DNA of 64,000 bases from Bradyrhizobium septentrionale (GTDB lineage: Bacteria; Pseudomonadota; Alphaproteobacteria; Rhizobiales; Xanthobacteraceae), in contig NZ_CP088285.1 of assembly GCF_011516645.4 (NCBI RefSeq), positions 4,110,501-4,174,500 of the forward strand, read 5' to 3'. The notes under the pieces were generated by a model. The model was given only the letters and a program-made list of their open reading frames with translations. It searched no databases and had not been told where the DNA came from. The first letter of the stretch is position 1, and each line of letters begins with the position of its first letter. This document shows positions 1 through 64,000 of the stretch, one piece after another. Position numbers and translations under genes: made by a program.

Positions 1-3000
1 AGACCATCGACGAAGCGGTGCAGCAGGCCGAGGTGATCGGCTTTCCGGTGATGCTCAAAAGCACGGCGGGCGGTGGCGGCATCGGCATGCAGCTCTGCCA
101 CGACATGGCGACGCTGCGCGAACGGTTCGCCTCGGTGCAGCGCACCGCGCGGGCGAGCTTTGGCGATGCGCGGGTCTATCTCGAGCGGTTCGTTGCGCAG
201 GCGCGCCACATCGAGGTGCAGATCTTCGGCAACGGCAAGGGCGACGTGGTGGCGCTGGGCGAACGCGACTGCTCGCTGCAGCGGCGCAACCAGAAGGTCT
301 TTGAGGAGACCCCCGCGCCCGGGCTCTCCGCCGACATCCGGCGGCGGCTGCATGCCGCGGCGGTCTCGCTCGGCAAGGCGGTCGCTTACGAATCCGCCGG
401 CACGGTGGAGTTCATCTACGACGTCGAGCGCGAGGACTTCTACTTCCTCGAGGTGAACACCCGTCTGCAGGTCGAGCATCCCGTCACCGAACAGGTCTAC
501 GGCGTCGATCTGGTCGAATGGATGATCCGGCAGGCGGCCGGCGAGGATGTGCTGGGCACCGCCGGCGCGCTCATGCCAAGGGGCGCGGCGATCGAGGTGC
601 GGCTCTACGCCGAGAACCCGGGCGCCGGCTTCCGCCCGAGCGCGGGCCGGCTGACGCAGGTCAGCTTTTCGCCGGCTGCGCGGATCGACGGATGGATCGA
701 GACCGGCACCGAAGTGTCGCCGTTCTACGATCCGATGCTGGCCAAGATCATCGTGTCGGCCAAGACCCGCGAGGCCGCGATCGCGAAGCTGACGCAGGCG
801 CTCGATGACACAGTCGTGGCCGGCATCGAGACCAATCTCGCCTATCTGCGCGCGATCGCGGCATCGGACGTGTTCCGCAGCGGGCAGGTCGCGACCAGCG
901 TGCTCGGCGCGTTCGCCTATCGTCCGCGCACCATCGACGTCGTCGCCCCCGGCGCCCAAAGTGGGGTGCAGGAATTGCCCGGCCGGCTGCATCTCTGGCA
1001 TGTCGGCGTGCCGCCAAGCGGCCCGATGGACGAGCGGTCGTTCCGCCTCGCCAACCGCGTGGCCGGCAACCCGGAGACGACGACCGCGCTGGAGCTGATG
1101 GTCAACGGGCCAACCTTGCGCTTCAACACCGATGCGATCGTCGCGCTGTCGGGCGCGCGGATGAAGGCATCGCTCGACGGCGCCGAGGTTGCCTATCACG
1201 AGCCGGTCGCGGTGCGCGCCGGCCAGACGCTCGTCATCGGCAGCATTCAGGGGGCGGGCCAGCGCAGCTATCTTGCCGTGCGTGGCGGCATCGACGTGCC
1301 GGAGATTCTCGGATCGCGCGCGGTGTTTGCGCTCGGCGCGTTCGGCGGCCATGCGACGGGGTCGCTGAAGGCCGGCGACGTGCTGCATATTGGTGCCGAG
1401 ACGTCGAGCCTTGCAGCCCCGCGACGCGCAGAGGAAAGTGAGCGGCCAGAGCTCGCGTCCGCATGGCAGATCGGCGTGCTCTACGGCCCGCACGGCGCGC
1501 CGGACTTCTTCCTCGACGAGGACATCGAGACGCTGTTTGCGGCGAGCTACGAGGTGCACTTCAACAGCGCCCGCACCGGCGTGCGGCTGATCGGCCCGAA
1601 GCCGCGCTGGGCGCGGGCCGATGGCGGCGAGGCCGGGCTGCATCCGTCGAACATCCACGACAACGCCTATGCGGTCGGCTCGATCGACTTCACCGGCGAC
1701 ATGCCGATCATTCTCGGGCGCGACGGACCGAGCCTCGGCGGCTTTGTCTGTCCGGCGGTCGTCGCGCGCGAGGAGCTCTGGAAGATCGGCCAGCTCAGGC
1801 CCGGCGATGCCGTCCGCTTCGTGCCGGTGAAACGCGACGATCCGGTCGCCGGACCCACGGTGCTGCGGGCGCCCGAGCTCGGTTCGGCGGTGGTTGGACG
1901 TCATGATGACGGCCCGATCCCGGTGGTCTACCGGCGCGCCGGCGACGACAATCTGCTGGTCGAATATGGCCCGATGGAGCTCGACATCGCGCTGCGGCTG
2001 CGCGTGCATGTGCTGGCGCAGGCGCTGGAGGCGGCGAAGCTCGGCGGCCTGATCGATCTCACGCCCGGCATCCGCTCGCTGCAGATCCATTATGACGGCA
2101 CGGCGCTGCCGCGGCAAAAGCTGCTCGGCATGCTCAGGCGGATCGAACGCGAATTGCCGCCGGTCGACGCGATGCGGGTGCCGAGCCGCACCGTGCATCT
2201 GCCGCTGTCGTGGCGCGATCCAGAGGCCGAGCTTGCGATGCGCAAGTATCAGGAGCTGGTGCGTGCGGACGCGCCATGGTGTCCCTCGAATGTCGAGTTC
2301 ATCCGCCGCATCAACGGGCTCGGCAGCGAGGACGATGTCCGCCGCATCGTGTTCGATGCGGATTATTTCGTGCTCGGCCTCGGCGACGTCTATCTCGGCG
2401 CGCCGGTGGCGACGCCGCTCGACCCGCGGCACCGGCTGGTGACCACCAAGTACAATCCAGCGCGGACCTGGACGCCGGAGAACGCGGTTGGAATCGGCGG
2501 CGCCTATATGTGCATCTACGGCATGGAAGGGCCGGGCGGCTATCAGCTGTTCGGTCGCACCATCCAGGTCTGGAACAGCTGGCGCACGACGCGGGTGTTC
2601 GAGCCGGGCCATCCATGGTTGCTGCGGTTTTTCGACAAGATCCGCTTCTTCCCGGTCGATGCCGACGAGTTGCTCGACGCGCGCGCCGCATTCCCGCACG
2701 GCCAGTACGACATCAGGATCGAAGAAGGCGAGTTCTCCTACGCCGACTATGCGAAATCCCTGGCCGAGGCGCGCCCATCGATCGCGGCGTTCAAGGCAAC
2801 CCAGCAGGCAGCGTTCGATGCCGAGCGCCAGCGCTGGCGCGAGATGAAGCTCGACGAGGCGCCGGCGGAGTCGGTTGATGCGGGTGCTGTCGCGACGGGT
2901 ATTCCCGACGGCCAGATCGGCGCCTTCTCGGAAGTGCCCGGCAACATCTGGAAGATCCTGGTCGAGGACGGCGCCGAGGTTGCCGCCGGCGACGTGCTGG

Positions 3001-3131
3001 CGATCATCGAGTCGATGAAGATGGAGATCAGCGTGCTCTCGCCAGCAGCGGGCCGCATTGCATCGGTGCCGGTGAAGCCCGGGCAAACGCTGCGCGCCGG
3101 AGATGTCGTGGCGTTGATCCGGCCGGAGTAG
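1..3131 (+). CDS. uca: Urea carboxylase, 5' end cut by window
   Basis: Biotin-dependent ATP-hydrolysing enzyme that carboxylates urea to allophanate, which allophanate hydrolase then degrades (cytoplasmic nitrogen assimilation). Reading is open from base 3, so roughly 150 N-terminal residues lie outside the window. Visible order: ATP-grasp/biotin-carboxylase core (glycine-rich KSTAGGGGIGM near the left edge and VNTRLQVEHPVTE), biotin carboxylase C-terminal domain, allophanate-hydrolase-subunit-2/KipA-like domain (HVGVPPSGPMDERSF), subunit-1/KipI-like domain (YRRAGDDNLLVEYGPMELD), and a C-terminal biotinyl domain with ESMKME, whose biotin-accepting lysine codon is at 3018-3020. This architecture separates urea carboxylase from acetyl-/propionyl-CoA carboxylases. 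Allophanate hydrolase is not in the window. The downstream liv operon is convergent, so co-transcription is excluded. Confidence 0.93.
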   Translation, partial: TIDEAVQQAEVIGFPVMLKSTAGGGGIGMQLCHDMATLRERFASVQRTARASFGDARVYLERFVAQARHIEVQIFGNGKGDVVALGERDCSLQRRNQKVFEETPAPGLSADIRRRLHAAAVSLGKAVAYESAGTVEFIYDVEREDFYFLEVNTRLQVEHPVTEQVYGVDLVEWMIRQAAGEDVLGTAGALMPRGAAIEVRLYAENPGAGFRPSAGRLTQVSFSPAARIDGWIETGTEVSPFYDPMLAKIIVSAKTREAAIAKLTQALDDTVVAGIETNLAYLRAIAASDVFRSGQVATSVLGAFAYRPRTIDVVAPGAQSGVQELPGRLHLWHVGVPPSGPMDERSFRLANRVAGNPETTTALELMVNGPTLRFNTDAIVALSGARMKASLDGAEVAYHEPVAVRAGQTLVIGSIQGAGQRSYLAVRGGIDVPEILGSRAVFALGAFGGHATGSLKAGDVLHIGAETSSLAAPRRAEESERPELASAWQIGVLYGPHGAPDFFLDEDIETLFAASYEVHFNSARTGVRLIGPKPRWARADGGEAGLHPSNIHDNAYAVGSIDFTGDMPIILGRDGPSLGGFVCPAVVAREELWKIGQLRPGDAVRFVPVKRDDPVAGPTVLRAPELGSAVVGRHDDGPIPVVYRRAGDDNLLVEYGPMELDIALRLRVHVLAQALEAAKLGGLIDLTPGIRSLQIHYDGTALPRQKLLGMLRRIERELPPVDAMRVPSRTVHLPLSWRDPEAELAMRKYQELVRADAPWCPSNVEFIRRINGLGSEDDVRRIVFDADYFVLGLGDVYLGAPVATPLDPRHRLVTTKYNPARTWTPENAVGIGGAYMCIYGMEGPGGYQLFGRTIQVWNSWRTTRVFEPGHPWLLRFFDKIRFFPVDADELLDARAAFPHGQYDIRIEEGEFSYADYAKSLAEARPSIAAFKATQQAAFDAERQRWREMKLDEAPAESVDAGAVATGIPDGQIGAFSEVPGNIWKILVEDGAEVAAGDVLAIIESMKMEISVLSPAAGRIASVPVKPGQTLRAGDVVALIRPE

Positions 3132-3265
3132 GATGTCTTGCCCTCGACTGCGGCGCGGAGGCGGACGTCGCATGGGTTCTGAGTGTAGCCAGCAGAGACA
3201 TGCTACAATGGATTTTGAATGAGTTTGGTCGAGGACATTTAACGCTTTGGGCGCTAGATCGAAAC

Positions 3266-3634
3266 ATGCGACGCCAATTACTCGTCTCCCTCATGCTGTG
3301 TGTGATCGCTTGGCTCGGACGGCCACAAGCGGCCTGCGCAGTCGAAGGGATCAGCTCAAGTGATCCTCGGGACCGCACGCTGGACCTTGCGCCGGCCGAT
3401 GCGGGTCCGCTCAAGCTTGCTAAGTTCTATTACCAACACGTCGAGGTCAATTTTAGACAGATAGCGATGGTGTCGCCGGATGGCCGTTCGGTGATGTACC
3501 TTCAAGGTGGCTCCGACTATTCGGCCGAGCGCAAGAAGCTGTATGTCGCGCAGATCGATGCGCGTGATAGCTGGAGCAGCTACACGCTGAATAGTCGCGC
3601 CATTGGACGCGACTGGCTGCCCCGAACGAGATGA
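3266..3634 (+). pseudogene. Clipped secreted protein, S9-peptidase-propeller-like N-terminus
   Basis: Starting at ATG 3266 the product has a signal peptide (basic MRRQ, then a hydrophobic stretch, then QAACAVEG) and about 75 mature residues. An in-frame ATG at 3200 would add 22 residues in front of the signal peptide, so it is less likely. The mature part includes VSPDGRSVMYLQGG, a motif typical of one blade of the beta-propeller at the N-terminus of prolyl-oligopeptidase/DPP-IV (S9) enzymes. The frame stops after only 122 residues, 12 bp before the convergent livF stop, so the propeller and catalytic domain are missing. The base composition is less GC-rich than the flanks. I read it as the surviving 5' fragment of a larger gene; a genuine short secreted protein cannot be excluded. 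Confidence 0.45.
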
Positions 3635-3646
3635 GGCCGCCGCGCC

Positions 3647-4342
3647 TCACACTTCCAGCCATTCCTCGCGAACGGCGGCGTTGGATTTGAGCTGCTCTGG
3701 GGTGCCTTCGAACACGACGCGGCCGTGGCCCATGATGTAGACCCGGTTCGAGATCTTCATCGCGATCGAGAGCTTCTGCTCGACCAGGAGGATGGCGACG
3801 CCGGCTTTCGCGATCCGTGCGATCAGCTCGCCGACCTGCTGCACGATCAATGGCGCGAGGCCTTCGGTCGGCTCGTCGATCATCATCAACTCGGGATCGC
3901 CGAGCAGCGTGCGGCAGGTGGTCAGCATCTGCTTCTCGCCGCCCGACAGCACGCCCGCCGGCGTGTCGGCGCGCGCGGCGAGGTTCGGGAACATGTCGAG
4001 CATCTCCTGCAGCCGCCACTTGCCGGGGCGGCGCGGGTCCTTGATGCCGAGGATCAGGTTCTGGCGAACCGTCAGGCCCGGAAAGATGTCGCGATGCTCC
4101 GGCACATAGCCGAGGCCGAGGCGGGCGATCTTATGGCTCGGCAGGCCCGCGATGTCCTGGCCCTTGAAGCGGATGGTGCCCTGCGGCGGCACCTCGCCCA
4201 TGATCGCCTTGACGGTGGTGGAGCGGCCGACGCCGTTGCGCCCCAACAGGCTGACCACTTCGCCGGCGGCGATGTCGAGATCGACGCCCTGCAGGATGTG
4301 GCTCTTGCCGTAATAGGCGTGGAGATTCCTGACCTCGAGCAT
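3647..4342 (-). CDS. livF: Branched-chain amino-acid ABC transporter ATPase LivF
   Basis: One of the two cytoplasmic ATPases of a LivKHMGF (HAAT family) importer, 231 residues, the usual length. The start is ATG 4342, whose A is shared with the livG stop (TGATG). Switch sequences are present: signature LSGGEKQML, Walker B LMMIDEPTEGLAP, and H-loop region LLVEQKLS. The Walker A reads GRNGVGRSTT, with arginine (residue 40) where the nucleotide-binding lysine normally sits; the codon is CGC on the coding strand. The longer open frame running upstream to 5239 only reads livG out of frame. Last gene of the operon. Confidence 0.93.
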   Translation of the reverse strand: MLEVRNLHAYYGKSHILQGVDLDIAAGEVVSLLGRNGVGRSTTVKAIMGEVPPQGTIRFKGQDIAGLPSHKIARLGLGYVPEHRDIFPGLTVRQNLILGIKDPRRPGKWRLQEMLDMFPNLAARADTPAGVLSGGEKQMLTTCRTLLGDPELMMIDEPTEGLAPLIVQQVGELIARIAKAGVAILLVEQKLSIAMKISNRVYIMGHGRVVFEGTPEQLKSNAAVREEWLEV

Positions 4343-5091
4343 CAGTCGACCTCCTCGCCGAGATAGGCTTCCTTGACCTTCGGGTTGCCGCGGATCTCCT
4401 CCGGGGTGCCGGAGGCGATGATGTGGCCGTAGACCAGCACGGAAATGCGGTCGGCAAGCCCGAACACCACGCTCATGTCGTGCTCGACGATCACGAGCGT
4501 GCGTCCTTCGGTGAGGCGGCGGATCAGCGCGACGGCGCGCTCGGTCTCGGCGTGGCTCATGCCCGCGGTCGGCTCGTCCAGCATGATGACGCTGGCGCCG
4601 CCGGCGATCGTGATGCCGATCTCGAGCTCGCGCTGCTCGGCATAGGTGAGCAGGCCCGCCGGCACGTCGCGGCGATGGCTGAGATGGATGTCGTCGAGGA
4701 TCTGCGCGGTGCGCTGTCTCACCTCGGGCAGATTGTCGACGTTCTTCCAGAACGCGTAGCGGTGGCCGGTCGCCCACAGCACGGCGCAGCGGACGTTCTC
4801 CCACACCGTCATGCGGGCGAACACGTTGGTGACCTGGAACGAGCGCGACAGCCCGCGCCGGTTGATCTCGAACGGCCGCAAGCCCGAGGTCACCTCGCCG
4901 TTGAGGCGGATCTCGCCCGAGGTCGGCTTGATGTGGCCGCTGATCAGGTTGAAGGTGGTCGACTTGCCGGCGCCGTTCGGGCCGATGATGGCGTGACGCT
5001 CGCCCTTGGCGACGCTCAGATTGAGATCGCGGATGATGGCGACATTGCCGAAGCTCTTCTCGACGGCGTTGACTTGAATGGCCGCGGTCAT
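4342..5091 (-). CDS. livG: Branched-chain amino-acid ABC transporter ATPase LivG
   Basis: Second ATPase of the importer, 249 residues. Walker A is canonical (GPNGAGKST, about residues 37-45). The signature is the LivG-type variant LLTYAEQRELEIG, the Walker B is VIMLDEPTAGM and the H-loop is VIVEHDMSVVF. It overlaps livM by 4 bp (5088-5091) and livF by 1 bp, so the three are translationally coupled. With LivF carrying an altered P-loop, LivG has the only fully canonical nucleotide-binding site of the heterodimer. Confidence 0.95.
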   Translation of the reverse strand: MTAAIQVNAVEKSFGNVAIIRDLNLSVAKGERHAIIGPNGAGKSTTFNLISGHIKPTSGEIRLNGEVTSGLRPFEINRRGLSRSFQVTNVFARMTVWENVRCAVLWATGHRYAFWKNVDNLPEVRQRTAQILDDIHLSHRRDVPAGLLTYAEQRELEIGITIAGGASVIMLDEPTAGMSHAETERAVALIRRLTEGRTLVIVEHDMSVVFGLADRISVLVYGHIIASGTPEEIRGNPKVKEAYLGEEVD

Positions 5092-6380
5092 GCCAGATAC
5101 CCCCGATCACGGGCCACCGTCGCGGCGCGATCCCAGGCCTCGGCGACGCGCCGCCAGGTGATGCGCGCGACCAGGAAGCCGCCGACGACGAGAACCGCGG
5201 CGGCCGCCCAGGTGGTCGGCGCGGTCGGGACGAAGGCAATGCCCAGAAGGTTGATCGCGTCGCCGCTCGCGAAGCGGGCGACCGTCTCGATGCTCAGGAT
5301 GATGCCGAGCACCAGCGCCAGCGTCGGGATTGCCGCGACCAGGTAGGACGGGATCACGGTGCCAAGGGTGCCGGCGCGGATCAGCGGACGGTGCTTCATC
5401 AAAATGCCGGCGATGCCGCCCGGCGCGAACATCACGATGACGATGAAGATGATGCCGAAATAGAGCTGCCAGACCGAGGTGACGTTGGTCAGTCCGAGTT
5501 GCAGATAGGTTACCAGGATGGCGCCGAGGATCGGACCGAAGAAATAGGCGGTGCCGCCGATGAACGCGGCAAACAGCACCAGGCCCGATTGCGTCGCGCC
5601 GAGATAGGCGGAGTTGGCGATCTCGAAATTGATCGCGGCGAGCCCGCCGGCGATGCCGGCGAAGAAGCCGGCGAACATGTAGGCGAGATAGCGCACCACA
5701 TGCGGATCGTAGCCGATGAACTGGACGCGCTCCGGATTGTCGCGCACCGCGTTGCAGATCCGCCCGAGCGGCGTGCGGGTCAGCGCGTACATCGCGATCG
5801 CCGAGATCAGCACCCAGAACGCGATCAGATAGTAGACCTGAATCTGCGGCCCGAAGGTCCAGCCGAACATCGGCGCTAGCGCCGTGCGGTCGGTGGTGAT
5901 GCCCGACTCGCCGCCGAACACGCTGCGCAGGATCAGCGAGGACGAGGCGACCAGTTCACCGATGCCGAGTGAGATCATCGCAAACACGGTGCCAGCGCGC
6001 TTGGTCATCACCCAGCCGACCACCAACGCGAAGGCCATGCCGCCGATGCCGCCGATCAGCGGGATCACCGGCAGCGGGATCGGCCAGTTGTGGCTGGCGA
6101 CGGCGTTCATGGCGTGGACCGCCAGGAAGCCGCCAAGGCCGTACTGCACCGCGTGTCCGAACGACAACAGCCCGGTCTGGCCGAGCAGGATGTTGTAGGA
6201 CAGCGCGAAGATGATCGCGATGCCGATCAGGCTGAACGAGGTCAGCGAGCCGCCGGAGGAGAAGATCAGCGGCAGCACGACGAGGGCGATGGCGGCGAGC
6301 AGCCAGACGCCATAGAAGGTCAGGGCGCCGCTGGACTCTTCCTTGGCAACGGCGGGAGCGGGGGTCGCAGCGTTCGTCAT
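5088..6380 (-). CDS. livM: Branched-chain amino-acid ABC transporter permease LivM
   Basis: Inner-membrane permease of 430 residues. After a hydrophilic N-terminus there are about eight hydrophobic helices with the LivM-type stretch NILLGQTGLLSFGHA near residue 65, and the conserved cytoplasmic loop with TPLGRICNAVRDNPERV, which contacts the ATPases. An extra C-terminal region of about 80 residues contains one or two further hydrophobic segments (around AIPTLALVLGIIL and WAAAAVLVVGGF), making it longer than the roughly 330-residue minimal LivM. It overlaps livH by 4 bp and livG by 4 bp. Confidence 0.95.
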   Translation of the reverse strand: MTNAATPAPAVAKEESSGALTFYGVWLLAAIALVVLPLIFSSGGSLTSFSLIGIAIIFALSYNILLGQTGLLSFGHAVQYGLGGFLAVHAMNAVASHNWPIPLPVIPLIGGIGGMAFALVVGWVMTKRAGTVFAMISLGIGELVASSSLILRSVFGGESGITTDRTALAPMFGWTFGPQIQVYYLIAFWVLISAIAMYALTRTPLGRICNAVRDNPERVQFIGYDPHVVRYLAYMFAGFFAGIAGGLAAINFEIANSAYLGATQSGLVLFAAFIGGTAYFFGPILGAILVTYLQLGLTNVTSVWQLYFGIIFIVIVMFAPGGIAGILMKHRPLIRAGTLGTVIPSYLVAAIPTLALVLGIILSIETVARFASGDAINLLGIAFVPTAPTTWAAAAVLVVGGFLVARITWRRVAEAWDRAATVARDRGYLA

Positions 6381-7324
6381 GACTCGCGCGTCCCCAGCAG
6401 GCCCATGGGGCGGAAGATCAGGACCAGCACCAGCAGCACATAGGGCAGGATCGGCGCGATCTGCGCGATCGTGACGTTCCAGATGTCGGTGAGCGGCGAG
6501 GCGCCGAGGCTCGGGTCGAGCGGGCCGAACACGCTGGCGAGCGAACCGTTCAGCGCGACCGCAAAGGTCTGGATCAAACCAATCAATAGCGAAGCGATGA
6601 AGGCGCCGGGCAACGAGCCGAGGCCGCCGAACACGATGACGACGAACAGGATCGGGCCGAGCAGCGCGGCCATGTCGGATTGCGTCACCAGCGAGGGACC
6701 GGCGATGACGCCGGCGAGGCCCGCCAGCGCACTGCCGACGCCGAACACCAGCATGAAGATGCGCCCGACATTGTGGCCGAGATGGCCGACCATGCTCGGA
6801 TGGGTCAGCGCGGCCTGCACGATGAGACCGACCCGGGTCTTCTTCAGCGTGACCAGCAGCGCGATGAAGATCACGACCGACACCACCAGCATGAAGATCT
6901 TGTAGGCGGGATAATTGGTGGAGAACACGGTGAAGGCCGGGAAGTCGAGCATCGCCGGGACCCGGTAGTCGACCGGGCTCTTGCCCCAGATCATCGAGAC
7001 GATTTCCTCGATCGCGAACGCCAGGCCGAAGGTCAAAAGCAGCTCGGCGACATGGCCGTGCTTGTGGGTGTTGCGCAGGCCGTAGCGCTCGACGCCCATG
7101 CCGACCACGCCGACCAGCAGCGGCGCCAGCACGAAGGCCGGCCAGAATCCGATCCAGCGCGTCAGCTGATAGCCGAAAAACGCGCCCAGCATGTAGAAGC
7201 TCGCATGCGCGAAATTGAGCACGCCCATCATGCTGAAGATGACGGTGAGCCCGCTGGACAACAGAAACAGCAACATGCCGAACAAGACGCCGTTGAGCGT
7301 CGAGATGACGATCAGCTCAGCCAT
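6377..7324 (-). CDS. livH: Branched-chain amino-acid ABC transporter permease LivH
   Basis: Second permease, 315 residues, all-helical and hydrophobic. It has the LivH N-terminal pattern LSSGLTVIFSMMGVLNFAHASF and the internal VVIVFGGLGSLPGAFIASLLIGL motif region typical of this family. It is the first gene of the permease/ATPase block; the binding-protein gene lies upstream on the same strand, separated by 183 bp that hold a palindromic repeat (7396-7490). That layout fits higher expression of the binding protein than of the membrane components. Confidence 0.95.
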   Translation of the reverse strand: MAELIVISTLNGVLFGMLLFLLSSGLTVIFSMMGVLNFAHASFYMLGAFFGYQLTRWIGFWPAFVLAPLLVGVVGMGVERYGLRNTHKHGHVAELLLTFGLAFAIEEIVSMIWGKSPVDYRVPAMLDFPAFTVFSTNYPAYKIFMLVVSVVIFIALLVTLKKTRVGLIVQAALTHPSMVGHLGHNVGRIFMLVFGVGSALAGLAGVIAGPSLVTQSDMAALLGPILFVVIVFGGLGSLPGAFIASLLIGLIQTFAVALNGSLASVFGPLDPSLGASPLTDIWNVTIAQIAPILPYVLLVLVLIFRPMGLLGTRES

Positions 7325-7395
7325 GGCGCACCCGCTGAAAACTCGAACGGTTCACGAGGGAAAAGACCTGTCGAACGAAATGAACTGCCTGTCAA

Positions 7396-7490
7396 TCCGG
7401 GGCGCTCGCGTCAGCGAGCGAACCCGGAATCTCGAGATTCCCCGGTGCGCAATTGCGCACCTGTGGTTCGGTCCTGCGGACCGCCCCGGA
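7396..7490. repeat. Dispersed palindromic intergenic element, copy 1
   Basis: Bounded by the 9-bp inverted arms TCCGGGGCG (7396-7404) and CGCCCCGGA (7482-7490). The interior holds smaller palindromes (CGCTCGC/GCGAGCG and the perfect TGCGCAATTGCGCA centred near 7454). The CCGGTGCGCAATTGCGCACCTG core recurs almost exactly at 61087-61109 in another intergenic gap. It separates livK from livH and could act as an mRNA stability or processing hairpin. Confidence 0.7.
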
Positions 7491-7507
7491 ATGACTGAGG
7501 CGGCCGA

Positions 7508-8746
7508 TCAGGGCCGCTTCATGTTGCAGGTGGTCGGAAGTATCGTCTGCGCGGTGTCGCTCTTGGAGACGATGCGCCAGCCCCAGCCGGTGTTTTCCTC
7601 GTCATACGGCTCCTTGGCCTTGTCGGTCAGCGAGCCGAACGAGGAGATGTAGATCGGCTGGAAGAACTGGTGGTCGTCCTTGCGCATGAAGCCCTCGCCG
7701 CCGTCGAACACGTCGAACTTCATGCCCTCGAGCGCGGCCGCGACCTTCACCGGATCGATCGAGTTGGCCTTCTCGGCGGCCGCCTTGAACATCCGCATCT
7801 CGTTGACCGCGCGCGGATACCACACGGAAATGCCGGTCTTGGCGCGGAAGTCCTTCTCGAAATCCATCGCCGCCTTGTTGCCGGAGTTCGGGACGCCTTC
7901 GCTGATCTGGAACACCTGGTTCTCGAGGCCGGTCTGCTTGATCGCGGTCGGTCCGCCGGCGCCGCCGGCATAGTAGGTGTACCAGTTGACCTTGAGGCCG
8001 GCGTCGGCCGCCGCCTTCAAGAGCAGCGCGAAGTCCTGTCCCCAGTTGCCGGTCACGACGCTGTCGGCGCCGGACGCCTTGATCTTGGCGACGTAGGGCG
8101 AGAAGTCGGTGATCTTGAGCAGCGGATGCAATTCGTCGCCGACGATCTGGATGTCGGAGCGCTTGGCCGCCAGCATCTTGCGCGCATCCGTGCGCACCGA
8201 CTGGCCGAACGAATAGTCCTGGTTGATCAGGTAGACTTTCTTGATGGACGGCTGATCCTTCATGTAGTTGGTCAGCGCTGCCATCTTGATCTCCGAGTTC
8301 GCATCCCAGCGGAAGTGCCAGTAGCTGCACTTCTCGTTGGTCATGGCCGGATCGACCGCGGCATAGTTGAAGTAGAGCACTTCCTTGCCGGGGTTGCGCG
8401 AATTGTTCTTGGTGACGAAATCCTCGAGCGCGGCGCCGACCGACGAGCCGTTGCCCTGGGTGATGTAGCGGATGCCGGCGTCGACCGCCTTCTGCGCCTG
8501 CACCAGGCTTTCCTGCGGATTGGTCTTGTTGTCGAGCGGGACGATCTCGACCTTGTGGCCAAGGATGCCGCCCTTGGCGTTCAATTCGTCGGCGAGGTAC
8601 TGAAACGTCTTCAGGCCGCCCTCACCAACGCTCGCACCGCCGCCGGAGAGCGGATCGATATAGCCGATCTTGATGGTTTCCTGCGCGGACGCCGCGCTAC
8701 CAAGCATCAGGAAGGCCGCAGCCACGGCAAAGGGAAGATGACGCAT
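7508..8746 (-). CDS. livK: Branched-chain amino-acid ABC transporter substrate-binding protein
   Basis: Periplasmic binding protein of the importer, 412 residues. The start ATG 8746 was chosen because it gives a clean Sec signal peptide (MRHLPFAVAAAFLMLGSAASAQE); the open frame upstream to 9025 is non-coding in character. The mature chain opens with IKIGYIDPLSGGGASVGEGGL, the type I periplasmic-binding (Peripla_BP_6) signature. Cysteines near SNEKCSYW and the C-terminal TTCNMKRP could pair. The ligand cannot be read from sequence; branched-chain or other amino acids, amides or aromatic acids are all bound by this family. Confidence 0.93.
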   Translation of the reverse strand: MRHLPFAVAAAFLMLGSAASAQETIKIGYIDPLSGGGASVGEGGLKTFQYLADELNAKGGILGHKVEIVPLDNKTNPQESLVQAQKAVDAGIRYITQGNGSSVGAALEDFVTKNNSRNPGKEVLYFNYAAVDPAMTNEKCSYWHFRWDANSEIKMAALTNYMKDQPSIKKVYLINQDYSFGQSVRTDARKMLAAKRSDIQIVGDELHPLLKITDFSPYVAKIKASGADSVVTGNWGQDFALLLKAAADAGLKVNWYTYYAGGAGGPTAIKQTGLENQVFQISEGVPNSGNKAAMDFEKDFRAKTGISVWYPRAVNEMRMFKAAAEKANSIDPVKVAAALEGMKFDVFDGGEGFMRKDDHQFFQPIYISSFGSLTDKAKEPYDEENTGWGWRIVSKSDTAQTILPTTCNMKRP

Positions 8747-9285
8747 ATCCTGTCGTTTCCTCGTTGAAGATTGACTTTGTTTGAAGATTGTTTTGCTGGC
8801 CGTTGCTGCGCAACAGCGTCGCGATACTGCGCGAATGCCCACGCATTGACAAGTCTGGTTCGGGCATGGCTCGTGCCCGACCATCCGGAAAAGTGAGCAA
8901 GCGCTCGGTAAACATTGCAACGCACGTGCTTCATCCCGTGCTGCGGGATAAGCTCTCGCGCGGTCGCGATCAGGCGTTAGACCTAAGTCGCTGTTCCCGA
9001 CCGATTTCACCAATCGGGTGATCAATGTCTCCGATCAGGATGGTTGCGCCGGCCGATCGCCGTCGTGAAGGCGCGTCTTGAACGGCGCGATTGTCGCACC
9101 CCTTATTGTCACGCCCTTGCAGTTTGTGCTGGACACCGGCGCGGCTTGCGGTAAGGGGTTGCTTCCGTGGTATACCACGGCCTGGCATTCTCCGTTGTCC
9201 GCCAAGTGCGGACCGGCGGCAGTCACCCGGACGGGTCTGGCTCGGGCGTTGAGAGACTTCCAGCATTGGCTTTGAAAGAGAGAGC
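8747..9285. other. 539-bp divergent intergenic region
   Basis: Lies between the divergent livK and ketopantoate-reductase-like genes. No credible coding frame is seen on either strand. The livK-proximal part is comparatively AT-rich (TTGACTTTGTTTGAAGATTG around 8770) and probably holds the liv promoter and leader. The right part holds the perfect 16-bp palindrome annotated separately at 9165-9180. Confidence 0.6.
9165..9180. promoter_or_regulatory. Perfect 16-bp palindrome, GntR-type operator candidate
   Basis: CCGTGGTATACCACGG is its own reverse complement and contains TGGTATACCA, the type of half-site pair (TGGT-N-ACCA) bound by FadR-subfamily GntR regulators. It lies 105 bp upstream of the ATG at 9286. 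No GntR gene is in this window, so the regulator, if any, is encoded elsewhere. Confidence 0.4.
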
Positions 9286-10350
9286 ATGGCGCGCAACATT
9301 CTGATTTTGGGAGCTTCCTACGGCTCCCTGCTGGGGACCAAGCTTCTGATGGCGGGTCACAATGTGACCTTGGTGTGCCGGAAGAACACGGCCGACCTGA
9401 TCAACCGCGACGGCACCGAGGTCCGCATCAAGCTGCGCGACGAAAAGGAGCACCGCTCTATCTTCTCGCGCGATTTGCCGGGCAAGCTCGACGCCGTGAC
9501 ACCCGCCGATGTCGACGTGTCGCGCTACGACATGGTTGGGCTGGCGATGCAGGAGCCGCAATACACCAACCACACGGTTCGCGTGCTGATGATCAAGATC
9601 GCGGCGGCGAAGCTGCCCTGCCTGTCGATCATGAACATGCCGCCGCTGCCGTATCTGAAGCGGATTCCCGCGCTCGCCGGTATGGACCTCGAGGAGGCCT
9701 ACACCAATGCGCAGGTGTGGGAGCGCTTCGAACCGGGACTGGTGACGCTGTGCTCGCCGGATCCGCAGGCCTTCCGTCCGCCGGAAGAGAAGGCCAACGT
9801 GCTGCATGTCGGCCTGCCGACCAACTTCAAGGCCTCCGCCTTCGCCGACGACAAGCACAACAAGGTGCTGCGCGAGCTCGAAGCCGATATCGACGCGGTG
9901 ACGCTCGACGGCCAGGACGTGCCGGTGAAGCTGAAGGTGTTTGACTCGCTGTTCGTGCCGCTGGCGAAATGGTCGATGCTGCTGACCGGCAATTATCGCT
10001 GCATCACGCCGAAGGAGCCGCAATCGATCCGCGACGCCGTGCACGGCGACCTGACGCGCTCGCAGGCGATCTACGACCATGTCGATTCGATCGCGCGCCA
10101 GCTCGGCGCCGATCCTGCCGACCAGGTGCCGTTCGCGAAATACGCCAAGGCGGCGGAAAGCCTGCTCAAGCCGTCCTCGGCGGCCCGTGCGGTCGCCGCC
10201 GGCGCGCCGTTCATCGAGCGCGTCGACCTCTTGGTGAAGCTGATCTCGCACCAGCTCGGCAAGCCCAGCGCCGAGATCGACCGCACGGTCGAGACCGTCG
10301 ATCAGAAGCTGAACGAGAAGATCGTGCAGGGCGGCTCCGGCGCGGAGTGA
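9286..10350 (+). CDS. Ketopantoate reductase-like NAD(P)-dependent enzyme
   Basis: 354-residue cytoplasmic protein. The N-terminus is a Rossmann fold like that of PanE/ApbA (ILILGASYGSLLGTKLLMAG, a GxxxGxxxG-type nucleotide loop, followed by a charged position near CRKN). The C-terminal half is helical, as in 6-phosphogluconate-dehydrogenase-like C-domains. The glycine loop is GASYGSLLG rather than the PanE GxGxxG, so a biosynthetic ketopantoate reductase role is not assured. A reasonable Shine-Dalgarno sequence (GAAAGAGAGAGC) precedes ATG 9286. It stands alone, with the palindrome at 9165-9180 in its promoter region. Confidence 0.75.
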   Translation: MARNILILGASYGSLLGTKLLMAGHNVTLVCRKNTADLINRDGTEVRIKLRDEKEHRSIFSRDLPGKLDAVTPADVDVSRYDMVGLAMQEPQYTNHTVRVLMIKIAAAKLPCLSIMNMPPLPYLKRIPALAGMDLEEAYTNAQVWERFEPGLVTLCSPDPQAFRPPEEKANVLHVGLPTNFKASAFADDKHNKVLRELEADIDAVTLDGQDVPVKLKVFDSLFVPLAKWSMLLTGNYRCITPKEPQSIRDAVHGDLTRSQAIYDHVDSIARQLGADPADQVPFAKYAKAAESLLKPSSAARAVAAGAPFIERVDLLVKLISHQLGKPSAEIDRTVETVDQKLNEKIVQGGSGAE

Positions 10351-10486
10351 CGCGCACCGTGGCGGGGGCGATGGCGCCCTCGCCATGCACCGGCGTTCAG
10401 CAAAACGTAAACCGCGGTTCCCAAACGCATGGCTCGGCCGATCCAGCTGAGGTAGGCTCGCGCAGTTGCGGTTGGGAGCCACGAAC

Positions 10487-10681
10487 ATGCCGATCAAATC
10501 GCTTCCTCTCCTTGCAATCTACGGCGACCTCGACCGCGCGCGCGACATCATGCGCGCCTGGCAGCCGCTCGACCAGCTTTCGCCTGACACGGCCGAGATC
10601 GTCGTGAAAGCGATCGCCGAAGGCATCGCACGCGGCCGTAGGCACGGCCTCGAGATGGGACAGTGCCATCTCGCGGCGTGA
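10487..10681 (+). CDS. Small conserved-looking protein of unknown function
   Basis: 64 residues from ATG 10487, preceded by TTGGGAGCC as a ribosome site; an in-frame TTG at 10466 would add seven residues. The product (MPIKSLPLLAIYGDLDRARD...) looks soluble and largely helical, with no cysteines except one near the end and no signal peptide. GC3 bias matches neighbouring genes, which is the main support for coding. Function not recognised. Confidence 0.5.
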   Translation: MPIKSLPLLAIYGDLDRARDIMRAWQPLDQLSPDTAEIVVKAIAEGIARGRRHGLEMGQCHLAA

Positions 10682-10738
10682 GTTGCGCGCGATGCTCAGT
10701 ATCCGACTCGATCTTGTGAGGTGAGCGCACTTCTCAGG

Positions 10739-10791
10739 CTCCCTCCCCCCTTGCGGGGACCTTGCGGGGGAGGGTGGGGAGAGGGGTGGCC
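10739..10791. repeat. CTCCCCC...GGGGGAG intergenic palindrome, copy a
   Basis: Short C-rich arm followed by GCGGGG and a G-rich arm (CTCCCTCCCCCC, TTGCGGGG twice, GGGGGAGGG), forming a strong hairpin. The same family occurs at 10877-10917, 14642-14688 and 45651-45708. The GCGGGGACCTTGCGGGG internal duplication is unique to this copy. Confidence 0.65.
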
Positions 10792-10876
10792 CCGGGCGCG
10801 ACGATTGACGTGGCCGTCGCTTTCGCAACGCCGGTCGCGTGCTGTTCAAGATTGAGCCGAGAGAGCGCGTCGTGTG

Positions 10877-10917
10877 GGACCCCTCTCCCTAACCCTCTCC
10901 CACAAGGGGAGAGGGAA
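10877..10917. repeat. CCCTCTCC...GGAGAGGG intergenic palindrome, copy b
   Basis: Contains CCCTCTCCC, ACAA and GGGGAGAGGG as hairpin arms. It lies about 90 bp from copy a in the gap before rnk, so the two could pair with themselves or with each other. Confidence 0.65.
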
Positions 10918-10965
10918 CCCTACCGCTGGTGGCTCCCTTACCGGAAATGCGGCGAGGCCGCGCCG

Positions 10966-11385
10966 CTAGCCCTGATGCTTCACGGCCAAAATCGTCACCG
11001 AACGCGTCTGGTGGCTCGGTGTCTGAAAATCGATGGTTTGTCCGACCGAGAGCCCGATCAGCGCGGCGCCGACCGGCGTCAGCACCGAGATGCGCCGGAG
11101 CGCGATGTCGGCTTCGTGCGGGTACACCAGCACGACCTCCCTGACGTCGCCGGTCTCGTCGTCGCGATAGCGCACAAGCGAGCCCATGCGGACCACGTCC
11201 GGCAGCTCGGCATCATCGGCGACGAGCTGCGCCCGGTCGGTCTCGCGCGCGAGGAACTCGGCCACGCTGGGAAACACCGCCATGCTGGAATCGGCCAGCA
11301 CGCTGAGGCGATGCGCCTCGCTCGCGGTGATCACGATCGGCGGCAATGCAGGGGCGGTAAAGCTAGTGTGAATGGTTCGGGTCAT
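10966..11385 (-). CDS. rnk: Rnk/GreA-like nucleoside diphosphate kinase regulator
   Basis: 139-residue protein combining a short helical N-terminal segment with a C-terminal GreA/GreB-type domain. The C-terminal motif region RRISVLTPVGAALIGLSVGQTIDF is the hallmark of the GreA C-terminal fold and of Rnk. Rnk-family proteins bind RNA polymerase near the secondary channel and were named for an effect on nucleoside diphosphate kinase. It is too short for GreA itself (about 158 residues with a full coiled coil). Transcribed alone, toward the palindromic repeats. Confidence 0.8.
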   Translation of the reverse strand: MTRTIHTSFTAPALPPIVITASEAHRLSVLADSSMAVFPSVAEFLARETDRAQLVADDAELPDVVRMGSLVRYRDDETGDVREVVLVYPHEADIALRRISVLTPVGAALIGLSVGQTIDFQTPSHQTRSVTILAVKHQG

Positions 11386-11702
11386 GTTGGCTTGACCTTG
11401 TGGTTAATCGGAGGCGGCGCTGATGCCGCGCGCGGATGTCTCGCGCGACGCGACGGACCAAATGATTTGATGACGTTATGATTTTTGGGTGACGCTGAGA
11501 ATCCGGACGGCGCGCAATCGCCGGCCGGCTAATTGCCTGCGTGCAGACGTCCGGCGCGCAATCCGAGGCGCGCAATGCGGGTGTCGATGCTCAGCATGTC
11601 GATCATGGCATCACCAACATAGCCGCTGGCCACGCCGCATCCATTGCGGCGAAAGCGCGCACGTGCTGTGAGGAATGCTCCATGGCCGCAACGCGCCAGG
11701 CG
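11386..11702. other. 317-bp gap between rnk and chrA genes
   Basis: No convincing gene. On the minus strand a GTG-initiated frame of 34 codons (11529-11633, beginning MASGYVGDAMIDMLS) has reasonable composition but no ribosome site or recognised relative. The segment next to rnk (11460-11490, ATTTGATGACGTTATGATTTTT) is AT-rich and is a plausible place for the rnk promoter. Confidence 0.4.
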
Positions 11703-12233
11703 TCAGGGCTGGCCGATGCCGGTAAGGCCGAGCACAGCACCAGCGGCGAGCGCGAGCAGCGGATGGATGCGGGTCGCCGTGGTGGCGATGGCGACCAGAG
11801 CCGCGATCAGCACCGTGCCCCAGCCCGAGACCGAGGTGTGGGTGATGACGATGGCGCTCGCGGTCACGAGGCCGGCGGTGACAGGCACGAGCCCGGCCTG
11901 CACGGTGCGTCGCCATGGCCGGTCCTTGAAGCGCTCCCAGAGCCGGAGCGCGATGCCGGTGACCAGCGACGACGGCCCGAACTTGGCGAGCGAGGTCACC
12001 AGCACGCCGGAGAAGCCCGCGACATGCCAGCCCACCAGCGGGACCACCATCATGTTCGGCCCGGGTGCGGCCTGCGCCAGCGCGAACAGCGCGCCGAATT
12101 CCTGCGCCGTCAGCCAGTGATGGATATCGACCACCTGACGCTGCATCTCCGGCAGGATGGTGTTGCCGCCGCCAAAGGCGAGCAGCGAGAGCTGGGCGAA
12201 GATCAGTGCGAGCGTGACAAGGGTTCCGGTCAT
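11703..12233 (-). CDS. chrA: Chromate transporter, short-chain ChrA subunit (second half)
   Basis: 176-residue inner-membrane protein with five or six hydrophobic helices and the CHR-family motifs FGGGNTILPEMQRQ near the N-terminus and QAAPGPNM around residue 57. Short-chain CHR proteins carry one domain each and work as pairs, exporting chromate by an unresolved mechanism. It overlaps the preceding chrA half by 4 bp (12230-12233), as expected of obligate partners. The alternative is an exporter for another oxyanion. Confidence 0.88.
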   Translation of the reverse strand: MTGTLVTLALIFAQLSLLAFGGGNTILPEMQRQVVDIHHWLTAQEFGALFALAQAAPGPNMMVVPLVGWHVAGFSGVLVTSLAKFGPSSLVTGIALRLWERFKDRPWRRTVQAGLVPVTAGLVTASAIVITHTSVSGWGTVLIAALVAIATTATRIHPLLALAAGAVLGLTGIGQP

Positions 12234-12796
12234 GACGCCTGCCTCGATCGAAGAAAGATGCTGAGCGGTGCGAGCGTCAGCAGGGTCGGCAGCAGCGGTA
12301 GCCTCAGCACCGCGATCGCGAGCACGCAGAGCGCGCCGATGAAGAGACCGAGGACATCCTTGCGCAACGGCCAGGCGATCTTGATCGCGGTGGAGATCAG
12401 CAGCCCGGCCGCGGCGGCAGCCAGGCCGCCGAACAGATGGCGGACCACGGGATCGTTGGCGAAGCGGCCATAGATCACGCCAAGGCCGATCACGACCGCG
12501 GTCGGCACCGCGATCAGGCCAAGGATCGACGCGAGCGCGCCGGGAATGCCGCGAAACTTCAAGCCCACCGCAACCGACATGTTGATGATGTTGCCGCCGG
12601 GCAGGAATTGGCAGAGCCCGAGCAGGTCGGTGAACTCGGCGCTGGAGAGCCAGCCGCGCTTCTCCACCATCATGTGGCGCGCCAACGGCAGCACGCCGCC
12701 GAAGCCGGTCAGTCCGAGGATGAAGAAGCCCGTGAACAGCTCGCCGATATCGGGCGCCTCGTGCTTGGAGGAGAGGGTGGCGGGTGCTGCATCCAT
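12230..12796 (-). CDS. chrA: Chromate transporter, short-chain ChrA subunit (first half)
   Basis: 188 residues from ATG 12796; the longer open frame beyond it runs antisense through the divergent LysR gene. A CHR domain begins at about residue 18, with GLTGFGGVLPLARHMMVEKR and the LCQFLPGGNIIN motif, the counterpart of the APGPN loop in the partner. Hydrophobic helices follow. First gene of the two-gene operon, with its promoter facing the LysR gene across an AT-rich 114-bp gap with a 27-bp inverted repeat. Confidence 0.88.
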   Translation of the reverse strand: MDAAPATLSSKHEAPDIGELFTGFFILGLTGFGGVLPLARHMMVEKRGWLSSAEFTDLLGLCQFLPGGNIINMSVAVGLKFRGIPGALASILGLIAVPTAVVIGLGVIYGRFANDPVVRHLFGGLAAAAAGLLISTAIKIAWPLRKDVLGLFIGALCVLAIAVLRLPLLPTLLTLAPLSIFLRSRQAS

Positions 12797-12847
12797 CGGC
12801 GCGTCGGCTCCGTTTCTTGTCGTGTTCGATCCGAACCTAGTTTGCGA

Positions 12848-12874
12848 TGCTCCAAATATCAAATATATGGAGCA
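12848..12874. promoter_or_regulatory. Inverted repeat, LysR-type operator candidate
   Basis: Arms TGCTCCA (12848-12854) and TGGAGCA (12868-12874) flank the AT-only-but-one spacer AATATCAAATATA. LysR-type regulators bind dyads with a T-N11-A core in the shared promoter of divergent targets, and the position (52 bp from the chrA start, 37 bp from the lysR start) suits that. The surroundings are far more AT-rich than the rest of the region. Confidence 0.55.
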
Positions 12875-12910
12875 GGTAATTGTCATACACCAAAAATATG
12901 GATGCGTCCG

Positions 12911-13828
12911 ATGATCGAACTGCGCCATCTCCGCTATGCCGTCGCGGTGGCCGAGGAAGGTCACATCACCCGCGCCGCCGCGCGGCTCGGCATCCAGCAG
13001 CCGCCGCTGAGCCAGCAGATCCGCGCGCTGGAGACCGCGATCGGCGCGCCGCTGTTTCGCAGGCAGCCGCGCGGGGTCGAACTGACCGCCGCCGGCCGCG
13101 CCTTCGTCGACAAGGCGCGCGCGGTCCTGCGCGACGCCGACCTCGCCGTGGAGGCCGCGCGGCGGGCGAGCCGCGGCCAGGAAGGCCAGCTTGCGATCGG
13201 CTTCACCTCCTCGGCCGCCTTCCATCCCTTCGTCACCGGCGTGATGCGCGAAATGCGCGAGCGTGCGCCGGCGATCACCCTCTCGCTCGAGGAGGCTTCG
13301 ACCGGCGAGCTGATCGAGGCCGTCGAGGCCGACCGGCTCGATGCCGCATTCGTCCGCTCGCCGAGCGAGCGGCTGGAGAATTTGACGATCACCCATCTGC
13401 TTGACGAGGAGATGCTGGTCGCGTTGCCCGACCATCATCCGCGCGCCCGCAAGGACACGCGCCGCCGGATTGCGCTGGCCTCGCTCGCCGACGAGCCGTT
13501 GATCCTCTACCGCCGCCCGACCGGGCCGGGTCTCTACGACAGCATTATCGCCGCCTGCCGCGCGGCGGGCTTCAGCCCCAAGGTGGCGCAGGAGGCGACG
13601 CGGATGGTGTCGACGCTCAGCCTCGTCGCGGCGGGGCTCGGGATTTCGATCGTGCCGGAATCGATGGCGCGGCTGGAGACCGCGGGCGTGTCCTATCTCC
13701 GCCTCGATCGCTCCGCGGGCCTGGTCGCGCCTCTGGCGCTGGCCCGCAAGAAGGGGCCCGCCGGCGGCACGCTCGGCCGCCTGCTTGGCATTGTCACGCG
13801 CCGGGTGAAGGACCGCGCCGGGGTTTGA
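12911..13828 (+). CDS. LysR-family transcriptional regulator
   Basis: 305 residues from ATG 12911 (an ATG at 12902 adds three). The N-terminal winged helix is clear: MIELRHLRYAVAVAEEGHIT, then AAARLGIQQPPLSQQIRALE as the recognition-helix region, ending at about residue 60. The substrate-binding domain of PBP type II follows (GFTSSAAFHPFV, then DEPLILYRRPTGPGLY). It belongs to the BenM/CatM-like branch by its start pattern. Divergent from the chrA pair across a 27-bp dyad, so it probably controls them and itself; the co-inducer is unknown. Confidence 0.9.
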   Translation: MIELRHLRYAVAVAEEGHITRAAARLGIQQPPLSQQIRALETAIGAPLFRRQPRGVELTAAGRAFVDKARAVLRDADLAVEAARRASRGQEGQLAIGFTSSAAFHPFVTGVMREMRERAPAITLSLEEASTGELIEAVEADRLDAAFVRSPSERLENLTITHLLDEEMLVALPDHHPRARKDTRRRIALASLADEPLILYRRPTGPGLYDSIIAACRAAGFSPKVAQEATRMVSTLSLVAAGLGISIVPESMARLETAGVSYLRLDRSAGLVAPLALARKKGPAGGTLGRLLGIVTRRVKDRAGV

Positions 13829-14033
13829 CGCAGGCTTGCGTGATGGCGCCGAACGTTAGCGCGGGCCCAGCAATGTCGCCGGTATGGCGCGGAATGTGGG
13901 GTGTTTGGCGAACGCTCGCATCCGGGCACCGCTAGATCACCTGCATCGAACCCGGTTGCCCGCACGCCGGTCGCAACAGCTCAGTTGCACGCCGAGGCTT
14001 CGGGTTCAATCAACACTGCGAAAGGCAATTCCG

Positions 14034-14581
14034 ATGGCACGTTTTCCGGTCCATACGCGCGACTCCGCCCCTGAAGCCTCGAAGCCCGCGCTGGGTGACG
14101 TCGAGGCGCGGTTTGGCATGATCCCGAACCTTGCGGCGGCGATGGCGACGTCGCCAGTGCTGATCCAGAGCTTCATCGGCATCTTCGACAAGGTTCACAG
14201 CGGCAGCTTCACCGAGCAGCAGATCCAGACCGTGCTGCTCACCGACGCGGTGACCAATGGCTGCGCCTGGGCGGTCGCGCTGCATTCCGCGCTCGGCTTG
14301 CAGGCCGGCCTTGCTCCGGCCGATGTCGAGGCGATGCGTGCCGGCCGCTCGCCTGCCGACAAGACACTCGGTGCGCTCTCGACGCTGGCGAGGTCGCTGA
14401 TCGAAAAGCGCGGGCGGCTCGACGATGAGGAGATCGAACGATTCCTGGCGGCCGGGTCTACAAGGACCTCGTGCTTGAAGTGATCACCATCGTGGCGGCA
14501 TCGACCATCACCAACTACACCGGCAGCGTGACCAATCCGCCGCTGGAGGCGGCGCTGCAGGCGCATGCCTGGAATGGCTGA
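14034..14581 (+). pseudogene. Carboxymuconolactone-decarboxylase/AhpD-like protein, frameshifted
   Basis: From ATG 14034 the frame encodes an all-helical CMD-family protein (AVTNGCAWAVALHSALGLQAG, with the His of the active helix but an Ala where many members have the second Cys). Around 14450-14457 the frame fails: it runs out to a stop at 14483, while the next frame continues the family sequence (YKDLVLEVITIVAAS, then TNYTGSVTNPPLEAALQ) to a proper stop at 14579-14581. The coordinates require loss of one base, most simply one G in the run at 14457. It may be a real mutation or a sequencing/assembly error, so function is uncertain. Confidence 0.7.
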
Positions 14582-14641
14582 GCTGGTCTCGCCTGGGTGT
14601 CAAACACTGCACGCCGGCTGTGAGATCGGCGTGCGTCGCCG

Positions 14642-14688
14642 CCCTCCCTCTCCCCGTTCTTACGGGGAGAGGGCTGGGGTGAGGGGCC
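14642..14688. repeat. CCCTCTCCCC...GGGGAGAGGG palindrome, copy c
   Basis: Arms CCCTCTCCCCG and CGGGGAGAGGG around TTCTTA, followed by a GTGAGGGG tail. A degraded relative (CTTCCCGCACGCGGGGCGAGG) follows at 14767-14790. These fill the gap between the frameshifted CMD gene and the convergent regulator gene and could also serve as a transcription terminator. Confidence 0.65.
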
Positions 14689-14832
14689 GTCTCCGCGTGT
14701 GCGGTGATAGCTGCGGTCGCGGAGGCTCCCCCTCACCCGGAACACATCTGACGATGCGTTCCGACCTCTTCCCGCACGCGGGGCGAGGTGAAGCGGAGTC
14801 CGCGGTTCGATTCGAAATCGCGTCATCATGCC

Positions 14833-15864
14833 TTAGCGCGCAAATCTGGCGCGGTAGTCCTGCGGTGTGGTGGCCAGCAGTCGCATGAAGCTGCGGCGCA
14901 TCGTCTCCTCCGATCCGAAACCGCAGCGCTGTGAGATCCGCTTGATCGGCAGATGCGTCTCCGAGAGCAGATGCCGGGCGCCCTCGGCCCGCAACCGTTC
15001 GATCGCGCGTGCCGGCGTCAACCCGGTCGCATCGGCGTAATGCCGGCTGAAGCTGCGTTCGCTCATGCCGGCCTGTTTGGCGAGCGTTGCAAGCGAGAGG
15101 TCGTCGGACAGATGATTGCCGATCCAGTCGTGCAATGCGCTGAACCTGTCGTCGGTCGTTTGCAGGGACAGCATCTCGCTGAATTGCGCCTGCCCGCCCG
15201 GTCGTTTGAGAAAGACGACGAGGTAGCGGGCGACGGCCAGCGCCGCAGCACGGCCGAGATCCTCTTCCACCAGCGCCAGCGCGAGGTCGATCCCTGACGT
15301 CACGCCCGCCGAGGTCCAGAACGATCCATCGCGTACGAAGATCGGGTCGGGCTCGACGCGGACAGCGGGAAAGCGCTCGGCGAGTTCTGCGCAAAATTGC
15401 CAATGGGTCGCGGCGCGTCGCCCGTCGAGGGCGCCTGTTGCGGCGAGCAGGAACGCGCCGGTACAGACCGATGCGGTGCGGCGCGCTTGCGTGGTGCGCC
15501 TGCGCACCCAGTCGACCAGCACGGCATCCGCCGTTGCGGCGTCGACGCCGTCGCCGCCCGGAATCACCAGCGTGTCGACGGCGGTATCGATCGTGGAAAG
15601 CGGATGCACCGCAACGCCGACCCCGGCCGATGCTTCGATGGTGGGACCGTCCTTGCCGACAACGCGGACCTCATAGGGCTCGGCGTTGCCTGCCTTGGCC
15701 ATCAGGGCGTTGACGGACGCGAACACCTGCAGCGGCCCGGTGACATCAAGCAATTGCACCGCCGGATAAGCCAGCACTTCGATCCGGCGGCGGCCTTTTG
15801 GCGGAAAACGTGGGGGCTTTGGCGTCATCGCCGGAACGTGCCGCGCTAGATTCGCTTTGTCCAT
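14833..15864 (-). CDS. GlxA-type AraC regulator with DJ-1/PfpI domain
   Basis: 343 residues. The N-terminal two thirds is a class I glutamine-amidotransferase-like (DJ-1/PfpI) domain with the nucleophile-elbow sequence TASVCTGAFLLA, and the C-terminal 90 residues hold two AraC helix-turn-helix motifs (LATLAKQAGMSERSFSRHYA and IKRISQRCGFGSEETMRRSF). Proteins of this architecture activate neighbouring genes in response to small nitrogenous metabolites. The start at 15864 leaves only 28 bp to the divergent ATG 15893; the in-frame ATG at 15828 is an alternative that leaves more promoter room. Neither has a strong ribosome site. Confidence 0.9.
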   Translation of the reverse strand: MDKANLARHVPAMTPKPPRFPPKGRRRIEVLAYPAVQLLDVTGPLQVFASVNALMAKAGNAEPYEVRVVGKDGPTIEASAGVGVAVHPLSTIDTAVDTLVIPGGDGVDAATADAVLVDWVRRRTTQARRTASVCTGAFLLAATGALDGRRAATHWQFCAELAERFPAVRVEPDPIFVRDGSFWTSAGVTSGIDLALALVEEDLGRAAALAVARYLVVFLKRPGGQAQFSEMLSLQTTDDRFSALHDWIGNHLSDDLSLATLAKQAGMSERSFSRHYADATGLTPARAIERLRAEGARHLLSETHLPIKRISQRCGFGSEETMRRSFMRLLATTPQDYRARFAR

Positions 15865-15892
15865 AGCGCAAAGGAAGTTCGAGGGAAGTTCG

Positions 15893-16606
15893 ATGATTGC
15901 TCACGATGTCCATCTCCGGATCGGATCGCTGCTGTTCGAAGGCGTCGATCAAATCGATTTGACCGGCCCGTTCGAGGTGCTGTCGCGGATTCCGAATTCG
16001 ACCTACCGCATCTACGGCAAGACTTTGGAGCCGGTGCGCGACATCAAGGGATTGCGGCTGACGCCGGACGCCACGCTGGCCGACGCGCCGCCGCTCGATG
16101 TGCTGCATGTGCCTGGCGGATTCGGTCAGGAGGCGCTGATGGAAGACGCCGAGGTTCTTGACTGGATCCGCGCGCAGGCGGCTGGGGCATGCCGCATCTT
16201 TTCGGTCTGCACGGGGGCCCTGATCTGCGGCGCGGCCGGGCTCCTCAGGGGACGCAGGGCGACGACGCATTGGGCGTCGTTTCATCTGCTGCCGTTCTTC
16301 GGCGCCGTGCCCGTGAACGAGCGCGTGGTGGTGGACGGAAGCTATGTCTTTGCCGCCGGCGTCACCGCGGGCATCGATGGCGCGTTGCGGCTGGCGGCCG
16401 AATTGCGCGGCGACGATGCCGCGCAGGCGATCCAGCTCTATATGGCCTATGCGCCGGAGCCGCCGTTCGATAGCGGCACGCCGGAGACCGCGCCGCCCGA
16501 GATCCTGCAGCAGTCGCGCCAGGCGACGCGCGCGATCACGGCGCAGCGGGAAGAAACCGCACGCCGTGTGGCTGCCCGGTTAGGTGTGGTCGTTGCAGCA
16601 GACTAA
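15893..16606 (+). CDS. DJ-1/PfpI protein, isonitrile hydratase-like
   Basis: 237 residues. DJ-1/PfpI fold with VCTGAL elbow, Cys106 as the likely nucleophile, matching the catalytic cysteine region of the isonitrile hydratase InhA of Pseudomonas putida, which hydrates isonitriles to N-formamides. The conserved acidic region near GVDQIDLTGPFEV fits the same family. ATG 15893 is preceded by GAGGGAAGTTCG. The divergent GlxA-type regulator shares the DJ-1 domain, a common pairing in proteobacteria, and probably controls this gene. Substrate is inferred from family only. Confidence 0.78.
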   Translation: MIAHDVHLRIGSLLFEGVDQIDLTGPFEVLSRIPNSTYRIYGKTLEPVRDIKGLRLTPDATLADAPPLDVLHVPGGFGQEALMEDAEVLDWIRAQAAGACRIFSVCTGALICGAAGLLRGRRATTHWASFHLLPFFGAVPVNERVVVDGSYVFAAGVTAGIDGALRLAAELRGDDAAQAIQLYMAYAPEPPFDSGTPETAPPEILQQSRQATRAITAQREETARRVAARLGVVVAAD

Positions 16607-17106
16607 TTCCCCGGCTCGAAGCTGCAGTCGGCGCCGCCGCCGGCCTTGTCCTTGATCACAGCGGGATCGAGCGTGCACGACAGCTTTGACAGCGCCTCGT
16701 AGATCGTACCGGCGGCGCCGTCGGCCGGCACCCCGGCGAGCGCTACGGTCGCGAAGATCGCGTAGGCTGCGCTTCCCTTCACGGTGTGGGTCTTGCCGCC
16801 GAAGGTCAGTTCGCAGGAGCGCGAGGTGATGTCGACATTGCTGGCGCGGCAGACCACCTTGTCTGCGGTGACGGTGATCTTCCTCGTGGCGGGGACATTG
16901 CTGTCGCCGTTGAAGAACGCTGCAACCGCCGCCTTCTCGGTGGCCGGCAGCGGCGAATAGGGCGCCACCACGCCCGCGAGCGCCAGCGCGACCGAGCCGG
17001 ACGTGGTCGGGGGCGCGGCCGCTGCGGCGGACGCGGCCAGCCACAATGAACATGCGAGGATCGTCAATCGGCCAAGCCTCATTCCAAGTCTCATTCCAAG
17101 CCTCAT
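16603..17106 (-). CDS. Secreted protein of unknown function with tandem MRLG start
   Basis: 167 residues from ATG 17106, chosen because ACAGGAGACCGGA precedes it. The N-terminus is MRLGMRLGMRLG, encoded by a 12-bp unit repeated three times (17071-17106), each unit bringing its own ATG; a signal peptide ending in ASAAAAAPP follows. The mature part has four cysteines (KVVCRASN, RSCELTF, KLSCTLD, ADCSFEPGN) that could form two disulfides, which fits periplasmic location. It overlaps the end of the isonitrile-hydratase-like gene by 4 bp, tail to tail. Family not recognised. Confidence 0.72.
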   Translation of the reverse strand: MRLGMRLGMRLGRLTILACSLWLAASAAAAAPPTTSGSVALALAGVVAPYSPLPATEKAAVAAFFNGDSNVPATRKITVTADKVVCRASNVDITSRSCELTFGGKTHTVKGSAAYAIFATVALAGVPADGAAGTIYEALSKLSCTLDPAVIKDKAGGGADCSFEPGN

Positions 17107-17339
17107 TCCGGTCTCCTGTCGGTGCGCCTTCCGCGGCGCGGAATCGCTAGCACGGGTTGCGGCCTCAATGGGTGACGCCATTCACTGGCCATCCTGCAAC
17201 TTCGCGTGAGGCACGGTGCGCGCACAGGGCAGGGCGGCCCCGCGCGGATCGGCTTGCGCGATCGCGCCATCGGCGTCACAGTCCGCTCTGCGGCAGCGAT
17301 GCCGCCAACAATGAAGACAAAGATATTCCGAGGAGCGCC

Positions 17340-18404
17340 ATGGCGGCCACGCGCATCGACTGCGATATCCATCCCGCGGTGGGAGGAACGCGCACCACGC
17401 TGCTGCCTTATCTGAGCGATCACTGGAAGGAACAGGTCGTCAGCCGCGCCATCGACGGGCTCGATCTCAATTCCTATCCGCCGTCGATGCCGCTGTCCGG
17501 CCGCGCCGACTGGCGGCCTTCCGATGGAAGCAAGCCCGGCAGCGATCTCGCCATGGTGCAGCGCGGCGCGTTCGACCAACTCGGCGCCAGCCACGCCATC
17601 TGCAACGTCGTCTATGGCGCGCAGGCGGTGTTCGATTCCTACATGGCGGCGGACTTCTGCAAGGCGATCAACGACTGGATCGCGGCCGAGTGGCTTGCCA
17701 GGGACACGCGGCTGCGCGCCTCGATCGTGGTTCCGATCCAGGCGCCGGACCTTGCGGTCGAGGAGATCGAGCGCAGGGCCGGCGATCATCGCTTCGTCTC
17801 GGTGCTGGTGCCCTCGCAAGGCGAGACGCTGCTCGGGCGGCGGCATTACTGGCCGATCTATCAGGCCGCGGAGAAGTACAGATTGCCGATCGCGATCCAC
17901 GCCGGCAGCGCTTACCGGGGCGCGCCGAGCTCGATCGGCTGGCCGTCCTATCGCTACGAATATTATCTCGCGGAAGCGCAGGCGTTCCAGGCGCAGGCGC
18001 TGAGCCTGATCTATGAGGGCGTGTTCGGGAAGTATCCGGGATTGACTGTGGTGCTGATGGAGTCCGGCGTCAGCTGGCTGCCGGCGTTCATGTGGCGCGC
18101 CAACAAGACCTGGCGCGGCGTGCGTGTCGAGGTGCCGTGGGTCGAGCGCGAGCCGGCCGCGATCATCCGCGATCATTTCCGCGTCACCATGCAGCCGTTC
18201 GATGGCCCGCCGGATGCGACCGGCGTTGCCGATGTGATCGACCAGATCGGCTCCGACAAGATGTTCCTGTTCGCGTCCGACTATCCGCACTGGCAGTTCG
18301 ACGGCGACGATCCGATCCCGCGATATCTGCCTGACAGTATCGTCAAGCGGATGTGCGAGGATAATCCGCTGGAGACCTTTCCGCGCCTGAAGCTCGATTC
18401 CTAG
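17340..18404 (+). CDS. Amidohydrolase-2 (ACMSD-like) metal-dependent hydrolase
   Basis: 354 residues from ATG 17340, preceded by CCGAGGAGCGCC. TIM-barrel amidohydrolase_2 family: N-terminal metal motif IDCDIHP (Asp9, His11), central IHAGS after strand 5, and C-terminal FASDYPHW bearing the catalytic Asp. The family (aminocarboxymuconate-semialdehyde decarboxylase, 5-carboxyvanillate and gamma-resorcylate decarboxylases) decarboxylates or hydrolyses aromatic and ring-cleavage acids using Zn or Mn. The next gene is a paralogue in the same orientation. Exact substrate unknown. Confidence 0.85.
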   Translation: MAATRIDCDIHPAVGGTRTTLLPYLSDHWKEQVVSRAIDGLDLNSYPPSMPLSGRADWRPSDGSKPGSDLAMVQRGAFDQLGASHAICNVVYGAQAVFDSYMAADFCKAINDWIAAEWLARDTRLRASIVVPIQAPDLAVEEIERRAGDHRFVSVLVPSQGETLLGRRHYWPIYQAAEKYRLPIAIHAGSAYRGAPSSIGWPSYRYEYYLAEAQAFQAQALSLIYEGVFGKYPGLTVVLMESGVSWLPAFMWRANKTWRGVRVEVPWVEREPAAIIRDHFRVTMQPFDGPPDATGVADVIDQIGSDKMFLFASDYPHWQFDGDDPIPRYLPDSIVKRMCEDNPLETFPRLKLDS

Positions 18405-18410
18405 TTCGCG

Positions 18411-18458
18411 CGCATGATCCGGAAAAGTGGGAACCGGTTTTCCGATAAGATCATGCGC
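18411..18458. repeat. GCATGATCCGG...AGATCATGC hairpin element, copy 1
   Basis: Interrupted palindrome beginning GCATGATCCGGAAAAGTGG and ending AACCGGTTTTCC...GATCATGC. A close copy is at 46367-46415 and a diverged one at 52410-52453, all intergenic and all just upstream of an enzyme gene. It sits between the two amidohydrolase genes, 21 bp before the second start. Confidence 0.7.
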
Positions 18459-18478
18459 CAAACAAAATGGAGGATCGC

Positions 18479-19591
18479 ATGAGTGACGTCATCGACCGCC
18501 CGATGCTCGATCAGGAGACCACCGCCGCGACACGGCTCAAGATCATCGATTGTGATATTCATCCGAGCATCCATGCGCACAGCGACCTCAACGAGTTCCT
18601 GCCAAAACGCTGGCAGCAGCATCTGAAGGAATATGGCAGTCATCTGCGCACGCCCTATATCGGCACCACGCCCTATCCGCGCTCCTCGCCGCTGATCGCG
18701 CGGCGCGATGCCTGGCCGCCGACCGGCGGGGTGCCCGGCTCCGATCTCGAATTCATGCGCAAGCAGCATCTCGATCCCTTCGATGTCGAGTTCGGGATCT
18801 TGCAGGTGCTCGACCTCTTCATCTTCTCGCAGCAGAATCTGGAGTTCGGCGCCGCGATCCAGCGCGCCATCAACGACTGGCAGCTCGCGTTCTGGGCGCA
18901 TCGCGATCCGCGCCTGAAGGCCTCGATCCTGGTCGGGCAGGATGGCTCCGACCTCGGCCTCGCCGAAATCGAGCGCTGCGCCAGGACGGGCGAATACATC
19001 CAGATCAACGTCTCGCCGCGCGCCAACGAGCCGCTCGGCCGCCGCCGCTACTGGCCGATCTATCAACGCGCGCAGGAGCTCGATCTGCCGCTCGGCATCC
19101 ATGTCGGCGGCTATGGCGGGCATGCGCCGACCGGCGGTGGCTGGCCGTCCTATTACTGCGAGGAGCATCAGTCGAACGCGCACACGGTGGCCTCGAACCT
19201 CACCAGCCTTGTACTGGAAGGTGTTCCCGAGCGCTTCCCGAAGCTGAAGATCGTGTTCATCGAGGGCGGCTTCGGCTGGATTCCCGCGACCATGTGGCGG
19301 ATGGACCAGCATTTCGAGCGCTTCCGCAGCGAGGTACCGCATCTCAAGCGCAAGCCGAGCGAATATGTGAAGCAGCATTTCTGGTTCACGACCCAGCCGA
19401 TCGACGAGCCCGATGAAGCAAGGCATCTGCGTCAGCTGATCGAATGGGTCGGCATCGACCGTCTGCTGTTCTCGTCGGACTATCCGCACTGGGACTATGA
19501 CGACGCGCGCTACGCGTTCAAGACACCGCTGACGGAGGCCGAGCGGCGCAAGATCTTCAACGCCAACGCCCGCGCGGTCTACAAGTTCTAG
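18479..19591 (+). CDS. Amidohydrolase-2 family hydrolase/decarboxylase
   Basis: 370 residues from ATG 18479, with GGAGGATCGC ahead. Metal motif IDCDIHPSIHAH at about residues 24-35, central GIHVGGYGGHAP, and C-terminal LFSSDYPHWDYDD. It resembles the preceding paralogue in layout but is only moderately similar, so the two may act on successive intermediates or form a hetero-oligomer. The Rieske protein gene follows after 4 bp, which implies co-translation and a shared redox pathway. Confidence 0.85.
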   Translation: MSDVIDRPMLDQETTAATRLKIIDCDIHPSIHAHSDLNEFLPKRWQQHLKEYGSHLRTPYIGTTPYPRSSPLIARRDAWPPTGGVPGSDLEFMRKQHLDPFDVEFGILQVLDLFIFSQQNLEFGAAIQRAINDWQLAFWAHRDPRLKASILVGQDGSDLGLAEIERCARTGEYIQINVSPRANEPLGRRRYWPIYQRAQELDLPLGIHVGGYGGHAPTGGGWPSYYCEEHQSNAHTVASNLTSLVLEGVPERFPKLKIVFIEGGFGWIPATMWRMDQHFERFRSEVPHLKRKPSEYVKQHFWFTTQPIDEPDEARHLRQLIEWVGIDRLLFSSDYPHWDYDDARYAFKTPLTEAERRKIFNANARAVYKF

Positions 19592-19595
19592 GATC

Positions 19596-20009
19596 ATGGC
19601 CCGCCACATCGTCGCGCGTACCAGTGAGATTCCTGCCGGCGGCAACAAGGTGTTCGGCCTCGAGGGCCGCGACATCGTCGTGTTCCACGTCAATGGCGAG
19701 TTCTTCGCGCTGCTCAATCGCTGCCCGCATGAGGGCGCGCCGCTGGAGAAGGCGGCCTGCGTCGCGCGGCTGACCTCGCCCGAGCCCGGCATCTATCAGC
19801 GCGACCGCGTCGGCGAGATGCTGCGCTGTCCGTGGCACGGCTGGGAATTCGCCATGCGCAACGGCCAGTCCTGGTTCGACCCGAAACGCTTCAGGATCCG
19901 CTCCTATCCGGTTGCGGTCGAGAGCGGCGCGGAGTTGCAGAAGGGGCCGTATGTGGCCGAGACGTTCCCGGTGCACATCGAGGACAATTACGTGATCGTC
20001 GAGGTGTAA
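19596..20009 (+). CDS. Rieske [2Fe-2S] protein
   Basis: 137 residues, a single Rieske domain. Cluster ligands are visible: CPHEG (Cys43, His45) and CPWHGWEF (Cys78, His81). The length suits a ferredoxin-like component of a ring-hydroxylating oxygenase, or a small assimilatory-type Rieske subunit; no oxygenase alpha subunit is in the window. It lies 4 bp after the amidohydrolase gene, and the ferredoxin-reductase fusion at 20832 is a natural electron donor. Confidence 0.88.
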   Translation: MARHIVARTSEIPAGGNKVFGLEGRDIVVFHVNGEFFALLNRCPHEGAPLEKAACVARLTSPEPGIYQRDRVGEMLRCPWHGWEFAMRNGQSWFDPKRFRIRSYPVAVESGAELQKGPYVAETFPVHIEDNYVIVEV

Positions 20010-20033
20010 GGGCGCAGTCCGCCTCCGAGAGAT

Positions 20034-20075
20034 TTATTGCGAAAGATGCAATAATGAAGTGTCATCGTCGACGAT
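20034..20075. promoter_or_regulatory. Two small palindromes and AT-rich promoter-like segment
   Basis: TTATTGC (20034-20040) and GCAATAA (20048-20054) form a perfect inverted repeat with a 7-bp spacer, and ATCGTCGACGAT (20064-20075) is a perfect 12-bp palindrome. TTATAATG follows directly and resembles a -10 box. The block sits 78 bp before the GST start and suggests that the GST and fusion genes have their own promoter. Confidence 0.35.
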
Positions 20076-20152
20076 TATAATGTAACGTGCAATGAGCCAT
20101 CTTGAGCACGCGGTCGGGAATGGATCCCGTCCACGACATCAGGAACGGCATC

Positions 20153-20770
20153 ATGAAGCTCTATCACTTCGCTCTTTCCGGCCACGCGCATCGCGCCCGC
20201 CTGTTCATTTCCCTGCTGGGCATTCCCCACGAGCTGGTCGAGGTCGACCTCAAGTCCGCCGCGCAGAAGACGCCGGAATTCCTCGCGCTCAATCCGTTCG
20301 GCCAGGTGCCGGTGCTGGACGATGACGGCACCGTCATTGCCGATTCCAACGCGATCCTGGTCTACCTCGCGACCAAGCTCGGCCGCACCGACTGGCTGCC
20401 GGCGGATGCGAAGGGCGCCGCCGCGGTGCAGCGCTGGCTGGCGGTCGCCGCCGGCGATCTCGCGTTCGGGCCTGCTGCTGCGCGGCTCATCACCGTGTTC
20501 GGCGCCAAGCACAATCCGGACGACGTGATCGCTCGCGCCCATGTCCTGCTGAAGCGGCTCGAGGTGCATCTTGCAGGTCGCGACTGGCTGGTCGGCACGG
20601 GACCGACGATCGCCGATGTTGCGCTCTACAGCTATCTGTCGAGCGCGCCCGAGGGCAATGTCGATCTCTCCGGCTATTCCCGCGTCAATGCCTTCCTGCG
20701 CCGGATCGAGGCGCTGCCGGGCTTCGTACCTTTCGCCAAGACCCGCGTCGGTCTGGCTACGGCAGCGTAA
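20153..20770 (+). CDS. Glutathione S-transferase
   Basis: 205 residues from ATG 20153 (AGGAACGGC ahead). Thioredoxin-like N-terminal domain with the glutathione-binding pattern [13 protein letters not shown] and [11 protein letters not shown] (the conserved Ser of the gamma-glutamyl site), and an all-helical C-domain from about residue 90 with the N-capping motif [11 protein letters not shown]. Probably detoxifies or dehalogenates/isomerises an intermediate of the surrounding catabolic cluster; the reaction is not defined by sequence. Confidence 0.87.
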
Positions 20771-20831
20771 CGTGCTGACCGGGCGTGCCTTCGGGCGCGC
20801 CCGTCCAACCCCCGAAGGGGAGGGCTGTGAG

Positions 20832-22910
20832 ATGAGCGACAGGCGAACCAAGAGCAAGCTCGCGGCCTGGCACGCGGGCGAAAAGGCGATCCAGCAGAAG
20901 GTCGGCGTGGCCGAGAAGATGGAGGCCGTCGGCCGGCGCGCGGTGCGCGACTTCATGCCCGACCAGCACCGCGAGTTCTTCGCGCAAATTCCCTTCATCG
21001 TCGTCGGCAGCGTGGACCGCAGCGGCGACGCATGGGCCTCGCTGCTCGCCGGCCGGCCCGGCTTCATCGCCTCGCCGACGCCGCACAGCCTCGAGATCGA
21101 TGCGCGGCCCGACCCCAGCGATCCCGTCAGCGAGGGCATGCGCGACGGCGATGCGATTGGATTGCTGGGGATCGAGCTGCACACGCGGCGCCGCAACCGT
21201 GCGAACGGGTTGCTTGGTGCATCGTCGGGCAAGGTGCTCAACTTCGAACTCGATCAGAGCTTCGGCAATTGCCCGCAGTACATCCAGCTGCGCGATTTCC
21301 GCTTCGTGCGCGAGCCGGATCAGCCGTTCACCGGAGAGATCGAGCGGAGCTCGACGCTTGATCAGGCCGCGCGCGACATGATCAAGGCGGCCGACACGTT
21401 CTTCGTGGCGTCCTATGCCGAGCGCGAGGACCGTCGCCAGGTCGACGTCTCGCATCGCGGCGGCAGAGCGGGCTTCGTTCGGGTTGGCGACGACGGCACG
21501 CTGACGATCCCCGATTTCGCCGGCAATCTGTTCTTCAACACGCTCGGCAACATCCACCTCAACGGCAAGGCCGGGCTGGTGTTTGCCGATTTCGAAACCG
21601 GCGACCTGCTGCAACTGAGCGGTGACGCCGAGGTGATCCTGGACTCGCCGGAGATCGCGGCGTTCCAGGGCGCCGAACGGCTGTGGAGCTTCCGCGCCCG
21701 CCGCGTGGTGCGCCGGCGCGGCGCGCGGCCGCTGCGCTGGGCGTTCCGGGCCGACGGCGGGTCGCCGAATGCGTTGATGACCGGCGACTGGACGCAGGTC
21801 GCCGACCGCATCCGCGCGGCCGAGCTTGCGAGGCAATGGCGTCCGTTCAAGGTGACCGACATCGTCGACGAGAGCCGCTCGATCCGCTCGTTTCACTTGC
21901 AGCCGGACGACGGGGCAGGGTTGCTTCCGCACCAGGCGGGACAGCATCTGCCGATCCGCCTCTCGATCCCGGGGACGGACAAGCCTGTCATCCGCACCTA
22001 CACGCTCTCGGTTGCGCCGTCAGACGGCATGTATCGCATCAGCGTGAAGCGCGACGGCCTGGTGTCGCAGCATCTCCACGACCAGGTCCATGTCGGCGAC
22101 ATCATCGAGGCGCGCGCGCCGAGCGGCGGCTTCACGATCGATGCGCGCGAGAAGCGGCCCGCGGTGCTGCTCGCCGGTGGCGTCGGCATCACGCCGATGC
22201 TCGCGATGCTGCGCCACGTGATCTACGAAGGCCTGCGTACCCGCGGCGTCCGGCCGACCTTCCTGTTCCAGGCCGCGCATACGACTCAAGATCGCGCGTT
22301 CGACGACGAATTGCGGCAACTGGCCGAGGCCGCCGGCGGCGCCGTGCGGATCGTCCGCGTGCTCGGTGACGTCGATGGCGCCGAGCAGGGCAGAGACTAC
22401 GACGCCGCGGGGCGGATCGACATGGCGCTGCTGTCGCGCGTCCTGCCGTTCAACGATTACGACTTCTATCTGTGCGGGCCGCCGCAGTTCACGCAGTCAC
22501 TCTATGACGCCCTGCGCGGCTACAACATTGCCGACGCCAGGATTCATGCTGAGGCCTTCGGCCCGTCGTCGCTGGTGCGGAAGCCCGACGTGGTCACTGC
22601 CGCGCCGCCTCCGCGCCGGCCGCCCGCGACCACGTCGGTCCCGGTGGCCTTCACTGCGTCGCTGAAGGAGGCGCGCTGGACGCCGGAATCGGGAACGCTG
22701 CTTGAGCTGGCGGAAGAGCGCGGTCTCAGTCCCGTGTTCAGTTGCCGCGAAGGCAATTGCGGAACCTGCCGAACCAGATTGCTGGCAGGCGCGGTGACTT
22801 ATGTGAAGGAGCCCACCGCTGAGGTGGCCGATGACGAGGTGCTGATCTGCTGCGCCGTGCCGGCGAAGCCGGAGGCCGAGGGCGAGGACCGGATCCAGCT
22901 CGATCTCTGA
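20832..22910 (+). CDS. PNPOx-like / ferredoxin reductase / [2Fe-2S] ferredoxin fusion
   Basis: 692 residues from ATG 20832. Three modules: an N-terminal pyridoxamine-5'-phosphate-oxidase-like split barrel (about 40-310, including AGRPGFIASPTPHSLEI and GNLFFNTLGN), an FNR-type FAD/NAD(P) domain (about 330-590; RTYTLSV for FAD and GGVGITPML for NAD), and a C-terminal plant-type ferredoxin with Cys638, Cys643, Cys646 and a fourth Cys at 673/674. It is a self-contained NAD(P)H-to-iron-sulfur electron chain with an extra flavin-binding-type module. Context suggests it powers the Rieske-linked oxidation upstream. Domain fusions of this order exist, but their substrates are largely uncharacterised. 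Confidence 0.88.
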   Translation: MSDRRTKSKLAAWHAGEKAIQQKVGVAEKMEAVGRRAVRDFMPDQHREFFAQIPFIVVGSVDRSGDAWASLLAGRPGFIASPTPHSLEIDARPDPSDPVSEGMRDGDAIGLLGIELHTRRRNRANGLLGASSGKVLNFELDQSFGNCPQYIQLRDFRFVREPDQPFTGEIERSSTLDQAARDMIKAADTFFVASYAEREDRRQVDVSHRGGRAGFVRVGDDGTLTIPDFAGNLFFNTLGNIHLNGKAGLVFADFETGDLLQLSGDAEVILDSPEIAAFQGAERLWSFRARRVVRRRGARPLRWAFRADGGSPNALMTGDWTQVADRIRAAELARQWRPFKVTDIVDESRSIRSFHLQPDDGAGLLPHQAGQHLPIRLSIPGTDKPVIRTYTLSVAPSDGMYRISVKRDGLVSQHLHDQVHVGDIIEARAPSGGFTIDAREKRPAVLLAGGVGITPMLAMLRHVIYEGLRTRGVRPTFLFQAAHTTQDRAFDDELRQLAEAAGGAVRIVRVLGDVDGAEQGRDYDAAGRIDMALLSRVLPFNDYDFYLCGPPQFTQSLYDALRGYNIADARIHAEAFGPSSLVRKPDVVTAAPPPRRPPATTSVPVAFTASLKEARWTPESGTLLELAEERGLSPVFSCREGNCGTCRTRLLAGAVTYVKEPTAEVADDEVLICCAVPAKPEAEGEDRIQLDL

Positions 22911-22959
22911 CCGGCCGCGTTCGCCGACCACTCGGCCCGCGCAGCGCCGTCGCAGATGC

Positions 22960-23316
22960 TCAGCCCATGCTGCCCGGCATGAAGCAGCGCGGCCGCGGGT
23001 GGCCATCCAGGTAATACGGCCAGACCATGGTACGGCCGGCACGGTTCGGCCCGGCGACGACGGCGTCGTCGGGAACGTCGACCCACTCGCCCTCGAGGCG
23101 CACCCGATAGTGGCCGTCCTTGGTGTCCCAATCGGCGTCGTCGACGCGCCTGGCGTCACTGCCGTCGCAGCAGGGTCCCTTGCCGCTTTGCAGGCTCTCA
23201 TACCAGGCGTTCAGCTCGGCATGCTGGTGATCATGGGCTTGAGCCGGACCAATCCTTGGCATCGCCAGCAGAGCGGTGAACAAAACGAGCGTCGCACGCG
23301 AAAACGGTTTGTGCAT
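22960..23316 (-). CDS. Small secreted Cys/Trp protein of unknown function
   Basis: 118 residues with a clear signal peptide (MHKPFSRATLVLFTALLAMP...AQAHDH). The mature part starts His-rich (HDHQHAELN) and carries GKGPCCDGSDARRVDDADWD, then a WVDVPDDAVV segment and one C-terminal Cys (RPRCFMPG). The paired CC and HDHQH suggest disulfides or metal binding in the periplasm. It lies tail-to-tail with the fusion-protein gene. Family name not recognised, though the pattern looks conserved. Confidence 0.72.
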   Translation of the reverse strand: MHKPFSRATLVLFTALLAMPRIGPAQAHDHQHAELNAWYESLQSGKGPCCDGSDARRVDDADWDTKDGHYRVRLEGEWVDVPDDAVVAGPNRAGRTMVWPYYLDGHPRPRCFMPGSMG

Positions 23317-23459
23317 CTGATCCCCAGATCCGGAAAGCCCATGGTAGCCAATCCGGACATGGTCATCGGGCGCGCTACATCAATAAGATGATGAGCGTCA
23401 TATATTCACATTCATGCGAGGGCGCGGAGTGAGCCAGGTCAGGCCGGGGGCCGGCAAAG

Positions 23460-24035
23460 TCAGGCGAGCAGGCCCATCACCTGGTCGATCACGGCCTTCA
23501 CCTGCCTCGAATCCGGCCTCTGGTGCGCGAGCGCCAGCAGTCCGGCATGCACCACCATGATCGTGTGCGCAGTGATGTCAGGGTCAAAGCCCTTCCTGAA
23601 CTGGGCGCGATCGGCGCGCAGCCGCGTGCGCAACAGCTCTTCGAGCCGCCTGTTGTAGCGCTCGATGCTCTTGCGGACCTCGGCCTGATCGAGCGAGCCG
23701 TCGGTCGCGGAATTGATCGACAGGCAGCCGCGCTGTCCCTTCTCGCCTGAGCAATAGGGGATGAATCCGGTGAGCCACTGCCTGATGGCCTCGCGCGCAG
23801 GCCCCGGCTGCGCCAGCGTGCGCTCGGCCCAACCCAGAATGCCGTCGTGGTAGCGATCGAGCACCTTGAGGAACAGCGCACTCTTGTCGCCGAACGCCGC
23901 GTAGAGGCTGGGCTTGGCGATGCCGCTCGCCGCCGTGATCTCGTCGAGCGAGGCTGCCTGAAACCCCTTCTGCCAGAATACCTGACGGGCGATTTCCAGG
24001 ACGTCGTCCGGATCGAAGCTGCGCGGCCTTGCCAT
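23460..24035 (-). CDS. TetR-family regulator
   Basis: 191 residues. N-terminal TetR helix-turn-helix from about residue 8 to 55: DDVLEIARQVFWQKGFQAASLDEITAASGIAKPSLYAAFG with the typical LYAAF recognition helix end. The C-terminal ligand domain is of the TetR_C type found with quinone or oxidoreductase targets, and has a cysteine pair (PYCSGEKGQRGCLS) that could sense oxidants or electrophiles. Divergent from the oxidoreductase gene at 24160 with a perfect operator-like repeat between them. Confidence 0.9.
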   Translation of the reverse strand: MARPRSFDPDDVLEIARQVFWQKGFQAASLDEITAASGIAKPSLYAAFGDKSALFLKVLDRYHDGILGWAERTLAQPGPAREAIRQWLTGFIPYCSGEKGQRGCLSINSATDGSLDQAEVRKSIERYNRRLEELLRTRLRADRAQFRKGFDPDITAHTIMVVHAGLLALAHQRPDSRQVKAVIDQVMGLLA

Positions 24036-24120
24036 ACCGCTGTTTTATGTACTCCCGCGTCGGATGTGAAGCCTTCACCTTGCTGTGGAGGCTATCAGGG
24101 CCATTGACGCACCCATATTC

Positions 24121-24136
24121 TGTACTTACAAGTACA
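24121..24136. promoter_or_regulatory. TetR operator candidate TGTACTT-AC-AAGTACA
   Basis: Perfect 7-bp arms with a 2-bp centre, 24 bp upstream of the oxidoreductase start at 24160. A single half-site TGTAC recurs at 24046 near the tetR start. The spacing suits a repressor that blocks both promoters. Confidence 0.7.
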
Positions 24137-24159
24137 TAACGAAATCGGGAGATGGTGCC

Positions 24160-25134
24160 ATGAAAGCGGTTCAGGTTGTTGCGTTCGGACGTCCTGCTGA
24201 TGTGGTCAAGCTCAACGAGGTGGCTGATGTGGGCAGCCCCGGCCCCAGCGAGGTGGTGGTCGCCGTCGAGGCGGCGCCGATCAACAACTCGGATTTCATG
24301 ATCATGGCGGGGCGCTACGGCTATCTGCCGTCGCCGCCGGCCACGCTCGGCATCGAGGGCGTCGGGCGGGTGATCGCCGCGGGATCGCAGGTGAAGAACC
24401 TCAGGGAGGGCGACCGTACGCTGATTCCGTTCACGGTCCCGACCTGGACCGAACGCGTCAAATTCGCGGCGTCGTGGCAGCGTCCGCTGCCCGAAAGCGC
24501 CGACGTTCAGCAGCTCTCCATGATCGGGGTCAATCCGGCGACCGCCTATCTGCTGCTGACCGATTTCGTCAAAGTCGCGCGCGGCTGGGTGATCCAGAAC
24601 GGCGCCAACTCGGCGACCGCGCGCGCGGTGATCGGCATCGCCAAATCGCTCGGCCTCAAGACGGTCAACGTCGTGCGGCGCGAGGAGGTCGTGGATGAGG
24701 TCAAAGCAATCGGCGGCGATATCGTGCTGGTCGACGGACCCGACCTCGCCAAGTGCGTCGCCAGGGAGACTGGTGGGGCGCCGATCCAGCTGGCACTCGA
24801 CGTCGTCGGCGGCACGTCGGCCTTGAACCTGATGAACTGCCTGGCATCGAAGGGCGTGCTGGTCATCTACAGCGCGATGAGCGGACAGCCGTTCTCAGGT
24901 TCGGCCCTGAGCGTGATCTTCAATGAAGTGTCGGTGCGCGGCTTCTGGCTGGGACATTGGGGCAAGACCGCAACGGACAAGGCATTGGCCACGATGTACG
25001 ATCATCTGGTGCCGATGGTCGCATCGGGCGCGATCAGCGCGCCGGTCGTCGGGACCTACGGCCTCGAGGGATTCTCGGAAGCGATTGCCAAGGCGGCGGC
25101 GTTCAAGGGCAAGGTGATCTTCACGCCCAACTAG
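24160..25134 (+). CDS. Zinc-type alcohol dehydrogenase-like oxidoreductase (MDR family)
   Basis: 324 residues from ATG 24160. GroES-like N-domain (APINNSDFMIMAGRYGYLP, GIEGVGRVIAAG) and Rossmann C-domain (VIQNGANSATARAVIGIAKSLG) of the medium-chain reductase superfamily, closest in pattern to quinone oxidoreductase/2-enoyl reductase (MECR-like) proteins. The catalytic-zinc cysteine is absent, so it is probably a zinc-independent NADPH reductase of enones or quinones. The divergent TetR gene and the 16-bp operator point to induction by its substrate. Confidence 0.87.
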   Translation: MKAVQVVAFGRPADVVKLNEVADVGSPGPSEVVVAVEAAPINNSDFMIMAGRYGYLPSPPATLGIEGVGRVIAAGSQVKNLREGDRTLIPFTVPTWTERVKFAASWQRPLPESADVQQLSMIGVNPATAYLLLTDFVKVARGWVIQNGANSATARAVIGIAKSLGLKTVNVVRREEVVDEVKAIGGDIVLVDGPDLAKCVARETGGAPIQLALDVVGGTSALNLMNCLASKGVLVIYSAMSGQPFSGSALSVIFNEVSVRGFWLGHWGKTATDKALATMYDHLVPMVASGAISAPVVGTYGLEGFSEAIAKAAAFKGKVIFTPN

Positions 25135-25423
25135 GGCACGCGATCGCGCCGCGCAAGGCGGAGTGGCAGCGTGAACTGGCCATCTTTGACGTTGAGCTCC
25201 AGTGTGATGGCAAGTCGGTGCAACGCGGCGGCGGCGCGTTCGTGCTCGACCGTCCGCTGAAGGTCGAATTGCTGGCAAAGGATCCGCACAACCCGCCCCT
25301 CAGTGCCGGCGAGGTGATTTCCACGGGCACCTTGACCCTCCCGATGCCGATCAAGCCGGGCGAGCGCTGGACCACGAAAGCCGCCGGCATTTCCTCGAAG
25401 ACATCACCGTTCGGTTTGCTTGA
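25134..25423 (+). pseudogene. 3' remnant of a 2-keto-4-pentenoate-hydratase-type (FAH family) gene
   Basis: Immediately after the oxidoreductase stop, an open frame without a start encodes about 85 residues of FAH-family C-terminus: VELQCDGKSVQRGGGAFVLD, then AGEVISTGTLTLPMPIKPGE and WTTKAAG. Near 25392-25397 the frame shifts by one base, and the other frame ends LEDITVRFA followed by a stop at 25421-25423, the usual end of these hydratases. The N-terminal two thirds is missing. It is therefore a truncated and frameshifted relic of an aromatic meta-cleavage hydratase that probably once accompanied the neighbouring genes. Confidence 0.72.
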
Positions 25424-25595
25424 CCTCGCGTCGCGCCAGGCGGGGATAGTCATGCGATTATCTAAGTTTAGCACGTCAGCGCCACGACCGCCGGGGTGCG
25501 CCATCATTGCCATTGCATCTTGAGACCCGGCCGGCTTACCGCTACCAGTGCAATTCGGAAGCGGTGCCAGGCGCATCGGAAAAGGAACGTTTCTC

Positions 25596-26408
25596 ATGGC
25601 AAACACGACGGCGGAGCTTGAAGGGCTCCTGATGCAGCGGTCGCTGACCGATCCGCAGCTTTTGGCCGCGGCGGAAGCGGCGTCGGACTTCCGGATCCTG
25701 CCGGATGCCACCGTGATCAAGATCGGCGGCCAGAGCGTCATCGACCGCGGCCGCGCCGCGGTCTATCCGCTGGTCGACGAGATCGTCGCGGCGCGCAAGG
25801 CGCACAAGCTTCTGATCGGGACCGGGGCGGGCACCCGCGCCCGGCATCTCTATTCGATCGCGGCCGGGCTTCGGCTGCCGGCCGGCGTGCTGTCGCAACT
25901 CGGCGCCTCGGTCGCCGATCAGAACGCCGTAATGCTGGGGCAGCTGCTGGCCAAGCACGGCATCTCCGCGGTCAGCGGCGCCGGGCTTTCGGCCGTGCCG
26001 CTCTATCTCGCCGAGGTGAACGCGGTGATCTTCAGCGGCATGCCGCCTTATGGCTTGTGGATGCGCCCCGCACCCGAAGGCATGATCCCGCCCTACCGCA
26101 CCGACGCCGGATGCTTCCTGGTTGCCGAGCAGTTCGGCTGCAAGGCGATGATCTATGTGAAGGACGAGAACGGCCTCTATAACGCGAACCCCAAGACCTC
26201 GAAGGGCGCCACCTTCATTCCGAAAATCTCGGTGGCCGAGATGAAGGCGAAGGGATTGCAGGATTCGATCCTCGAATTCCCGGTGCTCGATCTGCTCGCC
26301 GCCGCGCGCCATGTCCGCCAGGTGCAGGTCGTCAATGGCCTTGTCCCCGGCAATCTCACCCGCGCGCTCGCGGGCGAGCATGTCGGCACCATCATCACTG
26401 CGAGCTGA
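25596..26408 (+). CDS. mosB: Molybdenum storage protein subunit beta (MosB)
   Basis: 270 residues from ATG 25596 (AAAAGGAACG ahead), the same length as MosB of Azotobacter vinelandii. Amino-acid-kinase (UMP kinase-like) fold: [20 protein letters not shown] at the nucleotide site, [39 protein letters not shown], and the C-terminal [19 protein letters not shown] shared by both MoSto subunits. MoSto is a cytoplasmic alpha3beta3 cage that packs about a hundred molybdate or tungstate ions as polyoxometalate clusters using ATP. It is 13 bp from mosA. In free-living or symbiotic diazotrophs it buffers Mo for nitrogenase and Mo enzymes. Confidence 0.9.
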
Positions 26409-26421
26409 GAGAGACACGACC

Positions 26422-27246
26422 ATGGATGACACCACCAAGCACGTCGCCTCGCCGCTCGCGCGCCAGACCCTGCTCGACAGCGATCTCACTCGTCCCGTTG
26501 CCGGCGGGCGCCCTATACCCCTGCTGCCCTGGGTGCAGGTGGTGAAGATCGGCGGCCGCTCGATCATGGATCGCGGCCATGAAGCGATCCTGCCGATCGT
26601 CGACGAGCTGCGCTCGCTGTTGCCGGAGCACCGCCTCTTGATCCTGACCGGCGCCGGCATCCGCGCCCGCCACCTCTACAGCGTCGGCCTCGACCTCGGG
26701 CTGCCGGTCGGCTCGCTCGCGCCGCTCGCGGCGAGCGAGGCCGGCCAGAACGGTCATATCCTGGCCTGCCTGCTCGCGCCGGAAGGCGTCTCCTATATCG
26801 AGCACCCGACCATCGCGAGCCAGCTTGCGATCCATCTCTCCGCGGCCCGCGCGGTGGTGGGCAGCGGCTTTCCGCCCTATCACCATCACGAGTTTCCGGA
26901 CTCGCGCATCCCGCTGCATCGTGCCGACACCGGCGCATTCCTGCTCGCCGATGCGCTCGGCGCGGCCGGCCTCACCATCGTCGAGGACGTCGACGGCGTG
27001 TACACCGATGATCCCAACGGTTCCGACGGCAAGAAGGCGCAGCTGCTGCGCGAGACCAGCGTCGCCGATCTCGCCAAGCTGAAGGGCACGCTGCCGTTCG
27101 ATCCCGCGCTGCTCGAGGTGATGAAGAACGCCCGCCATATCGAGCGCGTGCAGGTCGTGAACGGCCTCGTTCCCGGCCGGCTCACCGCGGCGCTGCGCGG
27201 CCAGCATGTCGGGTCGATCATCCGCACCGGCGTGCGGCCGGGCTGA
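26422..27246 (+). CDS. mosA: Molybdenum storage protein subunit alpha (MosA)
   Basis: 274 residues from ATG 26422. The N-terminus has the MosA pattern [20 protein letters not shown]. The kinase-like core gives [20 protein letters not shown] and [20 protein letters not shown]. The His-rich segment [19 protein letters not shown] corresponds to the loop whose histidines nucleate polymolybdate clusters inside the cage, and the C-terminus matches MosB ([18 protein letters not shown]). The order here is mosB then mosA. A hairpin at 27284-27306 closes the operon. Confidence 0.9.
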
Positions 27247-27283
27247 CGCGTTTCGGGCGAAGCGGTCGCGCGCCGTGCGAGCC

Positions 27284-27306
27284 CCGTTCCGATTGTATCG
27301 GAACGG
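27284..27306 (+). terminator. Hairpin after mosBA
   Basis: Perfect arms CCGTTCCGAT and ATCGGAACGG around TGT, 38 bp after the mosA stop, followed 11 bp later by a run of seven T residues (27318-27324). Probable intrinsic or hairpin-dependent terminator. Confidence 0.65.
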
Positions 27307-27322
27307 AGCTCTCGATTCTTTT

Positions 27323-27374
27323 TTGACGCGTTTTCTTCACGCGAACCGGTGCCCACTTCGCTCGAAAACGCTTT
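27323..27374. repeat. GACGCGTTTTCTTCACGCGAACCGG element, copy 1
   Basis: Starts TTGACGCGTTTTCTTCACGC, continues GAACCGG, and ends CTTCGCTCGAAAACGCTTT; the GCGTTTTC and GAAAACGC ends are inverted. The same element occurs inverted at 43865-43919 and 62859-62912. Confidence 0.7.
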
Positions 27375-27395
27375 GGTCCAGCGTGCGACGGGCGA

Positions 27396-27794
27396 TTACT
27401 TGATCGTCGCGCGCAGCGTGATGATCGAGGTGCCTGACGCCTTCGGGCCCTGACCCGTTGCCTTGATGGCGAAGGTGTCGCTGCCCTTGTACTTGGCCTT
27501 CGCCCTGTATTCGAAGGTCAATGTGTTGATCTTCTTCAACTTGCCGTAGGTCGGCTTTTGCGAGATCGCGGAGTCGGTCACCGTGCCGCGGATCCCGATC
27601 GGGATCAGGCAGCTTTGGCCTGACGCGACGTCGATATCGCCGGTCGAGTTCTCGCCCCAATCCGCCAATGTGACCGACATCGAGCATTCGGATACGGCCT
27701 GCGCTGCAAACGCCGGCATGACACTTGATGCTGCAATGCCGAGCGCCAGGGCGGCGATCCCCGGCAACCGCGTCGTCACGATGCTCATTCCCAT
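27396..27794 (-). CDS. Secreted protein of unknown function, Ig-like mature domain
   Basis: 132 residues from ATG 27794 (ATG 27788 is equally possible). Signal peptide with a long hydrophobic core (LPGIAALALGIAASSVMPAFAAQA). The mature part has two cysteines and a beta-rich C-terminal half (YGKLKKINTLTFEYRAKAKY, then KGSDTFAIKATGQG), a pattern seen in bacterial Ig-like or cadherin-like surface domains. The alternative overlapping frame (27337-27951) has no signal peptide and poor composition. No operon partner; function unknown. Confidence 0.62.
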   Translation of the reverse strand: MGMSIVTTRLPGIAALALGIAASSVMPAFAAQAVSECSMSVTLADWGENSTGDIDVASGQSCLIPIGIRGTVTDSAISQKPTYGKLKKINTLTFEYRAKAKYKGSDTFAIKATGQGPKASGTSIITLRATIK

Positions 27795-28003
27795 GCAAGG
27801 CCCACTGCTGAAGGTTTCTTCGGTGCAAGAATCCTGCAACGTCGGAGCGAGGGTGGCAAGGCCTTCGGCCATTCTGTGTTGCTCCGGGAGCCGACGTGCT
27901 GAACCGTCGCTCCGACATCTTGTTGCCGTGGTGAGGCGCCCTCATGGTCATCGCACCGCGACTTGATCGGGGGATGGCTCACGTGACGCGAAAAGGGATT
28001 CCA

Positions 28004-28375
28004 ATGGCTGATGGCAAGGACGGTCAGGCAAACGCGCAACAGACCGGGTTTGCCGGGGTGACGCGCAGGACCCTCGAGCGTCTTGCATTGCCCGGCGATG
28101 ATCGCGAGCTGGTCGTTGCCGAGGTGACCTATCCGCCCGGCGGGGTCGCGCCGCTGCACCGCCATCCGGTTGGGGGAATTATCTTCATCGTCGAAGGTGT
28201 CGCCGAGTCCGCCTATGGCAGCGAAGTGCCGCGCCGGTATCGGGCAGGCGAGACCTTGCAGGATCGCCCCGACCTTCCGCACACGCTGTTTCGCAATTGC
28301 GACCCGGAACGGCCGCTGCGCTTTCTGACGATCTACGCGCTCGAACCCGGGCGCGCCTACACGATGGAGCCGTGA
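28004..28375 (+). CDS. Small cupin-domain protein
   Basis: 123 residues from ATG 28004 (AAAAGGGATTCC ahead; an upstream ATG at 27974 adds ten). Single cupin barrel: VTYPPGGVAPLHRHPVGGII carries the first metal motif with His-x-His, and the second motif is in RPDLPHTLFRN with one His. Such proteins are often sensors or isomerases of small ligands; there is no further domain. The gene stands alone between two minus-strand genes. Confidence 0.78.
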   Translation: MADGKDGQANAQQTGFAGVTRRTLERLALPGDDRELVVAEVTYPPGGVAPLHRHPVGGIIFIVEGVAESAYGSEVPRRYRAGETLQDRPDLPHTLFRNCDPERPLRFLTIYALEPGRAYTMEP

Positions 28376-28400
28376 GGCTCGGGCGTTTCCCGCGGGCTGT

Positions 28401-28637
28401 TCAGCTCATCATGAGCTTGATCTGGCCGCCTTCGATGGTTCCCGCCGCAAGGGCATCGCGAGCCATCTTTTCGATGGTCGGCCAATTCGAGAGCAGATAC
28501 TTGTGCGCCTGCATCTTGGTTGGGAATGTGGTTTGCAAGATGCAGTCCTGCCGCGCGTTTCCGTTCGCGATCTGAAAAGACACCGCTTGGGGTCCCTCAT
28601 TGATCTCTTGTTCGGTCGGCTTGGGAAATTTGCGCAT
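28401..28637 (-). CDS. Small protein of unknown function (78 aa)
   Basis: 78 residues, no signal peptide, mixed helix prediction (PTEQEINEGPQAVSFQIANG, then MQAHKYLLSNWPTIEKMARD). It has one cysteine. Codon use is less GC-biased than that of large genes nearby, but the product is well balanced and the frame extends over the whole gap. Its start ATG 28637 has GAAGGAACAG ahead. Same strand as the 54-residue gene upstream. Not recognised. Confidence 0.55.
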   Translation of the reverse strand: MRKFPKPTEQEINEGPQAVSFQIANGNARQDCILQTTFPTKMQAHKYLLSNWPTIEKMARDALAAGTIEGGQIKLMMS

Positions 28638-28725
28638 GCTGTTCCTTCGCGAAAATCTTCGCGCTCGTCGCCTATGGAATTCGGTCGTATCCCGGGTCGG
28701 AGATCCGGACGGTGGCGGGCGAGGC

Positions 28726-28890
28726 TTAGTCGTCAGCCGTCCGGGCCGCGATCTTTTTGGCTTTTGCCGGCCGCCGCTGCGACACCTGGTCGGGGCTCGG
28801 CGTGTTGCGCACAGCCTCGGTCAGCATCTCGCGCAATTCAGCCTTGGTCTTGGGTGGTTCTCGCTTGCTCGGCTTTTGCCAGTTGGTCAT
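28726..28890 (-). CDS. Short basic protein (54 aa)
   Basis: Reading the minus strand from ATG 28890 to TAA 28726 gives 54 residues, lysine/arginine-rich, starting MTNWQKPSKREPPKTKAELR and ending KAKKIAARTADD. The central helix AELREMLTEAVRNTP is amphipathic, so it may be a nucleic-acid-associated or protein-binding peptide. Two longer frames on the opposite strand look like shadows. It lies between the desaturase gene and the 78-residue gene, all on the minus strand. Function unknown. Confidence 0.55.
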   Translation of the reverse strand: MTNWQKPSKREPPKTKAELREMLTEAVRNTPSPDQVSQRRPAKAKKIAARTADD

Positions 28891-28933
28891 TGACCCAATA
28901 TGGGGATGCCCGAGGCAAAATGCTACCGTCCGC

Positions 28934-30094
28934 TCAAGGTTTCGGGCTTACGGCGGCCACCGGAGGCGGAACGGCCAGAAGAAAGCAAACCGATTCCACC
29001 AGGAGTTCATGTGCACGGTCGACGATATCGTCCAGCGATGGCGTCTTCGCGAACATGGCCTGGGCTTCAGCCAGCAACTGGTCACGCGTTGGCATGCTGG
29101 GCAGATGCAGGTCGGCACGATGCTGCAACAGGAAAAGCGCGTCCCGCACCGACATTCCGGTCTCATGGACCGACGATTTGATCGCCAGCGCGATGTATTC
29201 GGGATTGAAGCGACCCGCGAGCTGCTCGGCCGTTCGCTTGATCACGCGTGATCCCAAGCGCTGCTCGTTGCGGAGAACCAGCGCGGGCGGCGCCTTCAGA
29301 TCCCAGACAACACCGAGCCAGGACAGGGCCACCAGAACATAATAGGTCGCGTCAATCTCCCACCAGCGGAAGCCTTGCCGCGCACTGCTCTGGTAGGCGT
29401 GATGATTGTTGTGCCAACCTTCGCCCATCGTGAACAGAGCCAGCAGCCAATTGTTGCGGGAGTCGTCGCCCGTCACATACCGCTTGCGTCCGTGAACATG
29501 TGCGAGGGAGTTGATGCAGAACGTGGCGTGATACACCAGCACGGTGCTCCAGAGGAAACCGACCACGAGCCCCGGCCATCCGGCAATGAGGAAGCACAGG
29601 ACTGCGACCACGACCGCCGGCAAAACCTCTAGCCTGTGCAGCCACATCAACTCTGGATACGCGGCAAAGTCCGAGACTTTCGTCAGATCGGTTGCGTCGT
29701 GCTGTCGATAGAAAATCCAGCCGAGATGACTGTACACGAGGCCCGTGTGCAGAGGGGAATGCACATCCTGCTCGGTGTCCGAATGGAGATGGTGATGCCG
29801 ATGTTTCGCGGCCCACCAAAGCACGCTTTTCTGGGCGCTGCTTTGGGCGAGGAAGGCAAGGATGAATTGAAAGGCCCGGCTCGTTGAGTAAGCGCGATGC
29901 GAGAAGTACCGGTGATATCCGCCGGTGATCGCAAACATGCGCAGCCAATAGAGAACGACGCAGATGGTAATGGCTTGCCATGAGACGCCCGACCAGATCG
30001 CCGCCAGACACCCTGCGTGGACCAGCAGGAACGGGAGGACCTGCGGGTACATGATGTCGTCGTGGTGCGGCTCTGGATCGATATTGGTGGACAC
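28934..30094 (-). CDS. Acyl-CoA/acyl-lipid delta-9 fatty-acid desaturase
   Basis: 386 residues from GTG 30094 (GAGGTCGCGAGC ahead; ATG 30052 is the alternative). Integral-membrane diiron desaturase with the three histidine boxes: HRYFSH (61-66), HRHHH (98-102) and HNNHH (228-232), and four hydrophobic helices around them. It introduces a cis double bond into saturated acyl chains and so adjusts membrane fluidity. About 80 extra C-terminal residues are helical and not part of the catalytic core. GC is lower than in the surrounding genes. The cold-shock gene upstream on the same strand suggests cold-responsive expression. Confidence 0.9.
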   Translation of the reverse strand: MSTNIDPEPHHDDIMYPQVLPFLLVHAGCLAAIWSGVSWQAITICVVLYWLRMFAITGGYHRYFSHRAYSTSRAFQFILAFLAQSSAQKSVLWWAAKHRHHHLHSDTEQDVHSPLHTGLVYSHLGWIFYRQHDATDLTKVSDFAAYPELMWLHRLEVLPAVVVAVLCFLIAGWPGLVVGFLWSTVLVYHATFCINSLAHVHGRKRYVTGDDSRNNWLLALFTMGEGWHNNHHAYQSSARQGFRWWEIDATYYVLVALSWLGVVWDLKAPPALVLRNEQRLGSRVIKRTAEQLAGRFNPEYIALAIKSSVHETGMSVRDALFLLQHRADLHLPSMPTRDQLLAEAQAMFAKTPSLDDIVDRAHELLVESVCFLLAVPPPVAAVSPKP

Positions 30095-30288
30095 GCTCGC
30101 GACCTCGGTTGCTTCAATGCGCGGGCCGCCCCGCCGGCAGACGGCTCAAGTCCTGGCCTTGGCGGGCATTGCGCGCGGTGTGATAAAAAGAAGCCCGCGG
30201 CCGGGTGACCAGTCGCGGGGACGCGAAACCAGAGGCTCTGCCAGTACATCCGTGGTCAAAGCAGCATGGCGCCGATTGCGGCGGCAGC

Positions 30289-30498
30289 TTACGCGGCGCG
30301 CAGATTGTCCGCAGCAGATTTGCCGGTCCGGCGGTCTGCAACGATTTCAAAGGAAACCTTCTGTCCCTCGTTGAGGGTGCTCATGCCGGCGCGTTCAACG
30401 GCGCTGATATGAACGAAAACATCCTGGCCTCCCTGGTCCGGCTGAATGAAGCCGAAACCCTTTTGGCTGTTAAACCACTTCACAGTTCCCGTATTCAT
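30289..30498 (-). CDS. cspA: Cold-shock protein, CspA family
   Basis: 69 residues, one OB-fold cold-shock domain. RNP1 is KGFGFIQ and RNP2 is VFVHISAV; the opening [11 protein letters not shown] is diagnostic. It is an RNA chaperone that melts secondary structure at low temperature. The start ATG 30498 has AAGGACGATC ahead, and the region upstream to about 30650 contains no gene and probably holds the long 5' leader typical of these mRNAs. The desaturase gene lies 194 bp downstream on the same strand. Confidence 0.95.
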
Positions 30499-30651
30499 GG
30501 GAGATCGTCCTTCAATAGATGCGTGTTTGGAGCCGCACTCGAGAGCGCAGCAGGCTCATTCGAAGTTTTGGGGGGAGGGTCGTCAGTCAGGCGCGCTACC
30601 AGCGGCGAGGCCAAGTCGTTCGGCCGAAACTCGAATAACGGTACATGACTA

Positions 30652-30780
30652 CTATTCGATCATTCCGCAAGTGGCTTCCCCCTTCCTGACCTCAATCGCT
30701 ACGTCCCCCTTGCCTTTGGGGCAACAGCAGAAATCCACGTCTCCCTGCGGCAAGTCGTCTGCTTGACCGCAGCGGGAACA
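30652..30780 (-). other. Possible Cys-rich zinc-ribbon-like reading frame lacking a start
   Basis: The frame ending at TAG 30652 encodes CSRCGQADDLPQGDVDFCCC, then PKGKGDVAIEVRKGEATCGM and IE, with six cysteines in 42 residues. It begins just beyond the tetR stop but has no in-frame ATG, GTG or TTG between that gene's end and the first cysteine. It may be a short gene with an unusual start, a decayed remnant, or chance. Confidence 0.25.
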
Positions 30781-30797
30781 TCGCGCGGGCGCGTGCG

Positions 30798-31406
30798 CTA
30801 CTCCTTCTTCGCCGTCAGCCCGTCGACCATCGCGCGTGTCAGGGTGCCGATCTCGCTGCGCAGCGCGCCGATCGGCACTGCAATCAGCTTGTGCTCCAGC
30901 CCGAGCGCGACCATGCCGTGCACGGCGGAGAACAGGCTGCGCGCGGTGACGCCGAGCTGCGCCGGCGAGCGCTGCGGGAACAGTGCGGCGAGCGGCTTGT
31001 AGATGTGGCGGAACAATTCCATCTGCTCCGAGATGGCCCATTCCGGTACCGGCTTGCCCGGCTGCATGCGGTGCTCGAACAGCGCGCGCCACAGTTCGAG
31101 ATTGTCGGCGGCGAAGTCGCAATAGGCGACCGCGATGCGCACCAGCATCTCGCGCGGCGCCGCCGACCCGCCGATCTCGGCCAGAGACAGCGAGGCGTCG
31201 AGCCGGGCCAGCGTGCGCGAGCCGACGCGCAGGATCAACTCGTCGACATCCTCGACCAGATTGTAGACGCCGCCATTGGCAACACCGATTTCCTGGGCCA
31301 GTTCGCGCGTTTTCAGGCCGCCGAGACCCTTTGCCGCAATCGCCCGTTCCGCCGCCTCGATCAGCGCTTCCCGCAGTTTCGCACGTCGTTCCAATGCTTT
31401 GGACAT
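30798..31406 (-). CDS. TetR-family regulator of the PspA-like/YiaAB operon
   Basis: 202 residues. The helix-turn-helix covers about residues 12-60 (ALIEAAERAIAAKGLGGLKT, then AQEIGVANGGVYNLV), followed by a C-terminal ligand domain of the WHG type (EMLVRIAVAYCDFAADNLEL, then ALFEHRM). Divergent from the PspA-like gene at 31519. The 112-bp gap holds three copies of a TGAGC-N3-GCTCA dyad, so it is very probably an autoregulated repressor with cooperative binding. Confidence 0.9.
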   Translation of the reverse strand: MSKALERRAKLREALIEAAERAIAAKGLGGLKTRELAQEIGVANGGVYNLVEDVDELILRVGSRTLARLDASLSLAEIGGSAAPREMLVRIAVAYCDFAADNLELWRALFEHRMQPGKPVPEWAISEQMELFRHIYKPLAALFPQRSPAQLGVTARSLFSAVHGMVALGLEHKLIAVPIGALRSEIGTLTRAMVDGLTAKKE

Positions 31407-31431
31407 GTTTTACCCGCCGTTAACCATACGC

Positions 31432-31446
31432 TTGAGCGGCGCTCAA
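31432..31446. promoter_or_regulatory. Operator copy 1, TTGAGC-GGC-GCTCAA
   Basis: Perfect inverted repeat, 26 bp upstream of the tetR start. It shares TGAGC-N3-GCTCA with the two copies that follow. Confidence 0.72.
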
Positions 31447-31453
31447 ATAATTC

Positions 31454-31468
31454 TTGAGCATTGCTCAG
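31454..31468. promoter_or_regulatory. Operator copy 2, TTGAGC-ATT-GCTCAG
   Basis: Core TGAGC-N3-GCTCA is exact; the outermost bases do not pair. Its centre is 22 bp from that of copy 1, about two helical turns, so both could be occupied on one DNA face. Confidence 0.72.
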
Positions 31469-31487
31469 TATGTGGTACAAGAGATTC

Positions 31488-31502
31488 ATGAGCGATGCTC
31501 AT
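31488..31502. promoter_or_regulatory. Operator copy 3, ATGAGC-GAT-GCTCAT
   Basis: Perfect inverted repeat, ending 16 bp before the PspA-like start and directly upstream of its ribosome site, so binding would occlude transcription initiation or elongation. Its centre is 34 bp from that of copy 2, about three helical turns. Confidence 0.72.
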
Positions 31503-31518
31503 AACAGGGAGTGACCAA

Positions 31519-32214
31519 ATGTTCAAAACTGTTTTGACTCTTTTCCGCGGCACCGTTGCGGTCGCCGAAGAGGAACTGCAAGACCGGACCGCGCTGGTCA
31601 TCCTCGACCAGCAGATGCGCGATGCGGCCGCCGCCGTCGACCGCTCGAAGCGGACCTTGGCACTGGCAATCGCCGGCGACCAGCAGGAGGGCCGGCGGCT
31701 TGACGCCACCAACGCCCGGATCGCCGATCTCGAGGTCCGCGCGTCAGCGGCGCTCGAGGGCGGCCGGGAAGACCTCGCCCGCGAAGCCGCGCAGGCGATC
31801 GCCAACCTCGAAGCCGAACGCGATGCCGCGATGACCGCGCGCACCCTGTTCGCCACCGAGATCACACGGCTGAAGCGTCACGTCGGCAACGCCGAGGCGC
31901 GGATCGCCGAGCTCGATCGCGGCCGGCGCCTTGCCCGCGCCTCGGAGGCGGTGCGCTCGCTGCGCCGGAGCGGCATCGAGGCGGCGCGCCCCTACGAATC
32001 GACGCTGCCGGAAGCGGAGGCCACGCTGAAGCGGCTGCGCGAGCGGCAGATCGAGATCCAGGCGGCCGACGACGCGCTGTTCGAAATCGATACGGCCTCG
32101 GGACCGCTTGTCGTCGCCGAGAGGCTCGCCGAGCAGGGCTTCGGCCCGCGCATGAAATCGACTGCCGACGACGTGCTGGCGCGGCTGAAAGCCAAGCGCC
32201 CGCCGCAAGCCTGA
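31519..32214 (+). CDS. PspA/IM30-like coiled-coil protein
   Basis: 231 residues from ATG 31519, with CAGGGAGTGACC ahead. An amphipathic N-terminal helix (MFKTVLTLFRGTVAVAEEEL) leads into long heptad-rich helices (about 30-200) with the QQMRDAAAAVDRSKRTLAL region typical of PspA/IM30. These ESCRT-III-like proteins bind stressed inner membranes. The next gene encodes a two-helix YiaAB-type membrane protein, a known partner type. The divergent TetR gene and triple operator suggest a local envelope-stress switch instead of the PspF/sigma-54 system. Confidence 0.82.
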   Translation: MFKTVLTLFRGTVAVAEEELQDRTALVILDQQMRDAAAAVDRSKRTLALAIAGDQQEGRRLDATNARIADLEVRASAALEGGREDLAREAAQAIANLEAERDAAMTARTLFATEITRLKRHVGNAEARIAELDRGRRLARASEAVRSLRRSGIEAARPYESTLPEAEATLKRLRERQIEIQAADDALFEIDTASGPLVVAERLAEQGFGPRMKSTADDVLARLKAKRPPQA

Positions 32215-32266
32215 AACCGCAAGCCTGAAACAAGTCAACTTCAACCATATCATCAAGGAGACGACC

Positions 32267-32542
32267 ATGAACCAGACCATCCAACCCCACAGCGGCGCCT
32301 GGGTTACCTTCACCTACGCGTCCTTCGCAGCCTCCGCCTTTCTCGTCGCCATCGGCGTGTTCTTTCTGCCGATCAGCCTCTGGATGCAGGGCTATCTGAC
32401 GATGGGCATCGTGATGCTGGTCCAGACCTGCATCACGATGACCAAGACGGTGCGCGACAATTACGAGAGCGGCAAGTTCGTCAACCGCATCGAGGACGCC
32501 AAGGCCGAGCGCCTGCTGATGGAAGTCTCCAAGGCAGGGTGA
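32267..32542 (+). CDS. YiaAB-type two-helix inner-membrane protein
   Basis: 91 residues with two hydrophobic helices (ASFAASAFLVAIGVFFLP and LWMQGYLTMGIVMLVQTCIT) joined by a short turn, then a charged tail (TVRDNYESGKFVNRIEDAKA). This is the YiaA/YiaB domain pattern. ATG 32267 has AAGGAGACGACC ahead. It lies 52 bp downstream of the PspA-like gene in one operon; it could serve as the membrane anchor or sensor for the PspA-like protein. Confidence 0.85.
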   Translation: MNQTIQPHSGAWVTFTYASFAASAFLVAIGVFFLPISLWMQGYLTMGIVMLVQTCITMTKTVRDNYESGKFVNRIEDAKAERLLMEVSKAG

Positions 32543-32557
32543 GTCGGAGCCAATGCG

Positions 32558-32586
32558 AAGCGGCGGGTGTTTCGCACCCGCCGCTT
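32558..32586 (+). terminator. Hairpin after the PspA-like/YiaAB operon
   Basis: Perfect 12-bp arms AAGCGGCGGGTG and CACCCGCCGCTT around TTTCG, beginning 15 bp after the stop. It ends in TTTCG instead of a long U run, but the stem is very stable. It separates this operon from the five-gene operon starting at 32718. Confidence 0.7.
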
Positions 32587-32717
32587 TCGTCGTTGGGGGC
32601 AACTTGTTCCGTTTCCGGAACGGCTTGTTTACCCTGCGGCCAACAGCGGCAGGTTGCGCTCATGGCTCTTTAACAGGCCTGAGTGCAGAGATCGCGCCCG
32701 AGGGACAGAGAAGAGAA

Positions 32718-33773
32718 ATGGCGCCCACGGATGATCCGACCCCGGCCTCGCGCGGCGGCAGGGGTTTTGCGAAGGCGCGCGCGGCCTTTGACGGCCTGCG
32801 CGGCCATGCCGGCTTTTGGCTGAAGGCGCTGTCGCAGCCGACCATCGATCTCACCTTGCGCACCCAGGCCGGCCAGCGCACCCGTATCGTCGAATCGCCC
32901 GGCGTGTCGCTGCCGAAGGCCGAGCTCGACGCGCTGGTCGCGCAGCTCCGCATCGTTGCCGCCAAGACGCTGCCCGAGGAAAGCCTGACCTACGGCATCT
33001 TTTCCGGCGAGCCGGAGCGGCTGTCGCGCGCCGTCGTCACCCTGATCTCCGAGGAAGACACCGGGCGGCCGATCGCCTTCAACGCGCTGTCGGTGATGGA
33101 CGTGCCGCTCGACGGCGAGCCCGCTGAAGTGACCCATCTCGGCCTCGTCATGGTCGATCCCGATGTGCGCGGGCAGGGGCTGTCCTGGGTGCTTTACGGC
33201 CTGACCGCGCTGGTGCTGTTCGCCCGCGACGGGCTGCGGCCGAAATGGATTTCCAACGTCACCCAGGTGCCGGCGGTGGTCGGCATGGTCAGCGACACGT
33301 TCTCGGACGTGTTCCCGTCGCCGCAGCCCGGCGCGCGGCAGAGCTTTGCGCATCTGCAGCTGGCGCGCGGCATCATGGCACGGCATCGCGCGGTGTTCGG
33401 CGTCGGCGAGGAGGCCGGCTTCGATGAGGCGCGCTCGGTCATCACCAATGCCTATACCGGCGGCTCGGACGCGCTGAAGAAGACCTTCGAGATCGCGCCG
33501 AAACATCGCGACGCCGTCTACAACGAATTCTGCGAACGCGAGCTGGACTACGGCCGCGGCGACGATGTGCTGCAGCTCGGCCGCGTCGATCTTGCCGGTG
33601 CGCGCCGTTACCTGATGAGCGAGGTGCCGTCGGGCTCGCTGCCGGCGCTGCTCGCGGCGTCGGCGATGCTGGCGCTGCAGCGCCTGGTGCTGCCGGTGAT
33701 CTACTGGCTGGACGACAGCCGCGCCTTCGGCACGCTGCGGCCGCGCAGACACGAGAGCGGGGGGGCGCGATGA
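32718..33773 (+). CDS. GNAT-like protein, gene 1 of the ThiF/nitroreductase operon
   Basis: 351 residues from ATG 32718 (AGAGAAGAGAA ahead); the open frame upstream to 32553 reads the terminator region and is not coding. The central part fits a GNAT N-acetyltransferase fold, with the acetyl-CoA pyrophosphate-loop-like VDPDVRGQGLSWVLYGLTAL at about residues 155-175. N-terminal and C-terminal regions are unassigned; the C-terminal end has a moderately hydrophobic stretch (LPALLAASAMLALQRLVLPV). It overlaps the ThiF gene by 4 bp. Substrate unknown; the size exceeds a single GNAT domain (about 150). Confidence 0.7.
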   Translation: MAPTDDPTPASRGGRGFAKARAAFDGLRGHAGFWLKALSQPTIDLTLRTQAGQRTRIVESPGVSLPKAELDALVAQLRIVAAKTLPEESLTYGIFSGEPERLSRAVVTLISEEDTGRPIAFNALSVMDVPLDGEPAEVTHLGLVMVDPDVRGQGLSWVLYGLTALVLFARDGLRPKWISNVTQVPAVVGMVSDTFSDVFPSPQPGARQSFAHLQLARGIMARHRAVFGVGEEAGFDEARSVITNAYTGGSDALKKTFEIAPKHRDAVYNEFCERELDYGRGDDVLQLGRVDLAGARRYLMSEVPSGSLPALLAASAMLALQRLVLPVIYWLDDSRAFGTLRPRRHESGGAR

Positions 33774-34645
33774 ATTTCGACTATTACTCCTTCACCGGCC
33801 GCAACATCGGCTTCATCGACGAGCACGAACAGCAGCTGCTGCGCCAGGCGCGGGTGTTCGTCTGCGGCGTCGGCGGCATGGGTGGCGCGGCCTTCATGGC
33901 GCTGGCGCGCGCCGGCGTCGGCAAGTTCGTGATCGCCGACATCGACCGCTTCGAGGTCTCCAACCTCAACCGCCAGGTGTTCGCCTTTGCCGACGAGGTC
34001 GGCCGCGAGAAGGCGGCGGTCGCCGCCGAGGCAGCCAAGCGCATCAACCCGACCATCGAGATCGAGGTGCTCGGCGAGAACTGGACCGATGAGCTCGCCG
34101 GGATCGCCGCGCGTTGCCCTGTCATCGTCAACGGCATGGACGACATCGCGGCCGGTGTGCATTTGTACCGGACTGCGAAAGCCGCGGATGCAACTGTGAT
34201 CGACGCCTATATGTCGCCGCTGCCGTCGGTGATTGTGGTGCGCCCGTACGATCCAAGGCCCGAGGAGCGCCTCGGCTTTCCGACGATGGGCAAGGACTGG
34301 ACTGCTATCACCGAGGACGACCGCCGCGCCGCGATGCGTGCCGAGATCGAGCACGTGATGCTGCACTCCTCGTCGCGCAACTATGTCGATCTCGCGATTG
34401 CCGGCGAAGTCGCGGCCGGCCGCCGCAGCCGGATGTCGTTCGCGCCGATGGTGATCTCGACGGGGATGCTGATGGCCTATGAGGCGGTCGCGCTGATCCT
34501 GGGCCGCACCTCCGGCACCGATTGCCGCGGCTGGTTCCTCAATCCGCACCGGCCCGCGATCGAGCGGCCGCGCAATGCGCTGGTTGCCGCCCTGATGCGC
34601 CCGCTGGTGCGCCGGGCGATCGAGCAATTGACGGGCAGCACATGA
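33770..34645 (+). CDS. ThiF/MoeB/E1-like adenylyltransferase
   Basis: 291 residues. Rossmann nucleotide loop GVGGMGG (33-39), acidic IADIDR (Asp57/Asp59), SNLNRQ (64-69), Lys81 and Asp124/Asp125 match the ATP/Mg catalytic set of MoeB, ThiF and ubiquitin E1. Such enzymes adenylate a C-terminal carboxylate. The paired CxxC zinc motifs of MoeB/ThiF are missing; only Cys32, Cys116 and Cys252 are present, so a thioester Cys, if used, would most likely be Cys252. No ubiquitin-like partner or E2 is encoded nearby. 4-bp overlaps on both sides place it inside a coupled operon. Confidence 0.88.
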   Translation: MNFDYYSFTGRNIGFIDEHEQQLLRQARVFVCGVGGMGGAAFMALARAGVGKFVIADIDRFEVSNLNRQVFAFADEVGREKAAVAAEAAKRINPTIEIEVLGENWTDELAGIAARCPVIVNGMDDIAAGVHLYRTAKAADATVIDAYMSPLPSVIVVRPYDPRPEERLGFPTMGKDWTAITEDDRRAAMRAEIEHVMLHSSSRNYVDLAIAGEVAAGRRSRMSFAPMVISTGMLMAYEAVALILGRTSGTDCRGWFLNPHRPAIERPRNALVAALMRPLVRRAIEQLTGST

Positions 34646-35841
34646 CCTCGGGGGCGATTGCCGATTCCATCGTCAATCTCTGCGGCGCCATCGGCCTTGC
34701 GGTGGCGATGCTGACGTTCTACCGGCGCGATCCAAGGAGCCCGCTGACCCGTCGCCTGCTGCTTGCGCTCGGCGTGATCGCGATCCTGTTCCTCGACCGC
34801 GGCCTTGCGTGGTGGACCGGAAGCCGCCTGCTCGACCGCCTCTCGGTGATCCCGGCCGCACTGATCCCGCTCGGCGCCCTGATCGTCACCGAAGGCATCT
34901 TGCGGCGCCACGCGCCGCGCGCGGTCAAGATCGCAGCGCTCGCGGGCGGCATCCTGCTCGGCCTCGGCGGCCTGTTCGGGCTGCAACGCTTCGTGATGCC
35001 TTACGCGATCACGCTGGCGCTGTTTCAGCTGCTTGCTTTCGCCACCTGCGCGCTGCTGCTGGCGACGCGCGACCGCTCCTCGCTGATGGCCTCGGAAAAC
35101 CGCAGCATCGGCCGCATGGCGGTCGGCGCGCTGGTCGTGATCCCGTTCATCCTGACCGACTTCCGCACGTTATTCCCGGACATTCCGGTCCGGCTCGGCG
35201 CGCTGGGTGCACTGCTGACCGTGACCGTGATGCTGATCGCCGGCGGCGGCGCCGAGACCCGCCGCCACGGACTGGCGATGATGGCACTGCGGCTGATCTC
35301 TTCGGGCCTGCTGGGGCTCGCCGCCGCCTTCATGGCGCCCGACGTCGACGCCGCGCAGGTCGTCCGGTTCGTCGCGGTCGCGATCGCCGGCGTGCTGACG
35401 ATCGGGTTGATGACGGATGCGCTGCGCGCGCTGTTCGAATCCCAGGAGCCCGGCGTGCTCAATTCGGTGGCGGCGTCGCCGGCGCAGACAAGGGAGCAGT
35501 TGATCGCCGAACTCGCGCGGCATCCGATCTTCGAAAGCGCGCAGCGGTTTCGCGAGAGCGAGCTGGCGTCGTACGATCCGCCGCTGCTCCGCGACTTCCT
35601 GTCGGCGCGGCGTGTGCTGCGCCGGTCCGATGCGCCGTGGGCGCTGTCGCCGATTGACCCTGCGGCCGAGCGCATGGTCTCGCTGATGACGGCCAACAGC
35701 GCCTCCCATGTCATCGTGCTCGCGCATGATCCGCTCGATCTGATCGTGCTCGCCGTGCCCGTGACCGCGGCCGATCCCGCCACCGAAACCGCGCTGGCGC
35801 TGGTGCGGCGGCTGTTGGCGTTGACCCCGGAGGCCAAATGA
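34642..35841 (+). CDS. Polytopic membrane protein of unknown function
   Basis: 399 residues from ATG 34642. The first 270 or so residues form about eight to nine hydrophobic helices (for example AGGILLGLGGLFGL and LISSGLLGLAAAFMAP). The C-terminal 130 residues are soluble and may be a cytoplasmic domain (FESAQRFRESELASYDPPLL onward). No family recognised; it is not a known transporter fold by visible motifs. Overlaps the ThiF gene and the next gene by 4 bp each (ATGA junctions), so equimolar production with them is likely. It may recruit the soluble enzymes to the membrane or export their product. Confidence 0.75.
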   Translation: MTSGAIADSIVNLCGAIGLAVAMLTFYRRDPRSPLTRRLLLALGVIAILFLDRGLAWWTGSRLLDRLSVIPAALIPLGALIVTEGILRRHAPRAVKIAALAGGILLGLGGLFGLQRFVMPYAITLALFQLLAFATCALLLATRDRSSLMASENRSIGRMAVGALVVIPFILTDFRTLFPDIPVRLGALGALLTVTVMLIAGGGAETRRHGLAMMALRLISSGLLGLAAAFMAPDVDAAQVVRFVAVAIAGVLTIGLMTDALRALFESQEPGVLNSVAASPAQTREQLIAELARHPIFESAQRFRESELASYDPPLLRDFLSARRVLRRSDAPWALSPIDPAAERMVSLMTANSASHVIVLAHDPLDLIVLAVPVTAADPATETALALVRRLLALTPEAK

Positions 35842-36959
35842 CGCTCGAGATCAGGGAGGGTGACCGCAAAGCGGCATTCGACGCGGCGCTCAATGCCTAT
35901 GGGCCCGACAGTCTCTATGTGCCGCCGCTGTGGAGCGATTTCGAGCGGATGTTCGATTCCGCGAAGAATCCGTTCATCACCGAGGGCCACGGCCGCTACG
36001 CGCTGTTCTCCGCGCATCGCGACGGACGACCGGTCGGCCGCATCGCCGCCTCGATCCACGACGCCTCCAACCGCAAGCACGGCACCCGCCACGGCGCATT
36101 CGGCTTCTTCGATTGCATCGACGAGCCCGAGGTGGCCGACGGGCTGCTGGGCGCCGCCGAGCAATGGCTGTCCGCGCGCGGCATGAGCCGCGTCGCCGGC
36201 AATTTCAATCTCACGGCGATGCAGCAGATCGGCGTGATGACCGACGGGTTCGACCATGCGCCATTCACCGACATGATGTGGTCGCCGCCGCATATCGCGC
36301 GCCACCTCGAACGCGCCGGCTATACCGCGACCTTCCCGATGACGACGTTCGAGATCGCGCTCGACGGCGGCAAGCCGGAGCAATTGCTCGGCGACAAGCA
36401 GCGCGCGGTGTTGGCCGACAAGGACTTCGTCTGGCAGCCGATCAAGCGTTCCGCCTTCAAGGTGCGGCTGGAGGATGCGCGGCTGATCCTCAATGACGGT
36501 TTTGCCGACAACCCGATGTTCGTGCCGCCGACCGCGGCCGAATATCTGTTCCAGGCCGGCGACATGATGTGGATCATCGACAAGCGGATTTCGACCGTGG
36601 TCTATCACCGCGGCCGGCCAGCCGGGGCGATCATCGCGATCCCCGACCTCAATCCGTTGATCAAGGCGATCGGCGGCCGGATCGGGCTATCAGCGCCGTT
36701 CAGGTTCGTGCAGCACCGCATCATGAACACGCGCGCCGTGCTGATCTATCAGTCGGTCTGCCGGGACCTGCACAATCGCGGCCTCAACGGCGCGATGCTC
36801 TATCGCACGGCGCTGGCGTTGCAGGAGGCCGGCTACCGCACGCTCGGCGGCACCTGGATCGCCGATATCAACGGTCCGTCGTTGCGCCAGGTCGAGAAGG
36901 TCGGCGCCCAGCCGCTGCACCGGCTGCATCTGTTCTCCAAGCGGCTGGCGGCGGCATGA
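35838..36959 (+). CDS. GNAT-superfamily-like protein, gene 4 of the operon
   Basis: 373 residues. Two halves can be seen: an N-terminal segment with YVPPLWSDFERMFD and a GNAT-like middle (GRIAASIHDASNRKH, FGFFDCIDEPEVADGLLGAA), and a C-terminal segment with a second acyltransferase-like pattern (GLNGAMLYRTALALQEAGYR and TWIADINGPSLRQVEKVGA). The pattern resembles E. coli YghO-type proteins of unknown function. ATGA overlaps connect it to its neighbours. Probably transfers an acyl or aminoacyl group in the operon pathway; substrate unknown. Confidence 0.7.
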   Translation: MTLEIREGDRKAAFDAALNAYGPDSLYVPPLWSDFERMFDSAKNPFITEGHGRYALFSAHRDGRPVGRIAASIHDASNRKHGTRHGAFGFFDCIDEPEVADGLLGAAEQWLSARGMSRVAGNFNLTAMQQIGVMTDGFDHAPFTDMMWSPPHIARHLERAGYTATFPMTTFEIALDGGKPEQLLGDKQRAVLADKDFVWQPIKRSAFKVRLEDARLILNDGFADNPMFVPPTAAEYLFQAGDMMWIIDKRISTVVYHRGRPAGAIIAIPDLNPLIKAIGGRIGLSAPFRFVQHRIMNTRAVLIYQSVCRDLHNRGLNGAMLYRTALALQEAGYRTLGGTWIADINGPSLRQVEKVGAQPLHRLHLFSKRLAAA

Positions 36960-37951
36960 GCGAGTTGACGCCGGATCTGTTGCGCGAGCTGGTCGCAGAG
37001 GCGCGGCTGGCGCCGAGCGTCCACAACATCCAGCCGACGCGCTGGCGGCTGCTTGCCGACGGGCGGCTGGCGCTGGTCGACGACGTCAGCGTACGCGCGC
37101 CGGTCGCCGACCCCGCGGGGCACGACGTGCTGGTCTCGCACGGCGCGGCGCTGGAGGGCATGAGCCTCGCGCTCAACCGCCGCGGCCTTGCCATCACCGG
37201 TATGACGACGATCGAGCAGCCGCTGTCGCCGCAATTTACCGCGCTCTGCAGCTTTGCGGTCCGGCAGGGCGTTGCGCCCGATCCGCTGGCCGGCCATGTG
37301 GCGCGCCGCATGTCGTGGCCCGGCAAGTTCGCGGCGTCGCCTGATGATGCGGCGGCGCTGGCACAGCTTGCCGCCGCGCGCGACGACGTGATTTGCATTG
37401 GGGATCGCCAGGCGATTGCTGAAATCGCTGATTGGGCCGATCAGGCCGAGTTCTCCTTTGTCCGGGACGACGATTACCGGCAGGAACTGCTCGCATGGAT
37501 GCGGCTGTCGCCGAGCCATCCGCATTATCTGCAGGACGGTCTCAACCGCGACGCGCTCGCCATGAATGCGGTCGAGGCCAGCGCGGCCCGCTTCGTGCTC
37601 GGCGGCCTGTTCAGGCCGCTTGATCGTCTCGGCATCGCCGCATCGCTGCTCGCCGACAGCGCCAAGACGGCGTCGGCCTCGGCGATTGTGCTGTTCTGCC
37701 GTCCGGTCGGTGAGGATCCACTCACGACGGGACGGCATTTCTACCGGATCTGGCTGGAGATCGATCGCGCCGGGTTCGCGGCGTGCCCGATCTCGGCGCT
37801 ATCAGACCATCCTGACTTCAACGATCGGCTGCGAAAACTCGGCAAGGTTGGCGGCGATCTGCGCCTCGTCAATGTGTTCCGCGTCGGCCGGCCGCCGAAA
37901 CCGCTGAAACCCCGGCATTTCCGCCTGCCGGTCGACCGTCTCATCGTCTAG
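36956..37951 (+). CDS. Nitroreductase-like (Acg/Rv1355c C-terminal type) protein
   Basis: 331 residues from ATG 36956, sharing ATGA with the previous stop. FMN-binding start LAPSVHNIQPTRWRLL (the APSxHNxQPWRF motif of nitroreductases, with Thr-Arg in place of Trp-Arg), and later SPSHPHYLQDGLNRDAL. The C-terminal part VNVFRVGRPPKP contains the usual RVGxP end. The fold binds FMN and typically reduces nitro compounds or quinones, but Acg-type members are divergent. In Mycobacterium tuberculosis Rv1355c a ThiF domain is fused to such a nitroreductase domain, which supports functional coupling with gene 2 of this operon. Last gene of the operon. Confidence 0.78.
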   Translation: MSELTPDLLRELVAEARLAPSVHNIQPTRWRLLADGRLALVDDVSVRAPVADPAGHDVLVSHGAALEGMSLALNRRGLAITGMTTIEQPLSPQFTALCSFAVRQGVAPDPLAGHVARRMSWPGKFAASPDDAAALAQLAAARDDVICIGDRQAIAEIADWADQAEFSFVRDDDYRQELLAWMRLSPSHPHYLQDGLNRDALAMNAVEASAARFVLGGLFRPLDRLGIAASLLADSAKTASASAIVLFCRPVGEDPLTTGRHFYRIWLEIDRAGFAACPISALSDHPDFNDRLRKLGKVGGDLRLVNVFRVGRPPKPLKPRHFRLPVDRLIV

Positions 37952-38041
37952 CATTGCCGAAAATTAGCTGCGATACCCGCTGTCAAAGCTTCATCGGGTC
38001 GTGCTATGACGCCGCCCGCTAACCAATGACCGGTGGGTATG

Positions 38042-38248
38042 ATGTCGAAGCAATCGCTGCGCGAGGAGGCCGAGCGCCTGATCCGCGAGACCATGGAAAA
38101 GCGGAACCTCGTCATCAAGCAGGGTACGACCCGGATCGAGGCCGTTTGCGGCAAATGCGGCGCGCCGAACCGGGTGCAGGCGGAAAAGGGCCAGTCCCGC
38201 GTCAAGTTCGCCTGCAAGGAGTGCGGCCACAAGCAGGAGACGCTGTAA
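38042..38248 (+). CDS. Small zinc-ribbon protein
   Basis: 68 residues from ATG 38042 (ATG 38039 and GTG 38033 are in frame). Helical, charged N-terminus (REEAERLIRETMEKRNL), then CGKCGAPN and, 20 residues later, CKECGHKQ: two CxxC knuckles forming a zinc ribbon. Probably a nucleic-acid- or protein-binding adaptor. Not overlapping the preceding operon (90-bp gap). The product looks well conserved in character, but I cannot name the family. Confidence 0.75.
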   Translation: MSKQSLREEAERLIRETMEKRNLVIKQGTTRIEAVCGKCGAPNRVQAEKGQSRVKFACKECGHKQETL

Positions 38249-38285
38249 GCGCGCGAGAGATCCCGTAGGGTGGGTCTGCTTGTAC

Positions 38286-38415
38286 CGTCATCCCCGCGCA
38301 AAGGCTTCGCCTTTGTCGCTGGAGGTGCGAGCGGAGCGAGCCTCGAAGGATGAATCGGCCAGAGAAGGGGCCGTGCATCCTTCGAGACGCGCTACGCGCT
38401 CCTCAGGATGACGGG
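38286..38415. repeat. CGTCATCC...GGATGACG element, copy 1
   Basis: Begins CGTCATCCCCGCGCAAAGGC, contains the internal inverted pieces GGCTTCGCCTTTGTCGCTGG, GCCTCGAAGGAT and GCATCCTTCGAGACGCGC, and ends CTCAGGATGACGGG. Long dispersed hairpin element found again at 50651-50752, 53887-54017 and 62208-62341; each copy keeps the CGTCATCC/GGATGACG ends. Confidence 0.75.
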
Positions 38416-38455
38416 ACAAATAGAATGATCGGATGGTTAGCTAACCCACCCGAAG

Positions 38456-39030
38456 TTACTTGAACACTTCGCACACCGTGGTGTGATCCGGCGCGATCCT
38501 GGCCGCGGTCCGCAGCGACACGGTGCGCCACCAGGCGTCGAGCGCGTGGCGGTCGCAGGCGAGCTTCACGCTCATCCCGCCGGCGAACTTGACCCAGTCG
38601 GCAAAGCTCTGATGTGACTCCGCGATCACGACGGGAATATCGGCATCGAGCGCACGCTCGATCAAATAGCCAAGGCCCTTGCCGTCGCGTTCGCGCTTGC
38701 CGAAGCGATTGATGATGACGAGATCGGCGCCGGCCGCGAGCGCGTCGGCGACCCGGACGCCGGCGTCCTGCAGCCGCGACAGATCGAGCTTGCAACCGCT
38801 CGCACCCGGGCTCGTGGTACTTGGGCTTGGCGGCTGCGCCAGCAGCAGCGTCTCGCCGCTATGCACCAGCACGGCCGACAGGCTCGAATCCGCGCATTGG
38901 CCTGATTGCACCATGCCGACCACGCGCGCGCCCTGCGCCTTCAGATGACAGGCGAAGTCGCGCAGGATGGCTTGGGATCGTCGTGCTCGTCATAGACCAG
39001 GGCAGCAAGATCGCATTGGGCGTCGAACAT
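38456..39030 (-). pseudogene. DUF2478-family protein, frameshifted
   Basis: The expected start MFDAQCDLAALVYDEHDDP is at ATG 39030, but at about 38968-38975 the frame breaks and would stop at 38941; the adjoining frame continues with AILRDFACHLKAQGARVVGM, then VQSGQCADSSLSAVLVHSGE to TAG/TAA region 38456 (about 190 residues in total). The distance between the two frames requires one missing base. Later features are the conserved DLVIINRFGKRERDGKGLGY segment and a C-terminal VCEVFK. DUF2478 proteins resemble P-loop nucleotide-binding proteins of unknown role. Real mutation or assembly error cannot be told apart. Confidence 0.68.
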
Positions 39031-39101
39031 GATGGGCTCTGTTCGTTGTAGACGGGGGAGGCGACCGCGGCGCCAGGGCGTCGCGGCCGCGTGTTGTCGG
39101 A

Positions 39102-40511
39102 TCAGGCGGCCGGCGGGCCGTTGATGATCTGCAGCTGGGTGAATTCGGCGAGGCCTTCCTCGGCGAATTCGGTGCCGATGCCGGACTGCTTGGCGCCGCC
39201 GAACGGAATGTTCGGGGCCATGTCGAGGTGCTTGTTGATCCACACCGTGCCGGCCTCGATCTGGGTCGCGATCTCATGCGCGCGCTTGATGTTCGACGAC
39301 CACACCGACGCGCCGAGGCCGTAAGTGGTGGCGTTGGCGCGGCGGATCACGTCATCCTTGTCGGAATATTTGATCACCGGCAGCACCGGACCGAACTGCT
39401 CCTCGTCGACCAGCTTGGAGCCTTCCTTGATGTCGCGCACGATGGTCGGCTCGATGAAATAGCCGGGACGGTCCATCGCGGCGCCGCCGGCGATCACGTT
39501 GCCGTTCTTGCGGGCATCGTCGAGGAACGCCTTCACCTTCTCGTATTGCATCTTGTTCTGCAGCGGACCCAGCTTGGTGCCCTGCTTGGAGCCGTCATCG
39601 ACCACGGTGTTCTTGGCGATCGCGACCAGCTCGTTGCAGATTTCGTCATAGACCGACTCGTGGACATAGAGACGCTTGATGGCGAGGCAAACCTGGCCGG
39701 AGTTCTGGAACGCGCCCTCGAAGATGCCGGGCGCGACCTTCTTCGGATCGACGTCGTCGAGCACGATGCCGGCATCGTTGCCGCCGAGCTCGAGCGTGAT
39801 CCGCTTCAGCGTCTGCGATGCGCTCGCCATCACCTTCTGGCCGGTCGCGGTCGAGCCGGTGAAGGAGATCTTGCGGATGTCAGGGTGCTTGGTCATGTGA
39901 TCGCCGAGATCATTGGCGTCGGCGATGAAGTTGAGCACGCCCTTCGGCAGGATGTCCTTGACCAGCTCGGCAAAGCGCAGCGAGGCCAGCGGCGTGGTCG
40001 GCGCAGGCTTCACCACCAGCGTGTTGCCGGCCAGCAGCGCCGACGGCAGCTTGAACGCGAGGATCAGCAGCGGATAGTTCCAGGGAATGATCGCGCCGAC
40101 CACGCCGAGCGGGCGGCGATAGGCCTCGACCTTGCGGTCGCCGGAATTCTCGACCACGCGCATCGGCAGATCGAGCGAGCCGAGATAGCGGAAGAAGCCG
40201 GCCATGCCCATCACTTCGCCGGTGGCGTCCGCGAGCGGCTTGCCCTGCTCGCTGGTCAGGATGTGGGCGAGCTCGTTGGTATTGGCCTCGATCGCCTCGG
40301 CCATCTTGATGATCAGCTTGCGGCGCTCCTCCATCGGGGTCGCGGCCCATGCCGGGTAGGCGGCCTTCGCGGCGGCGACAGCCTTGTCGAGCTGGTCCTT
40401 GGAGGCGCGCGGGCACAGCGCCACCACCTCTTCGGTCGCCGGATTGAGCACCGGCATGGTCTGGTCGCCGGGTACCATCTTGCCGTCGATGAGAAGCTTG
40501 TAATCACTCAT
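39102..40511 (-). CDS. Aldehyde dehydrogenase family protein
   Basis: 469 residues. NAD(P)-dependent oxidation of an aldehyde to its acid; ALDH fold with catalytic Cys275 (NSGQVCLAIKR), general base Glu241 (LELGGNDAG) and Asn145 (IIPWN). The coenzyme loop FTGSTATG is at about 218-225. Length and the class signature suggest a non-phosphorylating medium-chain aldehyde dehydrogenase; substrate not predictable. The gene is alone, with a 338-bp upstream region to the divergent 40850 gene. Confidence 0.92.
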   Translation of the reverse strand: MSDYKLLIDGKMVPGDQTMPVLNPATEEVVALCPRASKDQLDKAVAAAKAAYPAWAATPMEERRKLIIKMAEAIEANTNELAHILTSEQGKPLADATGEVMGMAGFFRYLGSLDLPMRVVENSGDRKVEAYRRPLGVVGAIIPWNYPLLILAFKLPSALLAGNTLVVKPAPTTPLASLRFAELVKDILPKGVLNFIADANDLGDHMTKHPDIRKISFTGSTATGQKVMASASQTLKRITLELGGNDAGIVLDDVDPKKVAPGIFEGAFQNSGQVCLAIKRLYVHESVYDEICNELVAIAKNTVVDDGSKQGTKLGPLQNKMQYEKVKAFLDDARKNGNVIAGGAAMDRPGYFIEPTIVRDIKEGSKLVDEEQFGPVLPVIKYSDKDDVIRRANATTYGLGASVWSSNIKRAHEIATQIEAGTVWINKHLDMAPNIPFGGAKQSGIGTEFAEEGLAEFTQLQIINGPPAA

Positions 40512-40849
40512 AGGCTTTGCTCTCCCTGGTCGAACGGGCCCTTGATAGGCCTCGCTATATCCATGTGTATATCACGGTCGCAGGAAGGAAGCCACGGCCA
40601 TCCACGGCCCGCCCCGCACTGCCGAACCGAGTCAATTCTCTGGAAAATGACGAAGAAAAAAATCAGCCTGATCTTCGCGATGATTTATTCGCGGTTGCCG
40701 GCCCAGCGTCAACGGGGCAGCCGCGAGCTTCAATCTATTCTAACGCCGCGCGCGACTGCGCCGGATGGGCCGCGGGATACATTGGGGCTGGACGCTGGCC
40801 GTCTCAGCGATATATTTAATGCAATATAACGATGATCCGGAGTGCCGGC
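40512..40849. other. 338-bp divergent intergenic region
   Basis: No coding frame is credible. The middle is relatively AT-rich (GTGTATATCACGG near 40565, AAATGACGAAGAAAAAAATC near 40647, and ATATATTTAATGCAATATAAC at 40810-40830). The last lies 20 bp before the 40850 start and is the likely promoter for that gene. No clear dyad operator was seen. Confidence 0.5.
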
Positions 40850-41230
40850 ATGCAGATCGAAACCCAGCAGCTCACCACCTGCGAAGTCGCGCCCGACGGC
40901 TGCGCCATTTCGCTGGGATTCGTGGACGGCAAGGGCGAGCCCGCAACCATCCGCCTGTCGATCAACCAGGTCGGCGCGCTGGTCATGACGCTGCCCGGGC
41001 TGATCAGCAAGGCGCTGCAGACCCGCTTCGGCGACCAGAGCCTGCGCTACGCCTATCCGCTGGATTCATGGGTGATCGAGCAGTCGACCGATCCGACCCA
41101 GGGCATGATGACGCTCAAGACATCAGATGGCTTCAGCGTCTGCTTCTCGATCCCACGCGCCCAGCAGAACGAGCTCGGCGAGGCCCTGGTGGCGCCGCCC
41201 GCGATCAAGGTCCGGGTGCGGGCGAATTAG
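40850..41230 (+). CDS. Hypothetical protein (126 aa)
   Basis: 126 residues from ATG 40850 (CCGGAGTGCCGGC places GGAG 8 nt upstream; ATG 40832 is the alternative). Beta-rich with several cysteines (TTCEVAPDGCAISLGFV) and a short central helix (QVGALVMTLPGLISKALQTR). No signal peptide. Good GC3 bias. Function and family unknown. Confidence 0.68.
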   Translation: MQIETQQLTTCEVAPDGCAISLGFVDGKGEPATIRLSINQVGALVMTLPGLISKALQTRFGDQSLRYAYPLDSWVIEQSTDPTQGMMTLKTSDGFSVCFSIPRAQQNELGEALVAPPAIKVRVRAN

Positions 41231-41590
41231 CTCGCCGCCTCGCACGACCAACGGCGCATCACGAACCACGATGCATGGGGCATCGGTTTGGAGACGCTGC
41301 CGGATGCCCACGTTGCCGCAATGTCATCGCGACGTGTGCCGGTTCGTGGCCGCGAGCCATGCCCGCGACGCCAAGCTCGGTCTATATGTCCGCTCGTGAT
41401 CGCACCAGCCGCTGCGATGCTCGCGAGGGTTCGAGCCGGGATAGAAGCCGCACGACCATAGCCAGACCTCGGCCGCGCCGGGCGAACGCCAGACTGTGCG
41501 CAACCATACCGCAAGGACAGGAAGCCAGAGGTGTGTTACAGGCGACGATCGGCGACCTTGCATCCGCTCGCGATGCCGGAGGACAGCATC
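41231..41590. other. 360-bp intergenic region
   Basis: No supported gene or clear repeat. Short frames here have no ribosome sites and no recognisable product. Composition becomes less GC-rich toward the next gene. Confidence 0.4.
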
Positions 41591-42445
41591 ATGCCGCTCT
41601 CATCGGAACTGTTCACAAAGGAAGGTCCGGGCAAAAAGCGTCTAGCCGACTGCGCCGTCAATCATCAGTTTAATATCTTCAAGGACAAGACGCCGAATTT
41701 TCCCGGTACGGAGGACGCGGTCGGGCGAATCCAGACCGCGCTGCGGTCGCTGGGTTTCACCATCTCCGATGCGGCCGGCGTTTACGGAGAGTCGACGGCG
41801 AAGGCGGTGTTCGCTTTCAAGAGCGCTCATCGTCCCAAGCCGATCCTCGGCCCTGGCCAGACAGTTCCGGACCGTGTCGTCGGCATCCAGACCATCGCCG
41901 CACTCGACAAGGCAATGGCCGGAAAAGGCCCGAATCCCGGTCCGACGCCTCCCGGTCCGACGCCTCCTCCTCCGACGCCTCCTCCTCCGACGCCTCCCCC
42001 TCCGACGCCTCCCCGTCCGACGCCTCCGCCGCCCGCGCCCAAACCGACGGACCGCGTCTGGAAGTTCAGCCTCAAACTACAGACGAATGCGGATAGCATA
42101 TTTAGCTTCAGGCTGGAGCTGACCGATCCCGACGGCAACAGCGAAAACTTTCTCACTTCTAAACCTGTGAAGTTTACGAATACCTTGGGTACGCCAGTCA
42201 ACTGCATCCAGGTCGGAGCCCTGAAGTTCTCGAACGAGGTTTCCCTCAACGATATTCTCGGCTGCCTCGCCGGTGTGGCGCTCAAGCCTGGCGACCGCGC
42301 TGAGGTTCTCACCGGCACACTGGCCGTCTCCGACGCGGACAAAAACATCAATTCCTTGGCGCCCGTCAACGGCGCCGCTCAGGGACAGCCGAACGAAGGC
42401 GGCATCCTGTTCGTGGCTTCCGTGCTACAGCGGTTGGCGTTTTAG
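41591..42445 (+). CDS. Peptidoglycan-binding-like protein with Pro-rich linker
   Basis: 284 residues from ATG 41591 (GGAGGACAGC ahead). N-terminal PG_binding_1-like domain: TEDAVGRIQTALRSLGFTIS, then GVYGESTAKAVFAFK (residues about 36-85). A linker of T-P-P-P-P repeats (about 117-152; DNA 41940-42040, tandem 15-bp units) leads to a unique C-terminal domain of about 130 residues (beta-rich, VWKFSLKLQTNADSIFSFRL). No N-terminal signal peptide is visible, so the protein may be exported by another route or loaded onto a secretion apparatus. GC is lower than in neighbours, consistent with acquisition. Confidence 0.72.
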   Translation: MPLSSELFTKEGPGKKRLADCAVNHQFNIFKDKTPNFPGTEDAVGRIQTALRSLGFTISDAAGVYGESTAKAVFAFKSAHRPKPILGPGQTVPDRVVGIQTIAALDKAMAGKGPNPGPTPPGPTPPPPTPPPPTPPPPTPPRPTPPPPAPKPTDRVWKFSLKLQTNADSIFSFRLELTDPDGNSENFLTSKPVKFTNTLGTPVNCIQVGALKFSNEVSLNDILGCLAGVALKPGDRAEVLTGTLAVSDADKNINSLAPVNGAAQGQPNEGGILFVASVLQRLAF

Positions 42446-42811
42446 CGGTCCGCGACGCGCCGGCCCACCTATCCCGCGCCTGCGCCGCGCCCTCGGCTGT
42501 GAGCGGAGCGTCGCGGGTGATGTTCACGTGTCCGCTGTGGTAAACATGACCTACTAACCCGGGACGCGCTCTATCGCTCCGGCTGGAAGAGACATCAGCC
42601 ACACGTGCGGCCGCCGCTCGCATTGAAACGATCTTGGGTACTTTCCCGCGCGTTCTATTGGCAGGGGGGCCGCCTCGCGAACTCGGCTTCACCAGACCTG
42701 AAGGGCCGCCAGCGGACAGGATCTGACCCCGCTGCGGCCCCTCGCGCGCAATGCCGGCAACAGCAGCACCGGCGACGCGATCTCAGCTAAGCGTGCGCAT
42801 GTGAAGGGAGA
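42446..42811. other. Intergenic region with decayed sequence
   Basis: No intact gene. It contains a GTGATGTTCACGTG patch near 42520 and no promoter-like pair. It adjoins the XRE-family remnant at 42812-42976. Confidence 0.35.
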
Positions 42812-42976
42812 CTCGATGTGATCGAGCCGCGCATTCAGCTCGTCGAGCTTTCTCGAAGTGTCGAGTTCGGCGTGCAGCAGTGCGGACGATCAGTAGCGCG
42901 ATCTCTTTCGAGAGCGGGTAACCGTTCTCGAAATTATTCCAGCGCTTACGCTCGATCTTGAGCCGAATGGCCGCGT
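42812..42976 (-). pseudogene. Remnant of an XRE-type helix-turn-helix gene
   Basis: On the minus strand one frame reads LKIERKRWNNFENGYPLSKE, then IALLIVR, the turn of a phage-repressor-like HTH (RWNNFENG followed by helix 4). A neighbouring frame reads RKLDELNARLDHIE, a plausible continuation. The upstream part ends at the SDR gene boundary (42977), so the gene has lost its start and contains a frameshift. Probably a relic of a small regulator. Confidence 0.45.
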
Positions 42977-43828
42977 CTATTTCCCCTTCACGAAGGCGGC
43001 GAACGCATCGCCATAATCCGGATGCCAGCGCGACAGCGGCGGGCGGTTCTCTACGATATCGCCGGCTGCCCACAGGATGCGGCGTTCGTCGAGCGCGCGT
43101 GGCACGTCGTTGTCCGGGCAGAGGATATAGAAATCGTTCGCCTCGAGGCGCCCGATCATGAAGTCGACGGTCTGCTCCGATGTCCAGGCGCCGGCCGGCT
43201 TCTCGGTGCGGCCGCGCGCGGTCAACCCGGTGAAGACGAAACCCGGGATCAAGAGATGCGCTGATATCCTGCAGCCGTCGGTGTTGCGTAATTCATGTTG
43301 GAGCGCCTCGGTGAACGCCTTCACGCCGGCCTTGGAGACGTTGTAGGCGGGATCGCCCGGCGGCGTGGTGATGCCCTGCTTGGAGCCGGTGTTGATGATC
43401 AGCCCCGGCCGGCCGCGCTTGATCATGTTGGGCGCAAACGCCTGCGTGCCGTTGATCACGCCCCAGAGATTGACGCCAAGGATGCGCTGCCAATTGTCCG
43501 CGGGCCCGAACATCGCGCTGCCGGGCTGGATGCCGGCATTGTTCATCAGGATGTCGGTGCCGCCGAATTTCCTTGCGACACTGGCCTCGAGCTCCGCGAC
43601 CGCGTCCGCGCGGCTGACGTCGACGGCAGCCGTCATGATATCGGCCGCGCCGCCGGGCGCCGCAGATGACAGTTTTGTCGCAGTCGCCTTCAGCCTGTCA
43701 TCGCCGAGATCGGCGATGCAGACCTTCATGCCGGCTTCGGCGAACCGCAACGCGGCGGCAAGCCCGATGCCGGACGCGCCGCCGGTGATCACGGCAACAT
43801 GATTGGCTGATATCACGGGGTGGGGCAT
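42977..43828 (-). CDS. Short-chain dehydrogenase/reductase
   Basis: 283 residues from ATG 43828 with CGGAGATCGCC ahead; upstream in-frame codons run through a repeat and are discounted. Classical SDR: TGGASGIG nucleotide loop (about 16-23), NNAG (about 95), YNVSK with catalytic Tyr/Lys (about 168-172), and active Ser in the INTGSK region. A substrate-loop/C-terminal region of about 75 residues follows. Oxidises or reduces an alcohol or ketone with NAD(P). Single gene with repeats upstream. Confidence 0.9.
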   Translation of the reverse strand: MPHPVISANHVAVITGGASGIGLAAALRFAEAGMKVCIADLGDDRLKATATKLSSAAPGGAADIMTAAVDVSRADAVAELEASVARKFGGTDILMNNAGIQPGSAMFGPADNWQRILGVNLWGVINGTQAFAPNMIKRGRPGLIINTGSKQGITTPPGDPAYNVSKAGVKAFTEALQHELRNTDGCRISAHLLIPGFVFTGLTARGRTEKPAGAWTSEQTVDFMIGRLEANDFYILCPDNDVPRALDERRILWAAGDIVENRPPLSRWHPDYGDAFAAFVKGK

Positions 43829-43864
43829 CGGCGATCTCCGGACACATTGTGGCTGACGTTCTAT

Positions 43865-43919
43865 AGCGTTTTCAAGCGAAGTGGTTCCCGGTTCGCGTGA
43901 AGAAAACGCGTCAAACAAG
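43865..43919. repeat. GACGCGTTTTCTTCACGCGAACCGG element, copy 2 (inverted)
   Basis: Reads AGCGTTTTCAAGCGAAGTGG, TTCCCGGTTCGCGTGAAGAA and AACGCGTCAAACAAG, the reverse complement of copy 1 at 27323-27374 apart from a few substitutions. Immediately followed by the 38-bp palindrome at 43925-43962. Confidence 0.72.
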
Positions 43920-43924
43920 TAAAC

Positions 43925-43962
43925 TGGAGTTTGGTTCTGATATCGATCAGAACCAAACTCCA
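43925..43962. repeat. 38-bp near-complete palindrome (17-bp arms)
   Basis: Arms TGGAGTTTGGTTCTGAT (43925-43941) and ATCAGAACCAAACTCCA (43946-43962) are perfect inverted repeats around ATCG. As RNA this would be a long uninterrupted hairpin. It sits between the divergent SDR and aldehyde-dehydrogenase genes, next to repeat copy 2. Confidence 0.8.
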
Positions 43963-44126
43963 ACCTATCATAGCGCGCGAACCATATGCGCTGGCGCATG
44001 GGAGGTTTTCATGCGCGCCGCCCTCGATAACGCCGGCTCGGCTTTACGGTTTCGCGCCTGCGCTGTAGAATCGCCGATATAACGCTTCCAAAAGACTTCA
44101 GCCGACATTTTACAGGGAGTGCAAAC

Positions 44127-45623
44127 ATGGCTGTTTCGCAAGCTATTCCGATCACGCGCCATCCTTATGCCGATGGCTCCACCAAGAAGATGCTGATCGA
44201 CGGCAAATGGGTCGACGCCGCCTCCGGCAAGACATTCGAAACACACAATCCCGCGACCGGCGAGTTGCTCGCGACCGTTGCCGAAGGCGATGCCGAGGAT
44301 ATCAACCGCGCAGTCGCGGCGGCGCGCCGCGCCTTCGAAGGTCCCTGGAGCAAGGTCAAGCCGTTCGAACGGCAAAACCTGCTGCTCAAGCTCGCCGAGC
44401 TGGTCGAGGCCAATTTCGAGGAATTGTCACAGCTCGACACGCTCGACATGGGCGCGCCGATCAGCCGTACCCGCGGCAACAAGCTGCGCGCGCTCGGCAT
44501 GCTGCGCTACTACGCGGGCCAGGCCACCGCGATCCACGGCGAGACCATCGAGAACTCGCTGCCCGGCGAGATTTTCTCCTACACGCTGAAGGAGCCGATC
44601 GGCGTGGTCGGCGCCATCATCCCGTGGAACGGGCCGCTGACCGCCTCGATCTGGAAGATCGGCCCTGCGATCGCGACCGGCTGCACCGTGGTGCTGAAGC
44701 CGGCGGAGGAATCGCCGCTGACCTCGCTGCGCATCGGCGAGCTCTGCATGGAGGCCGGCATTCCGCCCGGCGTCGTCAACGTCGTGCCGGGCTATGGCGA
44801 GACCGCGGGCGCGGCGCTTGCTTCGCATCCCGATGTCGACAAGGTCGCCTTCACCGGCTCGCACATCACGGGCCAGTCGATCATCCGCGCCTCGGCCGGT
44901 AACCTCAAGCGCGTCTCGCTCGAGCTCGGCGGCAAGTCGCCGGACATCGTGTTCGCCGACGCCGATCTCGACGCGGCGGTGCCGGGGGCGGCGATGGCGG
45001 TGTTCGCCAATTCCGGCCAGATCTGCAGCGCGGGCACGCGGCTGTTCGTCGAGCAGAAGGTCTATGACGAGTTCGTTGGCCGCGTCGCCGAGTTCGGCAA
45101 GAAGCTGCAGGTCGGCAACGGCCTCGATCCCAACACCCAGATCGGCCCGCTGGTGTCGCAGCAGCAGATGGAGCGGGTGTCCGGCTATCTCGACATCGGC
45201 CAGAAGGAAGGCGCCAAGGCGCTTGCCGGCGGCGGCCGCCTCACCGAGGGCGCGCTGTCGAAGGGCTATTTCGTGCAGCCGACCGTGTTCGCCAATGTGC
45301 AGGACAACATGCGCATCGCGCAGGAGGAGATCTTCGGCCCGGTGATCTCGGCGATCTCGTTCAAGGATCCGGACGAGCTGATCAAGCGCGCCAATGCCAC
45401 CACCTTCGGCCTCGGCTCCGGTGTCTGGACCACCAATGTCAGCAAGGCGCACCAGGTCGCCAAGGCGCTGCGCGCCGGCTCGGTCTGGGTCAATTGCTAC
45501 CAGGCGATGGATCCCGCGGTGCCGTTCGGCGGCTACAAGATGAGCGGCTACGGCCGCGAGTCCGGCAAGCAGCACGTCGAGGAATATCTCAACGTCAAGG
45601 CGGTCTGGATCAAGACGGGTTAG
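44127..45623 (+). CDS. Aldehyde dehydrogenase (ALDH superfamily)
   Basis: 498 residues. Catalytic Cys300 (NSGQICSAGTR), Glu267 (LELGGKSPD) and Asn168 (IIPWNGP), NAD loop FTGSHITGQ near residue 245. Longer and closer to phenylacetaldehyde/betaine-type ALDHs than the 469-residue paralogue at 39102. It has a GGGAGTGCAAAC ribosome site. No partners within an operon; probably oxidises a substrate-derived aldehyde from one of the neighbouring catabolic genes. Confidence 0.93.
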   Translation: MAVSQAIPITRHPYADGSTKKMLIDGKWVDAASGKTFETHNPATGELLATVAEGDAEDINRAVAAARRAFEGPWSKVKPFERQNLLLKLAELVEANFEELSQLDTLDMGAPISRTRGNKLRALGMLRYYAGQATAIHGETIENSLPGEIFSYTLKEPIGVVGAIIPWNGPLTASIWKIGPAIATGCTVVLKPAEESPLTSLRIGELCMEAGIPPGVVNVVPGYGETAGAALASHPDVDKVAFTGSHITGQSIIRASAGNLKRVSLELGGKSPDIVFADADLDAAVPGAAMAVFANSGQICSAGTRLFVEQKVYDEFVGRVAEFGKKLQVGNGLDPNTQIGPLVSQQQMERVSGYLDIGQKEGAKALAGGGRLTEGALSKGYFVQPTVFANVQDNMRIAQEEIFGPVISAISFKDPDELIKRANATTFGLGSGVWTTNVSKAHQVAKALRAGSVWVNCYQAMDPAVPFGGYKMSGYGRESGKQHVEEYLNVKAVWIKTG

Positions 45624-45650
45624 GCAGTTCGATTCGACTGCATCTTGCTT

Positions 45651-45708
45651 GCCTCTCCCCGCCTGCGGGGAGAGGTCGCCGCGCTCTTGCGCGGCGGGTG
45701 AGGGGGTA
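45651..45708. repeat. CCTCTCCCC...GGGGAGAGG palindrome, copy d
   Basis: CCTCTCCCCGCCTGCGGGGAGAGG forms a strong hairpin, then GCCGCGCTCTTGCGCGGC forms a second, followed by GGGTGAGGGGG. It follows the ALDH stop by about 30 bp and may serve as its terminator; same family as copies a-c. Confidence 0.7.
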
Positions 45709-45909
45709 CAGGTCTCAACAATCGGCGCGCTCGCGGAGGGAAGCCCCTCACCCAATGCCTGCACGATTTCGGAATACTAGAAAAATATCCCTGATTTGCC
45801 CGACGTGTCAAGTTGCCTTGTCGAGAGCCGGCCGCCGCCGGCTACTTTGCATGGGGTTGTTTTCGATATTTTCGCAGCGCGCCCTTGCGACGGCCGCCGG
45901 TTCTTGCGT

Positions 45910-46293
45910 TTACCGCCCGGCGGCCTTCTTCGGCTTGCCGATGTCGCTGCGCAGCGCCTCGAGGTCCTTGCGCACGGCGGTCGCGGCGTCGCGCTCGATC
46001 TTGCGGTAGCGTGCCACCAGGGAGAGTCCGAACGGGGTTAGCACCGCGCCGCCGCCATTCTTGCCGCCGGTCTGCCGTTCCACCGCCGCCTGCCGGCAGA
46101 TGCGGTTGATCTCGTCGACCAGGTCCCAGGCGCGCTTGTAGCTCATGTCCATGGCGCGGCCGGCAGCCGAGATCGAGCCGCACTCCTTGATCCGTTCGAG
46201 GAGCAGAATCTTGCCCGGCCCGATCCGGTCCTCGGCATCGAGGTCGATGCGGACGCTCAACGAGGGGAGCAATGTGGCGCTCTGTTTCGACAT
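45910..46293 (-). CDS. ModE N-terminal-domain (molybdate-type) regulator
   Basis: 127 residues. Winged-helix domain of the ModE/LysR-like type: ERIKECGSISAAGRAMDMSY, then KRAWDLVDEIN, and the wing GGKNGGGAVLTPFGLSLVAR at about residues 75-95. Typical ModE (about 260 residues) adds a di-MOP molybdate-binding domain, which is absent here. Such short forms occur in alphaproteobacteria and may sense something else or act with a separate Mo sensor. The MoSto genes are 19 kb away. No mod transport genes nearby. Confidence 0.85.
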   Translation of the reverse strand: MSKQSATLLPSLSVRIDLDAEDRIGPGKILLLERIKECGSISAAGRAMDMSYKRAWDLVDEINRICRQAAVERQTGGKNGGGAVLTPFGLSLVARYRKIERDAATAVRKDLEALRSDIGKPKKAAGR

Positions 46294-46366
46294 GGCAAGC
46301 CTGCTAGTCTGTTCGGTAGATTGCCACTACCCGCTTTTGCGAACAAGATGAACCCGTGAGATAACG

Positions 46367-46415
46367 GGCATGATCCGGAAAAGTGGAAAGCCGGTTTTCC
46401 GAACAGATCATGCCC
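46367..46415. repeat. GCATGATCCGG...AGATCATGC hairpin element, copy 2
   Basis: GGGCATGATCCGGAAAAGTG, then GAAAGCCGGTTTTCCGAACA and GATCATGCCC. Close copy of 18411-18458, here 40 bp before the OYE start. Confidence 0.72.
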
Positions 46416-46454
46416 AAGATTTAATGGACATCACAAAGAATAATCGGGGTAGGC

Positions 46455-47582
46455 ATGAGTTCTCCGTCGCTGTTTTCGCCGCTCAAGGTCGGGCCCTATG
46501 AGCTGAAGCACCGTGTCGTGATGGCGCCTTTGACGCGGATGCGGGCGGCGCGGCCGAGTCTCGCGCCGCGGCCGCTGAACGCGGAATATTATGCGCAACG
46601 CGCCACGCCGGGCGGCCTGCTCATCGCGGAAGCCTCGCCCGTGGTCGCCACCGGCTTCGGCAATCCTGGCGTCCCCGGCATCTATAGCGAGGCCCAGACC
46701 GCCGGTTGGCGCGAGGTGGTGGACGCCGTGCACGCCAAGGGCGGCCTGATCTTCCTGCAGCTCTGGCACGTCGGCCGCGTCTCGCACTCCTCGTTCCAGC
46801 CCGATGGTGCGCTGCCGGTGGCGCCGTCGGCGGTTGCGATCCCGCCCGAGTTCAGGGCGATGACGGCTGACGGCAAGGTGGTCGACTACGAGACGCCGCG
46901 CGCGCTCGAGACTGGCGAGGTCGCGCTGATGGTCGAGGCCTACCGCGAGGGCGCGAAGAACGCGCTCGCCGCCGGCTTCGACGGCGTCGAGATCCACGGC
47001 GCCAATGGCTATCTGATCGAGCAGTTCCTGCAGTCGCGCAGCAATCTGCGCACCGACCAATATGGCGGATCGATCGAGAACCGCGTCCGCTTCCTGATGG
47101 AGGTGACGCAGGTGGTGACCGAGGTGTGGGGCGCCAACCGCGTCGGCGTGCGGCTGTCGCCCTACGGCATCGCCAATGGCAGCGGCGAGGCCGATCCGAT
47201 GCCGCTCTACAGCCACGCCATCAAGGCGCTCGACAAGCTCGGGCTCGCCTATCTGCATTTCATCGAGCCGCGCGCCTCGGGCACCGGCCGCGCCGACGTC
47301 GACTGGCAGAACGTGCCGTCGGCGATGGTGCTGTACCGCCCGATGTGGAGCGGTGTGCTGATATCGGCCGGCAACGTTGTCGGTGACAGCGCGGAGCGCG
47401 CGCTCGCCGAAGGTCATGCCGACGCGATCGCCTTCGGCCGCTACTTCATCTCCAACCCGGACCTGCCGCGCCGCCTGCAGCGCGGCTATCCGCTGACCCC
47501 GTATCATCGCCCGACCTTCTACGCCGGCGAGGAGAAGGGCTACACGGATTATCCCGTCCACGATGAGATGGCGCAGGCCTGA
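46455..47582 (+). CDS. Old Yellow Enzyme-family alkene reductase
   Basis: 375 residues, FMN TIM-barrel. N-terminal SPLKVGPYELKHRVVMAPLT, substrate-binding HGANGYL (His and Asn pair), and the FMN phosphate site SAGNVVGDS/AFGRYFISNP. NADPH-dependent reduction of activated C=C bonds or nitroesters (NemA/XenB type). Repeat element 46367-46415 lies in its upstream region. Stand-alone gene; physiological substrate unknown. Confidence 0.9.
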   Translation: MSSPSLFSPLKVGPYELKHRVVMAPLTRMRAARPSLAPRPLNAEYYAQRATPGGLLIAEASPVVATGFGNPGVPGIYSEAQTAGWREVVDAVHAKGGLIFLQLWHVGRVSHSSFQPDGALPVAPSAVAIPPEFRAMTADGKVVDYETPRALETGEVALMVEAYREGAKNALAAGFDGVEIHGANGYLIEQFLQSRSNLRTDQYGGSIENRVRFLMEVTQVVTEVWGANRVGVRLSPYGIANGSGEADPMPLYSHAIKALDKLGLAYLHFIEPRASGTGRADVDWQNVPSAMVLYRPMWSGVLISAGNVVGDSAERALAEGHADAIAFGRYFISNPDLPRRLQRGYPLTPYHRPTFYAGEEKGYTDYPVHDEMAQA

Positions 47583-47594
47583 ATTCGCAGCCTC

Positions 47595-47681
47595 GTAGCC
47601 CGGATGGAGCGCAGCGCAATCCGGGGCCTTGCATCAGCGGATCGACCGTTCCCGGATTACGCTTCGCTGCATCCGGGCTAC
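47595..47681. repeat. GTAGCCCGGAT...ATCCGGGCTAC element
   Basis: Ends GTAGCCCGGAT (47595-47605) and ATCCGGGCTAC (47671-47681) are perfect 11-bp inverted repeats, with internal GAGCGCAGCGCAATCCGG and CCGGATTACGCTTCGC also partly inverted. One copy in this window. It lies directly after the OYE stop. Confidence 0.72.
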
Positions 47682-47695
47682 AATGGTTCCATCTT

Positions 47696-47782
47696 CGTCA
47701 TTGCGAGCGAAGCGAAGCAATCCATATCTCTCGGAGCGCGGAGAGATGGATTGCTTCGTCGCTTCGCTCCGCGCAATGACGG
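47696..47782. repeat. CGTCATTGCGAGCGAAGCGAAGC element, copy 1
   Basis: Starts CGTCATTGCGAGCGAAGCGA, has GCAATCCAT.../...ATGGATTGC in the interior, and ends CGCTCCGCGCAATGACGG, a long imperfect hairpin. A second copy is at 50773-50863. It reaches to within 22 bp of the GFA gene start. Confidence 0.75.
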
Positions 47783-47804
47783 TGAGCAAATGGAGCGCAT
47801 CCCG

Positions 47805-48323
47805 ATGTTTCCGGAAGACGACGAGTTCGCGTCGAGCAAGAAGCCGAAACCCGTCGCACTCGCAAAGCCCGCGGCAGGGCAATGTCTGTGCGGCAAGGTG
47901 CGGTTCGAGATCGACGTGCCGGCGCGCTGGGCCTGGCACGATCACACCGCCGCCAGCCGCCGCGCCCATGGCGCGGCCTATGCGACCTATGTCGGCAGCT
48001 GGAAGAAGCGCTTCCGCATCACCCAGGGCGAGAGCGAGCTCTCGCGTTACGAAGATGACGCCAGCAAGACGGCGCGCAGCTTCTGCGCCAATTGCGGCAC
48101 GCCGATTTCCTATGAACGCGCGCGTTCGCCGCACATGGTCAACATCCCGCGCGCGCTGTTTTCGGGCCGCACCGGCCGGCAGCCGCTCTATCACATCGCG
48201 ATCGAGGAGCTGCAGGAATGGGCCTATGCCGGCGAGCCGCTGGTGCCGCTGAAGGGCTATCCCGGCGTGGTCTGGCAGCGCTCTAAAAAGAAGAAGCGCA
48301 GCGAGCGCGAGGGGATGTTCTAG
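47805..48323 (+). CDS. GFA-family (glutathione-dependent formaldehyde-activating type) zinc protein
   Basis: 172 residues from ATG 47805 (GGAG 9 nt ahead; ATG 47790 is in frame). Zinc ligands in GQCLCGKVRFEI and FCANCGTPIS, with a third set around AWHDHTAASRR. GFA proteins resemble Gfa/CENP-V, a Zn-binding beta fold; activity on formaldehyde-glutathione adducts is unproven for most. A C-terminal lysine/arginine-rich tail (WQRSKKKKRSEREG) is unusual. Followed by a bidirectional hairpin. Confidence 0.85.
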   Translation: MFPEDDEFASSKKPKPVALAKPAAGQCLCGKVRFEIDVPARWAWHDHTAASRRAHGAAYATYVGSWKKRFRITQGESELSRYEDDASKTARSFCANCGTPISYERARSPHMVNIPRALFSGRTGRQPLYHIAIEELQEWAYAGEPLVPLKGYPGVVWQRSKKKKRSEREGMF

Positions 48324-48343
48324 GCTCTGAAGCCGTCGAACAA

Positions 48344-48367
48344 AGAGAGGGGCCGAAGCCCCTCTCT
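48344..48367. terminator. Bidirectional hairpin between convergent genes
   Basis: AGAGAGGGGC and GCCCCTCTCT are perfect 10-bp arms with CGAA loop. It lies between the GFA stop (48323) and the convergent His/Trp-rich gene end (48374) and could terminate both. Confidence 0.72.
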
Positions 48368-48373
48368 CAGTGC

Positions 48374-48685
48374 TTACCAGCGGTGCCAGTGATGCCGATG
48401 GTGCCAGTGACGCCAGCGGTAGCCGTGACCCCAGTGCCGATGGTGCCAGTAGCCCCAGGGACGATGCCAGCCGCCATAGCCGTAACCACCCCAATACTGC
48501 GGATGGTAGTAGCCACCGCCGTAGGAATGACGGTGCCAGCAATGGCCCCATTCGTTGCAGACGTAACCGGCGGGGACGACGGCTCCCGCCGCAGGGACTT
48601 CGATTGGCGTCGCAGACGCCGGCGCGCCGGAGAGTGCAACACCACCGAGTGCGGCGATGCCAGCAAATGCAGAAACGAGTTTCAT
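48374..48685 (-). CDS. Secreted Gly/His/Trp/Tyr-rich protein
   Basis: 103 residues from ATG 48685. Signal peptide with Ala-rich cleavage region (MKLVSAFAGIAALGGVALSG...ASATP). After a short stretch with GYVCNEWGHCWHRHSYGGGY the mature chain is almost entirely His, Trp, Tyr, Gly and Arg (e.g. HHRHWGHGYRWRHWHHRHHW). Two cysteines sit near the start (CNEWGHC). It is probably a periplasmic or outer metal-binding or cell-surface protein; related low-complexity proteins occur in rhizobia. The ribosome site is unusually perfect (see 48690-48700). Confidence 0.78.
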   Translation of the reverse strand: MKLVSAFAGIAALGGVALSGAPASATPIEVPAAGAVVPAGYVCNEWGHCWHRHSYGGGYYHPQYWGGYGYGGWHRPWGYWHHRHWGHGYRWRHWHHRHHWHRW

Positions 48686-48689
48686 CAAT

Positions 48690-48700
48690 ATCACCTCCTT
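48690..48700 (-). promoter_or_regulatory. Perfect Shine-Dalgarno sequence AAGGAGGTGAT
   Basis: Read on the minus strand, all 11 bases complement the 16S rRNA 3' end, with four further bases before ATG 48685. The match is much longer than the 4-6 bases seen in front of other genes in this window, and predicts very strong initiation. Confidence 0.75.
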
Positions 48701-48958
48701 CAACATCCGTTGGAGGCGATGAGCCGCGAGCCGGTTCGGCGCATTACGCAGGTTTAATACCGATCAAGCTTCGTTGAATGGATCGCGATCGCTGGTGCGG
48801 GATTTTGCGCCCGTCTGACCGCAACGCGAACGATCGCCTTCATGAGGCGCGCGCCTGCGGAATGCGGCCATGACCGGCTGCTCGATTGCTCCCGTCACGC
48901 AAGTTTGGTCATCTCCTCTGGTCCCGTCGGCCAACGCGCTGATGGGCTCGGAGGGAAC

Positions 48959-50623
48959 ATGAAGAATCGCATCACCGGCCGTTCGGCATTTCTGGCGCTG
49001 CTGAAGGATGAAGGCGTCACCCATCTGTTCGGCAATCCCGGCACCACCGAACTGCCGATCATGCACGCGCTGAAGGACCATCCTGACCTCACCTATGTGA
49101 TGGCGATGCAGGAGAGCCTGGTGGTCGCGATGGCCGACGGTTTCAGCCGCGCCTCCGGCAAGCTCGTCGCCTGTAACGTCCATGTCGCGCCGGGCCTCGG
49201 CAATGCGATGGGCTCGCTCTACAATGCAAGCTTCACCGGCACGCCGCTGATCCTCACCGCCGGCCAGCAGGAGCAGGGCCACGGCCTGACCGAACCGGTG
49301 CTCTATGGCCCGCTGGTGCAGATGGCGACGCCGCTGGTGAAATGGGCGGTCGAGGTGACGCGGCTGGAAGACCTGCCGCGCATCGTGCGCCGCGCCGCAA
49401 AGATCGCGACCACGCCGCCCACCGGGCCGGTGTTCATCTCGCTGCCCGGCGACATTCTCAATGCCGAGGCCGGCATCGAGCTCGGCCCCTCCACCCGCAT
49501 CGACACGCGCGTCAGGCCGTCGGAGGACTCGCTCAACGCGCTCGCTGCGCGAATCCTGAAAGCGGAGCGTCCGGTGATCGTCGTCGGCGACGAGATCGTG
49601 AAGAGCGATGCGCTGCGTGAGGCTGCCGATCTGGCCGAGACGCTGGGCTGTCCGGCCTGGCAATCGCCGACGCCCTACGGTTCGCATTTCCTCTCCGAAA
49701 GCCCGAGCTTCATGGGCGCGATCGCGCGGCTGCAGAAGGTCGCCCGCGATGTGCTGGCGCCGCACGATCTCTTGATCGCGCTCGGCGGCGATCCCCTGCG
49801 GATGTCGGTCTATAGCGAGGTCGATCCGCTGCCGGACGGGCTCTCGATCGTGCAGGTCGGCCTGGTCGACAACGATCTTGCGCGGAATTACGGCGCCGAG
49901 ATCGCGGTCAAGGCCGACGTCAAGGAAACGCTGCGCGCGCTGGTGCCGGCGTTGAAGGAGCTTGGCGGCGGCGCGCTGGAGACGCGCGCGAAGCAGGGCC
50001 TCGCGGCGCTCGCACCTAAGAACTGGGCGGCGAAGCGCAAGGCGCTGGTCGAGCAGATCTCGAAGGCGAGCCAGAAATCGCCGATCGATCCGGACTGGCT
50101 GGCGCTGCAGGTCGTGGAAGCGATGCCCGACAATGCGATCCTGGTCGACGAGGGCCTGACCTCATCGCGGCAGATCATCGGCTTGCGGCCGCATCGCGAC
50201 CGCTACGGCTATCACGCGCTCGCCTCCGGCGGCATCGGCTGGGGCCTGCCGGCCGCGGTCGGCGTCAGCCTCGCCAATCCGCAGCGCCCGGTGGTGTGCT
50301 ATTCCGGCGACGGCTCGTCGATGTATTCAATCCAGTCGCTGTGGACCGCGGCTAACCACAAGCTGCCGCTGAACTTCGTGATCGTGAATAATGGCGGCTA
50401 CCGCATCATCAAGCAGCGCCTGCTCGCCTTCCATGGCGACGACAATTATGTCGGTATGGATTTCATCGATCCGCCGGTCGATTTCACCGGCGTCGCGCGC
50501 TCGCTCGGGCTCGAGGCGATCAAGGTCACCGACCCGCAGGAGCTGAACGGCGTGATGAAGTCGGCGTGCAGCAGGCCCGGCGCGAAGTTGATCGAGGTGG
50601 TGGTGAGCAATTCGGTGAATTAA
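48959..50623 (+). CDS. Thiamine-diphosphate enzyme, benzoylformate-decarboxylase-like
   Basis: 554 residues from ATG 48959 (CGGAGGGAAC ahead). Three-domain ThDP-dependent fold: N-terminal GNPGTTELP and Glu52 (QES, cofactor activation), His75 in CNVHVAPGLGNAMG (equivalent to the His70 region of BFD), a middle FAD-type-like domain, and the cofactor site GDGSSMYSIQ...VNNGGYR at about 450-485. The HxxxGxGN pattern points to mandelate-pathway benzoylformate decarboxylase or related carboligases and away from acetolactate synthase. No mandelate genes nearby; the substrate is inferred. Confidence 0.85.
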   Translation: MKNRITGRSAFLALLKDEGVTHLFGNPGTTELPIMHALKDHPDLTYVMAMQESLVVAMADGFSRASGKLVACNVHVAPGLGNAMGSLYNASFTGTPLILTAGQQEQGHGLTEPVLYGPLVQMATPLVKWAVEVTRLEDLPRIVRRAAKIATTPPTGPVFISLPGDILNAEAGIELGPSTRIDTRVRPSEDSLNALAARILKAERPVIVVGDEIVKSDALREAADLAETLGCPAWQSPTPYGSHFLSESPSFMGAIARLQKVARDVLAPHDLLIALGGDPLRMSVYSEVDPLPDGLSIVQVGLVDNDLARNYGAEIAVKADVKETLRALVPALKELGGGALETRAKQGLAALAPKNWAAKRKALVEQISKASQKSPIDPDWLALQVVEAMPDNAILVDEGLTSSRQIIGLRPHRDRYGYHALASGGIGWGLPAAVGVSLANPQRPVVCYSGDGSSMYSIQSLWTAANHKLPLNFVIVNNGGYRIIKQRLLAFHGDDNYVGMDFIDPPVDFTGVARSLGLEAIKVTDPQELNGVMKSACSRPGAKLIEVVVSNSVN

Positions 50624-50650
50624 GTTTTTGCCGCGCGCTCAATTTATCAC

Positions 50651-50752
50651 CGTCACCCTGAGGAGCGCGTAGCGCGTCTCGAAGGGTCGACGGCCCCGCC
50701 GGTGGCCGTGCATCCTTCGAGGCTCGCAAGAGCTCGCACCTCAGGATGACGG
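50651..50752. repeat. CGTCATCC...GGATGACG element, copy 2
   Basis: CGTCACCCTGAGGAGCGCGT, then CTTCGAGGCTCGCAAGAGCT, then CTCAGGATGAC; same terminal inverted ends as the copy at 38286-38415. Confidence 0.75.
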
Positions 50753-50772
50753 GCTGGGCAGATGTGCGTGAC

Positions 50773-50863
50773 CCGTTATTGCGAGGAGCGAAGCGACGAA
50801 GCGATCCAGAGTGCTGCATACGACGCGGAGCGATGGGTTGCTTCGCTTCGCTCGCAATGACGG
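50773..50863. repeat. CGTTATTGCGAGGAGCGAAGC element, copy 2
   Basis: CCGTTATTGCGAGGAGCGAA, an interior with GATCCAGAGTGCTGCAT, then GTTGCTTCGCTTCGCTCGCA and ATGACGG. Inverted-ended relative of 47696-47782; lies directly before the LLM oxidoreductase stop. Confidence 0.72.
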
Positions 50864-50869
50864 AGACGA

Positions 50870-52255
50870 TCACTCCGCGGCAGCACTCCGCTTCACGCGG
50901 TACCGGCTCGCCGGATGCGTCGCGTCGAGCCTTGCACGCCCCGCGCCGAACAGCTTCTCGCGCAGCGTGCCTTTCGCATACTCGCGCTTGTAGCGGCCGC
51001 GCTTCGTCAGCTCCGGCACCAGCATGTCGGCAATATCCTCGAAATCGCCGGGCGAGATCGCGAAGGCGACGTTGAGGCCGTCGACATCGGTGTCCTCGAA
51101 CCACTGCTCGATCTTGTCGGCGACCTGCTCCGGCGAGCCGACCACCACCGGGCCGGCGCCGCCGATGCCGACGTGCTCGGCAACCTCGCGCACAGTCCAG
51201 ACCCGATCAGGATCGGCGCGGGTGACATTGTCCATCGCGGAGCGGCCGGCGTCGTTCTGCACATGCCGCACCTCCTGGTCGAGCGAATAGGTCGAGAAGT
51301 CGACGCCGGTCCAGCCCGACATCAGCGCCAGCGCGCCCTCATGGCTGATATGGCTGCGATACTCGGCATACTTCGCCTTGGCTTCGGCCTCGGTCGGCGC
51401 GACCACGACGCACATCATCGAGAACATCAGGATCTCGGCCGGGTTGCGGCCCTTCTCGGCGGCGAGCTCGCGGATCGCCGAGACCCGCGGGCCGATCACC
51501 TTGGCGGATGGTCCCGACATGAACACGCATTCGGCGTGCTCGGCGGCGAATTGCCGGCCGCGCGGCGAGGTGCCGGCCTGGTAGAGCACCGGCGTGCGCT
51601 GCGGCGACGGCTCCGACAGATGGATCGCGTTGAGCCGGTAGTTGCTGCCTTCGTGCTGGACGCGATGCACCTTCGCAGGGTCGGTGAAGATGCCGCGCGC
51701 GACGTCGCGGATCGCGGCGTCGTCCTCCCAGCTGCCTTCCCAGAGCTTGTAGACCAGCTCCATATATTCGTCGGCGAGCTCGTAGCGGTCGTCGTGTGCG
51801 GTCTGCTTGTCCTTGCCGGCGCCGCGCGCGGCGGAATCGAGATAGCCGGTCACCACGTTCCAGCCGACCCGGCCGCCGGTCAGATGGTCGAGCGTCGACA
51901 TCCGCCGCGCGAACGGGTAGGGCGGCTCGAAGGAGAGATTGCTGGTGACGCCGAAGCCGAGATTTTCGGTCACCGCGGCCATCGCCGGGATCAGCATCAG
52001 CGGTTCGTTGGCCGGGGTCTGCGCCGCGTTGCGCAGCGCCGCATCCGGATTGCCCGCATAGACGTCATAGACGCCGAGCACGTCGGCGAGGAACAGCCCG
52101 TCGAACCGGCCGCGCTCCAGCGTCTTCGCCAGATCGGTCCAGTAGGACAGTCTGTTGTAATCCTTGGTGCGGTCGCGCGGATGGGTCCACAGCCCCGGCG
52201 ACTGATGCGCCACGCAATTCATGGCAAAGGCGTTGAGCCGGATTTGCTTTGTCAT
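50870..52255 (-). CDS. LLM-class flavin monooxygenase, NtaA/SnaA/DszA type
   Basis: 461 residues from ATG 52255; longer frames to 53113 read through the divergent M20 gene. Luciferase-like TIM barrel: RLNAFAMNCVAHQSPGLWTH at the start, then DGLFLADVLGVYDVYAGNPD, and YQAGTSPRGRQFAAEHAECV, typical of the nitrilotriacetate/sulfonate/dibenzothiophene-sulfone branch that uses FMNH2 from a separate reductase. Likely splits C-N or C-S bonds of a xenobiotic or S/N source. Divergent from an M20 hydrolase, 225 bp away; no flavin reductase gene adjacent. Confidence 0.88.
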   Translation of the reverse strand: MTKQIRLNAFAMNCVAHQSPGLWTHPRDRTKDYNRLSYWTDLAKTLERGRFDGLFLADVLGVYDVYAGNPDAALRNAAQTPANEPLMLIPAMAAVTENLGFGVTSNLSFEPPYPFARRMSTLDHLTGGRVGWNVVTGYLDSAARGAGKDKQTAHDDRYELADEYMELVYKLWEGSWEDDAAIRDVARGIFTDPAKVHRVQHEGSNYRLNAIHLSEPSPQRTPVLYQAGTSPRGRQFAAEHAECVFMSGPSAKVIGPRVSAIRELAAEKGRNPAEILMFSMMCVVVAPTEAEAKAKYAEYRSHISHEGALALMSGWTGVDFSTYSLDQEVRHVQNDAGRSAMDNVTRADPDRVWTVREVAEHVGIGGAGPVVVGSPEQVADKIEQWFEDTDVDGLNVAFAISPGDFEDIADMLVPELTKRGRYKREYAKGTLREKLFGAGRARLDATHPASRYRVKRSAAAE

Positions 52256-52409
52256 TGTCGAAACCTTGAGCGCCGCTTCGATTGCTGCCCGGTCAGATGC
52301 GGGCGTCCCTGCATCAACTTGTTGCGACTTCCCTCGTTTTGGCAAGGCCCATTCGCATTTGGTGCCCTTCCGGTCGTGATCCGATCCCGATAGGTTGCGC
52401 CTCTCCAGA

Positions 52410-52453
52410 GCATGATCCGGATGTGCAACACGGCTGTCCGGCGGGATCATGCC
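52410..52453. repeat. GCATGATCCGG...GATCATGC hairpin element, copy 3 (diverged)
   Basis: GCATGATCCGGATGTGCAAC and CTGTCCGGCGGGATCATGCC; ends GCATGATC/GATCATGC as in copies 1 and 2 but with an altered centre. It lies 28 bp before the M20 start. Confidence 0.6.
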
Positions 52454-52480
52454 AAGAGGCGACCGGACGAAGGAACAATC

Positions 52481-53866
52481 ATGGCGACACGGGCCGACGC
52501 AATCGCAACGGTGCGAGAGCATTTTCAATCGGGACAGTTCGTGCAGGAGCTCGACCGCAGGGTCGGCTACCAGACCGAGAGCCTGAATGCCGACAAGGCC
52601 GATGCGCTGCGCGCCTATCTGGTCGAGAATCTTCAGCCGGCCTTCGCCGAGCTCGATTTCAAGACCCGGCTGATCGAATCGCCGACCGGCCGCGGGCCCT
52701 ATCTGATCGCCGACTACCAGGAAGATGCGGCGCGGCCGACTGTGCTGACCTATGGTCACGGCGACGTCGTCGACGGCATGGTCGGCGAATGGCGCGACGG
52801 GCTCAATCCCTGGCAGACCACGGTCAAGGGCGATCGTGTCTATGGCCGCGGCACTGCCGACAACAAGGGTCAGCACTCGATCAACATGGCCGCGCTGCGC
52901 GCGGTGAAGCAGGCGCGCGGCGGCAAGCTCGGCTTCAACGCCAAATTCATCATCGAGACCGGCGAGGAGATCGGCTCGCCCGATCTGCGCGAGGTCTGCG
53001 AGGCGCATCGCGAGGAGCTGAAGGCCGATCTGTTCATTGCCTCCGACGGGCCGCGGCTGTCGGCGGAGCGGCCGACCATCTTCCTCGGCTGCCGCGGCGG
53101 CAACCGCATCCATCTCGACGTTAACTTACGCGATGGCGGCAATCATTCCGGCAATTGGGGCGGCGTGCTGGCCAATCCCGCCACGATCCTGGTCAATGCG
53201 ATCGCGAGCCTGGTCGACGGCAAGGGCCGCATGAAGCTCGAGATCCTCAAACCCCCGCCGATCTCCAACCGCGTCCGCGCCGCGCTCGCCGACGTCAAGG
53301 TCGAGCCGACGGCGGACGAACCTCAGCTCGCGGAGGATTGGGGCGAGGAGGGCCTGACCGCGGCCGAGCGGCTCTATGCCTGGAACACGCTGGAAGTGCT
53401 GGCGATGTCGTCGGGCAATATCGACAAACCGGCCAATGCCATTCCCGGCAAGGCGAACGCGGTGCTGCAGCTCCGTTTCGTGGTCGGCACGAGATATCTC
53501 GAAGTGATCGATGGGGTGCGCGACTATCTGCACAACAACGGTTTCCCGATGGTCGAGGTCTCCGGCGCGCAGCGCTTTGGCGCCTCGCGCACCGACATGG
53601 ACAGCCCGTGGATCGACTGGGCGGCCAACTCGATCCGCACCACCACCGGCAAGGCGCCGGCGGTGCTGCCGAACTTCGGCGGCTCGCTGCCGAACGACGT
53701 GTTCTCCGAAGGTCTCGGCCTGCCGACGATCTGGGTGCCGCATTCCTATCCGGGCTGCTCGCAGCATGCCCCCGACGAGCACATCCTGCTGCCGGTGACC
53801 GAGGAGGCGCTGACCATCATGGCCGGCCTGTTCTGGGATCTCGGCGAGACGCCGCGCAAGGGTTGA
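52481..53866 (+). CDS. M20-family metallopeptidase/amidohydrolase
   Basis: 461 residues from ATG 52481 (GACGAAGGAACAATC ahead). M20 dinuclear zinc hydrolase: first His in VLTYGHGDVVDG, bridging Asp in RVYGRGTADNKGQH, catalytic Glu in FIIETGEEIGSPD, and C-terminal His region HSYPGCSQHAPDEH. The family includes carboxypeptidase, dipeptidase and succinyl-diaminopimelate desuccinylase types. Divergent from the flavin monooxygenase, so the pair may hydrolyse and oxidise one amide-linked compound. IclR gene follows downstream on the same strand after 344 bp. Confidence 0.9.
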   Translation: MATRADAIATVREHFQSGQFVQELDRRVGYQTESLNADKADALRAYLVENLQPAFAELDFKTRLIESPTGRGPYLIADYQEDAARPTVLTYGHGDVVDGMVGEWRDGLNPWQTTVKGDRVYGRGTADNKGQHSINMAALRAVKQARGGKLGFNAKFIIETGEEIGSPDLREVCEAHREELKADLFIASDGPRLSAERPTIFLGCRGGNRIHLDVNLRDGGNHSGNWGGVLANPATILVNAIASLVDGKGRMKLEILKPPPISNRVRAALADVKVEPTADEPQLAEDWGEEGLTAAERLYAWNTLEVLAMSSGNIDKPANAIPGKANAVLQLRFVVGTRYLEVIDGVRDYLHNNGFPMVEVSGAQRFGASRTDMDSPWIDWAANSIRTTTGKAPAVLPNFGGSLPNDVFSEGLGLPTIWVPHSYPGCSQHAPDEHILLPVTEEALTIMAGLFWDLGETPRKG

Positions 53867-53886
53867 TGGGCGGCGCGCATTTTCCC

Positions 53887-54017
53887 CGTCATCCTGAGGA
53901 GCGGCGTCAGCCGCGTCTCGAAGGATCGACGGCCACCAGCGGGGCCGTGCATCCTTTGAGGCTCGCAAGAGCTCGCACCTCCAGCGACAAAGGCGAAGCC
54001 TTTGCGCGGGGATGACG
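53887..54017. repeat. CGTCATCC...GGATGACG element, copy 3
   Basis: CGTCATCCTGAGGAGCGGCG to GCGCGGGGATGACG, with CGACAAAGGCGAAGCCTTTG in the right part (also in copy 1). Same family as 38286-38415. Confidence 0.78.
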
Positions 54018-54110
54018 CAGATTTCGTGCCACGAAATTCAATTGTCGCTGATGCTGCACAGCAGCGTAGATAGTCGAAATCAAAGTTTCATCTGACGAAA
54101 GTATACGATG

Positions 54111-54153
54111 TCCGGCGAGCGTCATCCGTTTTAGGATGACGCTTCGCCGGACG
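54111..54153. other. Long near-perfect hairpin upstream of IclR gene
   Basis: Left arm 54111-54128 (GTCCGGCGAGCGTCATCC), loop GTTTTA, right arm 54135-54153 (GGATGACGCTTCGCCGGAC). The arms match over 18 bp with one extra A. It lies 58 bp before the IclR start and might be an attenuator or a mobile palindrome; the inner CGTCATCC/GGATGACG equals the ends of the nearby repeat family. Confidence 0.7.
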
Positions 54154-54210
54154 CGTTCCATTGGTCGTGTCCGGTTCAGAATTCGGATTGAGGGCAAGGA
54201 AGGCCAGGGC

Positions 54211-55056
54211 ATGAACGCCTCCACGACTGCGACCGCACGGACCAGCCGCAAGAGGCCACCGCCGGAGCCGGGCCAACCCGACAAGTTCAACGCGATCCAG
54301 AAGGTCTGCGCGATCCTGCGCGTGCTGGCGCAGCGCTCGCCGCTGCGGCTCACTGATATCGCCGACACCACCTCGCTGAACAAGGCGACCGCGCTACGCA
54401 TCCTCAACTCGCTGATCGAGGAAGGTTTTGTCTCCAGGGTCGCCGGCGCCAAGACCTATGAGCTCGGTCAGGAGGCGCGGGTGATGGCGGTCGGCGCGCG
54501 CCGTTCGGTCGACATCGCCGAGCTGGCGCAGCCGAGCCTGTTGCGGCTGTCCGAGCGCTCCGCCGACACGGCGCTGTTGTCGGTGCGCTCCGGCGTCGAG
54601 GCGCTTTATCTGGCGCGCTCGGTCGGCAGCCATCCGCTGCAGCCGAATTATCTGCAGATCGGCAGCCGCCGTTCGCTCGGCGTCGGTGCCGGCGCGCTCG
54701 CGCTGCTGGTCTGGCTGCCGGACGCCGAGATCGAGGCCGTGATCGAGGTGATCGTGCCGCGGCTGGCGAAATCGCCGCGCATTACCCCAAAGTTCCTGCG
54801 CGAGCGGATCGCCGTGGCGCGCAAGGCCGGCCACACCGTGCTGATCGACGCCGCATTCCCGGGCATGGGCGGCGTCGGCGTCCCCGTCCGCGACGATGCC
54901 GGCGAGGTGGTCGCCGCGCTCTCGATTGGCGCCGCATCCGACCGCATCCGCCGCCGCGAGGGCGAACTCGCCGACATGCTGAAGAAGGAAGCCCAAGTGC
55001 TGGCCCGCGCGATGGCCCAGGCGCCGAAGAACGGGCGTGTGGTGAAGGCGGGTTAA
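54211..55056 (+). CDS. IclR-family transcriptional regulator
   Basis: 281 residues from ATG 54211 with AAGGAAGGCCAGGGC ahead. Winged HTH at about 28-90 (ILRVLAQRSPLRLTDIADTT, then NKATALRILNSLIEEGFVSR) and the C-terminal GAF-like effector domain (LQIGSRRSLGVGAGALALLV; IDAAFPGMGGVGVPVRDDAG). IclR proteins usually regulate a neighbouring catabolic or transport gene set: candidates are the M20 gene upstream or the GST/transport block downstream. Confidence 0.9.
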   Translation: MNASTTATARTSRKRPPPEPGQPDKFNAIQKVCAILRVLAQRSPLRLTDIADTTSLNKATALRILNSLIEEGFVSRVAGAKTYELGQEARVMAVGARRSVDIAELAQPSLLRLSERSADTALLSVRSGVEALYLARSVGSHPLQPNYLQIGSRRSLGVGAGALALLVWLPDAEIEAVIEVIVPRLAKSPRITPKFLRERIAVARKAGHTVLIDAAFPGMGGVGVPVRDDAGEVVAALSIGAASDRIRRREGELADMLKKEAQVLARAMAQAPKNGRVVKAG

Positions 55057-55165
55057 GCTGGCGCCGCCGCTCTGCTTCGCCTCTGCCCGCGCGTCAAGCA
55101 AACCCGCGCACGGTCGGCGTCGCGCCCTCTAAGGATGACGGAATTGGTTTACTCAGCTTGCTCAG

Positions 55166-55271
55166 TGTCATCACCCGCGCATGCGGGTGATCCAGTATTC
55201 CAGAGACGGTCGTGCTTGAGCCGATAGGCCGCGGCGTACTGGGTCGCCCGGTCGAGCCGGGCGACGACAGC
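55166..55271. repeat. TCATCACCCGCGCATGCGGGTGA element
   Basis: TCACCCGCGCATGCGGGTGA forms a perfect 20-bp palindrome at 55170-55189 inside a longer element that ends GGTCGAGCCGGGCGACGACA. The pattern (TGATCCAGTATTCCAGAGAC in the middle) is known to me from Bradyrhizobium intergenic repeats; here it is seen once. Confidence 0.65.
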
Positions 55272-55317
55272 AGTGGATGAGGACAAAACTTCACATCCTC
55301 TCAGGAACACAAGCGGT

Positions 55318-56214
55318 TCAGTCGAGGCGATGCAGCCGGCCGCCGGTCGTCGGCAGGTGGACCACGACGGCGCCGACCAGCGGATTTTCCAGCTGGATCG
55401 ACACCCGCTGCGGGTCCTGCGCGACCAGTCTGCCCGCGATCGGCGGCGAATTGGCGTCGTTGATCTGGTAGCTCACGGGTGCGCCGCCAACGGCCGCGGA
55501 GACCGGAGCTTCGCGGGCTATTCTGAGCGCGTCGTCCTTGCCGATGTCATGGCGTATGCCGTGTCCGATCGCGCGCATTCTCGCCTCCCAGGCGCGCAGG
55601 CCCGGATGCTGGTCCAGCAACGCTGTCGTCCGTCCCTTGCCCCAGCGGATGAACGCGACATTGTGGAAGACTTCAAGATCGGCTGCACTCGGCTGCTCGC
55701 CCGCCAGAAAGGCATTGCCGTTCTCCAGCTGCATCTCCAGCAGCCGCAAGTGCCGATGCAGCGCGTCGGTCAAGCCGGGTATTGCCGCGCGGAACGCTTC
55801 GGGATCGAACGGCCGGCCCCGCAGGGCCGAGCGGTCGGCGATGAAGGCCTCGCTGACATCCCAATCTCCTGAGAACAGCAGGCCCACGACGGTCGGAAAC
55901 AGCTTCTCGTCCGCCCACAGACGATAGGTCTCCGCGGTGGCTCGGCCGCATGCAAAGATCGACGGAGCGGGAAAGCGGCGCTCGATCTCGTCCAGAATGA
56001 GTTCGCTGTCGCAATAGACGTCGCTGCCGATCTGCAGCACCGGGATGCGGCGGTATCCTCCAGTCAGCGCGATCAGTTCCGGCTTGGGCATGATCGACGG
56101 CTGGTTGCAGGCCCACCAGGTGAGGCCCTTGAGGCCGAGCGCGCCGCGGATTTTTTCGGAGTACGGCGAGATGTCGTATTGGTGAAGAATCAGTGCGTTT
56201 TGATCGGCCGTCAT
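55318..56214 (-). CDS. Glutathione S-transferase family protein
   Basis: 298 residues from ATG 56214, sharing ATGA with the stop of the fragment upstream. Thioredoxin-like N-domain (LHQYDISPYSEKIRGALGLK, then TGGYRRIPVLQIGSDVYCDS) and a long helical C-domain with an extra C-terminal extension (residues about 225-298) beyond the classical fold. The Tyr/Ser-type active residue is probably in DISPYS. The extension includes VSYQINDANSPPIAGRLVAQ, of unknown function. Opposite strand from the alpha/beta hydrolase block. Confidence 0.85.
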   Translation of the reverse strand: MTADQNALILHQYDISPYSEKIRGALGLKGLTWWACNQPSIMPKPELIALTGGYRRIPVLQIGSDVYCDSELILDEIERRFPAPSIFACGRATAETYRLWADEKLFPTVVGLLFSGDWDVSEAFIADRSALRGRPFDPEAFRAAIPGLTDALHRHLRLLEMQLENGNAFLAGEQPSAADLEVFHNVAFIRWGKGRTTALLDQHPGLRAWEARMRAIGHGIRHDIGKDDALRIAREAPVSAAVGGAPVSYQINDANSPPIAGRLVAQDPQRVSIQLENPLVGAVVVHLPTTGGRLHRLD

Positions 56215-56327
56215 GACCTGCTCTCTTTCGGCCTGGTTGCGGCCTGGGCGAAGTGCGCGCCCTTCTCGCGGAGAGCGATCCTGATCGTCTGTGCGAGCGG
56301 CGAAAGCGGATGCTGATACAGGATCAT
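56211..56327 (-). pseudogene. N-terminal fragment of a second GST
   Basis: From ATG 56327 a 38-residue frame begins MILYQHPLSPLAQTIRIALR, then EKGAHFAQAATRP, which matches the start of GST N-terminal domains (beta1 plus the active Ser/Pro turn plus helix 1). The stop at 56211 overlaps the next GST start by 4 bp. The rest of the domain is absent, so it is a deletion remnant joined to the intact GST. Upstream codons give no continuation. Confidence 0.62.
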
Positions 56328-56539
56328 TTTGTGGGGCCGTGCGGGGCACAGCCATCCTACGCTGCTCAGGTCACGGCGAACAAGGCGTGCGGGGAGGGCG
56401 CGGAGGTCCGCGCCATGGACTCGCAAGCCGCGTTTGGTCAAGCGAATAATCCAGGGAACCCAAGGGCATCGGTGCCTTGCGGGATCGCGCGCTTGCCGTC
56501 ATCATGGCGGCGCCCCGCTGCAGGAACGCCGCCCGACAG
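56328..56539. other. Gap between GST remnant and the 56540 gene
   Basis: GC-rich sequence without a credible complete gene. It probably contains divergent promoters; no dyad of note was seen. Confidence 0.35.
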
Positions 56540-56905
56540 ATGACGCTATCGCCTGACGCCAATGCACCTTCGCTGGTCTCGCGCGGCCGGCTGCTCGATT
56601 GCGATTGCCTGATCGGGCCGATGGCGCGGCCGTTTCATGCTGCGATCCGCGGCGGCCGCATCGTCGAGCTCACGCCGTCGCCGCTCCTGATGCGCTCGTG
56701 GCGCTTCTCCTATCGTGCGACGCCGCAGGCCTGGGCTGCGCATTGGCAGGCCGAGCCGAAACCCGGCTGGCACGATCTGCTGGCGCTGACCAAGCGCGGC
56801 GAGGCGGTGCTGGAAGGCGATCTGCATCCCTTCATCGCGCATCTGCAATATTTCAAGGACCTGCTGGCGCTGCCGCGGCAGCATTTTGCGGCGGCCGCCT
56901 CATGA
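56540..56905 (+). CDS. Conserved-type protein upstream of alpha/beta hydrolase (121 aa)
   Basis: 121 residues from ATG 56540. Soluble, with a central CDCLIGPMARPFHAAIRGGR and tryptophan-rich RATPQAWAAHWQAEPKPGWH. The pattern (HDLLALTKRGEAVLEGDLHP, then FIAHLQYFKDLLALPRQ) may be an SCP2-like or transport-associated fold, but I do not recognise it securely. It overlaps the hydrolase by 4 bp (ATGA), so they act together. Confidence 0.68.
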   Translation: MTLSPDANAPSLVSRGRLLDCDCLIGPMARPFHAAIRGGRIVELTPSPLLMRSWRFSYRATPQAWAAHWQAEPKPGWHDLLALTKRGEAVLEGDLHPFIAHLQYFKDLLALPRQHFAAAAS

Positions 56906-57753
56906 ACGGTCATATCGAGCCGATGGTCGGCCGCTACGTTCACGTCGAGATCGGCGGCGAACTGCACCGGATCTATTTCGAGGAGAACGGCAAGGGCATT
57001 CCGCTGGTCTGCCTGCACACCGCGGGCGCCGACGCGCGGCAGTGGCGGCATCTGCTCGCGGACGCGCAATTTGCCGAAAATTTCCGCATCATTGCCTTCG
57101 ATATGCCCTGGCATGGCAAGTCGAATCCGCCGATGAGCTGGACCGGCGATGATGAATACCAGCTCACCACGGCGCGCTACACCGAGACCATCCGCGCCTT
57201 CTGCCGTGCGCTGCGGCTGGAGAAGCCCGTCGTGATGGGCTGCTCGATCGGCGGCCGCATCGTGCTCAACCTCGCGATCGAGCATGCCGCCGAATTCCGC
57301 GCCCTGATCGGGCTCGAGGCCGCCGATTTCCAGGCGCCGTGGTATGATACGAACTGGCTCAACCGCCCGGACGTTCACGGCGGCGAAGTCTGCGCCGCGC
57401 TGGTGTCGGGGCTGATTGCCCCGCAGAGCCCGCAGCCTGCGCGGATGGAAACGCTGTGGGCCTACAAGCAGGGCGGCCCCGGCGTGTTCAAGGGCGACCT
57501 GTATTTCTACCGTGTCGATGGCGACCTGCGCGGTCGGGTCGCGTCAATCGATACTAAAGTATGCAACCTGTACCTGCTCACGGGCGAGTATGATTTCTCC
57601 TGCACGCCTGAGGACACGAGGCGGACGGCAGCGGCAATAGGGGGCGCCAGCGTTACGATCATGGAGAAGCTCGGTCATTTTCCGATGAGCGAGAATCCCG
57701 AACAGTTTCGCCGCTATATCGCACCCGTCCTCGCCGACATTCTCATGCAGTAA
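56902..57753 (+). CDS. Alpha/beta hydrolase
   Basis: 283 residues from ATG 56902. Oxyanion HTAGADARQWRHLL near residue 39, nucleophile Ser115 in GCSIGGR, acid Asp near YDFSC (about 230), and His259 in KLGHFPM. Similar proteins include haloperoxidase-like and carboxylesterase enzymes that hydrolyse ring-cleavage products. Translationally coupled to the 121-residue gene and followed 30 bp later by the gltI gene, so it may belong to a nutrient-acquisition operon. Confidence 0.88.
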   Translation: MNGHIEPMVGRYVHVEIGGELHRIYFEENGKGIPLVCLHTAGADARQWRHLLADAQFAENFRIIAFDMPWHGKSNPPMSWTGDDEYQLTTARYTETIRAFCRALRLEKPVVMGCSIGGRIVLNLAIEHAAEFRALIGLEAADFQAPWYDTNWLNRPDVHGGEVCAALVSGLIAPQSPQPARMETLWAYKQGGPGVFKGDLYFYRVDGDLRGRVASIDTKVCNLYLLTGEYDFSCTPEDTRRTAAAIGGASVTIMEKLGHFPMSENPEQFRRYIAPVLADILMQ

Positions 57754-57783
57754 ATCGATCGTTTCCACGCAAGGAGTAGACGT

Positions 57784-58701
57784 ATGACATCCAAATATCT
57801 CATCGGCTTCGCGCTCGCCGCCGCGCTTGGCGCGAGCCAGGCGCAGGCCCAGGAGCTGACCGGAACGCTGAAGAACATCAAGGACACCGGCGCGATCACG
57901 CTCGGCTACCGCGATTCCTCGATCCCGTTCTCCTATCTCGACGACAACCAGAAGCCGGTCGGCTACGCCATGGACATCTGCTACAAGATCGTCGATGCGG
58001 TGAAGAAGGAGCTGAAGCTCGACAAGCTCGAGGTCAAGCTCAACCCGGTGACCTCGGCGACGCGCATTCCGCTGATGGCCAACGGCACCGTCGACCTCGA
58101 ATGCGGCTCGACCACCAACAATGCCGAGCGGCAGAAGCAGGTCTCCTTCACCAACTCGCACTTCCTGACCGCGAGCCGCTACGTCACCAAGAAGGCGAGC
58201 AAGATTAATTCGATCGACGACCTCAAGGGCAAGACGGTGGTCTCGACCGCCGGCACCACCAACATCAAGCAGCTCACCGAGGCCAACCTCGCGCGCGGGC
58301 TGAGCGTCAACATCATCCCGGCCAAGGATCATGCCGAGGCCTTCCTGATGGTCGAGACCGATCGCGCCGCGGCCTTCGTGATGGACGACATCCTGCTCGC
58401 GAGCCTGGTCGCCGGCTCGAAGTCGCCGGACGACTACGTCATCTCCAGGGACGCGTTCTCCAAGCCGGAGCCCTACGGCATCATGCTGCGCAAGGATGAC
58501 GCGCCGTTCAAGAAGGTCGTCGATGCCGCCACCGCCGCGCTCTACACCAGCGCCGAGGGTGAGAAGATCTACGCCAAGTGGTTCAACCAGAAGATCCCGC
58601 CGAAGGGCCTGAACCTCAACGTGCCGCTCGGGCCGGAGCTGAAGAAGCAGTTCACCAAGCCGTCGGACTCACCCGATCCGGATGCGTATCTGGTCAACTG
58701 A
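57784..58701 (+). CDS. gltI: Glutamate/aspartate-type ABC transporter substrate-binding protein
   Basis: 305 residues with signal peptide (MTSKYLIGFALAAALGASQAQA, cleavage AQA-QE). Periplasmic solute-binding family 3: GAITLGYRDSSIPFSYLDDN, then PVGYAMDICYKI, and later AAAFVMDDILLASLVA. Ligand is probably an acidic amino acid (GltI/DEBP type); the transaminase downstream would act on amino acids. AAGGAGTAGACGT lies ahead. Two hairpins follow the stop, which would leave more binding protein than permease. Confidence 0.92.
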   Translation: MTSKYLIGFALAAALGASQAQAQELTGTLKNIKDTGAITLGYRDSSIPFSYLDDNQKPVGYAMDICYKIVDAVKKELKLDKLEVKLNPVTSATRIPLMANGTVDLECGSTTNNAERQKQVSFTNSHFLTASRYVTKKASKINSIDDLKGKTVVSTAGTTNIKQLTEANLARGLSVNIIPAKDHAEAFLMVETDRAAAFVMDDILLASLVAGSKSPDDYVISRDAFSKPEPYGIMLRKDDAPFKKVVDAATAALYTSAEGEKIYAKWFNQKIPPKGLNLNVPLGPELKKQFTKPSDSPDPDAYLVN

Positions 58702-58716
58702 TCATACGCTGCGTTT

Positions 58717-58742
58717 GACCCGTCGCCTCTCGGCGGCGGGTC
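58717..58742 (+). other. Intercistronic hairpin 1 after gltI
   Basis: GACCCGTCGCC and GGCGGCGGGTC pair around TCTC with one G.T wobble position. It begins 16 bp after the gltI stop and, with the next hairpin, may stabilise the gltI mRNA end. Confidence 0.55.
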
Positions 58743-58755
58743 CTGAGAGTTAAGT

Positions 58756-58792
58756 ATGTCCGGCCATTTTTTGGAGGAGAATGGCCGGACAT
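58756..58792 (+). other. Intercistronic hairpin 2 after gltI
   Basis: Perfect 13-bp arms ATGTCCGGCCATT (58756-58768) and AATGGCCGGACAT (58780-58792) around an 11-bp loop with GGAGGAG. There is no T run, so it is more likely a processing or stabilising stem than a strict terminator; the permease genes would otherwise be cut off. Confidence 0.65.
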
Positions 58793-58873
58793 TTGCATAG
58801 TCGCCAAGCGCGACGTAGACGCCGCGCGTGACGTCGGCGTAATGCGTGATTGGCGCGGGAGCGCGGGGGACCT

Positions 58874-59605
58874 GTGAACTACAATTGGAACTGGCACATC
58901 TTTCTCGAGCCGAACCCGATGGGGACCGGCACCTATCTCGACATGTTGCTGGCGGGACTGGTGGTCACCATCAAGGTATCGGTGCTCGCCTGGATCATCG
59001 CGCTGGTGTTCGGCTCCGTGGTCGGCGTGCTGCGCACGTTGCCGTCGAAGACGGCGTCGTGGATCGGCTTCTGCTGGGTCGAGTTCTTCCGCAACATGCC
59101 GCTGCTGGTGCAGCTGTTCCTGTGGTTCTTCGTGCTGCCTGAACTTTTGCCGAGGGCTGCCGGGCTCTGGATGAAGCAGCTGCCGAATGCGCCGTTCTGG
59201 ACCGCCGCGATCGGCGTCGGCTTCTTCATGTCGGCGCGCGTTGCAGTGCAATTGCAGGCCGGCATCGGCTCGCTGCCGCGTGGCCAGAAGCAGGCTGCAA
59301 CCGCGCTGGGTCTCACCACGCTGCAGACCTATCGCTACGTGCTGCTGCCGATGGCGTTCCGCATCATCCTGCCGCCGCTGACCTCCGAATTCCTCAACAC
59401 CATCAAGAACAGCGCGGTCGCCATCACCATCGGCCTGATCGAGCTGACCGGCCAGGCCCGTTCGATGCAGGAATTTTCCTTCCAGGTATTCGAGGCCTTC
59501 ACGGCGGCCACCGTGCTCTATCTTCTCCTCAATTTCGTCGTGGTGACCGCGATGCGCTACCTCGAGCGCTACGTCGCGATCCCCGGCTACATCGCGGGGA
59601 AATGA
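58874..59605 (+). CDS. gltJ: Amino-acid ABC transporter permease, GltJ type
   Basis: 243 residues from GTG 58874 (GGGGGACCT ahead). Hydrophobic permease with five or six helices, HisM-type: the cytoplasmic EAA-like loop is QKQAATALGLTTLQTYRYVL at about 143-162. N-terminal YNWNWHIFL resembles GltJ. Overlaps gltK by 4 bp. The GTG start is the best supported; no closer ATG has a ribosome site. Confidence 0.9.
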   Translation: MNYNWNWHIFLEPNPMGTGTYLDMLLAGLVVTIKVSVLAWIIALVFGSVVGVLRTLPSKTASWIGFCWVEFFRNMPLLVQLFLWFFVLPELLPRAAGLWMKQLPNAPFWTAAIGVGFFMSARVAVQLQAGIGSLPRGQKQAATALGLTTLQTYRYVLLPMAFRIILPPLTSEFLNTIKNSAVAITIGLIELTGQARSMQEFSFQVFEAFTAATVLYLLLNFVVVTAMRYLERYVAIPGYIAGK

Positions 59606-60300
59606 CGATGCTCGGCAGTTTCGATTTCGACGTCATCCGCCGATCATTGCCCTATCTGTTCCTCGAGGGAATGCGCTTCACGCTGACCCTGACGGCGCTT
59701 GCCGCGTTCGGCGGCCTCGTGTTCGGCACCCTGATCGCCCTGATGCGATTGTCAGGCTACAAGGTGCTCGGGCGCATCGCCGGCTTCTATGTCGACTTCA
59801 TTCGCTCGCTGCCGCTGGTGCTGGTGATCTTCTGGTTCTACTTCCTGGTCCCCTATATCGGGCAGTGGGTGACCGGTGCGTCGCGGCCTATCACGGTCGG
59901 CGCGTTCGCCTCGTCGCTGATCACCTTCATCATCTTCGAGGCAGCCTATTTCTCCGAGATCATGCGCGCCGGCATCCAGTCGATCTCGCGCGGCCAGCCG
60001 GCCGCCGCCAACGCGCTCGGCCTGACCTACAGCCAGACCATGCGCTACGTCGTGCTGCCGCAGGCGTTCCGCAACATGCTGCCGGTGCTGCTGACGCAGA
60101 CCATCGTGCTGTTCCAGGACACCTCGCTGGTCTACGTGCTGTCGATCCCGGATTTCCTCGGCGCCGCCAGCAAGGTTGCGCAGCGCGACGGCCGTCTGGT
60201 CGAAATGTACCTGTTCGCCGCGCTGGTCTACTTCGTCGTTTCCTGTGTCGCGTCCTTCTTCGTCCGCCGCCTGCAGGCGCGTATTGCCATTGTTCGCTGA
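59602..60300 (+). CDS. gltK: Amino-acid ABC transporter permease, GltK type
   Basis: 232 residues, hydrophobic, with the EAA-loop GQPAAANALGLTYSQTMRYV around residue 131. Forms the membrane heterodimer with GltJ (4-bp overlap). N-terminal MLGSFDFDVIRRSLPYLFLEG matches GltK-type permeases. Confidence 0.92.
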   Translation: MTMLGSFDFDVIRRSLPYLFLEGMRFTLTLTALAAFGGLVFGTLIALMRLSGYKVLGRIAGFYVDFIRSLPLVLVIFWFYFLVPYIGQWVTGASRPITVGAFASSLITFIIFEAAYFSEIMRAGIQSISRGQPAAANALGLTYSQTMRYVVLPQAFRNMLPVLLTQTIVLFQDTSLVYVLSIPDFLGAASKVAQRDGRLVEMYLFAALVYFVVSCVASFFVRRLQARIAIVR

Positions 60301-60319
60301 ACAAACAAGTTGAGCCATC

Positions 60320-61051
60320 ATGATCGAGATCAATCACGTCAACAAATGGTACGGGCCGAGCTTCCAGGCGCTGAAGGACTGCACCACCAGCGTCGCCAAG
60401 GGCGAGGTGGTGGTGGTCTGCGGCCCGTCCGGTTCGGGCAAGTCGACCCTGATCAAATGCGTCAACGCGCTGGAGCCGATCCAGGGCGGCGACATCATCC
60501 TCGACGGCATCAAGGTCAACGACCCCAAGACCGATTTGCCGAAGCTGCGCTCGCGCGTCGGCATGGTGTTCCAGCACTTCGAGCTGTTTCCGCATTTGCG
60601 GATCCTCGACAATCTCTGCCTCGCGCAGGAGAAGGTGCTGGGCCGCAAGCATGACGATGCCGTGGTCACCGGCATGAAGCTGCTCGATCGCGTCGGGCTG
60701 AAGGATCACGCCAAGAAATTCCCCGCCGAATTGTCCGGCGGCCAGCAGCAGCGCGTCGCGATCGCGCGCGCGCTTGCGATGAACCCGATCGCCATGCTGT
60801 TCGACGAGCCGACCTCGGCGCTCGATCCGGAGATGATCAGCGAAGTGCTCGACGTGATGGTCGACCTCGCCCGCGAGGGCATGACCATGATGGTCGTGAC
60901 CCACGAAATGGGGTTTGCCAACAAGGTCGCCGACCGCGTCATCTTCATGGACCGCGGCGAGATCGTCGAGGATGCCAAGAAGGTCGACTTCTTCGGCAAG
61001 CCCCGCAGCGACCGCGCGCAGAAGTTCTTGTCGAAGATCTTGCAGCATTAG
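60320..61051 (+). CDS. gltL: Amino-acid ABC transporter ATPase, GltL type
   Basis: 243 residues. Walker [10 protein letters not shown] (35-43), Q-loop [10 protein letters not shown], signature [10 protein letters not shown], Walker [16 protein letters not shown]-loop VTHEMGF. All catalytic motifs are canonical, unlike LivF in the same window. It starts 19 bp after gltK and closes the transport operon. Confidence 0.95.
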
Positions 61052-61076
61052 GGTTGAGGCGCCGGCCCTTTCCACT

Positions 61077-61192
61077 CCGTCATTCCCCGGTGTGCAATTG
61101 CGCACCTGTTGGCGCGAGCCCGGAAGCCATACTCACGATCGTGGTTACGGATTCCGGGCCTGCGCCCTGGCGGGCGCATCCCGGAATGACGG
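61077..61192. repeat. Palindromic element, copy 2 of the 7396-7490 family
   Basis: CCGTCATTCCCCGG and CCGGAATGACGG are inverted ends, and the CCGGTGTGCAATTGCGCACCTG core equals that of copy 1 with one substitution. It also holds CGATCGTGG.../ATTCCGGGCC pieces. Lies between gltL and the transaminase gene. Confidence 0.75.
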
Positions 61193-61269
61193 AGAGAGGG
61201 TTTATCCCCGTTAACAATTTGCGTATACGAAGGCCTGAAACCTAGTCCGTCGTCCGCAGGAGAACTCGC

Positions 61270-62130
61270 GTGGAAAAGATCGCTTACGTCAACGGCTCGT
61301 TCGTGCCGCATTCCGAGGCCAAGGTCTCGGTGTTCGACCGCGGATTCCTGTTTGCCGACGGCATCTACGAGGTGGCCGCGGTGCTCGAGGGCAAGCTGAT
61401 CGACAACGCCTCGCATCTGGCGCGGCTCAAGCGTTCGGTCGGCGAGATCCAGCTCGCGCTGCCGGAGACGCTGGAGCGGATCGAGGCGATCCAGAAGGAG
61501 CTCGTTGCGCGCAACAACCTCGTCAACGGCATGGTCTATCTCGAGGTCACCCGCGGCGCAGACAAGGGACGCGACTTCCCGTTCCCAAAGGCCGACGTCA
61601 AGCCGACGCTGGTGATGTTCACCTCGGAAAAGGACATCATCAACGCGCCTTCGGCCAGGGCCGGCATCAACGTCATCACGGTGCCTGACATCCGCTGGGA
61701 GCGGCGCGACATCAAGAGCGTGGCGCTGCTGGCGCAGGTGCTGGCCAAGCAGGCAGCGGCTGCGGCCGGCGCCGGCGAGGCCTGGATGATCGAGGACGGC
61801 AAGGTCACCGAGGGCGGCTCATCCTCGTCCTTCATCGTCACCCAGGACGACGTCATCGTGACCCGGCAGAACGGCAACGAGATCCTGCCTGGCTGCACCC
61901 GCAAGGCGGTGGTCAAACTCGCCGAGGAGCGCCAGCTCCGCATCGAGGAACGTGCCTTCACGGTCGAGGAAGCGCTCGCCGCCAAGGAAGCCTTCATCAC
62001 CAGCGCTTCGGTGTTCGTGCAAGGCGTGGTCGCGATCGACGGCAAGAAGGTCGGCACCGGCAAGGTCGGCCCGATCACCGACCGCCTGCGCGAGATCTAT
62101 GTCGACTTCGCCAGGGCGACGGCGGTTTGA
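61270..62130 (+). CDS. dat: D-amino-acid transaminase (PLP fold type IV)
   Basis: 286 residues from GTG 61270 (AGGAGAACTCGC ahead). Fold type IV aminotransferase: VFDRGFLFADGIYEV near the N-terminus, PLP lysine Lys149 in WERRDIKSVALLAQ, Glu181 in VTEGGSSSSF, and GITRxx-like GCTRKAVV. Residue spacing agrees with Bacillus D-alanine transaminase (Lys145, Glu177). It interconverts D-amino acids and keto acids. It follows the ABC transporter after 218 bp with a repeat between, suggesting uptake and use of D-amino acids. Confidence 0.9.
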   Translation: MEKIAYVNGSFVPHSEAKVSVFDRGFLFADGIYEVAAVLEGKLIDNASHLARLKRSVGEIQLALPETLERIEAIQKELVARNNLVNGMVYLEVTRGADKGRDFPFPKADVKPTLVMFTSEKDIINAPSARAGINVITVPDIRWERRDIKSVALLAQVLAKQAAAAAGAGEAWMIEDGKVTEGGSSSSFIVTQDDVIVTRQNGNEILPGCTRKAVVKLAEERQLRIEERAFTVEEALAAKEAFITSASVFVQGVVAIDGKKVGTGKVGPITDRLREIYVDFARATAV

Positions 62131-62136
62131 TCCGTC

Positions 62137-62160
62137 ATTGCCGGGCTTGAACCCGGCAAT
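62137..62160 (+). terminator. Short hairpin after transaminase gene
   Basis: ATTGCCGGG and CCCGGCAAT are perfect 9-bp arms with CTTGAA loop, 6 bp after the dat stop. There is no T run; it could be part of a repeat (CGTCATTGCCGGGCTTGAAC) or a terminator. Confidence 0.6.
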
Positions 62161-62207
62161 CCATCGCGCTTCGAGTGATGGCTTGCTGCTAGCGCAAAGG
62201 CCAAACC

Positions 62208-62341
62208 CGTCACCCTGAGGTGGCCGCTTCTTCAGCGGCCCTCGAAGGGTCGACGGCCACCGGCGGGGCCGTGCATCCTTCGAGGCTCGCAAGAGCTCGC
62301 ACCTCCAGCGACAACGGCGACGCCGTTGCGCGGGGATGACG
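62208..62341. repeat. CGTCATCC...GGATGACG element, copy 4
   Basis: CGTCACCCTGAGGTGGCCGC to CGCGGGGATGACG with the same interior modules (CATCCTTCGAGGCTCGCAAG, CCTCCAGCGACAACGGCGAC) as copies 1 and 3. Fills the gap between convergent genes. Confidence 0.78.
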
Positions 62342-62362
62342 CAGAAGGGTTGCGGCCGCCCC

Positions 62363-62821
62363 TTACGCCGCGACCTTCACCTTCACCGGGTGCACCGCGC
62401 GGAAGCCGATCGCGATCCGGTTCCAGGCGTTGATGGCGCCGATCAGCGTGGTCAGGTTGACGAGCTCGCTGTCCGAGAACTGCGCGCGCACCGCTTCATA
62501 GTCGGCGTCGGGCGCGTGCGTTTCCGATACCAGCGTCAGCGCTTCGGTCCAGGCCAGCGCCGCGCGCTCGCGCTCGGAGTAGAGCGGGGATTCGCGCCAG
62601 GCGTTGAGCAGATAGAGCCGCTGCTCGGTCTCGCCGTGCTTGCGGGCGTCCTCGGTGTGCATGTTGATGCAGTAGGCGCAGCCGTTGATCTGCGATGCGC
62701 GGGTCTTGACCAGTTCGATCAGCGATTGCTCGAGACCGCTCGCGGTGATCTGGGTCTCTACCGCGACCAGCGCTTTGATCGTCTCGGGTGCGGCCTGGTA
62801 GAAATTCATGCGGGGCTTCAT
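62363..62821 (-). CDS. AhpD/carboxymuconolactone-decarboxylase-family protein
   Basis: 152 residues from ATG 62821 (AAGGAGAACGACC ahead). All-helical CMD/AhpD fold with the redox motif CAYCINMHTEDARKHGE (Cys-x-x-Cys followed by the His that activates it). This distinguishes it from the frameshifted CMD homologue at 14034, which lacks the second Cys. Likely an alkylhydroperoxidase-like antioxidant. It ends 95 bp before the efflux gene start region on the same strand. Confidence 0.9.
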   Translation of the reverse strand: MKPRMNFYQAAPETIKALVAVETQITASGLEQSLIELVKTRASQINGCAYCINMHTEDARKHGETEQRLYLLNAWRESPLYSERERAALAWTEALTLVSETHAPDADYEAVRAQFSDSELVNLTTLIGAINAWNRIAIGFRAVHPVKVKVAA

Positions 62822-62858
62822 GGTCGTTCTCCTTGGTTGGGGTTGGGGGTAAAGGCCA

Positions 62859-62912
62859 GAGCGTTTTCGAGCGAAGGGTACCGGTTCGCGTGAAGAAAAC
62901 GCGTCAAACAAG
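62859..62912. repeat. GACGCGTTTTCTTCACGCGAACCGG element, copy 3 (inverted)
   Basis: GCGTTTTCGAGCGAAGGGTA, CCGGTTCGCGTGAAGAAAAC, GCGTCAAACAAG. Same as 43865-43919 and the complement of 27323-27374. It sits between the AhpD-like and efflux genes. Confidence 0.72.
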
Positions 62913-62915
62913 AAT

Positions 62916-64000
62916 CTAGTGTGCACCGCCGCCAGCAAGCTGGCCCGGCTTCTTCAGGAAGAGTGTCGCAGCCAGCGCTATGATCAGCGCCACGCCGAGC
63001 AGATAGAAGGTGTCGCTGAAGGCGAGGATGTAGGCCTGCTTCTGCACGACGTTGCCGATCGCGGCGATGGCGCGGTGGGCGGCGGCGGCCTGATCGGCGA
63101 CGCCGTGATTCATGAAATACTGCGTCATCTGCTCGATCCGGGTGCGGGTGGCCTGCTCCAGCACCGAGACGGACTGCATCAGCACATTGGAGTGATACTG
63201 CTCGCGCTTGGTCAAGAGCGTCTGCAGCACCGCGATGCCGACGGCGCCGCCGAGGTTCCGCATCATGTTGAACAGAGCGGAGGCGGAACCGGCGTTCTCC
63301 ATCTCGATGCCCGCGGTCGCAACCGCCGACAGTGGAGCCATCACCAGGGCCTGGCCGATGGCGCGGACCACGTTGGGCCAGAACAGCTGATCGGTCGCGT
63401 AATCGTTGGTCATGAAGATGTTCATGAAGTTGGAGCCGGCGAAGACCGCAAAGCCGATGCCGATGATGATGCGGGGGTCGAAGCGCTGCATCAGCCGCGG
63501 CACCAGCGGGATCAGCAGCAGTTGCGGCAGGCCGGTCCAGGCCAGCACCATGCCGATCTGCTCGGCGTTGTAGCCCTGGATGCGCGCCAGATACTGCGGC
63601 AGGATGAACACCGAGCCGTACAGCGCGATGCCGAGCAGGAAGTTGGCCAGCATGCCGAAGCCGAAATTGCGGCGAGCGAGCAGGCGCAGATTGAGCAGCG
63701 GCTTCTCGACGGTGAATTCGACGATCAGGAACGCGACCAGCGCGACCGCGGCGATCACCGACAGGCGGACGATGAAGGGCGAGCCGAACCAGTCGTCCTT
63801 GTTGCCTTCTTCCAGCACGGTCTGCAGCGCGGCAAGGCCGATCGCCATGGTGATGATGCCGAGCCAGTCGCCCTGGCGGATCAGCGACAGCTTCATCGGG
63901 CTCGGATCGAGCGAGACGTACAGCATCCCGATCATCACGGCGCCAGGCACCAGATTGACATAGAAGATGTACTGCCAGCCCCAGTTCTCGGTCAGATAGC
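62916..64000 (-). CDS. DHA2-family (EmrB/QacA-type) efflux transporter, 5' end cut by window
   Basis: Coding reaches the right edge of the window (open frame up to base 64000, residues ENWGWQYIFYVNLVPG just before the first visible Met), so the N-terminal portion is missing. At least seven hydrophobic helices are visible. DHA2 marker RNFGFGMLANFLLGIALYG and the loop QALVMAPLSAVATAGIEMEN are typical of the 14-helix EmrB/QacA group, H+-driven drug exporters. C-terminus ends with LGVALIIALAATLFLKKPGQ. An EmrA-type adaptor would be expected upstream, outside the window. Confidence 0.88.
   Translation of the reverse strand, partial: YLTENWGWQYIFYVNLVPGAVMIGMLYVSLDPSPMKLSLIRQGDWLGIITMAIGLAALQTVLEEGNKDDWFGSPFIVRLSVIAAVALVAFLIVEFTVEKPLLNLRLLARRNFGFGMLANFLLGIALYGSVFILPQYLARIQGYNAEQIGMVLAWTGLPQLLLIPLVPRLMQRFDPRIIIGIGFAVFAGSNFMNIFMTNDYATDQLFWPNVVRAIGQALVMAPLSAVATAGIEMENAGSASALFNMMRNLGGAVGIAVLQTLLTKREQYHSNVLMQSVSVLEQATRTRIEQMTQYFMNHGVADQAAAAHRAIAAIGNVVQKQAYILAFSDTFYLLGVALIIALAATLFLKKPGQLAGGGAH

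Follow-up and report, generated by a model that had tools for sequence, protein, structure and literature searches.

A conserved five-gene operon of Bradyrhizobium septentrionale that may encode a membrane-linked acyl-lipid pathway of oxazolone type

The window, the whole 64,000-nucleotide stretch of Bradyrhizobium septentrionale DNA analyzed here, carries an operon of five overlapping genes that is conserved in other bacteria and that, by analogy with known pathways, may well encode a membrane-linked acyl-lipid pathway of oxazolone type. The set is divisible: in some genomes its two modules, AT1-MEM and ThiF-AT2-FDO, occur without or away from each other. The operon and its conserved upstream neighbors are as follows.

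30798..31406, minus strand: gene for a TetR-type regulator, divergent from PspA; conserved neighbor (41 of 85 loci)
31495..32214, plus strand: PspA/IM30 gene; conserved neighbor (43 of 85 loci)
32267..32542, plus strand: gene for a YiaA/YiaB two-helix protein; conserved neighbor (44 of 85 loci)
32718..33773, plus strand: AT1, 351 aa, single-domain GNAT acyltransferase with a C-terminal helix (family alignments, predicted fold)
33770..34645, plus strand: ThiF, 291 aa, ThiF/E1-superfamily adenylating enzyme, proposed cyclase
34642..35841, plus strand: MEM, integral membrane protein with about nine hydrophobic segments and a soluble C-terminal domain of about 140 aa
35838..36959, plus strand: AT2, 373 aa, tandem-GNAT acyltransferase (predicted fold)
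36956..37951, plus strand: FDO, 331 aa, nitroreductase-superfamily flavin-dependent oxidase, Acg/Rv1355c-like

Conservation of the set and its division into two modules

A sequence-only reading of this DNA had described five genes coupled by 4-bp ATGA overlaps, and all four junctions are indeed of this kind; the overlaps are kept in most relatives of the set. We compared 85 loci picked by their match to ThiF, the window among them, and found all five genes in identical order and on the same strand in 82. ThiF and the nitroreductase, on whose co-occurrence and neighborhood elsewhere the earlier reading had staked its case, occurred together in 84, the remaining locus being truncated by a contig end. 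MEM was likewise present in 84, the exception being a Yoonia locus (L198) whose MEM sits elsewhere in the genome. A Mesorhizobium locus kept AT1, ThiF, MEM and FDO, with AT2 at another place in the genome. Hosts of the complete set were mostly Alphaproteobacteria but also included Cupriavidus, one Halomonas metagenome-assembled genome (MAG) and one Thermoanaerobaculia MAG. Among 14 more distant ThiF relatives, counted besides two five-gene loci, one was a ThiF-nitroreductase fusion and 13 had no such partner. We found no published description of the five-gene set in the literature, judged by titles and the openings of abstracts. The network of 2,416 ThiF sequences mentioned in the available sections of PMC12856293 may already include these ThiF proteins.

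The division into modules was apparent from a set of 51 loci, in which ThiF, AT2 and FDO were all present in 20 and all absent in 28, with only remnants of the locus in the other 3; apart from those 3, no partial ThiF/AT2/FDO set was seen. The 28 loci, all in Bradyrhizobium, carry AT1-MEM alone. Two of the two-gene loci, L040 and L044, were placed apart from each other inside the five-gene clade, and L040 still bears scars, namely, the start of ThiF and the 3' end of FDO. AT2 was absent genome-wide from all 12 MEM-bearing genomes searched, 11 of them belonging to the 28 two-gene loci; the AT2 model used did find AT2 in both genomes of a separate search. Yoonia presents another arrangement, with ThiF-AT2-FDO at one place (ThiF and AT2 separated by 40 nt) and an overlapping AT1-MEM pair at another. 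The claim that the five genes form one system withstood the refuting conditions set by the earlier reading, separation in other genomes or want of co-occurrence, but was incomplete in treating the set as a single block. Path lengths do not favor a ThiF-AT2-FDO block, because ThiF tracked MEM (r = 0.90) and AT1 (0.76) better than AT2 (0.63) and FDO (0.56). Tree distances across the two modules correlated at r = 0.60 to 0.90, a range to which shared host descent contributes.

Besides the neighbors listed above, counted with a 45% coverage filter on queries, an Aas-like MFS-PlsC-acyl-ligase protein lay near the set in 20 of the 85 loci. The PspA/YiaAB and Aas-like neighbors give the set a lipid and membrane context. 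At some loci a RoxA-like cytochrome is found instead. What looked like a remnant of Aas in the Bradyrhizobium interval from YiaAB to AT1 proved to be a frame-shifted YiaAB overlap caused by an overextended query, and the biggest flanking family (33 loci) resembled shadow open reading frames (ORFs) and was disregarded.

Properties of the five proteins

ThiF matched the Pfam ThiF family at 2.5e-36, and its 29 relatives all had the ATP-site motifs GxGGxG and NGxDD, the first D of the latter aligning with the D of TDN in MoeB and ThiF. The MoeB/ThiF sulfur-carrier activators carry two CxxC zinc pairs. No CxxC was present in any of the 29 members, in agreement with the earlier description of a ThiF protein lacking these pairs but retaining the ATP-site residues. 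There was also no conserved catalytic cysteine, as no position held a cysteine in more than 18 of the 29 members. Cyclization therefore fits better than sulfur or thioester transfer, and a MoeB/ThiF-type sulfur-carrier function is not favored. No sulfur-carrier partner was found among the five conserved genes, the comparison of flanking ORFs covering those of at least 80 aa. The models of the uncharacterized PRK08223 (115.5 bits), MoeB (91.5) and ThiF (89.3) all scored above that of Rv1355c (42.3), so placement as an oxazolone cyclase is not given by sequence alone. The halves of the fusion-type model PRK14851 were matched by ThiF (87.8 bits) and FDO (17.5 bits) of the window.

FDO bears the motif APSVHNIQP. 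Each of the 29 FDO members hit the Acg family model as well as that of Rv1355c (TrzS), the window's FDO scoring 150 bits with Acg versus 43 with Rv1355c, and its profile matched the solved structure of Acg (2YMV) at 1.8e-18. Acg-type (FDO-B) enzymes are thought not to make oxazolones (PMC10404671). The NCBIfam scores do not favor grouping ThiF with TyzB, OxzB and TrzS, or FDO with the FDO-A enzymes. FDO does share an operon with ThiF, MEM and AT2 lying between the two. A search of plasmids with a ThiF-nitroreductase fusion found no characterized oxazolone enzyme, and when AT2 and FDO from locus L160 served as protein queries, further relatives came up, none recognizable by name as a characterized enzyme. 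The Rv1355c model gave no match at 1e-30 in 299 genomes of the phylum, a result that does not prove absence, since the controls were silent too.

Predicted structures gave GNAT folds for both acyltransferases, a single domain for AT1 and a tandem for AT2. Models of the N-acyl amino acid synthase type matched none of 30 AT2 or 29 AT1 members, and neither FeeM, BjaI nor any other N-acyl amino acid synthase figured among the 50 fold matches listed for AT2 and AT1, an absence that does not exclude a relationship. In the organism's own genome there were two matches to TIGR03694, a model of exosortase-type acyltransferases, at 24 to 25 bits against a cutoff of 112; of 14 control genomes, 1 gave a match, and none exceeded the cutoff. 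AT2 shared 12 to 16% identity with the tandem GNATs MAB_4324, MshD (mycothiol synthase) and a clavulanic acid pathway protein, and the predicted fold that it shares with such enzymes says nothing about its function.

MEM has a basic loop with E84, RRHA (88 to 91) and K96. No curated family matched it above the cutoff; a single member of 31 matched Acyl_transf_3, weakly (E = 0.0015). Profile searches of solved structures yielded nothing credible for either MEM or AT1. No MEM-like protein is named in the sections consulted of the papers on related ThiF and flavin-oxidase pathways.

Likeness to oxazolone and dehydroamino acid pathways

Pathways combining an acyltransferase, a ThiF cyclase and a flavin oxidase are known to make N-acyl oxazolones, as shown for TyzACB (tyrazolone) of M. 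tuberculosis (PMC10404671) and, in the available sections of PMC12856293, for TrzAS (tryptazolone). The latter identify Rv1355c as TrzS, the fusion of a ThiF cyclase and a flavin oxidase that produces N-acyl tryptazolones and for which cyclization comes first. OxzAB is the oxazolone pathway of Pseudoalteromonas rubra, as relayed in the consulted portions of two J Biol Chem papers. The Rv1355c fusion, to which the sequence-only reading had pointed, was therefore a good lead. Its statement that no function was known for the set needs amending, since that of the ThiF-nitroreductase pair in such sets had already been published.

Like these pathways, the operon has a ThiF with ATP-site motifs, and both a flavin oxidase and an acyltransferase gene lie in the cluster. 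As in TyzACB, the acyltransferase, ThiF-type cyclase and nitroreductase-superfamily oxidase are encoded by separate genes; here, however, they form a single five-gene operon in which AT2 is a predicted tandem GNAT (TyzA, by contrast, has been likened to FeeM and AHL synthases), and which contains a second GNAT and places MEM between ThiF and AT2. TyzACB also lies near the transporter gene mmpL9, whereas the neighbors here are PspA/YiaAB or a RoxA-like cytochrome. The likeness to TrzAS and OxzAB would lie in the chemistry of ThiF cyclase, flavin oxidase and acyltransferase, together with the Rv1355c model matches of FDO; TrzS and OxzB, however, are fusions of the two enzymes that are separate proteins here, AT2 is a tandem GNAT, and the sections consulted report no MEM in those systems. 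The stieleriacine, thalassotalic acid and kyonggic acid clusters likewise have N-acyl amino acid synthase, ThiF and nitroreductase genes in operon-like order in the available sections of PMC12479983, which name methyltransferases in Stieleria but no MEM or tandem GNAT. The cluster figure of that paper is restricted to genes presumed to participate.

Proposed pathway and alternatives

We propose that AT2 would take a fatty acyl chain from acyl-CoA or acyl-ACP and attach it to the amino nitrogen of an amino acid or a comparable amine, that ThiF would then adenylate the carboxylate with ATP, ring closure through the amide oxygen giving an oxazolone, and that FDO, dependent on FMN and O2, would desaturate the alpha-beta bond. 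The chemistry of these steps is carried over by analogy from OxzAB, TyzACB and TrzAS; what the operon itself displays is its gene content and order, the overlaps, conservation and co-loss of its genes, the domain identities and the predicted folds of AT1 and AT2. AT1-MEM would be a separable second module, probably at the inner membrane, acting on the same product by a second acylation, transfer to lipid or export. Supporting this proposal are the conservation of the set in 82 of 85 loci, the joint loss of ThiF, AT2 and FDO, the Acg and Rv1355c matches of every FDO member, the published trios, the absence of CxxC and the lipid context. Against it stand the higher scores of ThiF and FDO with models other than Rv1355c, the lack of N-acyl amino acid synthase matches for AT1 and AT2, the difference of AT2 from TyzA, the ThiF path lengths, the Mesorhizobium locus without AT2 and the absence of a MEM-like protein from the pathway texts consulted. 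The suggestion that the genes modify a peptide or small molecule gained support in its small-molecule form, from the same 82 loci and the 84 with both ThiF and nitroreductase.

The end product could instead be an open-chain N-acyl dehydroamino acid such as the stieleriacines and the thalassotalic and kyonggic acids, the oxazolone being transient at most; ThiF would merely activate the carboxylate, readying it for desaturation or for passage to a lipid-carried amine via AT1-MEM. This seems possible though somewhat doubtful. Clusters of NasY, ThiF and nitroreductase genes occur in makers of N-acyl dehydrotyrosines for which the available sections of PMC12479983 report no oxazolone, and AT1-MEM would supply a next step, but the oxazolone ring is hydrolyzed by acid and opened by alcohols (PMC12856293, available sections), so its absence is weak evidence, and TrzS cyclizes first. 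We consider it unlikely that the substrate is a membrane lipid or lipid-linked amine already in place, such as an aminolipid head group that is acylated and oxidized, with MEM binding the lipid, AT1 and AT2 acylating it and no free N-acyl amino acid formed. The near-constant presence of MEM, the persistence of AT1-MEM alone in 28 loci and the linkage to PspA, YiaAB and the Aas-like lysophospholipid acyltransferase/acyl-ACP ligase would suit such a role, but ThiF-AT2-FDO lies apart from AT1-MEM in Yoonia, and MEM belongs to no recognized lipid-enzyme family beyond the weak match of one of the 31 members.

The separation of the modules in Bradyrhizobium and Yoonia could also mean that AT1-MEM serves independently in membrane stress beside PspA-YiaAB, with an unrelated ThiF-AT2-FDO pathway interleaved by chance. 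This is improbable: the interleaved order recurs in 82 loci across orders, a single Yoonia genome holds both modules, though unlinked, and tree distances correlate across the modules, with the contribution of host descent already noted. Least probable is an E1-like protein or peptide conjugation or RiPP pathway using ThiF in the manner of MccB or PaaA. ThiF does match MccB and, by profile, E1 enzymes and PaaA, and it matches PADLOC E1-E2 models (best 1.7e-13) via the shared ThiF domain, but AT1, MEM, AT2 and FDO matched no PADLOC family at E = 0.01, and the operon has no E2, JAB or ubiquitin-like partner, so we rejected an E1-E2 defense or conjugation system. The conserved catalytic cysteine is missing, the mostly overlapping genes leave no space between them for a precursor (flanks compared at 80 aa or more), and a scan of 30500 to 40500 for ATG-started ORFs of 40 to 130 aa ending in GG, the Gly-rich tail that the earlier reading had advised seeking, found no candidate for a RiPP or ubiquitin-like tail.

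If the oxazolone-type proposal holds, the recently discovered lipid chemistry of ThiF and flavin oxidases would reach a conserved operon found in marine, soil and root-associated bacteria, whose acyltransferase fold differs and whose other genes are accompanied by an uncharacterized membrane protein. A more speculative version, which we regard as rather unlikely, is a two-module lipid factory under PspA-linked envelope-stress control, widespread but sporadic in Alphaproteobacteria, in which ThiF-AT2-FDO would make an electrophilic acyl-oxazolone and AT1 and MEM would open its ring onto a lipid amine at the inner membrane, giving a previously unseen acylated dehydroamino acid membrane lipid; the Bradyrhizobium strains with AT1-MEM only would then make a simpler lipid form. 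The role of such lipids is described as a major unresolved question in the Discussion of PMC12856293. The split versions, AT1-MEM alone in Bradyrhizobium and the separated modules of Yoonia, are natural experiments on that role, and the recurrent PspA/YiaAB linkage offers a testable tie to envelope stress.

Conservation of the five-gene set

We scanned the genome collection with a ThiF alignment, which gave 112 confirmed loci, and a plasmid search returned 11 records with a ThiF match, which covered 80% or more of ThiF in 10 of them. The best 80 of the 112 loci, four plasmid loci and the window made up a sample of 85 loci. The order AT1-ThiF-MEM-AT2-FDO and its strand were identical in 82 of these 85, a sample in which ThiF is present by selection and for which the profiles were rebuilt from the same loci in two rounds. 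Among the 82, the ThiF frame was called from an over-early start in three, and one gene was split into two frames in four (AT1 in L127, FDO in L133 and L201, and AT2 in L167). The exceptions were L199, which is a contig end, L198 from Yoonia, which lacked AT1 and MEM, and L202 from Mesorhizobium, which lacked AT2. The Yoonia genome has an overlapping AT1-MEM pair elsewhere, and the Mesorhizobium genome has AT2 elsewhere, adjoining a gene similar to those for RoxA-like cytochromes.

The five-gene system noted in the sequence-only reading is real and conserved. Its distribution is sporadic. Of 35 other genomes of the genus, 4 had a ThiF match with an E value of 1e-20 or lower, and a close full-length ThiF was found in 2 of 397 other genomes of the phylum, both with all five genes. 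AT1 was found in none of 239 other genomes of the class searched, and the set was not found around 14 more distant ThiF relatives that we read. We found no description of the system in the literature searched.

Two modules in Bradyrhizobium

MEM was present in 45 of 391 genomes of the family, the source genome included (42 full length and 3 remnants). Of 40 MEM loci read, 9 had ThiF (one a contig end), 28 had AT1-MEM only, and 3 were MEM remnants. In three Bradyrhizobium genomes (L071, L072 and L073), only short C-terminal MEM remnants were left at the same locus. We then compared 51 loci, comprising 39 of these 40, four further Bradyrhizobium loci, the window and seven outgroups; L045 and L201 come from a single genome. 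Twenty were complete, 28 had AT1-MEM only, three had none of the genes beyond remnants, and there were no partial sets.

Because the AT1+MEM tree places the five-gene locus L076 between the two-gene loci L040 and L044 (intervening supports, 82 to 99), ThiF, AT2 and FDO were likely lost twice independently. At L040, scars remain of ThiF (its start, with about eleven codons) and of FDO (about 21 terminal codons); the shuffle control covered the ThiF start, scored jointly with the AT1 end, but not the FDO end. No such ThiF or FDO remnant codons were found at L044. With several deep supports in the tree low (37 to 86), the deeper history may consist of repeated losses or of a single loss followed by a regain.

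AT2 was found in none of 12 whole MEM-bearing genomes searched, 11 of them among the 28 two-gene loci. ThiF profile matches occurred in all 12, at 42 to 109 bits over part of the profile length; the cluster ThiF proteins score far above this, at 321 to 644 bits, in a single-sequence search as opposed to a profile search. In one two-gene Bradyrhizobium genome there is a further ThiF-type open frame (699 aa, 108 bits; G407:C112:5308-5751), comparable in length to ThiF-oxidase fusions.

Given no partial sets in the 51 loci, no AT2 in the 12 genomes and weak ThiF matches, ThiF, AT2 and FDO behave in Bradyrhizobium like a single block, and of the two acyltransferases AT2 is the likelier cognate one. 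Two observations count against a strict block, however. In trees of 36 de-replicated loci, ThiF path lengths correlated best with those of MEM (0.90) and less well with those of AT2 (0.63) and FDO (0.56), and in Mesorhizobium AT2 alone was relocated. All ten pairwise correlations were substantial (0.56 to 0.90), with none of 500 permutations as high, and they also contain the host phylogeny.

Likeness to oxazolone and dehydroamino acid pathways

TcdA, which belongs to the ThiF superfamily and closes a ring from a carboxylate on tRNA, was among the profile matches of ThiF and is a precedent for cyclisation in this superfamily. The ThiF family has neither CxxC nor any fully conserved cysteine, a pattern that fits ring closure via an adenylate. 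In published pathways, TyzA acts as the N-acyltransferase on Tyr/Phe, with TyzC as the desaturase and TyzB as the cyclase (PMC10404671), tryptazolones are made by TrzA and the fused TrzS (Rv1355c) (PMC12856293), and N-acyl dehydrotyrosine producers carry similar trios (PMC12479983). In the present set these three enzyme kinds co-segregate.

Several points do not fit. Among NCBIfam models, PRK08223, MoeB and ThiF outscore Rv1355c for ThiF, and Acg outscores it for FDO. TyzA has a reported FeeM/AHL-synthase-like fold, whereas the AT2 fold differs. Oxazolone and nitroreductase are absent from the main text of a ThiF review (PMC12250964). The system is best read as a variant, with a membrane module added, of oxazolone/N-acyl dehydroamino acid pathways; we do not claim membership, which would depend on acyltransferase homology and on the phylogeny of ThiF and FDO.

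An alphaproteobacterial ThiF-nitroreductase fusion of 683 aa (L108, 6279-8330, minus strand) is flanked by genes at 5313-6116 and 8445-11264 for two proteins that were named by eye: one whose C terminus resembles a PEP-CTERM sorting signal, and a large TPR-like one. This arrangement suggests a possible role of ThiF-oxidase fusions at exosortase/EPS loci as well.

Neighbouring genes

Clean queries against the fetched flanks of the 85 loci found PspA at 43, YiaAB at 44, TetR at 41, an Aas-like gene at 20, a RoxA-like cytochrome at 33 and none of these at 7. The PspA count is not independent, since Bradyrhizobium supplies 19 of the 43; PspA also occurs near the set in Bosea, Methylobacterium, Ensifer, Shinella, Mesorhizobium and Ruegeria. 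At least three arrangements were seen: same-strand and upstream, downstream and convergent with Aas between, and downstream and directly convergent (Ruegeria). One Ruegeria locus had a partial Aas match, below the filter. Pfam assigned MFS, acyltransferase and AMP-binding domains to one Aas-like protein. Two features are listed here:

L122, 1132 aa: Aas-like protein in which an MFS transporter, a PlsC-type acyltransferase and an AMP-binding ligase are fused
Window 38042-38248, plus strand, downstream of the set: gene for a zinc-ribbon-like protein of 68 aa

In Bosea and Methylobacterium (L162, L175 and L176), the Aas-like gene lies upstream, with YiaAB on one side and AT1 on the other; in Ensifer, Shinella and Mesorhizobium (L122, L123 and L202), it lies downstream and is convergent to FDO. 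PspA and the RoxA-like cytochrome occur together in no locus of the 85. The cytochrome, identified as RoxA-like by Pfam on two proteins, may be a further pathway component.

In 33 of the 85 loci (e.g., L124, L128 and L149), all without PspA, the gene for this c-type cytochrome is convergent to FDO, usually directly downstream; it is also present at L106 and L107. A cytochrome relative adjoins the displaced Mesorhizobium AT2 (L213, 7743-9476). In ten two-gene loci (L047, L048, L049, L050, L051, L052, L054, L055, L058 and L060), YiaAB is followed by a second YiaAB-like match before AT1. Nineteen of the 21 Bradyrhizobium loci, and none of the other 64, have the zinc-ribbon-like gene after the set, and many two-gene loci also have it.
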